DNA of 64,000 nucleotides, taken from contig CAJNDS010000205.1 of the NCBI GenBank assembly GCA_905221605.1, positions 62,001-126,000 of the forward strand, written 5' to 3'. Each line of letters begins with the position of its first letter. Position 1 is the stretch's first letter. This DNA is from Symbiodinium natans. Its lineage: Eukaryota; Sar; Dinophyceae; Suessiales; Symbiodiniaceae. Below the pieces are notes generated by a model that did not search any database, was not told the DNA's origin, and worked only from the letters and a program-made list of their open reading frames with translations. Position numbers and translations under genes: made by a program. Below are positions 1 through 64,000 of the stretch, piece after piece.

Positions 1-170
1 CTTCAGGGTTTCAAAGTTCGGCGCTTGGGTGCCCGCCCCAGTCCTTGCAAAGCCTAAACTTGCCGAAGCTTCTGTCACATCCCCGAGGACCTGCCGCTTT
101 GAAGCCGGACAAGAGGCAAACGGGCTTCAGGGCTAAGCCCGAAATTTTAGAGGGGTGGGGTGTTTGGGCT

Positions 171-288
171 TGAGGGTTTGAGGGTTTGAGGGTTTGAGGG
201 TTCGAGGGTTCGAGGGTTCGAGGGTTCGAGGGTTCGAGGGTTCGAGGGTTCGGGGGTTCCAGGGTTTGAGGGTTTGAGGGTTTGAGGG
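171..288. repeat. Telomere-like 8-mer array (GGGTTTGA / GGGTTCGA)
   Basis: About fourteen tandem 8-mers. They begin as GGGTTTGA, change to GGGTTCGA for most of the array and return to GGGTTTGA. The unit is one base longer than the TTTAGGG heptamer found elsewhere in the window. Confidence 0.85.
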
Positions 289-2150
289 CTTCGGTTTAAG
301 GGGTTCACGGTTTACGGTAAAGGGTCTGGAGTCTAGGGTTTGAAGTCTGGAGGTTCAGTAGGGTTTCAGGGATACGTCACATGTTCGACGCACACCACCA
401 CACGGGACAAACAAGTGTGGTGATGTGTGTGCCAAGACTCGCGTGCCCCGCCTAACCCGAACACCCAATGTATGCTTGGGTTTTGGGTTTTCATTCGGAG
501 GAGAAACCCCTCTCCTCTTGGAGCATCTGGGGCCAAAGACCTTTACAGAACGGGGTCCTGGAAGCTGCAAATCCTAAAGAAGCCACGGTGCCGCATCGGA
601 CCCGAGCGGTCGAAGAGGCCCAGGCTCCGAAGCACCGAGGGGCCACCGTAGCACCATGTAGGATTGACCGCAAAGTATCGATTCCAGACGCCGCTGCATG
701 TTTCTAGAGGGCAAGGTCGAAACCTATTGGGCTTCGGAGCAAAATATTTGTACTCTTGGGAGGGCCGAACAGAAAAAGTAACAACTCTAACAAAGCTGGA
801 AAAAGCCAACTCCCAAAAAGCCAAATTCAAAGTACGACAACAAAAACAAGCATTATCCGAATCTCTGCGAAAGTTTTGCGAAAGCTTTGGGTCTACAACC
901 CAAGGCTCCCGGAAAGTTGCGCTTTTGGGGAGAATGTGTACGGTTTTGCTGGAATTGTTATAATTACCTTGTTTTTTTGTGTTGTTTTCTGGCTTTGGTA
1001 TCCCAGGTCCCCATTCTCCCACGAGTATTCTTGGGTATCGTTTTGGTATTGGCTTTTTTGGTGAAATCTTCCGCGCACCATCATCGGTGTGGCTTTCGTA
1101 TCATGGGAATGGAAGAGATATCCGCTCCCCGCAACCTTCATTTAATGGGTTATTTCCAGAAGAAAGATTCAAAATAATTCCCCTCAAAGTCCAAATTCAC
1201 CCGTCTTCCCCCAAATCCTATCGAGTTATGTGATTCAGAGCATGAACAATCACAAGATATCTGCGCGTGGATAGTCTCGTTTGCTCACGGGCTTCGTCTA
1301 ATGGATACTATTGAAGAAGAACACTAAAATTCATCGTTTGAGAGGTTTCCTGTCTTTGTTGCTTGGCAGCTTTATATTGTATCAAAAGTATTAGGCGTCT
1401 TTATATTGTATTAAAAGTATTATTTATATACATACGTGTATGATGTGGGTAGTTATTCCGTCTCTTTTCTTGTATTTCTGTAGGCTTGTTGGGTTGGCTT
1501 TCGCCGGGACGCTGCCTTTTGTTTGGTCTAACTTGGGGGTATCACCTGACGAGTGCTTTGTTGGATTCAGAAAAAGGGCTTGTGAAACGACAGGAAGGGT
1601 ACTGGTTCAAACAACCCTCGCTTGGTTGTGTTGGCCATGGTTGGCCCGATACAAACGTTCTAGCAAAGGTTCCGGGCTTTGAAAAGATGATTGGCTTTTG
1701 CTTGGTTTCAGCGCGGCCCTCCTGTAATCTCGGTTTTGGGGGGAGAAGCCAGAAAACGCGACGCGCAAATTTCGGGAGCCGCGCGGTTTCCGGACTCCAG
1801 TCTCCCGACTCCAGACTCCGGACCGATTCCGAATCCGGGAAATCCCGGGCCTCCCCCTAATGCGAACGGAGTGAGTGGGGTGGGCCCAAAAGCAACAACC
1901 ACCGCAATCCAGACCCCAAAAAGCCCCAAAAGTCTCCCAAACCAGTCAATCCTTGCAGCTAGATACGTGGCGGTCAACTAGGGGGTTTGATGGCATTGGG
2001 CTCGGACTCCGTATTTTCCGCCCAGCTTTACTGACCTCGCGTGCATCGGAGTGTCTGGGTGCGGCTCCCTGGCTTTTGCTGACCGTCCTAAAGCGTAAAC
2101 CCGGCAGCCCTAAATCCTAAATCTTAATCCCTGCGCCCACCCCAAACCAC
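289..2150. other. Unassigned stretch
   Basis: No exon or repeat family that I can support. Short open frames occur on both strands but none has a recognisable motif. If the monooxygenase gene downstream has its N-terminal GxGxxG dinucleotide-binding exon in this window it should be here, but I did not find it. Confidence 0.4.
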
Positions 2151-2152
2151 AG

Positions 2153-2260
2153 GATTTCGACCTCGTCGTCGCTGCCGATGGTATCGGCAGCAGTGCGCGA
2201 CGCTTTGTACTTGACGAGGGCGACCAGGAGGAGGCGCCTCGGTACACAGGCCTGGCTCGA
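2153..2260 (+). CDS. FAD monooxygenase exon, DG motif
   Basis: Thirty-six in-phase codons between an AG acceptor at 2151-2152 and a GT donor at 2261. The peptide carries DLVVAADGIGSSARRF, the conserved Asp-Gly motif that contacts both FAD and NAD(P)H in this family, followed by PRYTGLAR, matching the usual P-x-Y-T/S-G step after it. Confidence 0.75.
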
Positions 2261-5200
2261 GTGGGGGCAAGCAGCTCGGGCTTAGGCCCCTAGGCCGTAA
2301 GCCTGCCTCAAACGAGCCGTATGCCGCTTCGTCCCGGGCCCTGGGGCCAAAAGGCCCGAAGTCTCAACCCAAAAGAACCCAACGACCGAGAGCGTAAACC
2401 CTAAACTCGAACTTTGTTCCATCAGTGGAAGTCCTCCCCTGGGCATTTCGTCAGGGAGAGGGCTCAGAAGGTTTGGGGGGCTTTAGGTTGTTTGTTGCCA
2501 TGCTTTAGGTTTCAGGCGTTGTTTGGAGGACCTGGGCTGTACGTACCTAAGCTGCCCCTGAGGTCTTCGCATCCAGTACGGCGTCAGGGAGGCCGGTGGA
2601 CGGCCTGCCGGGTGTGAGGAGGAAGCACACCAATGGTTCGGCCAAGGCTGCCCGTTACCCCAAACCCGAAGCTCTGCACCTCGCTCTTGTGGTAAAACCC
2701 ATGGGACTTGCAGAGCACCTTCAGCTTTCAAGGGGATACTTGCGTTTTAGGGCGTTTCCAGCCTCGACCTAGAGGGTTGCCAGGCAGCATGGTGCCACCA
2801 CCCTGACCACCCAAGTCTTGAATGTTGTTGGTGTTCTCCGGTGTTATTCTTGGGCCCCAAACAACTCTCTCAGAAAGCCCAAATGTCGGCCTCAGCCACG
2901 AAAGTGGCTCGGCGTTGTTCTTATCCACCACTCGATGAGGGGTGTTCCTCAGGGTTTGGGGCCCATTTGAGTTCCGACTTCGGCACTGCAGCAGAGCTAT
3001 TCCCAGGTTATCCCCACATTCATTCCCCATTTTGGCCATCTTAAACCGTAAAGCTTGAACAGTTACCACAAAAGGACAGAGACCGAATCTGTCTGTAACA
3101 AATGCAGAAGACAGAGCTTCAGGCTGAGTTCACTTGCTTTCAAGGCAGTGGATCCCGTTGCACGGACCCACTGGAAGAACCCTAGAAGGGGGCCCAATCA
3201 CAGCTCGTTCTGAGTTTCGGATCGGGTCCCCTCCCCCCCCCCCGAAGCTCGGTCGATTTTGACATTCTGAGCCCTAAGCTGCCGAGAGCCCACCGAGCTT
3301 GGGCGGTTTGGGCGGGCAGGCGTGTATGCACTCACCGCCACCTACGGTGGCCTCGGCGGCAAGCGCTTTGAGATGATGGCGGTGGTCTTCAGGCCCTTCG
3401 AGTCGGAAATCCCTCACACTCCTAAGCCCTCTGTAATTCAAGTTCAGGGCTTAGCATCGTAGCTCTTGCTGCAGAAGCCCCAACCCCGAGACCCCCTGAA
3501 CTTGAGTCTCAGGGAAGATGCCCCGGCGGCAGAGAATGCTGACTGGGATCCCGTGGAGATCAAGGAGAAGAAAAGAAGCCTTCGGGCGATGTTGTTAACC
3601 TTAATCAAGCCCCGCAACCTGGACCCGGAGCATCCCCAAGCCCGAAGCCCTACTAAACCCTTCCTTTTCCCAAGTTTCAGGCCAAGCCCCCCCGCTGTTG
3701 GACCCAATTGCAAAAGCTTCGTTCCACAGCACGAAATCGTCCCACGCCTTGCAAGCTAAGCTCCAAAAGCCTTCTGGGTCACGGCGTAAGAACTTGGGTT
3801 CTTAAGCCCTGGTTTCGCAGTCCGAGAAGTTGGAATTCTAGCGACTACAGGGAAGTTCCGTTCGCCCCCTTCCAGAAACATCACCCTGAGCTCAACACGC
3901 CAACATGAGAAGACATTAAAGTACCCATCGTAAGAATGAGAGGAATCACTATCCTAGTAGCTACAGCCCTAAACCCTAAACCCTAACCCCTAAGCCCGAA
4001 ACCCTAAACCCTAAGCCCGAAACCCTAAACCCTAAACCCTAAACCCTAAACCCTAAGCCCTAAGCCCTATAAACCCTAAACCCTACGTAAATGCCAGGAC
4101 AGCTGTTTGCAGAGACTGCGCGAAGCTGGGCATCCCGCGGAAGTGATGGAGGAGACCCAAGGGGGGGGACAGGAATGAAGCCTTAAGAAGCCGGAGTCCT
4201 TGAACTCCCCATAGGCCCAGACCTTGAAAAAGAAGCATAAACCCTAAACCCTGAACCCTGAACCCTGAACCCTAAACCCTAAACCCTAAACCCTAAACCC
4301 TAAACCTTCAACAAACCGAGCCCCACAGCTTCAGTAAGCCAAAGTCAGCCATAATCAGCTACCCTGAAACGGACCATTACGGAACGCCACCCCCAGCACC
4401 AAAGCTCCCAACCTCACTGGGCCGGGGCAAGGTCGCTGAGGGCTGCTCGCGTTTCTTCGAGCTGGGCGTGTTCGAGAGGCCTTTCAAGGTTCCAGAACCC
4501 TAAACCCTAACCCTAAACCCTAAACCCTAAACCCTAAACCCTAAACCCTAAACCCTAAACCCTAAACCCTAAACCCTAAACCCTAAACCCTAAATCAGAG
4601 TTGGGTTCAGTGGGTACGCGGCTGAAGGGAGGGAGTTGATTTGGACATCCTGCCCTTTTTGGAGATTGGGTTTGGGGCCTCGGGGTTCAAGTTGGGATTT
4701 CTGTTGGGATTTTGCGTTTAGGGTTGAGGCTTCCCAGCCCCAGTCCTATAAACAAAAAAGCACCCCCTGTCACCTTGGGCTGTTTGGCACGGAGGCCGGT
4801 GGGACTGAGCAACTGGCACCGCGATCGGGTGGTTCTGCTGGGCGACTCCGCACATGCGATGCCGCCGTTCCTGGGGCAGGGCGCGAACCAGGTGCCCCGA
4901 AGTCCTGAAGTCCATGGTTTAGGGCCTTGAGGGCTTAGGGTTTAGGGCTTAGGGTTTAGGGTTTAGGGACCGGCAATGGGCATTGGGCCCAGGAATTGGC
5001 CACGCGGGTTTTGGCCTGAGCGGAATTAGTGCAAGAAGGGGCTTGGGTGTTGGGCGCAGGCATTGCAGGCCCCATTGCTCCATGACTGGTCGACCCTGCC
5101 CAGGATTGTGTTGCTAATTATTGCAATTTCTAGCTATTTTCATTTTTTGGCGGGGGCGGGGGCGGATCACCACGGAACGGTTCACGGCAAGTTGATGGGG

Positions 5201-7915
5201 TCAGCATTGGATCTTCCACTTATATGGGGTTCTATCTACAGTTATATAGGGTGTACAAGGGGGGTGGGGCGGTGTGTGTTGGCTCAGCGCCGAAACGATC
5301 GGACATTAACGTGGGTAGACTGCCCATTCAGGAGAACCGCCGCGCCCGGAGCTTTCCTGCCCCGAAGCCCCCCCACCTCCGAACCCCGCCATCTGCGCAA
5401 CAGGCCATCCAGGATGCTGTCTGCTTGGCACGCAGCTGCGATGCAACAGAGGGATATTGAAGAGGCACTGGGAGAGAGTAGAAATCCTCAAGCCCGAGGC
5501 CCGTACTCTCAACCCCGCTCAATCCAAGAAGCCGTATCCCCAAAACCCTCAGCCCTACACCCTAAGCCCTATAAGCCCTAAGCCCCAAGCCCCAAGCTCC
5601 AAGCCCTACAGTCAGCCCTAAACCCTAAACCCTACCTTCTAAACCCCCCCTTCACATCCAGGGTTTCTAAAGAGAAGGCTGGCTGCGCCGCGTCAACTTC
5701 GCCGACGCGGCCTCGGAAGGTGCCCTGCAGGCTGCCCTGCCGCTCGGCCCATGATTGGGGTTTAGGGTCTAGGGTTTAGGGTTTAGGGTGTAGGGTGTAG
5801 GGTTTAGGGTTTAGGGACACGAGCAGCGCCTGCTGAGTCTCCGCGCAGGACAATTCCGTATCCTCTCAAGAGAGCCAAGCCCGAACTCGCCTTTTGTTCA
5901 CATCCCCGTGCCGCCTCAAGAAACCCGGTCCGAGGTTGCGGCGTCTTTCCCGAACGTAATCGCGGCACGGCCCTGACCCAAAAATGTGCTCCCGAGTTCT
6001 CTCGTCGCAAGGGCTCACTTCCGAAGCCCTGAGACTTCCTTAAATCGTGAGCCAGGGGCCTCGAGACCTGGAACCCTAAACCCTAAACCCTAAACCTAAA
6101 CCCTAAACCCTAAACCCTAAACCCGAAACCCCAAACCTGAGTCCTCGAATGCCAAAGCCCCTGCAGTCAAAGCCCTTTCAAGGCTTACGCCATCTTGGTC
6201 TTACGCCCTAAGTCCTAAACCTTAAGGTTAAGGCATGCTGAAGTAGATAGCATATTTGAAACCCCCCCAAAAAAAACAAACCCCCTTTGCCGAAACGAAC
6301 ATTTCCAATTTCCAAAACGATAGATAGAATTGTTTCCCATGGGCCAAGACAAGCACCCAGACGTGGCTGCTGAGAGCAGTGGGTTGGCAGGAACTGACTG
6401 CTGAGAGAAATGGGCTGGCAGGAGGGGCGTGGGGTTCCGGAAACAGCCCTACACGCAGTTACAATTTTTCTATGGATGCCTGAACAGAGGCTCTTGAAGA
6501 ATCTTTACGACCCAGGGCCCAGGGCTAGAAGAGTGGAGGTTTTACCGGTGAAGCGCCCCTGTCGTTGCATTCTATTTCACCTGCCGAGCCTTCTAAAGGA
6601 CTGTGGAAGGCTCTGGAGGCTGCTACTTAAGAGGACAAAGGCACGCCCAGGACGAGAGTCCCCAAATTCGCCAAGAGGCCAGCAGGAGGCCCTCTTACCC
6701 GCTGCCAAAAGCTGTCTTAAACATGATCCCGCAAAGATTCTATGTATGGGTTCCTCAAATATTCTATGTATGGGTTCGAAGATTCTACGTATGGTTTCCC
6801 CGAAAAAACCCCGCAAAAACAGAAATCTAATTTTTTTGTATTCAAGGATGACATTAAAATCAACACCTTAAAGCCTGAACCCGAAATCCCAAAGCGAAAG
6901 CCTTTAGTTTGAGTTTAGGGTTAGGGTTCCCTAAGCCTTAGACTCGAAACCTGAGACTCCTAGACCCAGACAAGCATCCACAGGCTGGGCTACACGGCGC
7001 AGCGCTTGCCTCCAGTGGTCCCCTTGATGGCATTGCGAGCAGGATCAGATTTCAGGGGTTAGGGGTTCGGGTTTCAGGTTTAGGTGTGTGGCCACGGTTT
7101 TTGGAGCCAAAGAACACCCTGCCTCTCACAACCCGAATTCCGAAACCATAAATGGCATGCCATGTTTCAATCCAGGCTTCAACCTGAAGCCCAAAACCCC
7201 AAATCGCCACACAAGTTCGGTTCAGGGCGTCCTTTGGTTTAACGTCTTGGGGCCTCCAGGACGCAGAAACCTGCCCAGTAGCGCAACCCACGCTTCTTTC
7301 TCGAGCTGCTCGCAAAAGAAGCCGGACATGCAGGCACCCAGGAATGTGTTTGAACTCTGAGGTCTGGATTAAGGCTGCTGCTTCTACCGTTTACGTTCAC
7401 TGTGGACTCACTGTACCCTGCCCTTTACACCGGAGGAGCTCATGAGAGCTTAAGGCAAGTTGAGGGTAGACCCTTGCGCCTGAAGCCGAAACCCGAAACC
7501 TCGAAGAACACCTGGCCCAACTGCATCGGTACGTGGGACGCTCGAACTGAGGCCGTGCTGGGCATCGAAAGCAGCTTCCTTGGTCAAGTGGAGATGCTTG
7601 ACAACCTTGGACAGCTCCCCAAAGCCCTGAAACCCAGACCTCTCCGCGAAACCCTCCCTGACACCGCAGAGCCTCTGAATCCCAAAAACAGTGCGGCCTG
7701 AGAGGTTTTGTCGTCGTCCAGAAGCGGCCTTAGGGGCAACAAGCACCCCTAAACACTAAACAGCAAGTTCCGACAAGCCGAAGCTCTGAACCCTCAACCC
7801 TGAAACTCCACAGCCCAAACCGAGGACTCTGCCCGGTGATCTGGGCGGGCTGGTGAGGGAGAATTTCTTCCGGCTCACGGCCGGGACCGGCGTTGCAGGC
7901 AGAACCTCTAGAGTG
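2153..7915 (+). CDS. FAD-dependent monooxygenase (split gene, N-terminus not seen)
   Basis: Probable flavoprotein monooxygenase of the FAD_binding_3 (aromatic hydroxylase-like) family, which uses NAD(P)H and O2 to oxygenate a small substrate; the substrate cannot be told. Well-supported exons are 2153-2260 (DG motif, DLVVAADGIGSSARRF), 3320-3399, 3513-3590, 4113-4151, 4441-4488, about 4793-4891 (GD motif, VVLLGDSAHAMPPFLGQG) and 5404-5439 (AIQDAVCLAR). The motif order matches the family: DG motif, substrate-domain strands, then the GD/GQG motif and an (E/Q)DA helix. Weaker downstream exons are 6985-7045, 7551-7620 and 7836-7900 (LGGLVRENFFRLTAGTGVAG, like the family's C-terminal end). Exon joins are only partly in phase, so some exons are missing or shifted. 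The N-terminal GxGxxG exon is not visible. Introns contain CCCTAAA arrays. Confidence 0.72.
3965..4085. repeat. Interstitial telomere repeat (CCCTAAA, with CCCGAAA variants)
   Basis: About 120 bp of CCCTAAA heptamers mixed with CCCGAAA and CCCTAAG variants. It lies in an intron of the FAD monooxygenase gene. Confidence 0.9.
4238..4308. repeat. Interstitial telomere repeat (CCCTAAA/CCCTGAA)
   Basis: About ten heptamers in the next intron of the monooxygenase gene, three of them CCCTGAA variants. Confidence 0.9.
4496..4594. repeat. Interstitial telomere repeat (CCCTAAA)
   Basis: About fourteen almost perfect heptamers, starting eight bases after the exon that ends at 4488. They are therefore near the 5' end of an intron. 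Confidence 0.92.
4793..4891 (+). CDS. FAD monooxygenase exon, GD/GQG motif
   Basis: Encodes WHRDRVVLLGDSAHAMPP followed by FLGQGANQ, the diagnostic motif that holds the FAD ribityl chain. It ends at a GT donor at 4892, and the next exon (5404, AIQDAVCLAR) continues the family consensus in phase. The 5' edge is uncertain by a few codons. Confidence 0.82.
4929..4970. repeat. Interstitial telomere repeat (TTTAGGG)
   Basis: Short tract in the opposite orientation to the three upstream arrays, in the intron after the GD-motif exon. Confidence 0.85.
5557..5637. repeat. Decayed telomere-type repeat (CCCTAAG/CCCAAGC variants)
   Basis: Degenerate heptamers that end in clean CCCTAAA units. Confidence 0.75.
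5667..5753 (+). CDS. Possible C-terminal exon inside the monooxygenase region
   Basis: An open stretch reading GWLRRVNFADAASEGALQAA and ending LPLGP at a TGA at 5751-5753. The composition looks coding. I cannot align it to the monooxygenase family, and its stop conflicts with the later C-terminal-like exons. It may be an alternative end, an exon of another transcript or a decayed duplicate. Confidence 0.35.
5758..5817. repeat. Interstitial telomere repeat (TTTAGGG)
   Basis: About eight heptamers with TGTAGGG and TCTAGGG variants, immediately after the TGA-ending exon. Confidence 0.88.
6069..6130. repeat. Interstitial telomere repeat (CCCTAAA)
   Basis: About eight heptamers, one shortened to six bases. 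Confidence 0.9.
7551..7620 (+). CDS. Candidate monooxygenase exon
   Basis: After an AG acceptor the frame reads AVLGIESSFLGQVEMLDNLG. This resembles the segment of the family where a conserved serine and aromatic residue (S-R-F-x-G) precede the last helix. Moderate support only. Confidence 0.4.
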
Positions 7916-8526
7916 TCAGAAGTTGAGCCGGGCTTCAGAAGATGGGTCTCGCAAGTCCTGGAGGGCGAAGTTCGGAGTCCATCGCTGAACTGTCAGGTCT
8001 GGTGTTTCTCAACGGCGCGATTGCGAGAGTCTGATGCTGCTCGGGGAACCTAGCCTTGGCTCTCCGTATCCGCAGCCGTGCCCCCTGAGAAGGCTACTCG
8101 TTTGTTGCATAGCTTCTTTTTGTCCTTAAAGACTTTTGGGGCTCCCTTTCCCCCTAAGCCTTCCTTATCCGAAGATTTCGCAGCCCTAGGCTCGACGGAA
8201 CACGCACAACTCATAGGAGAATCATCGGAGGTTTATATATTGTCTTCGAACAGTTTTCCGGCAGATCCCACGGAGACAGCCGACTATGTCTTCGGGCCTC
8301 AGTGAACCCTTGCCTAGCTCTGCTCTCCCGTTTCGATCTGTAAGAACAAGCCCGTAAACCCTAAGCCACACTGACGGCAAGAGGGAGGGTATTTCTTCTG
8401 CTGGGTTCCAAGGGAAATAAGGGAATCCAAAAGGAACTGCTCGTGTGGCCAGGCCAAAGGACGCAGCCCCGGTCTCCAGGAGCAAGGGGTGCTGCGAGCA
8501 CGCCCCACGCCTTGACTGTGAAAATG

Positions 8527-8572
8527 GGTTTAGCGCTTAGGGTGTAGGGGTTTAGGGTTCAGGGTTTAGGGT
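8527..8572. repeat. Interstitial telomere repeat (TTTAGGG)
   Basis: Five or six imperfect heptamers. Confidence 0.8.
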
Positions 8573-9633
8573 GCACCGCTCTGAAACGTGTGCTATGACT
8601 GCTGTGGTGGGTTGGGGCATGGGGCTGCAAGCAAACAGAGGGGATATGCTTGGATCAAGGCTGGAAGTTTCAGTTGCGATTTAGGTCCCTTGTCACGTGT
8701 TTCCGTGTAATGTGCATGACTGACAAGGGTAGCAAGAAAGGGCCCTCGAGATGGAAGCTGTACGAAGGGTGCAGCATGCCCGAACTTACATCCTGAAACT
8801 TTGAGGCTTCAGCAAGAAGGCTTGCTTCTTGTGGCCTGTCGGGTTAAACGGTGAAGGTTTCAAGTATCAATGCTAGTGCGCAGGGCAGGTGGACTTGGGG
8901 GTGGCACTTTGAAGCCGCATTAGAAGCCTAAAGCCTTGGAGTTCGTGAGTGTGTGCGTGGACAGAAATTCTTGTATTCTTGTGACATTAAAACTCAGTGC
9001 TTCTTTTAGCTTCTGCTCTGGCCACTAAGGTGAGGGAAAGACGCCGACCTTTTCCTATGACTGTGAGCACCCGTTCTTAAAAAAGTCAACGCTCTGCCAG
9101 TGTGGTTTGAAGCGTTGAAGCACAGGGATGTCGCGTAAAGTCGCTTCTCAGGAGCGCATGTGCAGCAGAGTCCGCACGGGCCACGGTGAACCGATGTTCC
9201 GATTTCCCCGATCCCCCATAGCTTGCATGCAGTAGCATGACGTAGCCACTGCGCTAGAATTTCGAAATCCTCTTGGCACAGCCGGCACTCGACGACGGGA
9301 AGCGTGGAGAGAATGCACGTCACGGCGGTTGCAACGATCAATTGCGTATGTTTCTGCGCATCTTCATCAGTTGCTTGAGGAAGGCGTGCAGCTTGCAAAG
9401 TCGCAGGGTGCCGATTGTACACTTTGCATGTCACAGCGGGTTGGCGGATGCTTCGCCGCGCGCTGGAGGCTTCCCACCAGTAGTAGGCGGACTCCTGCGG
9501 TACCACAAGCGGACCGTGTTTCGTCAGTAGTGAAAAGTATTTGGGATAGTGCTGCTTTTTGTGGGCACTTCAGTGCGCAGATAGCAATCAGCCTTCAGAG
9601 TTTCAGCCTTGATCAAGGCACTTTCAGTGCAGC
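8573..9633. other. Unassigned stretch
   Basis: I see no recognisable gene. Open frames on both strands are short or opposite each other and lack motifs. Confidence 0.4.
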
Positions 9634-10590
9634 CTACACAGGCAGAGCTTGAGGCCTGGATGCAGTCCAAAAGATCGTCGCCATCTTTGCAGCTTTTGTA
9701 GCTGCTGTAGGCATAGGTGGGAAGTCTGGTGTGGCTTCCAGAGCTGTGGTTTCAAGCACCCTCGTCGCCATCTCTGCTAGCCATTTTGCAGGGAGCTCTA
9801 GTCCTATTCCGCCACAGCTGGGGTAAGTGCGGAAGCGCCGGATGTAAGTGCGGTCGTGGTAGCGCCTGCAAACTCCGATACGCACTTCGTTCCCCACCAA
9901 CTCCCGCACATGGAGCCGGGCGCACTCCAACTTGTGCGCGACCTGGTGAGGATCCGGGCACATCGCACCACTCGCGTTGCGACAAGCCCGCTTCTGCGTG
10001 GGTGGCTGTGGCAAGCCTGTCCGGGTCAGCAGGGAGACCAGCGTGGCGCCCCAGCACAACACCCTGCCCAGCGGTGTCACGCCATAGATCACTGGGTCCA
10101 AGCGGCACCTGTCAGCGGGGGTGCGCGCGGAGGGCCAATCCAGGCCCGCGCAGCGAGCGAGGAGGCCGCCTCGCGGGCACGCCAGGGCGTGGTCCCCGTC
10201 CACCTGCGCCCCACCTGCATGGCTCGAGGAGCGGTGTTTGCGCTGCTGCTGTGAGGTACCCTCCTGCCCTTCGCACTCGCCGGCTGCATACGGGGACTGC
10301 CCGCCCACCTCGGACCCGAGAACCACCAGCTTCTGAGGCCCGCCCGCTCCCAGCTTCGGGTACGCATCATGCTTGCGTCGCTCCGCGGCCCACAGGACAA
10401 CGCCGTCAGTCACAGCTGGTGGGGCCAGCTCGCAGTCTCGGCCGGCATCCGCCCAAAGCCAGCCGCTGCACTGATGGCGCATTCTGCGCATTACAAGACG
10501 CCTTGGAGGATCGTGAGACAACAAATCAACCCGCCGCGCCAGCTCCTGCGGCGTGACGCGCGTCTGACCGTGCTCGCGGTATAACCACAT
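9634..10590 (-). pseudogene. Scrambled LINE (non-LTR retrotransposon) C-terminal remnant
   Basis: A 318-codon open frame whose pieces match the C-terminal part of a LINE protein family. It has WAAERRKHDAYPKLGAGG followed by PQKLVVLGSEVGG, and elsewhere RLDPVIYGVTPLGRVLCW with ATLVSLLTRTG. The same two blocks occur in the opposite order in the related copy at 19.8 kb (ANGLPLWHGAQLALDATIVS before RRKRRDTYPEL and VVVGVEVGG). Either two fragments are joined here or the copy has been rearranged. The GC content is higher than in the surrounding DNA. It is unlikely to make a working protein, since no catalytic RT motif is present. Confidence 0.6.
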
Positions 10591-10599
10591 ACGCGGCGC

Positions 10600-11700
10600 T
10601 AGGAGAAATCATTTCCATCCACTTTCTGATCTGGCGCCTCTTGTACGAGCTCCGTTTTAACGCCGCAGTGAGGTCCGACGAAAAAGACCCCCGTTTGCTG
10701 GGGCTCGGGACGGCGTGGTGACAACCGGTGCGCTGGTCCCCGCTTGGAACCCCCGCGTGAGCAGGGGCGTGCGAGCAGGGGCGTGCGCACGTCGGCACCC
10801 CTTCCTTTTCCTTTGCCGCGTGCCCTCCTGCCTCGGCCATTCGCGCGGCCTATGTCGGCCTCCGCCGGCAGCATCCAGGGCCTGCCCGAAACAGTCTGCA
10901 GCGCGCTTGGGGGGCTCGGGTGTGAATCGGTGCGCCGTTACGATGGGAAACCGCGAGTGCAGCGATTTTGCTGGTGAGAAGATTTGCAACAGGAACGTGT
11001 GTTTTTTGTTCGGCCGGCTCTTTTCCTTTTCCTGTTTTTTGCTTGGCCAGCCGCGTCCCGAACAAAAAAACGCCCAGAGTTTTTTTGCTCGGCCAGCCGC
11101 GTCCGGAACAAAAAAATGCTCCTGGACGAAGGCCGACACGACCCCCGGCCCGCAAGTGAGTGAGTGACGAGAGCCGATAAAATCAAAATTCATAGGAATC
11201 CTATGAACATGACTAGGAATCCTATTGAAAAAACTATCCGAATCCTGTGCAAAATTATTTGGGTAGCGTTCAAAATTCGCGTGTCTGCTCAGTTACTTTA
11301 ATTTACCTTAATGGGGTCGGTCTTTTTTCATGTCTTTGCCATGAGGCGTCACCGAGGGAGTTCTGCTAAAACCGCATTGTGGCGCTAGGAGAACGCTAGG
11401 TTCGCGGTAGGTAAAATCAACAAACGATATTTCGCATGTCACCACTAAGCGAACCCAACAGAGATTGATTGAGAAGGCCCAGGCGCACCACCCGAAATAT
11501 GCGTACAACTTCTGGGGTTGTGTAAAAACCCCGCGCCTCTTCGTTATGAATTGGCGGGGCCCCTGTTGCCAGGATAGAGGTTTTTCTAGGAAAAACGATG
11601 ACAAGAAAGAACTGATAATGTTGTTCCATTTGGTACATTTGCTGCTACTGGCTTGTTAAGGCTTGTTTGTCGTCCATCACGTAGTGTCAGAGATCTTGGA
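10600..11700. other. GC-rich stretch with a short duplication
   Basis: No gene assigned. An approximately 45-bp segment containing CGGCCAGCCGCGTCC followed by an A-run occurs twice near 11040-11120. The motif AGGAATCCTAT occurs twice near 11190-11225. Confidence 0.45.
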
Positions 11701-12129
11701 AAATCCGGCACAGTGTTTTGCGCTAGCGCCGCGCTAGCACGGCGCTAGCAAAGTGTCGGCGCAACCTCCCCCGGCAGACCATGGCGCCTTCCTCCTCGAG
11801 CAGACCGCACCGACTAACACCATGGGGCTCGAGCTCGAGCCCCACGCCAGCAGTAGCAGTAACGCTAGCAGTTCTTGTGACGACTCGTCCGACAGCAGCG
11901 CCTGAAAAATGGTCCGCGTTAGCACCCTTTCTAGGAAATCGTGCTTGGATCCTTCAATGGTCGCGTTTGCTACTCCATCCCAATCAGCTTCTTTTTTTTC
12001 GGGACGTCGCCGAGGGAGTTCCGCATTGAGGTCAATTTCGGGAACAAGCATTTTGACAACAACCCATTTGGAATCCTAATAAGACTAAGAATTCTTTCAA
12101 AATTAATAGAAACCCTATTCATTTTAGTA

Positions 12130-12328
12130 GCCGCAGCAGCCGCAGCAGCCGCAGCAGCCGCAGCAGCCGCAGCAGCCGCAGCAGCCGCAGCAGCCGCAGC
12201 AGCCGCAGCAGCCGCAGCAGCCGCAGCCGCAGCAGCCGCAGCAGCCGCAGCAGCCGCAGCAGCCGCAGCAGCCGCAGCTGCAGCAGCCGCAGCAGCCGCA
12301 GCAGCCGCAGCAGCCGCAGCAGCCGCAA
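12130..12328. repeat. (GCAGCC)n minisatellite
   Basis: About 200 bp of GCAGCC hexamers with a few interruptions (CCGCAGCCG and a CTGCAG). It reads as polyalanine in one frame of each strand and as Leu-Arg or Cys-Gly runs in others, so the long ORFs across it come from composition. Confidence 0.9.
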
Positions 12329-12879
12329 GAGAGCAGACCCCCCGCGAGTAAAAAGGTGCGTGAGACAAAAATAAAAACGTCTACTATTAAAATCAACGAT
12401 TTTCCTCCTTCATTCGTGAGCTCTCTTGTCACCTGCTATTTCGCCCAGTTCCCAGGGAGTTACAGTTTCTAGGCTTCGAGTTCAGCGGCTTCCTGTTGCA
12501 CGCATAGAGTCCAAGAGATGATGGTTCTGGATTTGGGCTTATAGTTCCAGGTTTGGGGGCCGGCACCTGCAGCACACGCAAACCCATTCTACTAATCGTG
12601 TAGGACTTGCAATGCGACTAATTAGGGGATTGGCGTGTCCGCATTTTGCGGCAAGCCAGTGCTGGGGATTCGTGATTCAAAGGTATACCCACAGCCTAAC
12701 CAGTCGCAGGAATCGACTCCAAAAACGCGAGGCTCTTTTTGCACGCGCAAAACGCAGGCAAACTTCGAACAGCTTTTGCTTTTGGCTAGTTCAACACTCT
12801 GATCCCTTTGCTGTCAAACATAGGCTCCTCTTCTTCGGGATCGAAGAGTTCGCTCTGAACATCCTCGCCTTCCGAACGC

Positions 12880-12945
12880 ACTAGCGAAAGCAGCTGAGGC
12901 GATTCTTCACACGCAGCTGAGGCGATTCTTCACACGCAGAAGGCA
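12880..12945. repeat. 25-bp tandem duplication
   Basis: The segment GCAGCTGAGGCGATTCTTCA plus CACAC is present twice in tandem. Confidence 0.8.
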
Positions 12946-13939
12946 CCAGAACATAAGCGAGCGGCGCACTTGCCACTACGCTTCGGTGGCTTAGGGATGC
13001 TACTGTGAGAGCTGAAACTGCACTCTGATGCATTTTCGCATCGAAACGTCCTGGAACCACCTTCCTGAAACGTAGATCCTCGATCCTCTCAGCTGTTTTG
13101 TGGCGGGGGTTGAGGCCTTCTGCTTCAGAGAGAGGAGATCAGCTTCAAAAAAAGCAAGGCCCTGGATGACAAGGTTTCTTGGCTTTCTGTTTCTTTTTGT
13201 TTGTAAAATTGGTTTTGGGCGGCCCTTCTTTTGCTCACTCGAAGCTGGCGCACATCAATGTTCGACACAAACCACTTCATCAAGAGTTCACTCGCAGGTT
13301 CAAGCTCAAAATCTTTGATGTCGACAGTGGGTGGAAGAGATTAGGGTTGTGGAGGCACCCAAAAGTTGGATACTGGGCCAACTCCTGAAACGGCTGAGGC
13401 CATGGAGACACAGCTTCATGAGCGAGTGCGTGTTTTCCAGTTTTGCATTGGTTTTCGTTTACAGAAATGCTGACGTGTTTTTCGCAATTATTTTTTTTTA
13501 AGAAAATTGGCTGCTTGCGACCCTCCGTGTTGGCTTGTGTCGAAAGTGATTAAGGCCCGTGCGAAAAAGGAAAACAACTTTGGCCCAAACGAGTGTGTTG
13601 GCGTACGCAAAAACCTGGCAAACGTGTGGGCGCCTCTGACCTCTTAACAGTAGGCCGGGCTGTTGTGAGGCATGTGCATAGGGCAGGTTCGTAACCATTC
13701 CCAATTGATTGTACTATGTGGGACCCCCCCCCCCTTCGAACTAGGAATCTGGGGGGGGGGGGTCACTCTCCGCCGGGCCTAATTTCGATTCTCCCCGGAC
13801 GGACGGGGCCTATGTTTCACAATAAGCCTGGGGACCATGAATGACGTGGCCCGTGAATCATCATGAATGACTTCTTTTTATTGCATATCAATATTAACCC
13901 ATAGGATTCGCACGGTGTCACGTTGAGTCATTGCAAGTC

Positions 13940-13940
<1 letters not shown>

Positions 13941-13998
<58 letters not shown>

Positions 13999-14075
13999 CA
14001 GGGAGGCAGGGAGGCAGGGAGGCAGGGAGGCGGAGGCAGGGAGGCAGCGAGGCAGCGAGGTAGCGAGGCAGGGAG
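13941..14075. repeat. (GA)n microsatellite followed by (GGCAGGGA)n
   Basis: About 55 bp of AG dinucleotides runs directly into about 75 bp of GGCAGGGA-type octamers that decay into GGCAGCGA. Confidence 0.92.
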
Positions 14076-14184
14076 GAAGGTGAATCCCCGTTCGGGCCTC
14101 TGCTCGGTGGCTTTGACAGGGACCTTTACTGTTTCTGGTACGGGTCCCCATACTGTTTCTGGCAATCAGTGGCAAGCTGTGTCT

Positions 14185-14870
14185 TAAAAAATTCGCCCCG
14201 TCGAGCTATGTTCTTTTGTGGGTTATACGAGAAAATTAAGAGGGGAGAGGGCGTCCCCCCCCCCCATAGGGCGCACTGCTCAATGGCTTTGACGTGTCTC
14301 TGGTACAGAACTCTCTGGCAATCAAAAATACGCCCCGTCGAGACAGGTTGCTTGGGTTTTCAGAGAAAGTTAAGAAGGGAGAGTGAGTGCCCCCCCCCCC
14401 CCCTGGGGGTACAGGTCCCTCGACTGTCTTTGGTACGGGCCCCATGCTGTCTCTGTAAGCTTTGAAGTACGCCCCGTCGAGCCGGGTTCGAATGCGGGTC
14501 AAAGGAGAAGGTAAGAGGGGAGAGTGAGTCCCCCCCCTGCAAAGGCGAGCTCCAGCCTTTGTTCTTTGGTTTTTCCTGTCCTTGGCAAGCCCTAGAAATA
14601 CGCCTCGTCGAGCTAGCTTCCTTTGTGGTTATCAGACAAAGTTAAGAGGGGAGAGTGAGTCCCCTCCCCCCCCATGGGGCGTGCTCCAGCCTGCTCAAGG
14701 TCCCTCTAAAGTCTCCGGGTCCCCATACTACTGTCTCTGCCAATTAATGGTAAGCTTTCTCCAAGCCTAGAAATACTCCCCCGAGGGAGGTTCCTTTGTG
14801 GCTTTTCAGAGAAAGTCTGGCAATCAATGGCAAGCTCTAAGCCTAGAAATGCACACGTCGAGCTAGGTTT
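14185..14870. repeat. Satellite of approximately 140-bp units
   Basis: Five or six diverged units. Each has a core like TACGCCCCGTCGAGCTAGGT, then GAGAAAGTTAAGAGGGGAGA, then a run of 8-13 C residues. Cores start near 14188, 14328, 14466, 14598, 14770 and 14847. The C runs vary in length between units. Confidence 0.8.
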
Positions 14871-14888
14871 TTTTCTAATCCTTCCGCT

Positions 14889-15263
14889 CGTCGCAAGCGG
14901 CGCCAAACATACCCCGAGCTCGCGAGCGCGCGACGGGCGCGTCTCGTTGTTGTCGGGGTCGAGGTTGGCGGGCGCTTCGGTGCTGAAGCCGCCTCCTTCC
15001 TACGCCACCTCGCGCGGCACCGCGCTTCCAGCCTCCCGCCGCCGCTCCGGGCCGCTGCCAGTGCCGGCTGGGTCCAGCGCTGGTCCGGCTTCCTCGCGGT
15101 CGCCGCTATGCGCGCCTATGCGGCCTCCTTCCTGGAGCTGCCGCCTGGGGGTGACCTCTGCGATGCGGGAGAGGCGCCTGACCTGCACGAGGTCCTCGCT
15201 GAGGTCCGCGGTGGCCCCGCACTGCTCGCAAGCCGTCTCCCGGCGCCTCGAACCGGCCCGTAG
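14889..15263 (+). pseudogene. LINE C-terminal fragment, truncated at its 5' end
   Basis: The open frame begins without an ATG at RRKRRQTYPELASARRARLV and continues VVGVEVGGRF. It goes on with the helical region typical of this LINE family (LRAAASAGWVQRWSGFLAVA, then AYAASFLELPPG) and ends at TAG 15261-15263. The first 124 codons are intact, so the copy is fairly young or 5'-truncated on insertion. It starts right at the end of the satellite block. Confidence 0.65.
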
Positions 15264-15469
15264 TTGGTAGGGCTTCTTGCACAGGGACCGCGGCGACCGT
15301 TCGTAAAAAGGCGTGGGGGAAAAAACTAGAAGAGGGATGGCCCGAAAGCATCGATTTGCCGTGCGTTGACTCCATGCAGTTGACTCTTTGCAGCCGAAGT
15401 GTATGCACTTGGACATGTATGCACTTACATGGTTGCATAGTCACTTGTACACTGCACTTGTCTGATTTG

Positions 15470-15690
15470 CGATGGTTTTGGAACCAGCGAATTCGGGGAC
15501 CATGGTATACTTGCGATGCTTTTTGAACCAGCGAATTCGGGGACCATGGTTTTCGCGATGGTTTTTGGAACCAGCGAATTCGGGGACCATGGTTTTTGCG
15601 ATGGTTTTGGAAACAGCGATTTCGGGGACCATGGTATTTGCGATGCTTGTGGAAACAGCGAATTCGGGGACCATAGTATTTGCGATGGTT
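15470..15690. repeat. Minisatellite A, approximately 55-bp units
   Basis: Four or five tandem units of the type GGAACCAGCGAATTCGGGGA followed by CCATGGTTTTTGCGATGGTTTT. Confidence 0.88.
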
Positions 15691-15694
15691 GATG

Positions 15695-15880
15695 GTTTTG
15701 GAACCACGATATTTGCGAGGTTTTCGAGGCCCCGGAATTCGAGTCCCACGACATTTGCAAGGGTTTCGAGGAATTCGAGTCCCAATATTTGCGAGGTTTT
15801 CGAGGCCCGGAATTCGAGTCCCACGACATTTGCAAGGGTTTCGAGGAATTCGAGTCCCGCGATATTTGCGATGGTTTATT
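15695..15880. repeat. Minisatellite B, GGAATTCGAGTCCC units
   Basis: Alternating units built from ATTTGCGAGGTTTTCGAGGC and GGAATTCGAGTCCCACGACA, repeated two to three times. It shares the ATTTGCGA/TTTTC words with blocks A and C. Confidence 0.85.
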
Positions 15881-15944
15881 TGCGATGGGTTTCGACATGC
15901 AAGCTCCGGGTGTCCACGGCGGGAATGCTATTTGCGAGGTTTTC

Positions 15945-16335
15945 AAGTACGTCCGGAATTCCGCTTCCATGCTATTTGCGGTGTTTTCAAGCGCCCAGAT
16001 GTCCGTTACCATGCTATTTGCAGTGTTTTCAAGCGCCCAGATGTCCGTTACCATGCTATTTGCGGTGTTTTCAAGCGCCCAGATGTCCGTTACCATGCTA
16101 TTTGCAGTGTTTTCAAGCGCCCAGATGTCCGTTATCATGCTATTTGCGGCGTTTTCATGCGCCCAAATGTCAGTTACCATGCTATTTGCGGCGTTTTCAA
16201 GCGCCCAAATGTCAGTTACCATGCTATTTGCGGTGTTTTCAAGCGCCCAGATGTCCGTTACCATGCTATTTGCGGTGTTTTCAGGTGGCCAGATGTCCGT
16301 TACCATGCTATTTGCGGTGTTTTCAGACGCCCAGG
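15945..16335. repeat. Minisatellite C, 42-bp units
   Basis: About nine units of 42 bp (GCCCAGATGTCCGTTACCAT then GCTATTTGCGGTGTTTTCAAGC). The unit length is a multiple of three and lacks stop codons in several frames, so long ORFs run through it on both strands. These are not taken as genes. Confidence 0.92.
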
Positions 16336-16800
16336 GCGTCCGCGGCGTACTATACGTCTGTGCTACAAAAAGTCGACTTTCCAGCCACGGAAGCTCCGCG
16401 TGCGCGGCGTACTACGTGAGTACTACAAAAAGTCGACTTTCCAGCCACGGAAGCTCCGGGCGTCCCCGGCGTACTATACGTCTGTGCTACAAAAGTCGAC
16501 TTTCCAGCTACGGAAGCTCCGCGTGTGCGCGGCGTACTACGTTTGTACTACAAAAGTCGACTTTCCAGCCACGGAAGCTCCGGGCGTCCCCGGCGTACTT
16601 TACGTCTGTACTACAAAAGTCGACTTTCCAGCTACGGAAGCTCCGCGTGGCGTACTACGTTTGTACTACAAAAGTCGACTTTCCAGCCACGGAAGCTCCG
16701 GGCGTCCCCTGCGTACTACGTTTGTACTACAAAACTCGATTTTCCAGCCACGGAAGTCCCCGGCGTACTACGTCTGTACTACACAAGTCGAAAAACAAAC
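16336..16800. repeat. Minisatellite D, GTCGACTTTCCAGCCACGGA units
   Basis: Seven units of about 60-70 bp, each with CTACAAAAGTCGACTTTCC, then AGCCACGGAAGCTCCG, then a CGGCGTACTAC word. Confidence 0.9.
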
Positions 16801-17190
16801 GCAAAAAACGCAAAAACACTAGAGGGGTTACGTTTGCATGTCAAGAAATGCAAAAACACGAGGGTTTCGGCACCGCGCCAACGCCGAAAGCCGCAGAGGG
16901 GTTACGTTTGTATGTCAAAAAACGCAAAAACACCACGGTTTTGGCACCGTGCCAACGCCGAAACCCGCAGAGGGTTGTCTGCGGCCACGAAAAAAAGTAC
17001 CAAAAACGAAACCGCGACCCGGCGATCACCCGCAGAGGGTTGTCCGCGGCCACAAAGAAACGTAAAAAAACGACGGTTTTGGCACCGCGACCACGCCGAA
17101 ACCCGCAGAGGGTTGTCCGCGCAAATCAAGAAACGTAAAAAAACGACGGTTTTAGCACCGCGACCACGCCGAAACCCGCAGAGGGTTGCA
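16800..17190. repeat. Minisatellite E, CCGAAACCCGCAGAGGGTTG units
   Basis: About five units of roughly 70-80 bp. Each joins GGTTTTGGCACCGCGACCAC, GCCGAAACCCGCAGAGGGTT and an AAGAAACGTAAAAAAACGAC segment. Confidence 0.88.
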
Positions 17191-17321
17191 ATCCCGATTG
17201 GCGATGTCAACCCAGCCCGCCGCCTTAGAAAGAGTACTTTTAATTTAGAAATCTAGGACTGGGTACGAAGGTCTAGTAAATTCTACGTAAATCTAGAAAT
17301 TTGTATTCACTGATTACTAAA

Positions 17322-17706
17322 TTCTATGCAATTCACTCTATGCACTTCACTCTATGCACTTCACTCTATGCACTTCACTCTATGCACTTCACTCTATGCA
17401 CTTCACTCTATGCACTTCACTCTATGCACTTCACTCTACGCACTTCACTCTATGCACTTCACTCTATGCGCTTCACTCTGTGCACTTCACTCTGTGCACT
17501 TGCCTCTATGCACTTCACTCTATGCACTTTGCTCTATGCGCTTCACTCTATGCACTTCGCTCTATGCACTTCACTCTATGCACTTCGCTCTATGCACTTC
17601 ACTCTATGCACTTCACTCTATGCACTTCACTCTATGCACTTCACTCTATGCATTTCGCTCTATGCACTTCACTCTATGCACTTCACTCTATGCACTTCAG
17701 TCTATG
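17322..17706. repeat. 14-bp minisatellite (TATGCACTTCACTC)n
   Basis: About 27 copies of TATGCACTTCACTC with scattered single-base changes. All three forward frames are open and give the same 14-residue peptide repeat, because 14 is not a multiple of three. No protein is inferred. Confidence 0.95.
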
Positions 17707-18201
17707 TTGTTGTGTCAGGGGCTTCCGCACGGAAGAACCCTTCGCGATGCTTTCGGGAAAAAACCTTTCTGTCTTGTCAGCGACAGTTAACCCCCCCTCA
17801 AGAAGACCTGGCCACCCACCGGTACTCTTACTCTTCCAGAGCATCGAAAAACAGGTGCGCCTTTAGTGGTGATTTCCCCATAACACTGAAACACGAATCA
17901 TACCTCTGGAAGAGTCCCCCGACCCCCCCCAAGGCATGATTTTTTGAAATAGGCCTGGGCCTATTTTGCCCCCCCCACTCACCTCCCCCCCCCGCGAGGG
18001 TGGGGGAATTATGTGGGAAAAACAAAGTACGCGAAGACAGCAATTTGGCTCGCTGTGGCCGGCTTCTAGCTTAACAACGCGGCGCGCGAATTAAACACGC
18101 GTCACTCTGCAGCTTACAATTACAAGCGAGGCGGAAATTTACTAGGAAGAAGCGGTGGCCCTGCTCTACGAGGGCCGGGCCGGCGCCGCGGGCACCAGAC
18201 C

Positions 18202-18423
18202 ATGCGGGTCTGGCCGGGCCTGCGCCTCGTGGGCGCGGGGGGCAAGGTGGCCAAGGGCTGCTTCGTCGCTGTGTCAGAAGCGAGCCCGGAGAGCGTGAAG
18301 CTCGAAACGCGCAAGCGCTTCACGCACGCGGAGCTCTTGCGCCACACGCGGCACCTACGCCAGCTGCCAGGGCCTCACGCTGCAGTGGGCTGCAGGGCCG
18401 GGTGCGCCGGTGCGACACCATGA
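18202..18423 (+). CDS. Possible exon of unknown protein
   Basis: The frame contains LRLVGAGGKVAKGCFVAVSE and ETRKRFTHAELLRHTRHLRQ. Composition looks coding, but I recognise no family. It lies within a LINE-rich GC-rich segment and could belong to an element. Confidence 0.3.
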   Translation: MRVWPGLRLVGAGGKVAKGCFVAVSEASPESVKLETRKRFTHAELLRHTRHLRQLPGPHAAVGCRAGCAGATP

Positions 18424-18559
18424 GCCCGCACTTCGAGCTGCGCCACCTGTACGTTCGAGCTGCTGTCCGTGCTCTAAACGGTCTGCGCGTTCAAACCGCC
18501 AGCAGCCTCTGGGAGGGCCCTAAGGCACCGGGCGAGAGTGTGCCATAGTGTGCCTTATG

Positions 18560-19324
18560 GGGTCAAAGGCATCGATGCCAGCAATTCGCACCATGGCCGC
18601 CAGTCACGGCGGAGTCGTGCATAGTCGTGCGAGGCAGCATACTCGGCCGTCGCGGCTGCGGCAGAGCGCGAAGGAGGTAGTTGGCCCGCGGGGCGGCGCA
18701 GTAGTGCAGTAGCAGCCAGGCAGCCTGCAAGTCCCTCACGAGCGGGATGTTGGAGCAGGCGATCGTGCTCCTCGCGCTTCTGCGCGAGCCGCAGACGCAC
18801 ATGCGCGTCGCTGCCGAAAGGGGTGCCAAGGACCGTGCGCCCTTGCTGCTGTGGCGGGCGCGCCCAGTCCCCAACCCAGATTGCGGTGTCAGCGTCCCCG
18901 GCAACTCAGGCCGCGCGAGGAGGCCCTGGAGCATGGCCTGCCGGGACACGTGGTCGTAGGATGTCGTAGGCACCACTGGTGTCCACAGACAAGATGGTTG
19001 CACGCGGGTCGACTTCCGTGGCAGCCCGCAGGACACGCGGAAGGGCCTCATTGCCGGCTCGTGTGCTAAGCCCGTATTGGTGAGGGAGGCAACCCGAATG
19101 GCCGCCAGGGCTGCGTCCGGCCTATCCGCCTGCCAGATGTTGCGCGGCGCAGTGGAGAAGCTAGCTATCGACCTCGTCATCCAGCAGGATGCGGAGGTGC
19201 TCAGCAGTGGCGCCGGAGGGACCCGCAGCAGCCCCACGCTTGCAGTTTTCAGGCAAGCAAGGAACGCTGGCAAAGAAAAGGGGCACGGCTCATGCGGAAC
19301 AAAGTTAGCAATCTCAGACGGCAT
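18560..19324 (-). pseudogene. Degenerate LINE reverse transcriptase
   Basis: On the minus strand, frames encode RPDAALAAIRVASL and then (18965-19055) ALPRVLRAATEVDPRATILS plus VDTSGAYD, which is RT palm motif A with its catalytic Asp. After a frame change comes DHVSRQAMLQGLLARPEL, and farther on VRDLQAAWLLLHYCAAPRAN followed by YLLRALPQP, the thumb/connection region of this family. The Y-x-D-D palm motif is not visible. At least two frame changes and missing central blocks mark it as a dead copy. Confidence 0.65.
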
Positions 19325-19769
19325 GGGGTCGTACGGTTCGGGTGGAGTTCTGCGAGGGTGGCGTCGGTGGCGGGCTCAGCAACGAGGGCCCGGCCCGCAG
19401 CTGAGAGCTCGCCGAAATGGACTAGAGCCGCCACGTGCCGCCCGAGTTTCGGGATCGTGCCGCCCGAGCTTCGGGATCAGCATAAAAGGAGGAACATTTC
19501 GGGCAGCCTCATGCGGGGCAGTGCGCGAGGCAGCCTGGAGGAGGGAAGGGGCCACTCGAAAGCTTCGCAACGGCGCACAAGCTCGCCCGGCGCAACGCGC
19601 GTCGCACCGGCTGTCCGATGCGAAACCATGCGCGGGGCAAGAAGGAAGAGCTTCCAGCCCCGGAGCATCCCGGAGCTCCAGTTGAGGCGACGTGCGTTCC
19701 GATATCAGTTCCAGGCCTGCTCGCATGGCCGTGCGGATAGGGGCACCCTGGAGCGTGAGGACACGGCTC

Positions 19770-20420
19770 CGGGTCGCTGACATGAATGTCCAGGTCCCGG
19801 TCACGGACGGGCGGCGCATCGAGGTCGTCGCCAACGGCCTCCCACTGTGGCATGGGGCCCAACTCGCCCTCGACGCCACCATAGTCTCGCCGGTCACCCG
19901 CTCCGGCGACCCCCACCCGCGCGCCGACACGCAGCCCGGCTGGGCCGTTGACAATGCCGCCAGACGCAAGCGACGCGACACCTACCCTGAGCTCACGCGG
20001 GCGCGTCGCTGCCGCCTCGTCGTCGTCGGCGTCGAGGTCGGCGGCCGCTTTGTGGCAGAGGCTGCGATGTTGCTGCGCCTGCTCGCCCGTCAGCGTGCCG
20101 CCGCCGTGCCGGCACACCTCCGACCGGCTGCGCAGGCCGCCTGGGTCGCACGGTGGGCTGCACTGCTCGCTGTCGCGTCCCAGCGCGCCTACGCGAGTTC
20201 CTTGCTCGAGCTCCCGCCCGCTGCCGAGCTGCACGGGGAGCAGGCAGCGCCGCCGCTGCATGAGCTCTTGGCTGATGGCCGCTGGGACCACCCCCGCAGC
20301 ATCAAGCAAGAGCGGGACGTACACCTCAGAGTTGGTGCCAGCAAGCAGGGGGAACGGCGGAGGCGCAGCATCAACATACTGGACGACGGCCCACCTGTCC
20401 GTAAAAGGGGTCTGGCCTCC
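19770..20420 (+). pseudogene. LINE C-terminal fragment (opposite strand to the RT fragment)
   Basis: Encodes IEVVANGLPLWHGAQLALD, ATIVSPVTRSGDPHPRADT, AARRKRRDTYPELTRARRC and RLVVVGVEVGGRFVAEAAML. The helical repeats LRPAAQAAWVARWAALLAVA and AYASSLLELPPAAELHG follow. This is the post-RT tail of the same LINE family as the fragments at 9.6, 14.9 and 18.6 kb, in the canonical block order. The frame is open for about 300 codons. It is oriented opposite to the neighbouring RT fragment, so the two come from different insertions or an inversion. Confidence 0.68.
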
Positions 20421-20609
20421 ACGCATTCTTCGAGGCGGGAGAGTAAATATTTGTTGTTTCCGCACGCCTGTCTGACGTCCACATCGGGACCAGACCCACC
20501 TCTGCAACTCCAAACCGGGCGTCTGGGCCCTTGCTCGTTTTCTCTGCTCCAGCAAGGCCGTGCAGGTTCTGTCTCAGTCTCGTGGGGCCTACCCTTTTGG
20601 CCATAAACG

Positions 20610-21780
20610 GCTTTTTCAGCAGCTTGTCAGGCTAATCGTATTCTGGTGTGTTTCGCGCCGCCCTCAGCTGTAAGATGTATCCCCATTATACTCCTACGCA
20701 ACCCTTTTTTTACGCGCGCTCACTTCGAGCCCATTGGCTCTGGGGCCACTGTGCCCTCAAGGAAGCTTGGTCGCATTCGCCATTTCGAACCCTTCACGGA
20801 AAGCGGCGATGACATCTTCGGAGCTGCTCTGCGATGCCGGGGGGGGGGATTTGGTGTCGGCCGCAGTAACGTCCGTCGACCATTTCGCTCACTCACTCAC
20901 TCAGTCGCTGTTGACACTTCATGTATATACTCACCTTCCCATCCCTGCATGCTGCATGCCACCTTAACCCCAAGGCGACGCGGTATCCTGCAGTGAAATT
21001 TTATTGTCCTCGAGCTTGTACGAGCGTGGCAAGCTTTACATCATCTGTGCCGTCCAGGCCAAGCCGAAGCACCTATGTGCACGATCCCTCAACTTTTGCA
21101 CTCTGGGATGGCAAAACTTGTGGAGCGCACACTGGCCCTAGAACGAAGCACTGCGAAGCTAGGTGAGGAGCAGCACGGGAAGAAGCCTGCTTCATAAGGG
21201 TGTGTGCGAAGTGAACACGAAACAACTTTCAGATTGGTTTGTTCATGCACAAAAGATATTCAATGTACGCATGAGTGAAATGAATGCGGCAATAATATCA
21301 TGAAAGGAGAAGAGATAGAATGCAACAGGTGTTTATTAAGCGAATTATCTGTAAAATATTAAGAACATAAAAAACAACATAATTTTAATAAAGGAGAGAA
21401 CGTAGTGAGCCTGTAAACTATGTAACTGAGGCAAAAAAGGGCCTCATAAATTACATAGGTTTTAGCTTTTTTCACACAGTCAAACCACCATTCATTTCCC
21501 CTTCACGCTGCGCTCAGCCACGTGCCGCCGCGGAGGTGACGCCCGTCCCCCCCGACCTCCGACCTCAACGAGGACATGCAGCAGAAAAAGGGTGCGCGAG
21601 AAAAAAAGGCCCATGTGATCATGCGTGTCATGCTGCATGTGTAGTTCCCTAGCCACGACTGCATTGTGCCTTTCTGTCAGCAGCAGACTTTAGAGGCCTG
21701 GATGTAAAAAGGCTCTACATGGGGCAAACTCGCCCTAGCCGCCATCGTCTGTCACTCGGTCAGGGGAACCCCGCCTGCCT
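20610..21780. other. Unassigned stretch
   Basis: AT-richer and without a supported gene. An open frame near 20646-20996 has no recognised motif. Confidence 0.4.
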
Positions 21781-21789
21781 GCCAGCTCC

Positions 21790-22010
21790 CAGTCAGGGTG
21801 GGCCGTTGACAGCGCCGCCCTCCCCGGAGCTTACAAGGGCACGCCGCTGCCGCTTCGTTGTTGTCGGCTTCTTTGGCATGTGGGGCTGAAGCGGCGACGC
21901 TGTTGCGTTTTTTTGCACGCCGCGCGGTCCGCTGATGTGGCACATGTGGCACGATGGGCGGCGCTGATGGCGAGCGCCCTGCTTGAGCTCACACTCGCTG
22001 GTGGGGTGAA
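21790..22010 (+). pseudogene. Heavily decayed LINE tail fragment
   Basis: PPSPELTRARRCRFVVVGF is recognisably the YPEL...RCRLVVVGVEVGG block of the copy at 19.9 kb. After it the frame breaks within about ten codons. Confidence 0.5.
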
Positions 22011-24260
22011 CCGACCGCCTGCATGCGCCAGCCCGCCGCCCTGCCCCGCCCCCGGATCGTGGGACCCACAAGCGCAGGCGCAAGAAAAAGGATCCGGCGC
22101 CGTGATGTGCAGTAGGGTGGGAAGATTCCCATCATGCAGGCGCGAAAGTCCGAGCGCGAAAAAACACCGAGAACTGGGAGGTAATTCGAATGCAGTCACA
22201 GTGCTTTGATGTTTAATGTTGTTGCTGCAGAGCTTCCCCCACCCGAGTCTGAAAACTGATTTGGACATGTGGGCACGTGGCAAGGCTCGATGTTGCAAGC
22301 TTTGGCTTTCAGCTGTGTGGGACCATGACGAGTTTCCCTACTCAGTGGGTTTGCAATGGCCGCGGTCTCAGACCCTCCGCGATCTATAGGTTGTTTGCCC
22401 TGCGGTTGAAACCATTCCCGTTCACTCGTTCACTCAGGTGTTCCACTTTGGCGATGGGTTTGCGTCATGGCTCCGGGGCCAAGTTGCGTGTTGTTCATTG
22501 CGTTTTGAGCTAGCCGCTGGAAGTTCAGTGTTGATAGCAACCTTGCAGCCCTCGTGCTGTAGACCAAGGTGCTGCTGCAGCCTTCGTGCCTGCCTCATTG
22601 CCGCAAGACGCGTTGTTTCGACATTGCTTGTTGAAGGCCCAGGGCAGCACAAGACCATGCGCCATGCAAAGAAGCAACTAAACAAACACGGCAATCAACC
22701 TCGACTGAATATGAAGAACACCGGCAGCAAGCAATCACTACCGAGGCGACCGAGAGAAAACAAGTAAACGAGAGCAAGAAGAAAACAAAAGACACACCAG
22801 TGACAAAAACACATGCAACAAACGCAAGGATGCTCAAGCATTTTGTTTGTTCATTTTCCTATTGGTTTTGCTTCTTGCATGTTTGAGCGAATGGGGGCGT
22901 GAATAAGGGAGCAAGTGCGCGTGTGAGGGTGAATGTTGTTCAGTTGGCATCTGTTGTTTGTTTCCTTCCCTGCTGCTGACAAGCCTGGTTTGTACGTTGT
23001 CCATGTGATGTTTCATTGTCGCCGTTTCTTCCTTTGGCCTTGATCCCACACGAGATTTTGCGATGACTGGTTGAGATTTTTTTCCGTGATTTCTGCGGTT
23101 CTCTTGTTGCACATTGATAAGCTCATTGGGGTTGTTTTCCCGAAGCAGTGTGGCAACAAGTGTTTTTTTGTATCACGACAAAAGTCTGGCGCATACTTTG
23201 CAGCATTTAAGATTTTTGGATTGGTTTGCTTCATGTCGCCCTTGTGTGTCTCGGCCCACGCCGGTCGCACGTATATTTCGTGAAGTGCAGAATGGTGTTT
23301 GTCTTTTTGGCCCTGGTGGCTATGTGGAGTGGTCACGAAACGCTCCAGGCATGCTTTTGGAAAGCTACCCAAATGCTCTTAAATTGGTCCTGCGCTGCAG
23401 TTTTGATTGTTTAAGGCCTGGCCGGTCTGCGCCGACATTCTTGTTTATCAAATGTTTGTTACGGAAAGAATCATCCCATGGGGGTTTGTGAAATTTCGAG
23501 GGTTCTTAAAGGAGGGGCGTTCATGGGGGGTAGGTACCTAGGGAACCTTCGGGAAGCTTAGAGAGCCTTAGGGAGCAGTAGGGAGTATTGGGGAACCTTG
23601 GCTTACATACCCCCCTCCGTGAAGAACCTTATAAGAAATGGAGCATCGACTGATGGCGTGGTTTGCTTGGATGTGCTCAGGCCGTTGGAGACGTATGTTT
23701 CGCTAAGCAGCGTCTAAGTGTTGAAAGCTGCCCGGGGCGACTTGGATGTCGACCATCATACTCCTTGTGTTCCAACTTGGGGTCCAAAGCTCATTTTTGA
23801 GCTTTAGCTGTAGCGGGTGGGCTAGGATTTGTGGGCTCGGACCCGGTGGCACATGTTAGGAAAATTCAGATTTTTGCAAATGTTGCGCTACAACCGGAGA
23901 AACCAAGAGAACACGCGAGCCCAACAGCGCCGTGGCCTCTGATGCCCTGCCCGGTTGGACATGTGGCATCGAGATCGAGCACATATGTAGGAATTGCAGC
24001 GGCGCAGGGGGCAGGAGCTTCGTGTGTGGCCCTGTTGCGTCCAACTTTTTTGCAGCTTCGCAGGTTCTGCTGCACATGCCACATAGCACCTTGAGCACGC
24101 AACCCCTGAACTAGTTCAATCCGTACGCCCATTGACCACAGACCTTCTTGCGACCTACCCCCAAATCCCACCACGGATGTACTTACTTGACCCAGATGCG
24201 CCTGATGCCATGAGAAGTTGACATACAAAAACGCCTACAAAGCAAAGGCCACATGAAAGG
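22011..24260. other. Intergenic region upstream of PARN
   Basis: I see no gene here. The open frames overlap on both strands and carry no motif. The region precedes the PARN start codon. I could not identify a promoter element or a trans-splice acceptor. Confidence 0.4.
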
Positions 24261-24272
24261 CCCCGCGGCGCC

Positions 24273-25230
24273 ATGAACGTCACAAAGAGTAACTTCCCGG
24301 ATGTGGCCGCTGAGATCGAGCGGTTGCTTCCGACCGCCGAGTTCGTGGCTATTGATGAGGAGATGACGGGCATCTTCCTACCCGGCCTTCAGGACTTCGT
24401 GGGCGATGCGCCAAGCACCCGCTACTCAAAGATGAGGCAGGTGGCCTCAAACTACAGTGTCATACAGTTCGGCGTTGCGCTTTTTGCGAGACAGGGGGAG
24501 GCCGACGACAGGTACGTGGCGCGAGCGTACAACTTCTACGTCTTTCCGAGCGCCGGCCCGGTGAACATGGAAGCCAGTTCTGTCCACTTCAACTCCAAGA
24601 ACGGCATGGACTGGAATGTCTGGATCCGAGAAGGGATCCCATACATGACTCGAGAGCAAGCGGCCCGGCTCAAGCTCCAGCTCTTCCCCGAGGAGGCTGC
24701 GGCCCCCAGCAAACGCATTCAATTAACGAGCGAGGCAGACATTGAGAACACCAGCAAAGCTGTAGCCAGTTTGAAGGACTGGCTGTCTGATGATGCACGA
24801 GGGGATGAGAAAGAGTTTGAGATCATAACTGCAAATGGCTACTTGCGTCGGTTCATGCACGAGACGCTTCGTGACGACTTTCCCGACTTGGTCGTGGAGT
24901 CCCGGCCCACGAAAATCCGTGGGCTGTCTACCATGGTTGCTCTCCGACTCACCGAAGCTGAAAGGATGGAGCGGAGTGCAAAGCTCCGTGCAGAGAAGGA
25001 GGCGGAGTTCAACATGAAAGTGGGTGTTCGGCGGGTGTTTGCGGCCTTGGCCAACGCCAAGAAACCCATCATTGGCCACGCTTGCTTGTACGACTTGATG
25101 TTTGCCTTCTCCCATTTTGAGGCAAGCCTGCCGGAATCTTTCGCAGACTTCAAGCAAGCTGTCTGTGAGCTTTTCCCCACTGTCTATGATACGCAGCTGC
25201 TGGCCAGGAGCGACCTTTTCAAGCTCAAAA
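24273..25230 (+). CDS. PARN: PARN exon 1 (nuclease core and R3H-like region)
   Basis: A single long exon of more than 310 codons, unusual beside the short exons elsewhere in the window. The chosen ATG gives an N-terminus that aligns with animal PARN residue for residue through the first catalytic motif. The frame runs on to a TAG at 25275-25277, past the likely splice donor. Confidence 0.85.
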
Positions 25231-26634
25231 CAGGCTCAGGCGAGGGTTGGCCAATACCCCCCAAGAGTCGGTTCTAGGCAACTTCAGAGACCAAGGTGGG
25301 GGGGAACCCTGTAAACTCACCAACAGGGGACATTATAGGCCCTGAGGAGAGCCGCAACAGCGCTTCAAGAGCTTTGCACTTGGAGAGGTGCACCGGGTCC
25401 TCCAGGAGGAAGCCGCTGCTACAAAAGCAGAAGGGAACGAGGTGGTGGAGGTCGCCTTGGCCGAGGGGCATGAGAGGTATGCAACGGCCGCTGCCTACCA
25501 CGAAGCGGGCTTTGATGCTTACATAACGGGATGTGCTTCTTCGTTACATTGGCGAACCGTTTTTGTAGAAATCGTTTTGTAGCTGTTCTTGGTCAAGTTG
25601 AACAACCACAGCACTTGTGTGCATTCAGAAGCAGCCCTGAGAGCAAGCGAGGTGCTTTTGCATACATGGCCAGGCACCTCCTGGCCAACCAAGGCGACAT
25701 GCGCTTCAATGGCCGCCTTGTCCTGTTCCGAAACTTTTTCAACGTCAATCTGCACGGGGAGGATGAGCTCATCATCGACGGGGTCTACCTGCACACTCGT
25801 GGGCTGACTGGTCGAAACGCCATGGAGTTCACCACTGTTCTTCAGAGCATTCTTAAGAATGTCAGGACAAAGCGGGGGGGCTCCGAGATGGATACCTCAG
25901 ACGGCAAAGCCCAGGAGGATTCCTTCCAGATTCTTGGCCTTTTTGAAGGTAGCAGCTAAAACTTGGTGAACTTTCTGCCCCACAACCCTAAAAAACCAAG
26001 CCTCACTGTTTCCCAGGCCCTTAGTCGTCGGGTGTGGGTAAGAGAGGATCCGATGGATTGACGACGACTCCGCCTTTGCCATTTTCCCTCCCGGTGCGGA
26101 GGAAGTGGTGGCAGGTGTATGCCAAGAAGCGCAGGCCCCTCCCAAATCTCAAAAAAGGCCTACTAGGTGCAGAGAGGCCCGAAGCCCTCAGCCTGACAGA
26201 AGGGCAGTAAGGTGGCTGACCCTCACACTTCACTACCATTCTTAGCCCATGGGCCTCAGGCTCGCAGTGCTTGTAAGGCAGCTAAGCCTTCGTACTCCTC
26301 AGTTGTTGGAGAAGTGCAGGGCCCTGCAGGGACTTTGGTTTTGAAGCTTAGAAAGAGACTTTCGTAGCATTGCTCTCTTCCGACGTCCCGAATTCCGAGA
26401 CCATATATAGAGACAAAGAAGCATATGGTTCCTAAGCCGTAATTCGCAAACCTGCACAGCCGCAGCCATTGAAACCCAAAACTTCCCTAGGCCCTCTGAA
26501 CATGATTTTTGATGCGGCAGGCGGCAGGTGGTCATGTGGATGGCTTGTCCTTCCTTCCAGGGGCGGATTGGCTACAGTCCCAGACGACCGATCCGGCAGA
26601 ACCCTCGAAGAAGAAGGCCCGGACCAGTGAGTGA
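24273..26634 (+). CDS. PARN: Poly(A)-specific ribonuclease PARN (CAF1/DEDDh family), about 5 exons
   Basis: 3'-5' exonuclease that removes mRNA poly(A) tails and trims small RNAs. Exon 1 (24273 to about 25230) starts MNVTKSNFPDVAAEIERLLP, close to the animal PARN N-terminus, with catalytic Asp28 and Glu30 in FVAIDEEMTG. An R3H-like segment follows (about residues 150-230), then IIGHACLYDLM with the third acidic residue. Exon 2 (about 25345/25361-25529) gives YHEAGFDAYITG with the catalytic His and last Asp. Exon 3 (25652 to about 25940) and exon 4 (about 26043-26130) form the RRM-like part. RIRWIDDDSAFAIF holds the Trp that stacks on the cap in animal PARN. Exon 5 (26561-26634) ends PSKKKARTSE at TGA 26632-26634, with a basic, nuclear-signal-like tail. 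All five active-site residues are present. Some splice sites are GA or GC and not fully fixed. Confidence 0.85.
25652..25940 (+). CDS. PARN: PARN exon 3 (end of nuclease domain and start of RRM)
   Basis: Joins in phase to exon 2, which ends at a GA donor at 25530, giving YITG then AFAYMARHLLANQGDMRF. It continues LVLFRNFFNVNLHGEDELII, matching the human segment from the last nuclease helix to the RRM start, and ends near DSFQILGLFEG. Confidence 0.75.
26561..26634 (+). CDS. PARN: PARN terminal exon
   Basis: Preceded by a pyrimidine-rich CTTCCTTCCAG acceptor. Encodes ADWLQSQTTDPAEPSKKKAR and then TSE and a TGA stop. Assigned from its position, its phase and a basic tail like that of animal PARN. 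Confidence 0.55.
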
Positions 26635-26639
26635 GGCCC

Positions 26640-27190
26640 TGGGCTTTCTCACCTGGCTTTCCGAGAGTCCAAGCGCTATGAACCAAGCGAAAAAGCTCTA
26701 GGATTTTGCTGTTTAGGCATCGCGTGGCCTCGCGCTTTGCACTTGAAGATTTGGGGTGTTGGCCGATTGGGTTTCGGTTCAGGGCATGGCATCAACAGCT
26801 GCATGACATTTTGGGGGCTTTGCCGGGAGTGCTGAGGCTGCAGTGTGCCAACATGCCGACGAACTCACTATGCCACACCGCCGTCGTTGTGTCGCAGATG
26901 GCAAGTGTGTTCTTCTGAACCCCGCAGAGAAACTGAGTAAACCCTAAAGTTCTGGGATGTCTCATGCGTGTATCTTGCCAAACAACCGTGAGCCCCCCAG
27001 CAAGTATCAGACCGCAGTCTGGTACATGATGCACGCACTGTGGAGACCGTGCCACGTAGTCCGTTCGGAGTGCATCCTGCTTGTGAACTTTAGCTCCTGC
27101 CCACAAGGGGTAAATTTGGTAGGTGCAGCTATGCAGATGAGGGTTGGTGAGCTTCCGGATTCCGGACCCCGGCATGTCGTGGGTGGAGTC
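26640..27190. other. Region downstream of PARN
   Basis: Presumably 3' UTR and intergenic DNA. I see no gene, and no poly(A) signal was identified. Confidence 0.4.
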
Positions 27191-27192
27191 AT

Positions 27193-27271
27193 GTTTAGGG
27201 TTTAGGGTTTAGGGTTTAGGGTTTAGGGTTTAGGGTTTAGGGTTTAGGGTTTAGGGTTTAGGGTTTAGGGT
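27193..27271. repeat. Interstitial telomere repeat (TTTAGGG)
   Basis: Eleven perfect heptamers. Confidence 0.95.
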
Positions 27272-27401
27272 TGTCGACACCAAAAGCTTGAACCATGAGC
27301 CCAAAGCTCCAGATTCTTAGCAAATCCTGGAAGCCTGACGCCAGGTGGCAAGGCTGTCCTGCACGCCATGACCCACGGATTCGTCGCAGTCCCAGGAGTT
27401 C

Positions 27402-27462
27402 AGGTTTAGGGTTCCGGGTTTAGGGTTTAGGGTTTAGGGTTTAGAGTTTAGGGCTTAGGGAG
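27402..27462. repeat. Interstitial telomere repeat (TTTAGGG, degenerate)
   Basis: Seven or eight heptamers with several single-base changes. Confidence 0.85.
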
Positions 27463-27540
27463 AAGGGCAAACTGGGAGGCAAGAAGGGTGGACTGGGTAC
27501 CACCTAACGCCTTCCATGCTTTACATGTATCCTAATTTCT

Positions 27541-27567
27541 TAAACCCTACCCTAAACCCTAAACCCT
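27541..27567. repeat. Short CCCTAAA tract
   Basis: Three or four heptamers in the orientation opposite to the two tracts upstream. It abuts a perfect hairpin. Confidence 0.8.
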
Positions 27568-27613
27568 TTTTGGGGTAGTTATAGGGGGATTCCAGTATAC
27601 TACCCCAAAAAGG
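27565..27613. repeat. Perfect 15-bp inverted repeat
   Basis: The arm CCTTTTTGGGGTAGT at 27565-27579 is exactly complementary to 27599-27613, with a 19-base loop. It may be a MITE-like or introner-like insert. Confidence 0.85.
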
Positions 27614-27756
27614 TTCTATACTCTTCAACATCTGAGCATCGACATGTGCTTAGACAGGCTTCAGCCTAAAACTTTCACAGCATCTGCGAGAAATGGAGGG
27701 CGCCGCCCCATTCGCTTGGGGCCTCAAATTCTCCATTCTTAGCGGTCGCCACCCCT

Positions 27757-28040
27757 TAAACCCCAAACCCCAAACCCCAAACCCCAAACCCCAAACCCCA
27801 AACCCCAAACCCCAAACCCCAAACCCCAAACCCCAAACCCCAAACCCCAAACCCCAAACCCCCCCAAACCCCAAACCCCAAACCCCAAACCCCAAACCCC
27901 AAACCCAAACCCCAAACCCCAAACCCCAAACCCCAAACCCCAAACCCCAAACCCCAAACCCCAAACCCCAAACCCCAAACCCCAAACCCCAAACCCCAAA
28001 CCCTAAACCCTACACCCTACAACCCACCCTAACCCTAACC
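27757..28040. repeat. TTTGGGG/CCCCAAA array ending in CCCTAAA
   Basis: About 34 heptamers of CCCCAAA with one C-run expansion and one shortened unit near 27860-27907. From about 27998 it changes to CCCTAAA, CCCTACA and CCCTAAC. The long ORFs here come from the 7-bp period. Confidence 0.95.
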
Positions 28041-28368
28041 CCCCCGCCCCCCCCCCCCCCTGGGGTTCTTGGAGTGCTTCGTTCGGGTCATCTTGGAGTG
28101 TTGTACGCTGTTTGGTGGGGTAGTGGGGGGTCGACTGCCTTTCACTGCTATGGCAGCTGGGAGAAGAGGCAAGATCCGCCATGAATCCTGAACCAAAGTA
28201 ACGATGATCTGAACCAAAGTAACGATGATCTGTTGTTTAATTAGGTGTGAGGGAGCCAAACAAGTCCCAAGCCCTGAACATCGTGAACGTTTGAACCTGA
28301 AGGTTCGACTTGCCGTCCGCCGAACGGTTTCGGGTGATGGTTTCGTTTGGGGGAGTATTGTTCGGTCT

Positions 28369-28475
28369 AGGTTGGGATGTTCCCCCTTCAGCGAACAGTC
28401 CTTGATCGGCATTATAGTACCCCCTATGATGATCCCTATTAAGGATTGTTGTTTCAGGGGAAACATCCCAAGGTT
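28369..28475. repeat. Imperfect inverted repeat, arms of about 50 bp
   Basis: AGGTTGGGATGTTCCCCC on the left pairs with GGGGAAACATCCCAAGGTT on the right. The similarity continues inward at about three quarters identity, so both strands encode nearly the same short peptide. It resembles a small MITE or foldback element. Confidence 0.75.
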
Positions 28476-28479
28476 AAGG

Positions 28480-30212
28480 GGTTACCTGAACTCCGCTGCA
28501 GGGCTTGGGACTCTTCGCGGGAAGTTGGGTGAAAACCCTCCAGCTCCACCCAGTGCCTCAGGCACAAAACCCGGATCACTACATTGGGCTTACCGTGCAC
28601 TCCAGCTACACGGCCTTCCAGGCACGTGGATGAAGGTTTCGGGTTTACGGCTCTTCCAGCCTCAAAGAAGCGGGCTTTCATGCGCGCAGGCGCCACTCGG
28701 CATGAAGGTTGCTGATTGAAAGCCTGGGCTTTGTGTCAGCCAAATGGCCACGTCCCACTTGACAGGTGCATGCCATGATAGTAGCGGTCTCTGAACGCAT
28801 CCTAAAAGCAGCCTTAAAGCAGCCAAGCAGCCCTGAATATCAGTGGCAATCTTTAAAAGAAGAGCCCGACGGCGGGTTCTCGGCAAGATCATATGACGGC
28901 CATGAAAAGAAGAGCCGCCCCAAGCCCTCACTCCCTCCCAGCCAAACCCACGAGGCCTACTACCACAACGGTGACATGCATGGCTGCCCACGACCCTGCT
29001 TGCCGATGGCCGGAGCCACAACAGCTGGGTGTTTTGCTGTGTTGGTCTTTGGATGCGTTTGGGCTGGGCTTGTGGGCCACAACATGCCATCACACAAGCA
29101 GGTCCTCTCAAAGAACTAGCCGGCATCTAACACTTTGCAGAATGGAGTGGGCCTTGAGCCCGAAGACCCTGAACACAGATAAACCCTGAGAACGAAAACG
29201 TTCAGAACATCAGGGCGGGAGGCTTTGCCCCTCAAACCCCAAGCTGAACACCCCAAACCGAAAGCACCCTTAAGAACCCCCATGAACATGTGACGGGATG
29301 GTCGCTACCCTTAATAGTCGCAGAGTGATCTGCAATGCTGTTTTCGGCTCTCCACGCACCGTCTTTTGAATCTTGGCAAGCTCTTGTGATGCCTTTTCGT
29401 CACCTCTAGACGTCTTCTGAGCCAGGCCCATAAGAGCACAGAACAAAAGAGGCCCGGTTCAACAAGAGGTGCCCGCTCGGAACTTTGGGAACGCAGCCTC
29501 GATAACCTTTAATTAGACCCACCCGCCCCCTGAAAATTTAGTCCTTACACTACCTCTCAGCGTCCCCGCGCAGCTGCTAAGGAGCAAGCCTGCGTGCCCT
29601 ACACGCCTCAATTCCCTGGCACCGGGCTTAGTTGTCGCAGCAAATCAAAGAGAAGATGTTGAAGAAGGAGAGGGGCAACAAAGAAGGTGGACATGAAAGC
29701 ACGACAAAGCATGGCGCGGAAGAACAGCAAAAGGCAGCCTAAGATCCTTTCAGCGATGGGAGTGGGGGCGAAGAGCACGCGACATACGCGACAGAATGGA
29801 GTGAGCGTGTCTAAGCTAAACAGCTGCCAGAGGGACAGGGCTGTCAGCTGAATCTAGGGACCATGAGGTCGTGACATCGCACGGCAGGCATACTAGCAAG
29901 CCGGAAGCAGCTATGGTGGAGTTGGGGATGTCCTACAGTGGCTGTGGTGCCTCTGGGACTTTGGCGGTCGAGAAACTGCCCGGGCTGGCTATGCTCCCCT
30001 GCGAACCGCAAGTCTGTCCCGACACCATGCTGTAGAGATTGACTGGGGGAGCTGGGGGTCGAAGTCTTGGCACATCTGAGCGCGTTGTTTGCCGGGTCAT
30101 CCCGTTACCCTGGGCAAAGGTTGCGCCCCGACCCCCCTGGGCCCCTAGAAAGGAAGAGGGGTGCTTTGATTCGGAAGGTTCAGGCAAAAGCGGGTCCGGT
30201 CCGGATTTCCCA
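28480..30212. other. Unassigned stretch
   Basis: No gene supported. Several open frames (for example near 28766-29119) have mixed composition and no motif. Confidence 0.4.
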
Positions 30213-30344
30213 CCCTAAACCCTAAACCCTAAACCCTAAACCCTAAACCCTAAACCCTAAACCCTAAACCCTAAACCCTAAACCCTAAACCCTAAACCCT
30301 AAACCCTAAACCCTAAACCCTAAACCCTAACCCTAAACCCTAAG
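30213..30344. repeat. Interstitial telomere repeat (CCCTAAA)
   Basis: About 18 almost perfect heptamers, the longest run of the standard unit in the window. Confidence 0.96.
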
Positions 30345-30479
30345 CCTGGTTGCTGTGGCTTGCAAGGCTGGTCATTCGCATGCTGCAGGTGCCGGCCGGG
30401 TCTGTTCCACGTGGGTGTTGGTTCACATCATGGTCCCTTTGGGCTACTCCATCATACTACGGAGCATATACTTAATGTG

Positions 30480-30506
30480 TTAGGGTTTAGGGTTTAGGGT
30501 TTAGGG
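30480..30506. repeat. TTTAGGG tract abutting the retroelement
   Basis: Almost four heptamers running directly into the left LTR. Confidence 0.92.
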
Positions 30507-30785
30507 TACGGGGGGACAACCAAGGAAGGAAATCAACTCCCCTAATCGCCCTGAACTTATATTTCCCAGATCGAACCAAGAAACAACCAAGAACACGGAT
30601 AAGAGCAACAAGGAAGGGGCACCCTTACACAGGTAGAGGGGCACTAACCCAACCCTCACTCCCAAACACGGACTTTTTTCTTTGGACGGGCTGGCCATCC
30701 TTGAGCCAAACATAGTTTACGGGTTCATTAACCCTTTCAACTTCCAACACTAACTCCTTTCTACAATACCAATTGCAGCTCCGCA
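30507..30785 (-). repeat. Left LTR (3' LTR of the minus-strand element)
   Basis: 279 bp. The first about 100 bp (30507-30609) match the right LTR with no difference I can see. The last about 85 bp (30700-30785) match closely. The middle (30610-30699) is strongly diverged. On the minus strand it begins TGCGGAGC and ends CCCCCCGTA. Confidence 0.9.
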
Positions 30786-30795
30786 CTCCCCCTGT
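30786..30795 (-). promoter_or_regulatory. Polypurine tract candidate
   Basis: The minus strand reads ACAGGGGGAG immediately before the TGCGGAGC start of the 3' LTR, the expected place for plus-strand priming. It is short. Confidence 0.5.
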
Positions 30796-31156
30796 CCTAG
30801 GATTTCCTAGGACACATTGGAGATGCAGGTCTTTCGGCCAAAAACTGCCATTAAGGCAGCAGCCAGCTGCTTGAAATGCAAGTTGTGGTTTAACGTCTTC
30901 CAGGACGGAATTATAGCACATTGGCTAACCTACTACCCATAGAGAATCTTTTTTCACCATGATCCTCTCATCACTGAAGACTCCTTGGCCTTCTTCACCA
31001 CAAACCGTGGTCTTCGCTACGCGAAAAGCTACTGACTTCTACTATCAGGGATTTCCATACCCTTAAGAGTAACCACCACATTTGTCAGCACATTGGCTGT
31101 TCCAGCGCACCTGTCTCCAGAAAGAGAAAAACCATCCCTTCATCCATACCATCCAA

Positions 31157-32443
31157 TCACTTCTTTTTCCGATTGTTGGCAATCTTGAGGTGAAGTTGCA
31201 GCAGAATATACTCCAGGTCCGAAATCGTAAGAATAGGATCCTGTATGCCCCTTTGAATTGAGGATACCAATCCTTCTCTCTTTGCGTCCTCAATCGCCTG
31301 GCAAGATTGACCCAGCTCTTCATTCGCATTGGCAGACCCTGGTGCCTCCGCATCGGATGGACGATCCTTTTCCTCAGGATCTTGCACCATTACCACCTCT
31401 TCTTTTTTGGGACTCTGACTTTTCTCCTTCTTCTTTGTCTTTCCACCGACATTTGACTTTGTGCGCGTCTTCGAGGATTTTTCCACTGCAGAAGCCACCA
31501 CATTGGATGTTGATCCACCCTTCTCAATGATCGCCGGCATCTTCTTCGGCTTTGGAACCATGAGAGTGTAAGGATCTTCGATAGCTGCAGCTTTCCTCTT
31601 CTTTTTTACCTTTTTTTTCTCCTCCTCAACGGCAACCTCCGTCTCCGAAGTCTCAACCACTTCTTTTTCGGCAGGAATATCTTTGCTGGACTCCCCTTCT
31701 AGGGACCTCTTTTTCCCTTTTTTGGGATCCTTTTCTTCTCCCAAATTGGCTCGCTCATACCATATCCTCAGGTCATTGACCCATTCTTCCACCTCCGCGA
31801 GCGAAACATCATACGACTTCACTACTTCGAGAAGTTCCAGCACTGACAACATTTCAGTGGTCCACGAAACCCATACTTGATCCATTTGGTCAGCATCTCC
31901 AGTGAACTTCAGGAGTTTGAACAATGGTTCCGCCTCTGCTCGAGCCAAATCTGGCTTGCCACCGGAGAGAAATGAAATCGCCTCCATCAACAGTTCCGTC
32001 ATCTTGGTCTCTTCGTCATAAACCATAAAATCCTCCTCATCATCATCGAACTGTTCAGGAGGGATCTCCTTTTCTCCACCATTTGCACCAGACTTTCTCC
32101 TTGGACCATCCCTTAGGGGCGTCCTTGGAGACCTTGGCCTCTGTTTTTCCAACGGAACACCATGCTCGAAGACACACCTGTCACCAAATCGACACTTCCC
32201 AGACCGAGCAAACTGGACGCACCTCACACCAGTTGCATCATGCGAGAACCCACAATCCTTTCCAGCGAAACATTCTCTCCCTGCCACATAGTATTTGCAC
32301 CAATATGAATGTAGCACCACATCATCTTCGGAATGGATGAATTTGCAGTCGTCACCAAATTTGCAGCGATCTTTCCTTTTGCCAAACCAATAGCAGAAAC
32401 CCTTCTTCCTCTTCTCCAAGCGCTCTGCCTCATACCGGTCCAT
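31157..32443 (-). CDS. Retroelement ORF D, triple CCCH zinc-finger protein
   Basis: 428 codons starting MDRYEAERLEKRKKG, 15 bases after the stop of ORF C and in a different frame. Three CCCH fingers lie in tandem: Cys17/Cys27/Cys33/His37, Cys49/Cys58/Cys64/His68 and Cys75/Cys84/Cys90/His94. They match the CPSF30/unkempt style of RNA-binding fingers. Beyond residue 240 come highly basic runs (KKVKKKRKAAA, KTKKKEKSQSPKK) and acidic linkers, then a last helix (LEYILLQLHLKIANNRKKK). A role in RNA binding or packaging is inferred. No enzymatic motif is seen. Confidence 0.68.
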   Translation of the reverse strand: MDRYEAERLEKRKKGFCYWFGKRKDRCKFGDDCKFIHSEDDVVLHSYWCKYYVAGRECFAGKDCGFSHDATGVRCVQFARSGKCRFGDRCVFEHGVPLEKQRPRSPRTPLRDGPRRKSGANGGEKEIPPEQFDDDEEDFMVYDEETKMTELLMEAISFLSGGKPDLARAEAEPLFKLLKFTGDADQMDQVWVSWTTEMLSVLELLEVVKSYDVSLAEVEEWVNDLRIWYERANLGEEKDPKKGKKRSLEGESSKDIPAEKEVVETSETEVAVEEEKKKVKKKRKAAAIEDPYTLMVPKPKKMPAIIEKGGSTSNVVASAVEKSSKTRTKSNVGGKTKKKEKSQSPKKEEVVMVQDPEEKDRPSDAEAPGSANANEELGQSCQAIEDAKREGLVSSIQRGIQDPILTISDLEYILLQLHLKIANNRKKK

Positions 32444-32457
32444 AGGGCGACTGTGCT

Positions 32458-35400
32458 CTACATGAACATTGCCATGTACCTGGGACTGCTCCCTTCACCC
32501 GACGTGCTATCAGTATTTGGTGCTTGGAGTACAGCTGGAAAACCTGGCCTTGGTCCTACCACCTTCATGATCGGTTTTCCGCCAACTCCTGAGCCATGCT
32601 GAGACGATCCAAAAACATTGAACATCTTCATGAAGGCCTTTCTAGTGCCAATCTTCTGCACCCTTTTGATTGGACGTTTCATTGCTCCAACCTTGCATCC
32701 AGATGCGTTCAAACGACACAACCTCCTATAACCAACTCTATGTCCCTTCTTCCAAAGAGCCATAAGAATTTTAGAGGCAGTAACATTCTCCACCTCTACC
32801 TTTTCCAATGGTCCCTCACTTCCCGGAACAAACCCATCCATATCTGAAGACCTTTCCATCTTTTTTGACACCACTTCGTCGAGGTAGTCTTCCGAGATCC
32901 AAGGTAAGTTCCCCTTAGAGGAAGGATTGTCATCATTGTTTGGTCCTTCACCAGGATACCCTTTTGTGCTGTCAAAGATCTTACCAGTAGTGCGGTCCTG
33001 CATAGAGAAATTCGAAGCCACGCGGGAGTACACTGACCACAAGAAAATCCTTGTGTCCGCCAGTCTTGATGACCCACTGGATGTCTCCTCTTCCGGAGAA
33101 ACTTCTGGCGCTTTGCCATCCCCTCCAGTGTCACCACTTATCTCACCTCCAGCATCTTCAATGGGAATAAGGGATTCATTGTTCCCTTGATCAAGCACCG
33201 CACCCTCTGGTCCAAAAACTTCCAGCACCGCTGTCGAAGGATCCACCTCTTCATCAGCATCGTCGTCCATCCTTCTCCAGAGAGCCTCCAATTGGTCCGC
33301 ACAAGTCGCCGCTTGAAGGAACTCCATCAACCGAGCCCTCCCGCGCTGCCAGAGAAATTCCGAAACCATCACCGACCCTTGGGCTCCCAGATTCAGGAAT
33401 GGGTGAACCATTTTGAATACCCTCGCCATAAGTTCAATATGAACTTCCATGCCTGGACTGCGGCTCCAATCGTAGGCAATTGCCTCCATAGCAGTTCCAA
33501 ACTTGTCAGTATTCTTGAATTCCCCTTCCAGACCAGGAGACAACAAGGCACCCATCACCGAAAGAGGGTAATTCCCCACCGCCGGCAAGCACGGGTTGTC
33601 ATGGAACGAATGATGCAGGTCAGTATAATGTCCTTGATCTCTCCTTTGAAAAAGGAGTGCTCCAGTCCCTAGCTGGGCATTCATTTCATCCACTTGAACC
33701 ATTTCAGCACATATCCTCTGTGCCATGTACGCCATTGCTGGCCAGACAGTACGATCGGTCAGACCGCGACGCATAACCCAATCAGTTGTTGGCGACTGAA
33801 TCAGCGTCCTTGGATCATACACCAGAACAACCATCGCACCGTCACCCATTGACTGATCAGCATCGTCCTCCAGTGCCAGGTTCTCATCCTGTTCGCTTGC
33901 ACCCTCGGATGACATGCTAATAACCAAATTTCGATCCATCTTATTGGACCCTTTTTGGCAATCTCTTTGCCCCATTGGCAACTTGCCAACTGCAACCTTC
34001 CAATAAACTCGAGTCAGAAGGCCTTTCACCAGCAATTGCTGAAGGTCACTCCTCACCGGACCACCATCCAACATCTTCGCATCATTACCACGGAGATCAT
34101 TGCTCCCGCCTTCTCCTTCTTTTTGGTCGGTCTCCTCGCCAGAAATCTGTACTGCTCCTTCCGGCGCCGTCTCCTGTCCAGCCACTTCATGCCCAGGAAG
34201 AACTTGAGCGCTTTCAGAGACATTCACCTGTCCAGCAGCACCTTGCCCAGGTAAAACCTCATCCGTGGAGCCCACCGCCAGCGAACCAACCATAACTGAA
34301 CCATCCCTTGTTCTTTTTTGAGACCGTTCAGCTCGACGAGAAGGTTGTGGTAGTGAAAAAACTTGTGAAGTCACTTCTTGGCGGGTCTCCCCCCGCGACG
34401 CTTTGTCGCGCCCTTCGCCAAGGTGAACCGATTTTTTCGGCCCATCATTGGAGCCTGAAGAACCACTTTGTGGAACATTGCCACGACTCGCAGTTCTCCA
34501 CGAATCCCTTTCTTGCAAAAAGAGTTCCTTCAGGCGTTGTACCGCATTGGTCTCCTCCTCGCTTGAATCGCTTGAGGAAGCGGCATACGAGACCAAAGCC
34601 TCCGCCTGGTCATCATCATCCCCCACATCTGCCCACGCTCTGCTGAATGGATACGACAAACCACCACGAGGTTTCACCGGCTCCAGTGGCTTCGGTTTTT
34701 CCACCACTTCCGCCAGTTGCACTCGTCGTTGTGACCGAGATCGTGGCACCTGTCGCACCTGTTTTTTGTCCAGCAAGGGCCTTCCCCTTCTTACAGGGTT
34801 TGATCTTGACCGATACTTTTTCGTTGGTGGATTCACCGGCGGCATTCCAACTCCCACCAACCGCAGCTTCTGTACGCACAACGGAGACCTCTGCGCAAGC
34901 GTCCAACCATCACGGTACCTGACCTTATCAAAAAGCTCCCGATAGGAACCTCTCGGCATAGTTTTTGCACCGGAGTCTTCAGCTTCACGCACCTGAGTGA
35001 GGGTTCGCACCGCCGCTCTTCCAGTCCCTCTGTTCCCAGAAGATTGTTGTACCCGTACAGATGCATCAGAAGGAACTGCCTTTTCCGGTCCTCCCGGTCG
35101 ATATCGGACCTCACCCACCAATTGCAGAATTTTGCATGCGGTCACTTTGTTGATCCCTTTGTCAACCAAATCTTCCACAAAGATGAACTCTTGCAAGTCC
35201 GACACATTGGTCACACCAAGCGTAATCATCACCTCACTCACATGAGGGGTATACACCCACAGGTGTGCATTGCGAGCCATCCAATTTTCAATCGGCTCCT
35301 CCGGATTGTGAAGCTGAGTACTAGTGGATGCAGCCACCGAATTCTTTTGCTCATCAGCTTCTACTTCATCCAGAATATTTTCACCATCTTTTTGTGACAC

Positions 35401-36000
35401 ATTGGTCATTTGCAGCGCTTTTGGTGCCGAGGATGAGGAAGATTCAGCTCCCCCACTCGCAGGTGGCTGAAAAGTGCTTCTATCCGTAAGCTCCCATCCT
35501 CTCTCTTTTTCAAACCGGACCTGATTGGCCACCTGTACCAAGTGTTTCAGGAGCGATAGCCGCTCCTCTGACATCTCGTCATGGGAGTACTTGCAGAAAT
35601 TTAACCCTTTCCGGCAACGTCCTCGGAGGTAATAATCGAAACAGCAATTGTGGAACCCTGCGTCCCTTAGTGACTTCCTGGAAGCATTGTCCCAAGATTT
35701 GCCGGGCTCCCAAGTCCCTTCCAATGCTACATCATCGTTGTGAAGGTACCTGCATGCAGTCCCATATTTACAACCACCTTGATTGTAATACAGACACAGC
35801 CGACCTTTTGGCTCACCTGACGTAGGCTCACCCTTTGATGCACCTTTGCCAAAATTGTACTTGGCCCGGAAGGCTAAATCCTCCCGCTCCTGCTGTGCCT
35901 CATCCACTGTACCTTCCTCTGTGGGAGGGTCACCGATGTTCCCGTCCTCATCATCAGCTTCTTGGCTATTCTTTGGATCAGTTGACCCCCTTCTGGCCAA
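32458..36000 (-). CDS. Retroelement ORF C, 1180-codon protein with two CCCH fingers
   Basis: The longest open frame of the window. CCCH finger 1 uses Cys69, Cys77, Cys83 and His87 (RLCLYYNQGGCKYGTACRYL); finger 2 uses Cys120, Cys129, Cys136 and His140. A basic Arg/Lys stretch lies near residue 400 and a Ser/Glu-rich linker follows. The helical segment around WVMRRGLTDRTVWPAMAYMA to LPAVGNYPLSVMGALLSPGL could be a capsid-like domain. No D-[ST]-G protease, HHCC/DDE integrase or YxDD motif is present. The frame opens with TTG at 36000, and coding enters from ORF B through a frame change at a run of five G (plus-strand C, 35986-35990). It ends at a stop just before ORF D. Confidence 0.65.
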   Translation of the reverse strand: MARRGSTDPKNSQEADDEDGNIGDPPTEEGTVDEAQQEREDLAFRAKYNFGKGASKGEPTSGEPKGRLCLYYNQGGCKYGTACRYLHNDDVALEGTWEPGKSWDNASRKSLRDAGFHNCCFDYYLRGRCRKGLNFCKYSHDEMSEERLSLLKHLVQVANQVRFEKERGWELTDRSTFQPPASGGAESSSSSAPKALQMTNVSQKDGENILDEVEADEQKNSVAASTSTQLHNPEEPIENWMARNAHLWVYTPHVSEVMITLGVTNVSDLQEFIFVEDLVDKGINKVTACKILQLVGEVRYRPGGPEKAVPSDASVRVQQSSGNRGTGRAAVRTLTQVREAEDSGAKTMPRGSYRELFDKVRYRDGWTLAQRSPLCVQKLRLVGVGMPPVNPPTKKYRSRSNPVRRGRPLLDKKQVRQVPRSRSQRRVQLAEVVEKPKPLEPVKPRGGLSYPFSRAWADVGDDDDQAEALVSYAASSSDSSEEETNAVQRLKELFLQERDSWRTASRGNVPQSGSSGSNDGPKKSVHLGEGRDKASRGETRQEVTSQVFSLPQPSRRAERSQKRTRDGSVMVGSLAVGSTDEVLPGQGAAGQVNVSESAQVLPGHEVAGQETAPEGAVQISGEETDQKEGEGGSNDLRGNDAKMLDGGPVRSDLQQLLVKGLLTRVYWKVAVGKLPMGQRDCQKGSNKMDRNLVISMSSEGASEQDENLALEDDADQSMGDGAMVVLVYDPRTLIQSPTTDWVMRRGLTDRTVWPAMAYMAQRICAEMVQVDEMNAQLGTGALLFQRRDQGHYTDLHHSFHDNPCLPAVGNYPLSVMGALLSPGLEGEFKNTDKFGTAMEAIAYDWSRSPGMEVHIELMARVFKMVHPFLNLGAQGSVMVSEFLWQRGRARLMEFLQAATCADQLEALWRRMDDDADEEVDPSTAVLEVFGPEGAVLDQGNNESLIPIEDAGGEISGDTGGDGKAPEVSPEEETSSGSSRLADTRIFLWSVYSRVASNFSMQDRTTGKIFDSTKGYPGEGPNNDDNPSSKGNLPWISEDYLDEVVSKKMERSSDMDGFVPGSEGPLEKVEVENVTASKILMALWKKGHRVGYRRLCRLNASGCKVGAMKRPIKRVQKIGTRKAFMKMFNVFGSSQHGSGVGGKPIMKVVGPRPGFPAVLQAPNTDSTSGEGSSPRYMAMFM

Positions 36001-37544
36001 CCTTCACCGTACCGACGATGCTCATAGGGACACCCATCGCCATTGCGACACCTTCCCTTATTGAAGAACCTGCACAGCTTGCTGTAACCAGGTGACAACA
36101 CCGTCTTTGGTGTCATGTAAGCCTTTTTGTACTGGTCAGGATCCATGTAGGCTTCCATTGGCTTGTTCTCCCTTTTGCTCATGGATTGCACTGCACCATC
36201 AAGCTCCTGCAAAAATAGCTTGGTGTCCAACCAAAGCGCGTTCCAAACCTCATCTTCCCCTTGATTCAGCACCGTTGCCACCGCTTCACCCACAACTGGT
36301 CGAGAAAATCTCCTTTTTCTGCATGCCAGTTCGAAAAGCGCGTTGTGGTACTGTTTTCGGGAAAAAGTGGTTAACTTCCCCAAGCCTGTGCTTTCTGTAC
36401 CATCAGGCTTCCAACCATCATTTTGCAAGATGCCATACGCGCGCCGAGCTTCCGCATTGAGGAATGCCTGATCCGCAACACACTCCTGTAAATCTTCCAT
36501 CGGCCGACCTAACAGCATCCCAGTAATTTTGCCAACATAGGCTTCCTCTTCATTTCCATTCTCCAGAAGAGCTTTGTAGATCTTTTCTCCATGAAGTTGC
36601 CTTTCTTCTCGTTCTTCAGAAGACAACTCCTGTACCACAAGCTCTTCATCGGATTGCTCTTCCTCCTGTTTCCAGTCCCATTGACCGTTGGAATCTTGGT
36701 ACCATTGACCAGCATACCATGAATCCGTCCACCCCGTACTCCAGCCGCTGGGTTTCCATTTCCGCAGCGTCGAAGAAGAGTCCTCCACGTCCTCTTCCAA
36801 AACCAGAAAGGTGTCCAAGATTATGGTACCATCATCTTCCACTCGTTTCACTGTTCCATTGACAGTATCACCAAATTTGAACTGATATGCATTGTTCCCT
36901 TCTGCAGGAACCAATACATTCATATCACCATGGTCCAAAAAGGCTCCATACCCATTGATGCAGCGCACTAGACCCATGATCTCATCTCCCTCTTGATAGC
37001 AATGTGTCCCAGGTGATTCCAAGGCTCCCGCTCGGGGCACTTTCTTTGCATGCTCTTCAGAAACCACCTCTGTATCATCGGCTCCTGGCTCATCCTTTGT
37101 CTTCACCTTTGGGTCACACTGCTCGTCCTGCTCCACGAGTCCCACAAGCTCATCTTTTTTGTGCTCCTGGATTTCAGGACCTCCCTTTTTCTCCGCCAAA
37201 GGCTTTGCCTCATCTGCTGTAATTCGCTCGGTGTCGACTTCCGGCGAACTTCCAGACGGCAACACTTCTCCCTTCATGGGAGTGGACCCATCATTGGAGT
37301 CCTTTGTCACACCTTCTGCAGCAGGCAAATCTTCCTCCACTGCAGGGCAATTGAGTCGATCATCCACGGCAGGCACGCTTTCTTCCACCGCAGGCTCCTG
37401 TTTCTTCCCGATCCAGGTGTTGAGCTCCAGCGATGTTGGCTTGGTTCCCAGGAATCCCTTCCTCATCAGGAGAACCCGAGGTCGGGGCGTCACCACCAGC
37501 CCTAGGACCGCTATCCCTGATAGTAGAGGAAAAATCTTTTTCAC
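35874..37544 (-). CDS. Retroelement ORF B, S1-like and CCCH protein
   Basis: 556 codons. Acidic repeats (PAVEESVPAVDD, PAVEEDLPAAEG) fill the first 80 residues. Near residues 165-235 an S1/OB-like domain reads GDEIMGLVRCINGYGAFLDH and FKFGDTVNGTVKRVEDDGTI, the pattern of an RNA-binding barrel. Near the C-terminus is one CCCH finger (LCRFFNKGRCRNGDGCPYEH). Coding character continues from ORF A at its 5' end and into ORF C at its 3' end, so the three may be one polyprotein broken or shifted twice. Confidence 0.62.
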   Translation of the reverse strand: MKKIFPLLSGIAVLGLVVTPRPRVLLMRKGFLGTKPTSLELNTWIGKKQEPAVEESVPAVDDRLNCPAVEEDLPAAEGVTKDSNDGSTPMKGEVLPSGSSPEVDTERITADEAKPLAEKKGGPEIQEHKKDELVGLVEQDEQCDPKVKTKDEPGADDTEVVSEEHAKKVPRAGALESPGTHCYQEGDEIMGLVRCINGYGAFLDHGDMNVLVPAEGNNAYQFKFGDTVNGTVKRVEDDGTIILDTFLVLEEDVEDSSSTLRKWKPSGWSTGWTDSWYAGQWYQDSNGQWDWKQEEEQSDEELVVQELSSEEREERQLHGEKIYKALLENGNEEEAYVGKITGMLLGRPMEDLQECVADQAFLNAEARRAYGILQNDGWKPDGTESTGLGKLTTFSRKQYHNALFELACRKRRFSRPVVGEAVATVLNQGEDEVWNALWLDTKLFLQELDGAVQSMSKRENKPMEAYMDPDQYKKAYMTPKTVLSPGYSKLCRFFNKGRCRNGDGCPYEHRRYGEGWPEGGQLIQRIAKKLMMRTGTSVTLPQRKVQWMRHSRSGRI

Positions 37545-38469
37545 CTAAACTATTTACACTACCCTGGAATGCCCTCGTAGACTCAGTCTTCGGAGTAGAG
37601 GATGAAGAATCCAGTGCCGCCTCCATTTCCAGCTCATTGCCCGAAGGAGACCCAACCACCTCGTCACTCTTCATCTTTTCACCTACCACCGGCAATGTCC
37701 ACTTGCTTTCCTGCGTATCCAGGCAGTAATAATATTGTCTCCCATCTTCATGGAGGTGCCTTTCCCACGTTGTCCCATCGCACGCTTTGATCAGATGCTC
37801 GTCTTTCCGAAAACCATCCCTTTCAGAGACCTGTCGCATCTCGTCCTCTTCTTCGGACAACTGTCGCAACCTCTCAGCCTCCATCTGTAGGATCTCCTCC
37901 TCCCCCATGGCGTATTCAGCAGCAGGTGCAGCTTCAAAGCCGTCCGCGCCCTTCTGTTTGTGACCACTTCCACCACCTTGGGAACTCGAAGATGGACCCT
38001 TTTTGATCTTGTTCAACGGCCTCCTGGTCGCTTGTAGCACTTCTCCAATCAGATCGGTCTGAGACTCTTGGTCTACCATTCGACCCGAAGTCGAAGACGA
38101 CGGCTGGTACCCGTGTTTGTGTAACACTCGTAAAACAGTCACCTCCATTTCACGATCTATGCCACCAGTCGCATCCCAGTTCCTTTTTTCACCAGGCTTT
38201 GGCGGTACAGAAACAGCACGTCCTTCAGCTTCAGCATTGCTAACCATATCCCTATTGGGATTCATACCCGAATTGGGGCTTTCTGCAACCAAGGCCTCTT
38301 CCAGATGTACTTCAGCGTCGGGAATCACCTCTTCCAACACCGATCTTTCACCCAGAGACTCAGCTGCACCATTTCCAGCTCCACCATCTTGTCCACCATC
38401 CGAGGACAAGTTGGAGCCATCGCTTCGGAGAAGGCATTGCTTCTTGATCCCAAAACCTTGAAAGAACAC
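37360..38469 (-). CDS. Retroelement ORF A, WW-domain protein
   Basis: 369 codons starting about 34 bp inside the 5' LTR. The N-terminal half is acidic and low in structure. A WW domain lies near residues 233-262, from TTWERHLHEDGRQYYYCLD to ESKWTLP, with both tryptophans, the Tyr-Tyr-Tyr core and the final proline. WW domains bind proline-rich peptides, and many act in RNA processing. A glutamate-rich helix (ILQMEAERLRQLSEEEDE) precedes it. The last about 60 codons overlap ORF B in another frame, so the true product probably shifts frame there. I know of no gag protein with this layout. Confidence 0.65.
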   Translation of the reverse strand: MFFQGFGIKKQCLLRSDGSNLSSDGGQDGGAGNGAAESLGERSVLEEVIPDAEVHLEEALVAESPNSGMNPNRDMVSNAEAEGRAVSVPPKPGEKRNWDATGGIDREMEVTVLRVLHKHGYQPSSSTSGRMVDQESQTDLIGEVLQATRRPLNKIKKGPSSSSQGGGSGHKQKGADGFEAAPAAEYAMGEEEILQMEAERLRQLSEEEDEMRQVSERDGFRKDEHLIKACDGTTWERHLHEDGRQYYYCLDTQESKWTLPVVGEKMKSDEVVGSPSGNELEMEAALDSSSSTPKTESTRAFQGSVNSLGEKDFSSTIRDSGPRAGGDAPTSGSPDEEGIPGNQANIAGAQHLDREETGACGGRKRACRG

Positions 38470-38484
38470 TTAACCGCAGGGAAC

Positions 38485-38503
38485 CTAAGTTGGGCTCATA
38501 ACC
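38485..38503 (-). promoter_or_regulatory. Primer-binding site, half-tRNA-Met type
   Basis: Directly inside the 5' LTR the minus strand reads GGTTATGAGCCCAACTTAG. Its complement, CTAAGTTGGGCTCATAACC, has the form of a tRNA-Met anticodon arm, with the CAT anticodon flanked by complementary stem halves (GGGCTCATAACCC type). Drosophila copia primes in this way, from the anticodon region of a cleaved tRNA-Met. The exact tRNA was not found in this window. Confidence 0.6.
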
Positions 38504-38790
38504 TACGGGGGGACAACCAAGGAAGGAAATCAACTCCCCTAATCGCCCTGAACTTATATTTCCCAGATCGAACCAAGAAACAACCAAGAACACGGATAAG
38601 AGCAACCCAGGGGGAAAGGAAAGGGGGAAGGAATCCACACCCTTACCAAACCCTAAGAACCCAGGCACTTCTTTTTGAACTTGTGGCTTTCTGTTCAAGC
38701 CCATCTTGAGCCAAATACGATTACCGGGTTCATTAACCCTTCCAACTTCCAACACTAACTCCTTTCTACAATACCAATTGCAGCTCCGCA
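38504..38790 (-). repeat. Right LTR (5' LTR of the minus-strand element)
   Basis: 287 bp, paired with 30507-30785. The diverged middle is 38607-38704. It should hold the promoter of the element, but no box can be picked out with confidence. Confidence 0.9.
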
Positions 38791-38852
38791 CCCTAAACCC
38801 TAAACCCTAAACCCTGAACCCTGAACCCTGAACCCTGAACCCTAAACCTGAA
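38791..38852. repeat. CCCTAAA/CCCTGAA tract abutting the retroelement
   Basis: About eight heptamers that begin at the first base after the right LTR, in the orientation opposite to the tract at the left end. Confidence 0.92.
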
Positions 38853-39126
38853 AGGGTTTCCCGAATCAGTTCTCAGGCATGATCCACATCGAGGAGTGCC
38901 GCAAGCAGATGGCCAGGGCCGTGGAGAAAGTACTCAAAGGGGCCGGAACAATCACCAATCGCATCCCCCCCAGGGCGTCCTTATATTCATACTCTAAGGA
39001 CCCCCCAAAACTCCATTAAGGCCCCCTATATTCGTTCACGTGGGGACCGGGGCCGGTTGTCTGCGTCTTGGGAGCCCGGGGGAAGGCAAAGGTTTATGTG
39101 TGCCACAAAATGGGGGTTTACGATGT

Positions 39127-39162
39127 TCGGGGTTTAGGGTTTAGGGCTTAGGGTTTAGGGTC
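39127..39162. repeat. Interstitial telomere repeat (TTTAGGG)
   Basis: Four heptamers, one changed to CTTAGGG. Confidence 0.85.
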
Positions 39163-39169
39163 ATAAGGG

Positions 39170-40550
39170 GATCCTACTATTTGGGTTTTTTTTTCGTAAA
39201 CCCCCAAACGTGCCGAGACTGATGGATTGGGTCGAGCTGGTCGATTGCAACATTGGCTACGGTTTCTCTCGGCACCCTGTGCGCTCTAGACCCTGGTTTA
39301 GGAGCCTGTGAGCATATTGCTTTCACCTGGCTTTTTGTAGAGCCATTAACAACTCAACGAGCCCATGGCCCTGGCCCCGAAGGCTCATGGTTTTCAGCTT
39401 CGGGCGCGCTGCGCTCTAGACTGGACCGTGGGAAGACCGCACAGTGTTATCACACCCTGAAACCCTAACCCCCTGAATTCCTATTCTCCCATTCCCCTTT
39501 TCGGGTTCAGGGTGGATTTTAAGATTTTACTATTTCAGCTTTGAGCCCCTAGCCCAGGTCAAGGACCCGGAGCTCTTTCCAGAATTGTCGTCGAAGTCCA
39601 GCAATCAGGAGGTCGCCAAAGCCCTGTACATGTGCCTCCGGCTTGTTACCTTTATTCCGCCCCGAGCCCGAAACCCGAGGGCTGCTTCTTTTGCTCTTCG
39701 GCGCTGGGATTGACCCTGGCGCCAATTCCCAACAACCAAGCTGGTAGGACCCTGAATCCATCTGGCCTTCCTATTCTCGCCTGTAGTTGAAATGGGTTCA
39801 GGGGTCAGTAACACAGGGTTTAGCAGAGGAAACGGGACCCAAAAGGTGTAGCCCATCTAGGCCTGCACTGAGGCGTGGGGCGCCAGGCGTGCCTCGTGTG
39901 TGCGAGGACGTCCATTTCTATTTTGAAGGGGGGTGGGCAGGGTCAGTGGCTTTAAGGCTTTGATGGAGGGTTTCGCTTGAGGGGAGGCCTGGGAATGTCT
40001 AAGGCATCGTGAAAAAAGAGGCAGGGTTGAGGGTTGTGAAACAGAAAAATTTGTTGCGTGCGTAGCCCCCCAAATAGAATCGCAGGTTGCTGCCTCTGGG
40101 GTTGGAGGAGGTTGTCCGCTGACATCCTAGAGCTTACGTGGTTATGGGGTTTCAGGCTTCGCATGTGGTTTCGGCTTGGCCTGAGCTTCAGGTCTTCGGG
40201 CTTAGGGTGGCATGGGCTTGGAGCGGTCCTTCTGTGGGCAGGACGACGAGCTGCCAGGACACTCCGTGCCCCTTCAGGAGGCCTCCTGGCTTGCACGAAG
40301 GTGCTGTAGGGCCATGTGTGCACCTACGGTGTGTTTGCCGTACAATTGCAAGCTAGGTCGATATACAAAAAGCAGTAATGGACGACACGTCGGACCTGCA
40401 AGAGACAGAGGGTTCAACACATAAACAAGACACAACTTTGAATCCCCTAGTTCCTCACTTGTTCATGCTGTATAACTTCCAATTTAATCAGAGCCGCACA
40501 GCCTTGCCCAGCCTCCATACAACCTTGCCCAACCCCGAACCCCGAACCCC
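39170..40550. other. Unassigned stretch
   Basis: No exon that I can support. Open frames are short and without motif. Confidence 0.4.
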
Positions 40551-40784
40551 TCACATGATCCCCTGAAAAAAGTCACGCAACGACAGCCGCGTCCACCGAG
40601 AGGTTCCCACTTTTGAGTCGTGCGATCTGAGAGTGGTGTTTTCATCAAGAGATAACTTGGCAAAACCTGCCACGGCCAATTTGCTGTACTCCTCCCACAG
40701 GCCTCGCCTCGGGTGTAGGCGCAAGTAATAGGACTGGAGGTACCGAGAGGTCGACTCCCACCAGATGTCATCGACAGTCATCAA
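40551..40784 (-). CDS. Possible exon of unknown protein (minus strand)
   Basis: The frame reads VDDIWWESTSRYLQSYYLRL, WEEYSKLAVAGFAKLSLDEN and WTRLSLRDFFQGI. This looks like a folded helical protein, not repeat translation. No family is recognised. It would be one of few minus-strand gene pieces outside mobile elements. Confidence 0.35.
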   Translation of the reverse strand: MMTVDDIWWESTSRYLQSYYLRLHPRRGLWEEYSKLAVAGFAKLSLDENTTLRSHDSKVGTSRWTRLSLRDFFQGIM

Positions 40785-41082
40785 GCATGAGAAAGGTCGT
40801 CCGTGGAAAGATCTTCACCGCTTTCGGGGAATATTGACGGCATCGCTCGGTTGTGCGGGACCCTTTGCTGTCACGCCCCAAGCCCGAACACCCAACATCA
40901 ATTCGAAACCGCAAGCCCTGAATGTTCAACCACAAGTCCAAGGCCATGCAAAACGAGGCGCAGTCTGAAGTCTCTGGGGTCGAGAGGGCAGTGGAGGCCG
41001 GGTGCTGTTGCAGGATTGAAAGATCGAGGGTTAGGGGTTGCTTGCTGGAATGGGCGTGGGGGGGGGGGGGGGGGGGGATGAC

Positions 41083-41475
41083 GGACAGAAAGGAAAGAAA
41101 GGAACGAAAGGAAAGAAAGGAAAGAAAGGAAAGAAAGGAAAGAAAGGAAAGAAAGGAAAGAAAGGAAAGAAAGGAAAGAAAGGAAAGAAAGGAAAGAAAG
41201 GAAAGAAAGGAAGGAAAGAAAGGAAAGAAAGGAAAGAAAGGAAAGAAAGGAAAGAAAGGAAAGAAAGGAAAGAAAGGAAAGAAAGGAAAGAAAGGAAAGA
41301 AAGGAAAGAAAGGAAAGAAAGGAAAGAAAGGAAAGAAAGGAAAGAAAGAAAGAAAGGAAAGAAAGGAAAGAAAGGAAAGAAAGGAAAGAAAGGAAAGAAA
41401 GGAAAGAAAGGAAAGAAAGGAAAGAAAGGAAAGAAAGGAAAGAAAGGAAAGAAAGGAAAGAAAGGAAGGAACAGA
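41083..41475. repeat. (GGAAAGAAA)n tract
   Basis: About 42 copies of the 9-mer, purine only on the plus strand, preceded by a run of 18 G at 41059-41076. Confidence 0.95.
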
Positions 41476-41855
41476 AAGAAAGGAAAGAAAGCACAGAAAG
41501 AAATGAAAGAACAGAAAGAACAGAAAGAACAGAAAGAACAGAAAGAACAGAAAGAACAGAAAGAACAGAAAGAACAGAAAGAACAGAAAGAACAGAAAGA
41601 ACAGAAAGAACAGAAAGAACAGGAAGAACAGGAAGAACAGGAAGAACAGAAATAACAGAAATAACAGAAAGAACAGAAAGAACAGAAAGAACAGGAAGAA
41701 CAGGAAGAACAGGAAGAACAGGAAGAACAGGAAGAACAGGAAGAACAGAAAGAACAGAAAGAACAGAAAGAACAGAAAGAACAGAAAGAACAGAAAGAAC
41801 AGAAAGAACAGAAAGAACAGAAAGAACAGAAAGAACAGAAAGAACAGAAAGAAGA
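41476..41855. repeat. (CAGAAAGAA)n tract
   Basis: About 40 copies of a related 9-mer, with a CAGGAAGAA subfamily in two places. It follows the previous tract directly. Confidence 0.95.
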
Positions 41856-42084
41856 TAACAAACATAAAGACAGTGACGAAAAGACCGAATAAACACAAAT
41901 AAAATCAAGAAAATCAAGGGGAAAATAAGAAATACAATAAATTCCATACATAAATAAAGAACAAATAGCACAGAAAAGAAAAGAAATAAAACAATAGCAG
42001 AGTTGGACAATGAAGACAAGAAAGAACAGAAAGAAAATAGTGACATACATACACGACATGAAACACAGAAAGAAGGAACAAACG

Positions 42085-42298
42085 GAGCGACAAAGAGACA
42101 GAGAGACAGAGCGACAGAGAGACAGAGAGACAGAGAGACAGAGAGACAGAGAGACAGAGAGACAGAGAGACAGAGAGACAGAGAGACAGAGGGACAGAGG
42201 GACAGAGGGACAGGGAGAAAGAGGAGAGAGAGAGAGAGATACGGAGAGACAGAGCGACAGAGAGACAGAGAGAAGAAGAGATAGAGAGACGGAGAGGC
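42085..42298. repeat. (GAGACAGA)n tract
   Basis: About 20 octamers with GGGACAGA variants, plus a second short block after a GA run. It continues the same purine bias. Confidence 0.92.
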
Positions 42299-42599
42299 GA
42301 ACCCTAAACCCGCCGAAAAAGGTTGGACGGTTTTGTGGTTTGGGGATGGTTTTGAATGGCGTTTCGGTTTCGGGAGGTCGCTTTTGGAATTTACGAACCT
42401 GCGCGGTTAAGGGGCGGGTGTTTAGGGTGTTCGGGAGGTGGAGCAGTGTGCGTTCATTGGGGCTCAAGGTTGCTCTTTCCCATCTGACTTGCAGGCTCGT
42501 GGTAGTGTTTGAGTCGAGTCATAGGTACCTTGAGCAAACAAGTATAGCTTCCCATCCACACGCCTTTCACAGTTGAAAATTGCAATTTTTGTTTCACTT

Positions 42600-45500
42600 T
42601 TCTTGAGGACTGCAAGACGGCGGCGAGCAGTCTTACAAAATCCTCTAGCCTCGTACTCCGTTCTGGCAGCCTGAAGCAAGCCCTGAACTGTCAACCGCGT
42701 CTTCGTCAGGAGATCTACATCCGGGAAGAGCAGGAGCGGGAGGAGCGAGAAAAGCAGAGGGAGGAGGACAGAGAACGCAGCAGTGGAGGGGTGTAGGGTT
42801 CGCCCCATAGGATAGGCTTCAAACCCACACCCTACCTCAAACACCGAAGCCTTGAGCCAGGCAGCCAGTGCTTTTGCAACCGGGAGTTTCCGGGGTGTAT
42901 TGTGCCATTGAGAAACTGGTATAGGCGCTTCCCCAGCTCGATGCGCCGGTCCCTCGACCACACGCTGCTGCGGTCGCCTTCGCGAAGCCAATGGGCCATC
43001 ATGGCCCCGTCAGGGTTTTCTGTGCGCATCGTGTTGGTCGGTCACGCTTTTGGGTAAGGAGGTCAGACAGGTCGGCATGAGTCAGCCTCCGCTTCTGGCA
43101 TGCGCATGCGCAGATCCTGATCTTGAGCTCCATCCAGGGTTGCCCTGGGAAGTCAGCACCGCCCCCTCCATGACCGGAAGTCAGCACCGCCCTCTCCGAA
43201 TCCTCCCTGAACAGCTACTTGCAGCTGCTTGCTTGCTCCAGCCGTCTGCAGCACATGGTGCAAAGCACCATTTCTGGCGTGCCGCGACCGGCCGGCAGTC
43301 TCTCATCCACCCCCTCCTATATCCCCCTTGGGTCTTCTTTTTTTGTTTTTATAAAGCCCAAGAGGATATTGTTATTTTTTTTTTAAAGGGTTCTAAGGGG
43401 AGTATAGCCTCTTCTGCTGTCGGTCTCATTCTTCTTCTTCTCTGGTAGAGGGCGGAAGTTGCACCCTCAGGTCGCTGTTAAGTTGTAGGAATCAGCCTTG
43501 AAGAGGTTCAGGAACAAGAAGGTTCAGTGATTCAGGCTGAAGAAGTTCGGATGCAAGAAGGTTTAAGAGCCAGGTGGGGGGAGGGGTGCCATGGGTCCTG
43601 GCTAAGTTGAATGAACCACCCCTCCTTCTCCCCTGCTTATACGCAACCTAAATGCTTATAAGCAGCTTCTAAGCAATGCATGGTCGAACAAAGTCACTGT
43701 GCAACCAAGATTAAGTTCGAACTCATAAATGCAGCGAGCATCAGACATAAGAATGTTGAGATTGAAGTGCTAATACTATGACTCCCAAGCCACGCGGATT
43801 TAACAAAAAGACAGGTTCAAGACTTCAAATCCTCACGCTCTGGATATGTAAATCTTAAACCTTCAGCCTCTCATAAAGCGCTTGGGACTTAAGAATCTAG
43901 ATTCAAGGCTTAGAGGTATCTTAAACACCCGCAAACTCCCTCCTTCCCTCAACAACAGATGAGAAGCCTAGAGGAGGCCCGGCGCGAGAGGGAGGCCAAG
44001 AAGAAAGCCGAGGCCAAGAAGAAAGCTGAGGAGGCCAGGAAGAAAGTCGAGGAGGCCAGGAAGAAAGTCGAGGAGGCCAAGAAGACGGCCGAGGAGGCCA
44101 AGAAGAAAGTCGAGGCCAAGAAATGGTGCATGGGTTTAGGGTTTAGGGCCCGGATGAAGCATGAAAAATGGCTTGGGCTTTTTAGGGTTTAGGGGGGATA
44201 CTCTGTAGGAGGCCCGCAAATTCGAGGTTAAAGGGCATCGATTGAACTTCGCCCCAGGAAGGCGGTAAAGGCACCTACAATCTTTCTAGCTTGTGTGGCT
44301 ACAGCCTTCGGCCCTCTCGGCTCCGTCCCAGACTCCCTGCCCCTCTGCCAGAACTTGTGGCTACTTCGTGCGTATGATTTTGCTTCGACTTGCTTCGTGA
44401 GCTCAAGAGTTTTACGACAGATCTTGCCAGCAAAATGACTTGAGCTCCTACAAGCAAGCAAGCCCGTGGAGCGGTTCGCCAAGTGGGTGCAGTCGGTGGC
44501 AACAAAACGAAGAGCATTGGCCTGTCAGTTTGTCATTCTTTGTTCAGAGTCTTCGGGTTCGGGGTCCCCTCAACCCACCCCGCTTACTTTGAGGTTGTGG
44601 GGCCGTTGACCATGCTACGCCACAAGTTCCACTGGAACCCCTGCCGTGCGCTTGAGTCTGCTGCGGAGGCCAAGCATGACACTGAGCCGCAAGCCAAAGC
44701 CAACAACACCGAGGCGAGTCGATTCAATGTTCATTCATTCAGTTCTATTCAGACACATTGCGGGTGTGTGTGGACCTCGCGCAGTTTTTCTCGTGTAGAC
44801 TGGGGTGGGTCCCTGCACTTCGGCCTCAGGTGCAAGGAATTGGGGCGGGGCTGACACTTGAGGGCTCATGGGTAGTAGGAAGCATAAGGCAATCAAGGAT
44901 GCACTACGCGTCTCCCTGTGATTATCACTTCCATGACCTCCAAAAGGGTCCGCTAGTCCTCCTATACCCGCCTCGTCGCAGTCCGTTTCCTCCTTGCTTC
45001 ATTTACAGTAGGGTCACCAGACCACCTTCCAAATTGCCAAGCGTCCTTTTCTTGAGTTGGCATAGCAGCCCCAAAACCCCCAAAGCCCTGAGTCCTCGAC
45101 CCTGAGATCCTAGAGCCGAGTCGAACCCCTGTCTGCACTTCCCCAGCAACACCGACTAGATGCTCCAAGCACCTAGCACTTGAATGCCATGCCAGGCCCA
45201 GAAGCTGGTGAAGGCCAAGGACGTGAGCAAGGTGCTGGCGCCGTGCGCAATGTTCGAGTTAGGATGCATGGCAAAGCCATGGTTTGGGGCCTGTTTCCAC
45301 GGGTTGTCAAGTGTACGAGTGGGCTTTTGCCCGACTCCCACGTGGCAGGCCCATGGGCAGCACCCGGACGCTTCGCACCATGCGCCGCACGCGGCCAAGG
45401 CAGACGAGGCTGTGGCCCTTGAACCTCTGTTTTTTTTGGTTTAGGGGTTTAGGGGTTTAGGGGTTTAGGGTTTAGGGTTTTTGGGGGGGCGGGGGCGGGG

Positions 45501-45690
45501 AGGGGAGGGGGTTTGTCGGTTTAGGGGAATGCTGGAACTCTACAGTATGCCCACAAATCCTGACCGTGGCAGTAAGCAACCTTGAGAATTACAACAGCCT
45601 GTGGGCCAGGCGCCCGGTGTAAGAAACTGTTCAGCCCCCAAAGATCGGGCAGGGCGACAAGAGCCATCCGGAAGGCCTCACGCAGGAGCC
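42600..45690 (+). CDS. Unrecognised split gene with charged coiled coils
   Basis: Several in-phase exons with coding composition; I do not recognise the protein. They are 42600-42797 (highly charged, IYIREEQEREEREKQREEDR, probably coiled coil), about 43966-44120 (Ala-Lys-Glu coiled coil, AKKKAEEARKKVEEARKKVE), 44463-44513 (PVERFAKWVQSVATKRR), 44594-44713 (VVGPLTMLRHKFHWNPCRAL) and from 45196 (AQKLVKAKDVSKVLAPCAMF). The joins 44513|44594 and 44713|45196 are both GC-AG and keep phase 0. A later candidate is 45573-45616 (NLENYNSLWARRP, before a good GT donor). Whether the first two exons belong to the same gene is not certain. Confidence 0.5.
44594..44713 (+). CDS. Exon of the unrecognised gene
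   Basis: Forty codons in phase 0 between AG and a GC donor (GCGAGT). The peptide begins VVGPLTMLRHKFHWNPCRAL and ends with a charged ESAAEAKHDTEPQAKANNTE tail. It is the best-defined exon of this gene. Confidence 0.55.
45440..45482. repeat. Interstitial telomere-like repeat (TTTAGGGG/TTTAGGG)
   Basis: Three 8-mers (GTTTAGGG with an extra G), then two standard heptamers, then a G-rich run. Confidence 0.88.
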
Positions 45691-46204
45691 TGCAATGGTA
45701 GACAGCGCGATGTTTTGTTTGGGTTTAAGGGTTTCGGCAGGGAGGACCTAAGTTGTGCAGCTTTTGCACTTGGAGTGTCAGGGCGCGAGGACCAATACCT
45801 CGACGATAGCACTTGGTTATGGGCAGCACGTAGAGTGCAGAAGGCACCAGGCTCGGACAAAGGAGGGTTTCTAGAGTTTTTTCCTAGAACCGGACCGGAC
45901 CAGAGGAATCAGCCCAACTGTAACCTCCAGGCCGATAGCTTGGGGTCGTTGGGGTCACAGACCGTGGTCAACGGCTCCCAGCCCTGGGGCCCTGGTGATG
46001 TTTCTCCAAAGACCTGCTGGGGAGACTCCCCGCTAGGAGCTTACTTAAACAGCTGGGGGGGCTAAAAGTCGCTTAGTGTTGGGAAGTGTGTGACGCTAGT
46101 TTGATCCGCCATCCCACTGGCTGCTGCCCGCCAGGAGTCAGGCGGTTCAGAAGCTGGAACCGAGGCAGGAACGAGGGATGGGGAGGGATGGCAGAGTAGA
46201 GCGA

Positions 46205-46290
46205 AGGCAAACAAGGCACAAAAGGCAAACAAGGCACACAAGGCACACAAGGCAAACAAGGCAAACAAGGTAAGCAAGGCAAACAAGCAA
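46205..46290. repeat. (GGCAAACAA)n minisatellite
   Basis: About nine copies of a 9-mer with GGCACACAA variants. Confidence 0.9.
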
Positions 46291-46646
46291 ACGTCCCATT
46301 GTTTCACGCACCAGGTGGGAGGTGGCGCAAGCACTTTCCCGTCAGATGCCTCGGCCTCGGTACTCAAGAAAGGCCCCGAGGTCTTCACGATTTTGGGGGG
46401 ATCTGAGCTCCCAGGGCCACGCAGCCTTAGGTTCCCTGAAAGAAAGAGACCGAACGCGGGGTCTGCAACCCTACGTTCCCCCCAAAACAAGAGAGCCGCA
46501 GAGAGATAACACGAGAGAACGAGCCGAAGAGTTCGAGAGGGAGGTGTTCGGGTTGGGCTTGCAAAAAGTCACGCAAAGTCGGGCCATTAACGTTTTGCAG
46601 CTTTGAATGTGCGTTGCTGGGGGCCTAGGAGTCTCGTTCCTTCCAG

Positions 46647-46925
46647 GATGCCTCTGTGGAAGACGGCAGCGACGGCAGCGACGGCAGCACTGACAGCGAT
46701 GGCGATGGATACAGAGGCTATTCGAGATACGACCCACAGCAGGGCCAGGACGGGGAGTACGACGGTGGCGATGACGCAGGAGCCGGAGGGTGGGACGGTG
46801 GGAGCAGCGACGTCGGCTATGACAGCGCCAGCTCATCAGGGCAATACGGCGACAATCGTGGGATGCTGGACAAGGCCGTTTATCTGAGGGTTGTCCAAAA
46901 AGCTCCCTTAATTCTTCGAAAATGA
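46647..46925 (+). CDS. Possible exon, acidic Gly/Ser/Asp/Tyr-rich protein
   Basis: After a CTTCCAG acceptor the frame reads DASVEDGSDGSDGSTDSDGD and then YRGYSRYDPQQGQDGEYDGG, rich in Asp, Gly, Ser and Tyr. The low-complexity composition is like a disordered tail. The frame stays open to TGA at 46923-46925. No family is assigned. Confidence 0.4.
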   Translation, partial: DASVEDGSDGSDGSTDSDGDGYRGYSRYDPQQGQDGEYDGGDDAGAGGWDGGSSDVGYDSASSSGQYGDNRGMLDKAVYLRVVQKAPLILRK

Positions 46926-47134
46926 ACATTCATAGCCCTTGCTAACGGTCTGCGAAAGACGAAGAACTTTAGATTATCACGCAAGTTATGACGTTATTCT
47001 CTGTGGTTGCTCTTGATTTCCTGTTGGGGCAGCAGCTCCAGTTGCTCAAGCTGCGCATTCCGCCATGCCGCGTTAAACCTCTGCTGAGGGTGGTAGGTTC
47101 CAGGGTTTTCTTTGGGGTTTTGTTCGAGGACTTT

Positions 47135-47290
47135 TCGTCGTGAAAGCCACGTGAAGTCTTGACAAAGAGCTTGCGAAAGTGCAGGTAGCTTTTGAAGGCC
47201 AGCCATTTTTCTTTGTGCGTGAGAACCTGGACATACAGTCGGTATTCGTATAGTGGTTGGCCGGTGGCGCACCTACCCAGCCTACGAAGA
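47135..47290 (-). CDS. Possible PX-domain exon (minus strand)
   Basis: The minus strand reads YEYRLYVQVLTHKEKWLAFK and SYLHFRKLFVKTSRGF. The spacing of the hydrophobic strand residues, the Trp and the (K/R)-x-Y-x-x-F resembles the first half of a PX phosphoinositide-binding domain. The proline-rich loop that should follow is not evident. Low confidence. Confidence 0.3.
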
Positions 47291-48397
47291 TGAACCGAAG
47301 CAAGAAACGACCAGCCAAAGCGCCACGAATTCCAGAATCCCAGACGCTGACCCCAATGCGTTTCAGAGCATGGCAGATGCAACAAGCTGACGCAAGATAA
47401 ACATACACCCCGCGAAGGTTCGCAAGAGTAGCAGCGAAAGACTTTGCATCACTTTCCGCGGAGAGTGCCGATTTCCGCGTGTAAGAACATTGAACAACAG
47501 ACCAACCATGGAAGTTTATCTTTGGGGATTGAGGCGTAGTGTTTAGGGAGTTCAGGGCAACAGAGGATTCCAAATCAGCATCCTTGGCTTGGCAGACAAA
47601 CTGGTGGCAAGAGAGGGCCTAGGGGCCTGGAGAGTCGCGTCGTCAACGTCAACCGCCGAAAGCCCTTCGGTTTAAGAGTTTTATGGGAAGAAAAGCGCCA
47701 GAATGAAGTGTAGCAGCGGATGCCCTGCTGTTAGCTTTTGCTTATCGTGACCCATGATGCCAGATGGCGAGCGCACGCTGCTTCACGTCTGGCCGCAGTT
47801 TTTCGTTGCCGGTTCCTCAGCACTTGGCAATCAGCACCCATGTTCAAAAAGGCCGTTGCCCTTCGGCTTGCGGCATGAGCTATGTGTCAGCCTAGCCCGA
47901 GCAGCCTCAGCCCGCATCTACAAAATGGCATCGGTGGGGAGGAGCTGTACTGGCGGTTTCATGCTAGTTGCGGGGATGTGGCGCTTAGTTGTGGTTTGGT
48001 TCTCGCAAAACCCGGCAGTTTTGTGCGTGCAGCTATGCCCGCACACTGCTTCGTCGCAGCCTCGCCGGGTCTCTTGTAGGTTAGAAAGTGACCGGCCACA
48101 CATCCGTGAGCCTTGTGACTTGCATGGATGAGATGCAAGGCAGGGGCACAGGGAGCCTGAGGCTGGCGCTCTTCAAGGATCGAAGCTTTGAGCCCTCACA
48201 CGTCCCGAAGAAAACCAGAGTGTGAGCTTTTCGCGGCTTACAGCTTCGGTCTTGAGTCTCTTTCTATCTCTTCGCTCTTTCACCACTCTTTTTCCCGGGC
48301 CTCTCTTTCCCCTCTCCTCTCACCTTGTCTCTGCGACCAATTCTCCCTTGCATCGGCAGCCCCTCCCTCCCGTAACATTCAAACGTGGCCCTTGCAG

Positions 48398-48491
48398 CTT
48401 GAAACCACATGCTGTGCATCACGACTACATGGGCCATGAGTTCTTGATCAGGTCCGAGAACGCCCTTGATCGCAAGCAGATGAAGAAGTAG
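48398..48491 (+). CDS. Possible C-terminal exon of unknown protein
   Basis: After a GCAG acceptor the frame reads LKPHAVHHDYMGHEFLIRSE and NALDRKQMKK, ending at TAG 48489-48491. It looks like a genuine protein end. No family is recognised. Confidence 0.4.
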
Positions 48492-49248
48492 AATTTGGGA
48501 AGCAATGCGTTGGCCCTCCGGTCCCTCAATGCGCTCCCCAAAAACAAAATTTCGAGCCCTCAACCTTCCAAACCCCCCCCCCCACCCCTGGGGGCTGGGA
48601 CGGCTGATTTGTTGACGGTGTTTTTCGAGGTGCCAGCTCTAGCAAAACTCCTTGAGCTACGAGCAAACAGGTGGATTTTGTTCGAAAGAAGGGCGCGTGT
48701 GGAATATGACAGTTCGATCTACGAAGTGTAATTTGTCCAGCTTCGGCTAGTGGGAATAGTGTTTATCCTCGTACGAACCCGCACAGCCCACGCTTGTTGG
48801 GGAAACTGCCCGACTCGGAAGCTGAACAGGCTCGATGCATCGAGCCATCGGCCGGCGTCCACGTACGACGTCCGCGCTTGCCAGGCTCCGGATGTAGACA
48901 CCAAAGGTGCTTGCATTCTTTGATTTCTTCACGGCTGCTCCATGCACATTTCTTGCTGGGGTGGGGGTTTGGCTCTCCAAATTTGGTGTTTGTGCCCGGG
49001 GCTTCAGGAATTTGGAGTTAAGCCTTTTCGGGTTGGTATGGGGCGCCTTGAGGGCATGCGTTGCGACGCCAAGGCCGCAGCTTGCTTCGTTTCTTGTCAT
49101 CATGATGAACTTCGCGCATTCTGCAGTGGTTTGTGGCACATCGCGCCGAGATAGTGATCCTAGCATGCAACTTTCTTTCATGTGGGATTTAAGGGCCCTA
49201 ATCGACCCCAAAATAGTCGGATCCCCTTAGAATAAGGAGCCCAATAAG

Positions 49249-49288
49249 CCACCCCCAACTATCGTAACCCCCATATAGTTGGGTGTGG
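49249..49288. repeat. Short inverted repeat
   Basis: CCACCCCCAACTAT pairs with ATAGTTGGGTGTGG with one mismatch across a 12-base loop. Confidence 0.7.
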
Positions 49289-49445
49289 CTCAACTTGCGC
49301 ACGGCTTGGATTGGACGTAGGACACTTAAGGCATCGGGGCCGGCAGCTGGGAAGGTTCACTGCCGAAGCAGCGAGGAGGCTGCGTTCTTTGTGTTCCACG
49401 CCCTCCCGGCATGTCTTGTTGTCGGCCTTCACATCCATACCTCAG

Positions 49446-49500
49446 GGCCATGGGGATCGAGGTGTTCGTAGCCCCGAGTCTGGAGTGGGATGGCTGGAAG
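49446..49500 (+). CDS. Possible exon of unknown protein
   Basis: The frame reads AMGIEVFVAPSLEWDGWK between an AG and a putative donor. A nearby upstream frame (about 49350-49410, LGRFTAEAARRLRSL) may belong to the same gene. Confidence 0.35.
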
Positions 49501-50105
49501 TTTAATTTGCGTTGCGGCTGTGCTGGTCAATGTAAAAGCTTGAGGCCAGGCCAGGCATGCACCTCCAGTTGGTCGGTTTCAGCCAAAGGATCACTGTTTT
49601 CTTTTCAAAGTTGCGGTCAAGCCCGGTGGACAATTCGGAATCTCGCGCCTTGGGAGCGTCAAACATTCTTGCTTCACAAACCACTGGTGCTACATGACTT
49701 CCACTGGAGAGTTGGCAAAGTATCATGTCAGCCATGATGAAAAGACCAAGGTCCTCCTAAGGTTTTCTGTGGCTGCACGAGAGGGAGAGATATGTATGCC
49801 TTGATCCAGGTCAGCTCCGGGCTTTGTCACTGCCCGCCAGCTTCTGCTCAAGCCTTGCAGGCGACTGCCCAGGGTTAGCGCGAGGGGTACACCGACAACA
49901 GTTCCCGCCTTGCTGGGCATGAGTTTGGGGGATGGGGTTGGGTGATGTTGGGTGCGTAGGCCTTAGGGGAGTTTCGGATTGTGGGATTGCTCCTGAGCCC
50001 GGAAAATGGATCGCGGGCGGACATGCGAGGCCGGTGCTGACTTCGTGGGCGGGGAGCTGGGCTGTGACGGGTCGGATGTGATGACGCGGCCTCGATCTCA
50101 GAACG

Positions 50106-50128
50106 GAGTTTAGGGTTTAGGGTTTATG
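50106..50128. repeat. Short TTTAGGG tract
   Basis: Three heptamers, the last changed to TTTATGG. Confidence 0.8.
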
Positions 50129-50507
50129 GTTGAAGGGGCTTGGTGGCTCTTGGAGGTGGCTCTCGGAGGTTGTTGAGCTTCTGGGGGTTGGGAGCGCTTT
50201 AAACTACAGGCGGTGCGTGGCGGCACGGCTTTTGCCGGTGACTCACGTGGTATTTGGACCTTGTTGCTGCGGCGATGCTCATGGCGGAATCATCTGGCAA
50301 TGCTCTTAAGTTTGTTGGACGTTGGAAGAAGGGTAGTTGGGTAGCTGTGAAGACCTTGAACCACAAGTCCTAGAGCCTCTGCCAGGGACGACATCTCTGT
50401 GCCTGTGCTGAGAAACAGCAGCAGCCATGCCAGAACCCAAGCCAACACAGGGCCTATGAGGACTGGAACTTGGAGGAATCGGAGAATTTGGGTGTTTGAA
50501 GGGTTTC

Positions 50508-50531
50508 GGGTTTAGGGTTTAGGGTTTAGGG
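50508..50531. repeat. Short TTTAGGG tract
   Basis: Three heptamers after a TTTCGGG variant. Confidence 0.85.
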
Positions 50532-50655
50532 AAGAAGGCATAGACTCAGACTTTTCCTCTCAGACTTCCAATCGCCCTGGGCCTTGGTTTGCGGTCTGAC
50601 AAAGCAGGCTGACCGGTGCTTCAAGCAGCCCTCCGATCATGGTTACGGTTATTAT

Positions 50656-50762
50656 AGGGTTTAGGGTTTAGGGTTTAGGGTTTAGGGTTTACGGTTTAGG
50701 GTTTAGGGTTTCGGGTTTAGGGTTTAGGGTTAGGGTCTAGGGTTTAGGGTTTAGGGTTTATG
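50656..50762. repeat. Interstitial telomere repeat (TTTAGGG)
   Basis: About fifteen heptamers with TTTACGG, TTTCGGG and TCTAGGG variants and one shortened unit. Confidence 0.94.
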
Positions 50763-51012
50763 CCCTTGTAAGTTGGTGTGGCGCGACTGGTGCAGGTCAT
50801 CATGGACTTGCGCCGTTTTAACCCTGGAGGGGTGTGTCGTTTGAGCCCAGACCCGTTTTCTTGGGACCCTTAGCCCCCGGCCCTCATCCAACCTTAAGCC
50901 CTAGAGCCTTAAAACGTTTTCAAACTTGAACAGATACCTCAGTCGTACACCCGAGCCCCTCCCCCTCCCAGGGCTCAATTCAAGCCGTAAGATCCTGAAC
51001 TGTGCATCCCAG

Positions 51013-51090
51013 GTCCCATACATCTTGCTGGTGCCGGTCCCAGTCGTGCAAAACTTTGCCAGGGGCATGTGGCACATGACTGTGGAGCAG
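51013..51090 (+). CDS. Possible exon of unknown protein
   Basis: After a CCCAG acceptor the frame reads VPYILLVPVPVVQNFARGMW and HMTVEQ. A second candidate exon at about 51475-51590 (WHLHFICADGAPMFLARVTD, then VNGPCLDCAHQES) may follow it. Neither is recognised. Confidence 0.4.
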
Positions 51091-51599
51091 GGGGGTGTTG
51101 GCTTTTGGCTTTAGGGGGAAAGGCTTGGTATGCTTAGTCTACGAAAACTATCTACACCACAAACGTGCGAACCTGATGTTCAGCGGTTGAAGCCCGCAAT
51201 TTCGCGTCGTAAGTTGCGCGGCTTCTCTGAAAGCCACTGGGTTTAGGGTTCAGTCTAGTGGGTGAGTCTAGTGTCAGGGTTGAAAGCCTTCCTCGCAGAC
51301 TTGCCTTTTGGCCCAGATAGCGGACACCCGGATCCTTGTCCGACTTGTCGCGTGTTGAGCCCCTGAAAAGCGGTAAGGTTCCGGATGCAGCACCTCCAAG
51401 CCCGAAAGCAAACTGCTACAGCAGCAGCACAAGGCCCCATTATTCGTGCCGGTCCCGCCATTCCCGTTCTGCAGGTGTGTGGCATTTGCACTTCATTTGC
51501 GCTGATGGTGCGCCCATGTTCCTCGCGAGAGTGACGGATGTTAATGGGCCTTGTCTTGATTGTGCCCACCAAGAGTCACTAAAGACCACACATTCTGTG

Positions 51600-52830
51600 G
51601 CCTCGGATCCCAACATGGTAACTTCTCGCGCCCCCTTAGCATTTTGTTTCCAGATTCAGGCCCGGGTGCTAGCATTTCCTCAGCCCCTGAACCTGGCAGC
51701 AGGATGCAAACCTGCTTGCATGGTCTGGCTTGGCTGTCTACCAAAATGTCTTGCTGCGCATTATGATCTTAGGTTTCGGATCTCGGAGAGGGATTCAAAC
51801 CTGAGCTTTACATCCCCACAGCCATGAACCACAGTCATGGAAAATGCCTCTGCGGATCCACTAGCATGTCTAACAACCGAGACTGCTGAAGGGATGGTGG
51901 TCACGGCCGTGCGCCCGGGCACTGTCGGGATCTTTTGGAATTGCACGATCCAGGGTACTCTGTGGGAGCTGATGGGGTGTCTAGGGATTCTCTGCGGCAT
52001 TTTCTTGGGGGGCAGGGGCAATTCGGGGATACTCTGCGGTGATTCCTGGGTGTGGGCACTGCGGGTTCTCCGCGGGATTCTGTGGGTGGGACTCCGGACA
52101 GATAGTCTATGCGATGACCTGTGGGGACGATCACCACGCACTGCCACTGCGACAGCAGAATAGGAAATGGGTCGGCCTCAAGCATAAACAAAAATCCTGC
52201 GGCAGATTAAAATCCAAGGCCCTGGGTCGAGAACAAATGTAAGCTCTCAGGGGAAAAGGGTGCGAAAGAAACGATGCCACCTGTAAAAGATCTTGTGGGG
52301 AATTGTGGCAGGCAACCTTCGCGAAGCGAGGGCGCCTTTCGAGATCACTGCCGCCCGCGTCTTTGGGGGCGAAGGGTTTGGGCACAAGTGGCAGGTTAAG
52401 AAGCCACCGAAGACATACCGAAGACATTTGCACGTCTTTGGGTGAGGACTTTGGCAGATCAGCTTGTTCCCCAACACAAAGTGTTTGAATGCGGCTTTGG
52501 TGTTGAGTAACTGTAGGCTCATGGGAAGTGGCGGAAGTGGCCAGCAAACTCGTGCCAGAACTGAGAAGAGGTTGTTAAGCCAGCATGAGAGTCGAAGCCC
52601 TAAAACGCTCAACCGGTCATCGAGTGATTCCCGATTCAGCTGACCAGGTCTGATGATTTTTGCTTCCCAGGCTGGGCGGGGGGCAAGGGCTGAAGCTGTA
52701 ACATGTTGGAGTCGACGGTTGTCCTTCAAGGGTTTCGCAGGGGAGTCAAGGGAGTCGCCGAAGTGTGATGTAAAGAAGCCATGCGTGGCATGGCCATCAG
52801 GATGGCACATCAAGCCGGACTCAGCAGAGG
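51600..52830. other. Unassigned stretch
   Basis: No gene supported; open frames on both strands overlap each other without motif. Confidence 0.4.
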
Positions 52831-52837
52831 GAGCAGC

Positions 52838-53075
52838 AGAAGAAGAAGAAGAAGAAGAAGAAGAAGAAGAAGAAGAAGAAGAAGAAGAAGAAGAAGAAGA
52901 AGAAGAAGAAGAAGAAGAAGAAGAAGAAGAAGCAGAAGAAGAAGAAGAAGAACAATACTCAGAAGAAGATGATGATGAATAAGATGAAGATGAAGATGAT
53001 GATGATGATGATGATGATGAGGATGATGATGATGATGATGCAGATGAAGATGAAGATGAAGTAGAAGAAGAAGAG
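52838..53075. repeat. (GAA)n then (GAT)n microsatellite
   Basis: About 44 GAA triplets followed by about 30 GAT/GAA triplets. Poly-Glu, poly-Arg, poly-Ser and poly-Leu ORFs across it come from composition. Confidence 0.95.
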
Positions 53076-53099
53076 CAGAGAACTCCTTGCATGACAAGC

Positions 53100-54250
53100 G
53101 AATAGTTTCGGCCTCAAAGTCCACGAAGAAAGGCCGGAGGCCGGGGGGCGGGGGGGGGTGTCTTTTTCTTGCCTGTGAGTGAGGCCGCGCCTGTTCGCCC
53201 GACTGTGGGCCCCTGCACGAGATGCGGGCTGTGCCACTATCGCACCCATCCGAAGCCTGCATGCCCCTCACTGCTGAATCTCTCACAGCAGAATACGTGT
53301 AATCACCGTCGTTTTCCTGGGGGCGTTCCCTGGAACCGGGTCCCATGACAAGACATACCCTGAATGCCGGGCCTCGTCACTGGCTGCCAAAATAGGACCA
53401 ATTTTCGGGAGCCCGCCAACATTGCGCATGCCTTTAGACTTCATCTAGTGCGCCATCTCGCCAGACAGGAAGCTGATCTGTGAGATGTGTGTCGTTGTCG
53501 GCTTCTTGCCTGAATGTGATATTTTCCCTGGCATCTCCCCACCTCAACCTGCAACAGCCCAAGCCCTGAATCTCCCTCCCTCAAATCAAATGCAAGAGCT
53601 GTCATTCAATGCTTCAATGCTTGGAGTGGCCCTCGGCGCCCACAGGCAGGGTGCACGTGAGTGCTCACGCGCCTGCAGGATTTGGGGAGCGAGAGTGAGG
53701 TTTATGGCTCTGGGTTTGGTATGCACCAGTTATGTTAGTGCTGCGAGATGGAAGCACAACAGCCTGCGGGCTTCCGGATGTGTTGCTAGGCACAAGTTCA
53801 GAAATATTGAGCCCGGGCTATGTCGAGAGCCTTGTTATGTAGCAGTTTTTGAGGCCCGCTTTCTCGAAGGAGAAGCGGCACGCACGTCTGCTTGCGATAA
53901 TGCAGCTGCCGACAGGCATGGCAAGTTCAGATGCCAGGCAGCCTGGGCATCGGTCTGCCAGCCTAGTCAAGCTCGAGACGCTGTGAAAGAAAAGCTCCCC
54001 CTTCAACCCTCAAAGCCCTATCCGGCCTATCCGCCAAAATCCTTCGCTAAACTAGGTGGGCAGCCAAAAAAAAGCCTTCAACTTCAGCCATGAACACCCA
54101 GGCACCCCCAGCCCCAAAAGAGGCGCCCAGAGATCTTGGCATCTCCCTTGGCACTAGATGGCCGCAGCCCAGAAGTGGGCACTGCACTCGACTGGAGACT
54201 TGCTCTGCCTGGGGCCCCAACAGAGAAAAAGGGTGAACAAAAGGGGTGAG
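53100..54250. other. Region upstream of VWA8
   Basis: A 202-codon open frame at 53485-54093 has no recognised motif. I do not call a gene. The region directly precedes the VWA8 start and presumably contains its promoter. Confidence 0.4.
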
Positions 54251-54255
54251 AAACA

Positions 54256-54990
54256 ATGAAGAGCCCAGGCATCACAGGGTCAGCATACGCGCACACATGG
54301 CTTCTTGGCTCGAGAAGACGTGCAGCTGAGAGGAGGTCGCGAGAGCTGCGTGATCCAATGTTCGATTTCGATGAGCTCGATGAGTCCTTGCCGGCTTCGA
54401 GGGGTGGGCCCTCAGCTTCTGGGCCAACAGTGCCAGCAACGGTGCCAAGAACAGTGCCAACAGTGCCAACCGCGACTCCAGCACCGACTCCAGCACCAGA
54501 CGCTGTAGCTCCTCCGAAGTCTGGAGGGCCTCCGTCCCTGGAATCCCTGATTGATGATGCCACCAGTTCCGATGAGGCTGATGTGGCTGAAGTGCCTGCG
54601 GTGGAGCTGGCCCCGTCCACCACGCGCACCGCCGAACCCGCCGAAGCGATCGCGACGTCGAGGCCTGCTGCAGCGGCGGGGCCGATGAGCTCGACGAGTC
54701 GTGTCCCAACGCTGGGACCGCCACGCCTTGCGCGGAGGCTCCAGGTGCCTTCAGTCCCATCGGTGCGCGGCTCCATGCTCCCTGCCGATGACGACTTGCT
54801 GCAATGGATGGCACAGAAGTCGTACTTGGGCCAGGACATGTTTCTGGTTGGGGATCCTGGGCCTCACCTGCGCAACGCGGCACTTCGCTTTGCGGCGCAG
54901 ACGGGCCGAGAAGTGGAGTACATCGGCATCACGCGGGACACCACCGAGGCTGACTTGAAGCAACGGCGCGAGATCCTGGATGGGCAGCTG
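54256..54990 (+). CDS. VWA8: VWA8 exon 1 (presequence, linker, first AAA+ module)
   Basis: Starts MKSPGITGSAYAHTWLLGSR, basic and without acidic residues, then a Pro/Ala/Thr-rich linker. YLGQDMFLVGDPGPHLR (a P-loop position lacking the GK, as in human VWA8) and RDTTEADLKQRREILDGQL follow. A GC donor at 54991 joins in phase to VFHNAPAVEAALKGR at 55190 and keeps the exact length of the human alignment. Confidence 0.85.
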
Positions 54991-57900
54991 GCGTCTCGAC
55001 TGAGACGAGCCATGAAGTAGCCGCAAATTTCCCCCAACCCATCCAGACCTTCAGGTTGCCTCGATTGCCCCAGTACTCCATGGGCTTTTCTAGAGTTCTG
55101 CGTCCCCCGACTTCGATGCACTTCGGAGGCCCCTAGAAGGTCCCAGCATCTGGGCCGAGTGTCAAAGTGCCCCCGAGCAACTTGTGTAGGTTTTCCACAA
55201 TGCGCCGGCCGTGGAGGCGGCATTGAAGGGGCGGCTGCTGATCCTGGAGGGTGTGCAGAAGGCCAGGGTGGAAGTGCAGGAGAATGCTTTTTGCAGATTC
55301 TGATGGTGTTTTTTTGTTATCTGGGATTTCTAGGGCTCTTTTGTTCTTCCTCACGGTCCCGGCGTTGGAGGATTGAATTCTGCGGTAGGTTTGGCACCTA
55401 TGATCCTCTGGCGCGGCGGTCCTAGCCCTAGCTAAACCCCGGATCTTCGGACAGAGGCCTTGCCTGCCTTTTGTTACCGGGAGCGTCGAAGCCCTCAACT
55501 CAGAGGAACGGGGAAAAGCAAACAAGCAAGCCAAGTCATTCAACCCGCAGGCCGAGCGGAATGTCCTGCCACTGCTGAACAACCTTCTGGAGACTGGGCT
55601 GTCCGTGCAGGGCCTGAGGTCTCAGGTTTGGGGCGTCGGGTTGCTATGGATAAGCTGTCCAGCATGCAGTACAGCACGTAGCACAGCACAGATGAGTCAA
55701 GCAGCTGCGCACATTTCCCAGTTATGCTTCCCCAGGGGCAAGTTCTTGAATGGCTCTTCCGAGCCGGAAGATCTAAGGAGAACCGGGAGATGTCTCTGGA
55801 GGATGGCAGCTTTCTCATGGCCCCGGGCCGCGAGGATCGGGGGAGATGGCTATCTTGCCGCAATTCTGCGTGCCTTACGAAGTGTGCCACACCCCCACAG
55901 TGACTTGATGCTGGCTCAACACAACCCGGGAGGAGGAAACGTCAGGTGACTCAACATGTCTGCCCCCCCCTCAGAGGCAGAAATCCGAGCGGCCAGCGGG
56001 GGCAGGTGCCTGCTGCCTGTTTCCAAGACACTTGGCCAAGCCGTGGCAAACGAAAAGTATGTGATGTTTGGTCAGGGCAAGTTCTCTCATGGTCCCTGCA
56101 GAGAGACTTTCCGGGTCCCGGCCGTTGGATTGCCCTGACCGTGACCCAAAACCTAAACCCGAAACGGACCGTTATGACGGTGCAAGCAGGTAGGCAGAGA
56201 GACAGAGAAAGACAGAGAGGAACCTCTGGACATGGAAGACATCTTCCGGGGACCCTCAGGACATGCAGCCCAGCCCCGATGGTGAGAGCCAACGCTTTGC
56301 AAACAGAAGCAATACAAACACAGCCGTGGACGCCAGCAGCCAACTTAGCACACACCTCCCGGGGGGTGCCACTCAACTTGCCGAGCTCGACGTACCACAA
56401 GCCTAGCCGTTGACTTGCTCAAGACAAACCTGGAAGCCGCGCGGATGGATGGGACTGCAAAAGCCGCACCTTCTGAGGAGAACGAGCCGGTGTCAATGAA
56501 CACCCCTAACAGTTATCTCACCGAAACTGCCCTCCGAAACGGACGTCCGGCGCCGGGGATGATTAGGTGCGTGGGCTGCATGACTGAGATAGGGGCAAGT
56601 CTGCATCGCATTTTAACAGGCATTGTTCACCGCCAGGGCTTCGTCCCCTAAGCTTCGAGATAGGAGAGAAAAGAGAGGGAGATACGAACACACGGGCGAG
56701 CGACTAGGAATGCTTGCAACAAGATGCTCGCGTAGCAGTGACAGTGAGACGAATTTACTAGCAATAGGATTCTTGGCCATTAAAGAAGCAGCAATGAGAT
56801 GAAAGAATATGTGTGTGTGTGTGTGTGTCAGCCTTTGGGAGAGACAGCGAGAGAGTGCTGAAGGAAGGAAGAAGAGAGAAAGAGAGCGAAGTCCTAAACA
56901 CAAAAAGGAAGTTCCTGGTCTTGGCCATTGGCCTGCCCGTGCCGACCTATCCTGGGACGGCTCTGGACCCACCCCTCAGATCGCGCTTCGCTGCACGGCG
57001 GGTGCGGGGGGATCAGGGGATGGAGTTGGCAAGAGGCGGGGCTCTTGTTGGCCAGAAACCATGCTGAGGTTGGGTCTAGCCTTGCCGGCTGCAACAAACA
57101 GAGTGCAACGACAGATGTCTCCAGAACCAAAGACCATGTGTATAGTAAAATGTGCCTCAAGATGTACATTGTGTGTATGTGTGCGCTTCTGCAGACGTGT
57201 CCTGCAAAGTAGGGTTTTCGGTACGATTCGGAGGGCAAAAAAGGACAGGAGTCGAGGTGAAGGACTCTCTAGTGACTCTAGTGTAAGGCTTGCCCAAAAG
57301 GAGAAGGGCCATGGAGAGCGCCGAAGAACTGTTGCCCAGAGGTGACGCAGCCACCAAAAAGCTCACGGCGGTGGTGGCATTGTGGAGGTCCGAGGACTCC
57401 AAGAAGCAACAAATCAGACTCCCACGCTTCCCGGAGTTTGGCTTAGTCTCGGTGATGAAGTTGCTGAAGCTCTTCCCATCCTTGCCCGACGCAGCCGCGC
57501 TTCACAGCGCTTTCCCTTGGACAGTCCTGCAGCTCAGCAGCGCCCAGCGCGCGGCGGTGCAGTCTGCGTTGAAGCTGCACAACGTGGAGCTTCCGGGCAC
57601 GGACAGGCAAGTTTACAGCCTGAAGAGCATCGAGAAGCTTCCCGCCGAGCCTCGTTCAAAACGCCCCCCGCCCCCCACAAAAAAAAACTCCGCAGAACTG
57701 TCCAAACATGTCGTTTTTCTTCGGCTCTGCACTACTTGGCTGTAAGGACTGCTGTGCCAGACTGGTGTTCCAGATGCCAGGGCAAAGTGATCCCAGTGTC
57801 GTGTGCCCTTGTGGTGGATGGCCCGCGAGACACGAGCAGACGCTGGCACGACTGGCACCCGCTCAACGTGCTCTGCTATCACAGCTTTTGCGGGATCATG

Positions 57901-59764
57901 CAGCAGGAATGGACCTGTGCATTGTGGGGGAGCGAGGTGTGGGCAAGACGGTGCTGAGCCGGGCCTTCGCGGAAGTTCTGGGCTACCGCACCTACAACAT
58001 TTTCTGCTTCAAGGCATCTCCTTCTTTTTGGCGCGTGCATGATAATGTGATTTCGCCCTTGCCCAGTGTTGAGAAGACCCTAAACCCACGTCTTGATTTC
58101 ATCTTGTTCTTGTCGGCTTGGCTTCGCCACATCGGGCGCTGAGGGCGTCAGGATGTGGGTTCCGGGTCTGAGGCTCTGAGGTTTGGGGCGCTTCGCACGG
58201 AGCTTCCTTGACAGGACATGACGGCGCGGGACTTGACTTTGCGGCGCAGCACGGATGACAGCGGCAACACCATCTGGCAGCCTTCGCCGTTGATTCAGGC
58301 TGCGATGGAGGGAGGCGGTCGGCCTTAAAGCCGAGAAGCCCAACCTTAAGCCTTAAACACCAGGCTGTCACGCTGAAGCTGAGAGGTCCCAAGCAGACGG
58401 TGAGCAGAGCGGAATACCAAAACCCTGAGTCCCAAAATTGTAGATCCCGACACGCCCCAACGTCAATGCCCGAACCCTGCAAGGATTGACGCCCGGCGCT
58501 AGGGCTTCCGCACCCTGACCAGGCCTGGCGGTCTTGGATGGCATCCACCGCCTAACCCCCGGTGCTTTGGCCGGTGCCCTGGGTCGGCTCCTCTGTGACC
58601 GCGCGGCCGCCCTTCCAGATGGGACGAAGCTGGTCCCCGAGGCTGGGGGGCGCAACACACTTCTTACGAAATGAGTCGCAGGAATCGAGGCTAGAAGGCC
58701 CCCTCAACCTGTGCCGCAAGGAGCAGTGGCATCAGTGGCTCGATCAGGGCTGGTCAGCAGCCACTTTGCTGGGTGCAGGCTTTCGGCCCGTCCACCATGC
58801 TTTTCGTGTGGTCGCCACTGCTGAGACCCCTCAAGGGAAAGAGCGGTCTTGGTTGGATGACGAGTTGCTCACCCTGTTCCACTTCACCGAGGTGCCGTGC
58901 GCAGAAGGGGCCCTACTGCCAACCCCCCCATAGGGCCATCTCGGATTCGGACTTGGTCGGATTCGGACTTGGCAACCCAGTGGGTGCTTGTGGACAGCAT
59001 AGCTAGCAAAAGCTTCTTCATGCCACTTCATGGCCCTTCCTTAGGTGAAGCCTCTACCTGCTGCCCAGCAAGCGAAGCTCGTGACGCAAGTCTGTGGTTT
59101 GTCGGTAGAGCACCCGGTCCTGAACGGACTCATGGCCTACGGCAAAGCCCTTCGCACCGCGGCCAAGTCCGATGCGTCTCTGCAGCCCCTGCTGCTCTCC
59201 ATGCGCCAGCTCTTGCACGTGGCCCGCCGGTGCCAGGCCCGGCCGAAAGACGTCACAGAGGCGGTGAGGGCGGCGCTGTCGGGCTATGTGAACTTCTTGC
59301 CTCCCTTGTCGAAGCAGACCGTGCTTCGGATTATGCGAGAGGCGATGAAAGGTGCAGGCGTGCAGGTGGACTTGGAGAGTCCCGAGGCAAGGGATGGGAG
59401 CGTTCTTGGGTCAGGCAGACACTACTCACTAGCAGTAGCGATACTTTCCCAAAGTACTGTGGGAGTTTGTTAGCGGGCTCTCTGGAGGAACGGAAAGTAG
59501 GAAAGGAGTAGGGACATGTACCTGGTTTATGACTTGGCCCTGCGCATTCTTACTTTGTTGCCATCGCCACGCTTGACCGAACTGCTTGGTCTTGTTTCTT
59601 GCGGTACAATGTCTTTGAAACCAAATAGAATATAATATGTACATGTATATATATATATACAGATATATGTATGTATTATACATATTATTTGCATATATAT
59701 ATAATATATATATATATATATAAGATAATATAATATAATATATATATATATGTATATATATATA

Positions 59765-59802
<38 letters not shown>

Positions 59803-62700
59803 TATATACTATCGTGTATACACAGTACACCACAAACCAGACTGCCAATCTTGGGAGGAGCTCAGGGAGGCGAAGCGGAAATCCCAACAAGCCGAGGAGC
59901 GCGGCCAACGCCTGAAAGCTCTTGAGGACAGGGTGGCACCCCCTGGTTACTGATTACTGGTTCTTACTAGGGCCCTATGTCCACCCTTCTGTGGGATTAT
60001 ACAGGAGGGTGGCCTTTGTGTTTACCCTTTTTGGGGATTATATGCAGCCTCTGAATAAAACCACCCTGGCTCAAAGCTGCTCGAGGAGCCAGCCATCGGC
60101 CTGCGCTTCATGCCCGACCGAAGGACGGAGCAGCACATTCACGAGGACATGAAGGTTAACATAGTCACAGGGCGGGGGTGGGAGGGGGGGGGGCAGTAGT
60201 AGTAACCGGGCAGTCTCTTAGTTAAGGTTCTGTTCTAGGTTTCAATAGGTTTCAATACCTGACCCATCATAGTAGCTTGGCGTACCACCGCCGAGCTTCG
60301 AGGAGACGGAGAAGCTACTTGAGGAGAAAGCTGCAGATCGAAGTCGGCAGCGGGCCGAGGCAAGGCCCCCAACAACTTGGTGCCATGCAGGGTCTCCCGA
60401 AAATAGGGGGGTCCCTTTATCGGGATTCTATTCTATTTGGGGTAGAACAGGGGTACTCGTACCCCTACTTTGGGAAATACCCATGCAGTGGCACATGCTT
60501 CAGGTAAACCCTGACCCCGACTTCTGCAGGTGATGCGCCTGGCAAAGGATGGGCTCCGCACTGGGCGGAGCTCTCGCTTGGCCCTGGAGCTGCGCGAGCA
60601 CGAGGTTCGTCTGGGCGACGTTTCCTGCAAGAGAGGCACAGGACTCAAATCGGGCCTCCTGCGGTTTTTGATAACACTTTGCCCCCAATCTGGTCAGCAT
60701 ACCTTCCCTGATCCTTAAATCCTTAAAGCCCCAAACCAGCAAAGCTAGCGAGGCCAGCCGCAAAGGCCTGAGCTGGTGCCTTCCACGCTCTTCGTGCCTC
60801 GGACATCTGGGTGTCCAGAGGTTTATGCAAAGATGGCAGGGTTACAGGGCGACTTCTTTTCTTCTCATGAATCTCTAAGTCTTGTTGGGGCTCTTCTTGC
60901 TAGTTTTTCTGGTTTTTTCCATCTAAGGTTGACATACCTCAGCACTTGATGGCGCTACGTTCCATGATGATCGACTGGCTGCTGCAGAGACATCTGCTGC
61001 TGATTGGAAACCAGGGGGTTGGTAAGAACAAGCTGGCAGATCGCTTTCTGAGCATGCTGCAATTGGAAAGGGAGTACTTGCAGCTGCACCGCGACACAAC
61101 TGTGCAGTCCCTGACTATACAGCCCATGCTGCAGAATGGGGTCGTGGTGTACCAAGATTCACCTCTTGTGTCTGCAGTGCGCTATGGTCGCGTGCTCGTC
61201 GTTGATGAGGCCGACAAGGCTCCTCTAGAAGTGGTTTGCATATTGAAAAGCCTTGCAGAAGATGGGGAGTTCACCCTCGGAGACGGGAGGACCATCATGA
61301 AGCCGGAGCGCATGCCTGAGCAGCTCTCGCAGCTCAACGATCCCGACTTTCTCCCTATCGCAGAAGGCTTCCGGATGATTGTCCTGGCCAATCGACCCGG
61401 CTACCCGTTCTTGGGCAACGACTTCTACCGGGAATCTTACTCTTGGTTAAAAGGGAATGAGGGAATGAGGTGCCCTATATCATTGTATAGGGTACCTCAT
61501 TCCAGCCAACAGTCAGGAATGTGGGGATGTCTTCGCCTCCCATGCCATCGACAATCCGGATGTCACCTCGGAGGTGGAGCTCCTCCGGAGCTATGGGCCC
61601 TCCGTGCCACAGGCCCCCCGTTATGGACACATTTCACGGTTCAGTCCGGTACGGGCTTCGGGATACGGATGCGCCCCACGCGGTTTGCTCCAAGAGGTGC
61701 AGCTTTGGATTTCTAATCCCCCCGGTCCGGAACTTCTCGCAAACCTCCACGCAGGAGCAGCTCGTCCGCTTGCTGGGGCTGTTTGCCGAGTTGAGGCGCT
61801 TAGTGGAGGAGTGGGGGAGGGAAGTACTGGGACCTCGCAGCGGAAAACCAAAAACGAAGCATAATCAGGGTCAGGAGAATTTTTAACGGCTGGTTCCCAG
61901 ATGCCCGGCTGAGCAAAGCATTCAGCTGCATTCCTCAGAGTGCGACTGGGTTCCATCAACAATATCCCCAGCGCCACATCACCAAGCAGCAAAGGAAGAG
62001 AGAGGTGCGCGTATATGTGCTTGCAGCATCGGTCCAGCCAAAAGGACTTATTACCCTTACCCTTCATTGAGACGATATGAATCCAGACGTTTATCTGTTT
62101 CTGCCGATGAGTTCGCCAAAAGCAGGGGGCAGCCGTCTCCAAGCTCAATAGGGGACCCCGAAAAACAGGCCCCCAAATAGCAGGAATCCTTGTAACCAGG
62201 ACCATATTAGCTTTCGTTATAAGGGCCTCCAAAAGCAGGGTTTTAGAGGCTTGGACCTTGAGAGGAGGGCCTGCTTTCTTATCCGTACTCGACGCGCGAG
62301 CTGGTGCGTGTTGTGCGGCATTTGGAGACGTGGCGCGTCCAGTATGCATGTTGGGGCAGGTTCCATGCTAATTCGGGCACAGAGTATGCAATGCCTCTTG
62401 TATACCATAAGAAGCCATTCGCCAGACATACATGTCATGCCATCTGGTGTTCGGCCAACGGGTTGGCTTGATTTGATACGCACCTAACACTCCAGCGTAT
62501 CACACATGTCAAGGAGCAGGTCTCCCATTGGTCTTCAGCCGGCCTACTCAAAGCCCTTGGCATGTGGTAAACACGCGCATCAGGAAAGCTTTCCAGATTA
62601 CCCGGTGGAAGAAGTCTTCGCGGACATCTTTGAGTTTGATTGGCATGACTCGAAGTTACGGGAAACACTCTCGGGAGTGCTGCACCTTGGAAGCAGCGAG
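54256..62700 (+). CDS. VWA8: VWA8-type AAA+ ATPase, multi-exon, 3' end not resolved
   Basis: Large AAA+ ATPase with several P-loop modules and, in animals, a C-terminal VWA domain; animal VWA8 is mitochondrial. Exons read by eye: 54256-54990, 55190-55261, 55551-55589, 55778 to about 55835, about 56911-57000, about 57295-57620, about 57755-58013, 58215-58314, 58523 to about 58645, about 58693-58891, 59045-59386, 60530-60626, 60753-60793, 60928-61431, 61517-61612, 61755-61808, 62265-62324 and 62584-62700. Peptides align in order with human VWA8: RDTTEADLKQRREI, ALDPPLRSRF, GERGVGKT (Walker A), DMTARDL, AVLDGIHR, GNQGVGKNK (Walker A) with LVVDEADKAP (Walker B), and YPYSTRELVRVVRHL. The N-terminus is Arg-rich and acid-poor for 30 residues, as a mitochondrial signal would be. 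Not found: two short exons near 55.9-56.9 and 57.0-57.3 kb, and the VWA domain. Confidence 0.85.
56808..56829. repeat. (TG)n microsatellite
   Basis: Eleven TG dinucleotides in a VWA8 intron, just upstream of a conserved exon. Confidence 0.85.
57755..58013 (+). CDS. VWA8: VWA8 exon with intact Walker A
   Basis: Encodes LLRDHAAGMDLCIVGERGVG, then KTVLSRAFAEVLGYRTYN. It ends at AAG with a GC donor (GCATCT, 58014). The next exon opens DMTARDLTLRR at 58215, reproducing the human LYQDMTARDL step without gap. Confidence 0.85.
59045..59386 (+). CDS. VWA8: VWA8 exon, helical lid region
   Basis: Reached from a GT donor at 58892. Encodes VKPLPAAQQAKLVTQVCGLS through LLLSMRQLLHVARRCQARPK to NFLPPLSKQTVLRIM, matching the lid of the second AAA+ module. 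It ends before a GC donor (GCAAGG). Confidence 0.82.
59634..59816. repeat. (TA)n-rich microsatellite
   Basis: About 180 bp of TA dinucleotides with GTA and ATAATA interruptions, in a VWA8 intron. It is the most AT-rich segment of the window. Confidence 0.94.
59850..60365 (+). CDS. Candidate additional exons inside VWA8
   Basis: Three short frames look coding but have no counterpart in human VWA8: about 59852-59926 (EELREAKRKSQQAEERGQRL), 60088-60152 (IGLRFMPDRRTEQHIHEDMK, before a GT donor that joins VMRLAKDGLRTGR at 60530 in phase) and about 60294-60360 (FEETEKLLEEKAADRSRQRA). They could be a lineage-specific insertion between AAA+ modules. Confidence 0.4.
60928..61431 (+). CDS. VWA8: VWA8 exon with third AAA+ module
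   Basis: The most conserved exon. It encodes HLLLIGNQGVGKNKLADRFL (Walker A), REYLQLHRDTTVQSLTIQPM, then VYQDSPLVSAVRYG, VLVVDEADKAPLEVVCILKS (Walker B) and IVLANRPGYPFLGNDFYR (sensor 1). It ends with a GA donor, and the next exon (61517) gives ECGDVFASHAIDNPD in phase. Confidence 0.92.
61462..61503. repeat. 18-bp inverted repeat in a VWA8 intron
   Basis: GGAATGAGGTGCCCTATA pairs with TATAGGGTACCTCATTCC, with one mismatch and a loop of about six bases. It sits between two conserved exons, in an intron only 85 bases long. Confidence 0.8.
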
Positions 62701-62859
62701 GTTTGACTTTCAATTCTCAACATCTTTCAACCCTACTACCCAGGCGAAGCCTTTAGAACCGCCTTAGTCTCCAGCCATGCTAGCTGGTCATGCGAAAGAG
62801 ATTCTGGCTGTCGCGGGTTCTGCTGCCGCTTGGGCTTCTTGGGCCCCAAAAGCCACCCT

Positions 62860-62993
62860 AAAATCCCGGGGAACGCCAGGAGCGGCTGTGGCTTTAAGTT
62901 TGACCCCACCGCCAAGTCGGTGAAGCATGGCGACCCCAACAAGCGCTTGCCGAAGGAGCTCCCTTGTGTCCTAGTGCGAGTTCCTGCGAAGTA
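62860..62993 (+). CDS. Possible further VWA8 exon
   Basis: The frame reads GCGFKFDPTAKSVKHGDPNK and RLPKELPCVLVRVPAK up to TAG 62991-62993. Its place after 62700 would suit the VWA8 segment that follows the last matched exon, but the similarity is weak and the acceptor phase does not fit. Confidence 0.3.
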
Positions 62994-63000
62994 GGACTTA

Positions 63001-64000
63001 GGAGTTGAGGCTTAGGGTTCAGGGCTCAGGCTTTTAAGGGTTGCGTAGGTCTCGGGGTGCGTGGAGTCAGAGGCCGGGTGGCAATCACGGGGAACACCAA
63101 TGAAACATGTGAAAAAGCCTCGGTCCTTGTCCTTGGCATGCAGTGGATAGCGTTGCACTCTCACCCCTTCCATGACCTTCGTCAGCACGTGTACCTCCAT
63201 TTGGTCATGACCTCGGTGCAGCACTCGTGCATGCAACCTCACCCCCCCCCCCCCGGCCTGCATGTCAATCCCTTCGATCCGTCAGGATTTCAAGTCTGCC
63301 AAGCACTATGACTCGGGCGAAAATGCTGAGACTTGCAAGCGAAGCGAACAGCAACATGTAGCATGCGAGGGTTGCAAGCACGACGGCTTCCGAAGTTTTG
63401 CGCCAAGGAGAATGACGGTGAAGGATTTGATCCAGGTGATGTTGGCACTAGAGATTACGACGATGCTACGGATCAATCTGGGAAGAGGCATGCGCCCAGG
63501 GCCGGCAATTGGGATGGCCGACAGTATCTGAGCAGCGGTTTAGGATGGTGCTTCCTTGATTTGACAAGAACTACCCACCCCGAAGCTTCTTTTACCTAAA
63601 ACCCTAAGCCATGAAACCCAAACCCGATGCCCGTAGAACATCCCAGGCATATTGGCGAAGGCCCCTGGGATGGTGGTTCTGGGGGAACTGGAACTGCAAC
63701 TCGGGCGCAAGGAGCTGTTTGTTTGGCGGCCACAGCTGAGGGTTTTGGGTTCAGGGACAAGACCATTATTCTTCATCGCCCGACCCTTCGGCATTGTGTC
63801 ACAGTCCATGTCAGTGTGTGCTTGCAAAGCTCTAAAGAATCTATGACGCCTCCTTGTTGTGTCTCTGAGCTTGTGCAAGTACCTTGTGTTGATCCACTTC
63901 CATAAAAACGATAATTGGAATCGCTACTATTGTTATTCCCACGACTTCTTATTATTTTTTCATTCTTAGCATGACTTCTTTGCTCTGGTATAATATGGTT
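63001..64000. other. End of window, fate of VWA8 unclear
   Basis: Frames at 63400-63530 (KENDGEGFDPGDVGTRDYDD) and 63640-63700 (HIGEGPWDGGSGGTGT, faintly like the Gly-rich block before the VWA domain) may be exons. I cannot support them as such. No VWA metal site (DxSxS) was seen. Confidence 0.3.

Follow-up and report, generated by a model that had tools for sequence, protein, structure and literature searches.

A multicopy, apparently non-autonomous LTR retroelement family of Symbiodinium natans with telomeric-repeat insertion and a large RNA-binding protein

A 64,000-nt stretch of the Symbiodinium natans genome (hereafter the window) carries a member of a multicopy dinoflagellate LTR retroelement family that is likely to be recently active and apparently non-autonomous, inserting in telomeric repeats and encoding an RNA-binding protein under selection, by a mechanism that we infer below. 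A giant RNA-binding protein in place of copying enzymes, together with residence in telomeric repeats in the copies examined, makes for an unusual way of life. The sequence-only reading, which took the element for an LTR retroelement loaded with RNA-binding domains instead of pol, is supported, since neither a hidden reverse transcriptase (RT) or integrase, in the ORFs and relatives searched, nor a lone copy with LTR-like ends made by simple duplication was found. A literature search, mostly of titles and the beginnings of abstracts, returned no published description of the element, and the available portions of PMC3229502, PMC12014239 and PMC9498494 contain none.

The element is laid out in Table 1, with its coding strand corrected to minus. 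The paired LTRs, candidate primer-binding site (PBS) and purine tract proposed earlier were all confirmed: the LTRs are direct repeats (100% identity over 103 nt and 92% over 87 nt, with divergence between these blocks), a 12-nt tRNA-Met-type PBS abuts the 5' LTR, and the tract abuts the 3' LTR. In the window as in other copies, the LTRs are direct and the PBS and purine tract adjoin them, a hallmark of LTR retrotransposons. The plus-strand letters of the PBS are GGGCTCATAACC, which we take to be part of the tRNA-Met anticodon arm; GGTTATGAGCCC, directly inside the 5' LTR, is complementary to it. The 12-mer occurs once in the window, against 0.0065 expected per window.

Table 1. Features of the element and its flanks in the window, in the coding direction of the element.
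Feature	Position	Strand	Basis
LTR retroelement	30507-38790	minus	paired LTRs, PBS, purine tract
Telomeric CCCTAAA x3 flank, sense opposite to flank 30486..30506	38791..38811	.	exact repeat
5' LTR, 287 bp, subfamily 1, TG..TA	38504..38790	minus	direct-repeat comparison
TTTGGCTCAAG, matching 3' end of dinoflagellate spliced leader; then ATG at 38704-38702	38705..38715	minus	11-mer match
Candidate PBS, complementary to GGGCTCATAACC of presumed tRNA-Met anticodon arm	38492..38503	minus	common PBS start in other copies
Polyprotein fragment 1	37360..38469	minus	ORF and relatives
WW domain	37690..37767	minus	Pfam E 0.0053, below cut-off; profile match to Prp40
Polyprotein fragment 2	35874..37544	minus	ORF and relatives
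S1-like barrel	36816..36995	minus	Pfam E 0.16, below cut-off; predicted fold in relative
MLLE (PABC) domain, signature KITGMLL	36429..36617	minus	Pfam E 4.1e-7, above cut-off; predicted fold in relative
CCCH finger 1	36018..36080	minus	Pfam below cut-off; motif
Polyprotein fragment 3	32458..36000	minus	ORF and relatives
CCCH finger 2	35737..35808	minus	Pfam; motif
CCCH finger 3	35581..35646	minus	placed by offset from P0043
Polyprotein fragment 4 (C-terminus)	31157..32443	minus	ORF and relatives
CCCH fingers 4 to 6	32162..32395	minus	placed by offset from P0043
Polypurine tract AGGACAGGGGGAG, abutting 3' LTR	30786..30798	minus	identical tract in other copies
3' LTR, 279 bp, subfamily 2, TG..TA	30507..30785	minus	direct-repeat comparison
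Spliced-leader-like 11-mer TTTGGCTCAAG in 3' LTR; ATG one base later	30700..30710	minus	11-mer match
Telomeric TTTAGGG x3 flank	30486..30506	.	exact repeat

Elsewhere in the window, a CAF1/PARN-like ribonuclease ORF lies at 24222-25277 (Pfam CAF1, E 5.9e-69), long purine microsatellites of the GGAAAGAAA and GACAGAGA types at 41080-42300, and long overlapping ORFs on both strands at 15460-17260, over 42-nt and other tandem repeats; three of these ORFs were tested and had no Pfam match. ARAGORN calls a single tRNA in the window, a tRNA-Pro (45104-45200), and no tRNA-Met, and no part of the window matched an Rfam family at the gathering thresholds. Exact telomeric arrays of at least two units number 26, in both orientations, and make up 1.07% of the window.

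The window copy itself is a rearranged, decayed chimera of two subfamilies. Aligned with each other, its LTRs show 20 mismatches in 263 positions plus 40 gap columns, and its flanks, TAGGG versus CCCTA, are opposite in sense, so that it has no matching target-site duplication (TSD). In the host assembly (759 Mb, 2,543 contigs), the 5' LTR as query brought up 1,360 candidates, of which the best 40 scored were 99-100% identical and formed 9 pairs, and the 3' LTR query gave 1,356, of which the best 40 scored were likewise 99-100% identical and formed 14 pairs; the two candidate sets may largely be the same places. Since each query yields its own pairs, the window LTRs derive from two separate subfamilies, and because the window copy joins them, its inverted flanks can be accounted for by two copies having recombined.

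The four ORFs that had been read as separate are pieces of one frame, according to relatives and full-length copies. Several relatives read across each of the three junctions between the ORFs without a change of frame. In the window copy the frame is therefore broken at these points; by comparison with relatives, this copy also lacks about 183 residues near 37,400. The single frame of about 2,700 codons, combining WW, S1, MLLE and six CCCH fingers, is uninterrupted in two of 17 fetched copies (L034, 2,734 codons; L043, 2,733 codons); among the other 15, one holds 401 Ns, and assembly errors are possible. In L034 and L043 no stop interrupts it across the 5' LTR and the PBS, with its ATG directly after TTTGGCTCAAG. 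In the two window LTRs, which represent one subfamily each, only one of the three frames is open, the one that starts with the ATG at the spliced-leader-like site, and in both it enters the shared LTR end in one phase despite an 8-nt length difference. The 11-mer alone is weak evidence, because 0.61 matches are expected per 64-kb window and a further one occurs at 9778; it gains weight only from its position before an ATG and the open frame in both LTR types. A 21-mer of the dinoflagellate spliced leader (DinoSL; sequence from PMC6050394) has 205 exact copies in the host genome, and its reversed control has none, as befits a dinoflagellate or a close relative.

All three domain types named in the sequence-only reading (WW, S1-like barrel, six CCCH fingers) were recovered, but an MLLE domain had been overlooked. 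The curated Pfam cut-offs are exceeded only by the MLLE and, in ORFs 31157-32443 and 32458-36000, by the fingers; the CCCH match in ORF 35874-37544 falls below them (best E 1.5e-4). A predicted model of a relative supports the S1 and MLLE folds, and the MLLE assignment combines this modelled fold with the KITGM signature. Searches for protein relatives, in each of which the best approximately 7,990 candidates were scored, found 45, all from the source "ena"; the largest cluster is P0043 with 288 members, and the member column sums to 765, which counts protein pieces and not copies. The longest relative has 2,609 aa, the 1.75-fold length rule having admitted up to about 4,566 aa, and an IMG/VR scan found no relative. 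Six CCCH motifs are present in P0041-P0043. Between P0042 and P0043, similarity per 40-residue window is 26-52% over the first approximately 120 aligned residues and 65-100% in most later windows, and P0008-type relatives match at about 43% over the first approximately 285 residues matched; at the sequence level, this N-terminal divergence points to recombination between subfamilies.

The earlier reading left open whether the element is specialised for binding RNA or is a vehicle for captured host genes. With P0043 as reference, 506 of 510 cells at the CCCH zinc ligands are conserved, compared with 1,573 of 2,014 at other finger residues and 39,738 of 48,527 overall (the sequences counted are related to one another, and stretches of poor match were masked). 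The dN/dS ratios are 0.193 and 0.198 between two subfamily-1 copies and L074, the sole subfamily-2 stretch compared (798 codons), and 0.40 between the two subfamily-1 copies themselves (2,729 codons). Judged by these ratios, the stretch compared is under purifying selection. The conserved ligands and a dN/dS of about 0.19 favour a protein that the element requires over a passive vehicle.

The earlier observation that no protease, integrase, RT or RNase H motif is visible was borne out. Pfam profiles of the RVT, rve, RNase H, protease and gag families gave no match in the four window ORFs (E<=1) or in three long relatives (E<=5, at which HMMER filters drop most weak matches), and the precomputed Pfam lists of the 45 relatives, from searches that scored part of the candidates, name no pol domain. 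No CCHC or HHCC pattern occurs in P0043 and P0042; FGDD, YDDD and DSGA patterns do, within finger or acidic/low-complexity stretches. Pfam at E up to 5 and PDB profile searches yielded no hidden pol or Gag. The predicted model of the second half of the protein failed (mean pLDDT 29.5).

The host genome has 2,237 candidates for Copia RT (RVT_2), and the 150 places scored all lay farther than 12 kb from the 80 LTRs scored; this result is weak because only the best 150 of the 2,237 RT candidates and the best 40 of about 1,360 LTR candidates per query were scored. No RT element turned up that shares the LTR ends, the PBS or the telomeric target. Six hand-picked Copia 3' regions, of elements whose LTR ends are unmapped, held no telomeric array of at least two units, and single heptamers in three of the six; the telomeric target is thus apparently not one that the Copia elements sampled have in common with the family. 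The family could instead be autonomous as a whole, if a 9.69-kb class encoded both RT and integrase, with the 8.55-kb elements as satellites of it. LTR pair spacings are mostly 8.3-8.6 kb, with a few shorter, and seven of 45 pairs fall at 9.67-9.70 kb with an identical LTR start (on C58, C102, C160, C236, C246, C273 and C302, the one on C102 spanning 125672-135358); this class, and one pair spaced 12.8 kb, could hold pol. We consider an autonomous class unlikely, though a serious contender: a pol domain is listed for none of the 45 relatives among the candidates scored, and the longer class may instead be relatives with a different N-terminus (P0041, P0042). The enzymes are probably supplied in trans.

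LTR pairs and TSDs across copies show that the family is multicopy and does not stem from a single simple duplication. An exact pattern search, a less biased sample than copies chosen by LTR similarity, found 637 LTR starts in the host genome and none in its control; the pattern left out pentamers beginning with A. Among the first 100 in contig order, 95 had letters, comprising 49 3' LTRs (recognised by the purine tract) and 46 5' LTRs, and the pentamer preceding the 5' LTR is telomeric in all 46, including the window and copies already compared (40 exact CCCTA or TAGGG, six one-base variants). As background, in-phase telomeric sites make up 101 of the 64,000 positions of the window, and 667 of 63,995 carry one of six such pentamers. 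The heptamer TTTAGGG is the dinoflagellate telomere repeat (available part of PMC11453091). It occurs exactly in 29 of 30 LTR-adjacent 100-bp flanks, against 14 of 30 100-bp stretches 1.4-1.5 kb away; the latter count shows that telomeric heptamers are common near the LTRs, which counts against the present reading.

The short TSD lacking in the window copy is present in other copies: 30 of 31 other complete readable ones carry a 5-bp TSD at one phase of the heptamer. Using the 5' LTR, 23 copies were compared (L041, with no 5' LTR match, was left out), and 21 of 22 excluding the window have identical TSDs, the two in L042 differing by one base. Ten subfamily-2 pairs were fetched with the 3' LTR and one, whose end was not found, was dropped; the nine readable pairs all have TSDs and no LTR mismatches. 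Pairs from the 5' LTR search (window excluded) show 0 to 8 aligned differences and up to 23 gap columns, and the LTR pairs of other copies are identical at 97-100% of aligned positions; selection by LTR similarity to the query biases these copies towards youth, their flanks being unselected. Among these copies, L044 and L045 share a 3' flank; the copies at C1777:59128 and C1777:82023 have the same 3' flank, perhaps through a segmental duplication.

Could the telomeric flanks result from cDNA joining to chromosome ends, or from telomerase healing, and not from integration? The inverted flanks of the window copy, without a TSD, would fit such an origin, and were considered in that sense and dropped, since complete copies show TSDs in both orientations of TTTAGGG arrays. 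The variant pentamers CCCGA, CCCTG and CAGGG flank single copies on both sides, as integration predicts; with TSDs in 30 of 31 other copies and recombination at hand for the window flanks, end joining or healing is very improbable. More improbable still is that these are host genes for RNA-binding proteins, multiplied as processed retrocopies or in tandem, whose shared UTRs were mistaken for LTRs: the domains are host-like, a DinoSL-like motif stands at the start and retrogenes are common in dinoflagellates (available part of PMC6050394), but LTRs identical at 97-100%, a PBS and purine tract at exact LTR borders and the 5-bp TSDs speak against it.

Copying and insertion by the standard LTR route into telomeric heptamers fit these results. 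How the RNA-binding protein serves the element and how the site is chosen, we infer. The element RNA would be trans-spliced to the spliced leader at the site in the LTR, with translation starting at the adjacent ATG; the protein may take over the role of Gag/NC in binding this RNA, and its MLLE may recruit host PAM2 proteins. Copia elements would be the most likely suppliers of RT and integrase in trans, and telomeric repeats may act as a harmless landing site. A fuller scheme, that of a new type of genomic parasite, an LTR element that has shed pol, in which borrowed Copia enzymes are guided to telomeric repeats by the RNA-binding protein of the element itself, for example via telomeric transcripts, and in which the frame begins in the LTR at a spliced-leader acceptor, so that host trans-splicing defines the R region, is offered as a speculation and quite doubtful as a whole.

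A conserved mRNA-handling protein replacing pol in a high-copy element would show what non-autonomous elements must keep. The family also provides a marker for many interstitial telomeric arrays of the host genome, datable by LTRs, and a test of target choice without an encoded integrase. No other LTR element is known for insertion at a single phase within telomeric repeats.

Ty1/copia elements typically make 5-bp TSDs, as the element here does. The Hemivirus type of this group (Pseudoviridae) also uses a PBS for a short tRNA segment (PMC8515867), here 12 nt complementary to the presumed tRNA-Met anticodon arm. The element differs from them in that no RT, integrase, protease or Gag was detected in the window ORFs and three long relatives. 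TRAS and SART of the silkworm share the insertion inside telomeric repeats, but are non-LTR elements (PMC7265360 and PMC2868851), whereas the element here has LTRs and integration-type TSDs. Such non-LTR elements carry their own endonuclease and RT; no RT was found in the window ORFs and three long relatives. Plant TR-GAG and LARD elements, as far as the accessible text of PMC6022998 describes them, are alike in having LTRs, no pol and presumed mobilisation in trans. TR-GAG is defined by Gag, or Gag and protease, whereas Pfam detects no Gag here; LARD has no domain, whereas a conserved RNA-binding frame of about 2,700 codons is present here; and the telomeric target sites belong to the present element. 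Host-like cargo domains also occur in Symbiodinium retrotransposons with captured DNA methyltransferases, which are LINE and DIRS elements keeping RT, unlike the element here, where none was found (available part of PMC5890265). In the accessible text of PMC4700185, telomere-repeat specialists are non-LTR elements, and yeast Ty5, alike as an LTR element with telomeric preference, targets silent chromatin. Ty5 has fused GAG and POL and reaches this chromatin via integrase and Sir4 (PMC4700185), whereas the element here inserts at one phase of the repeat itself.
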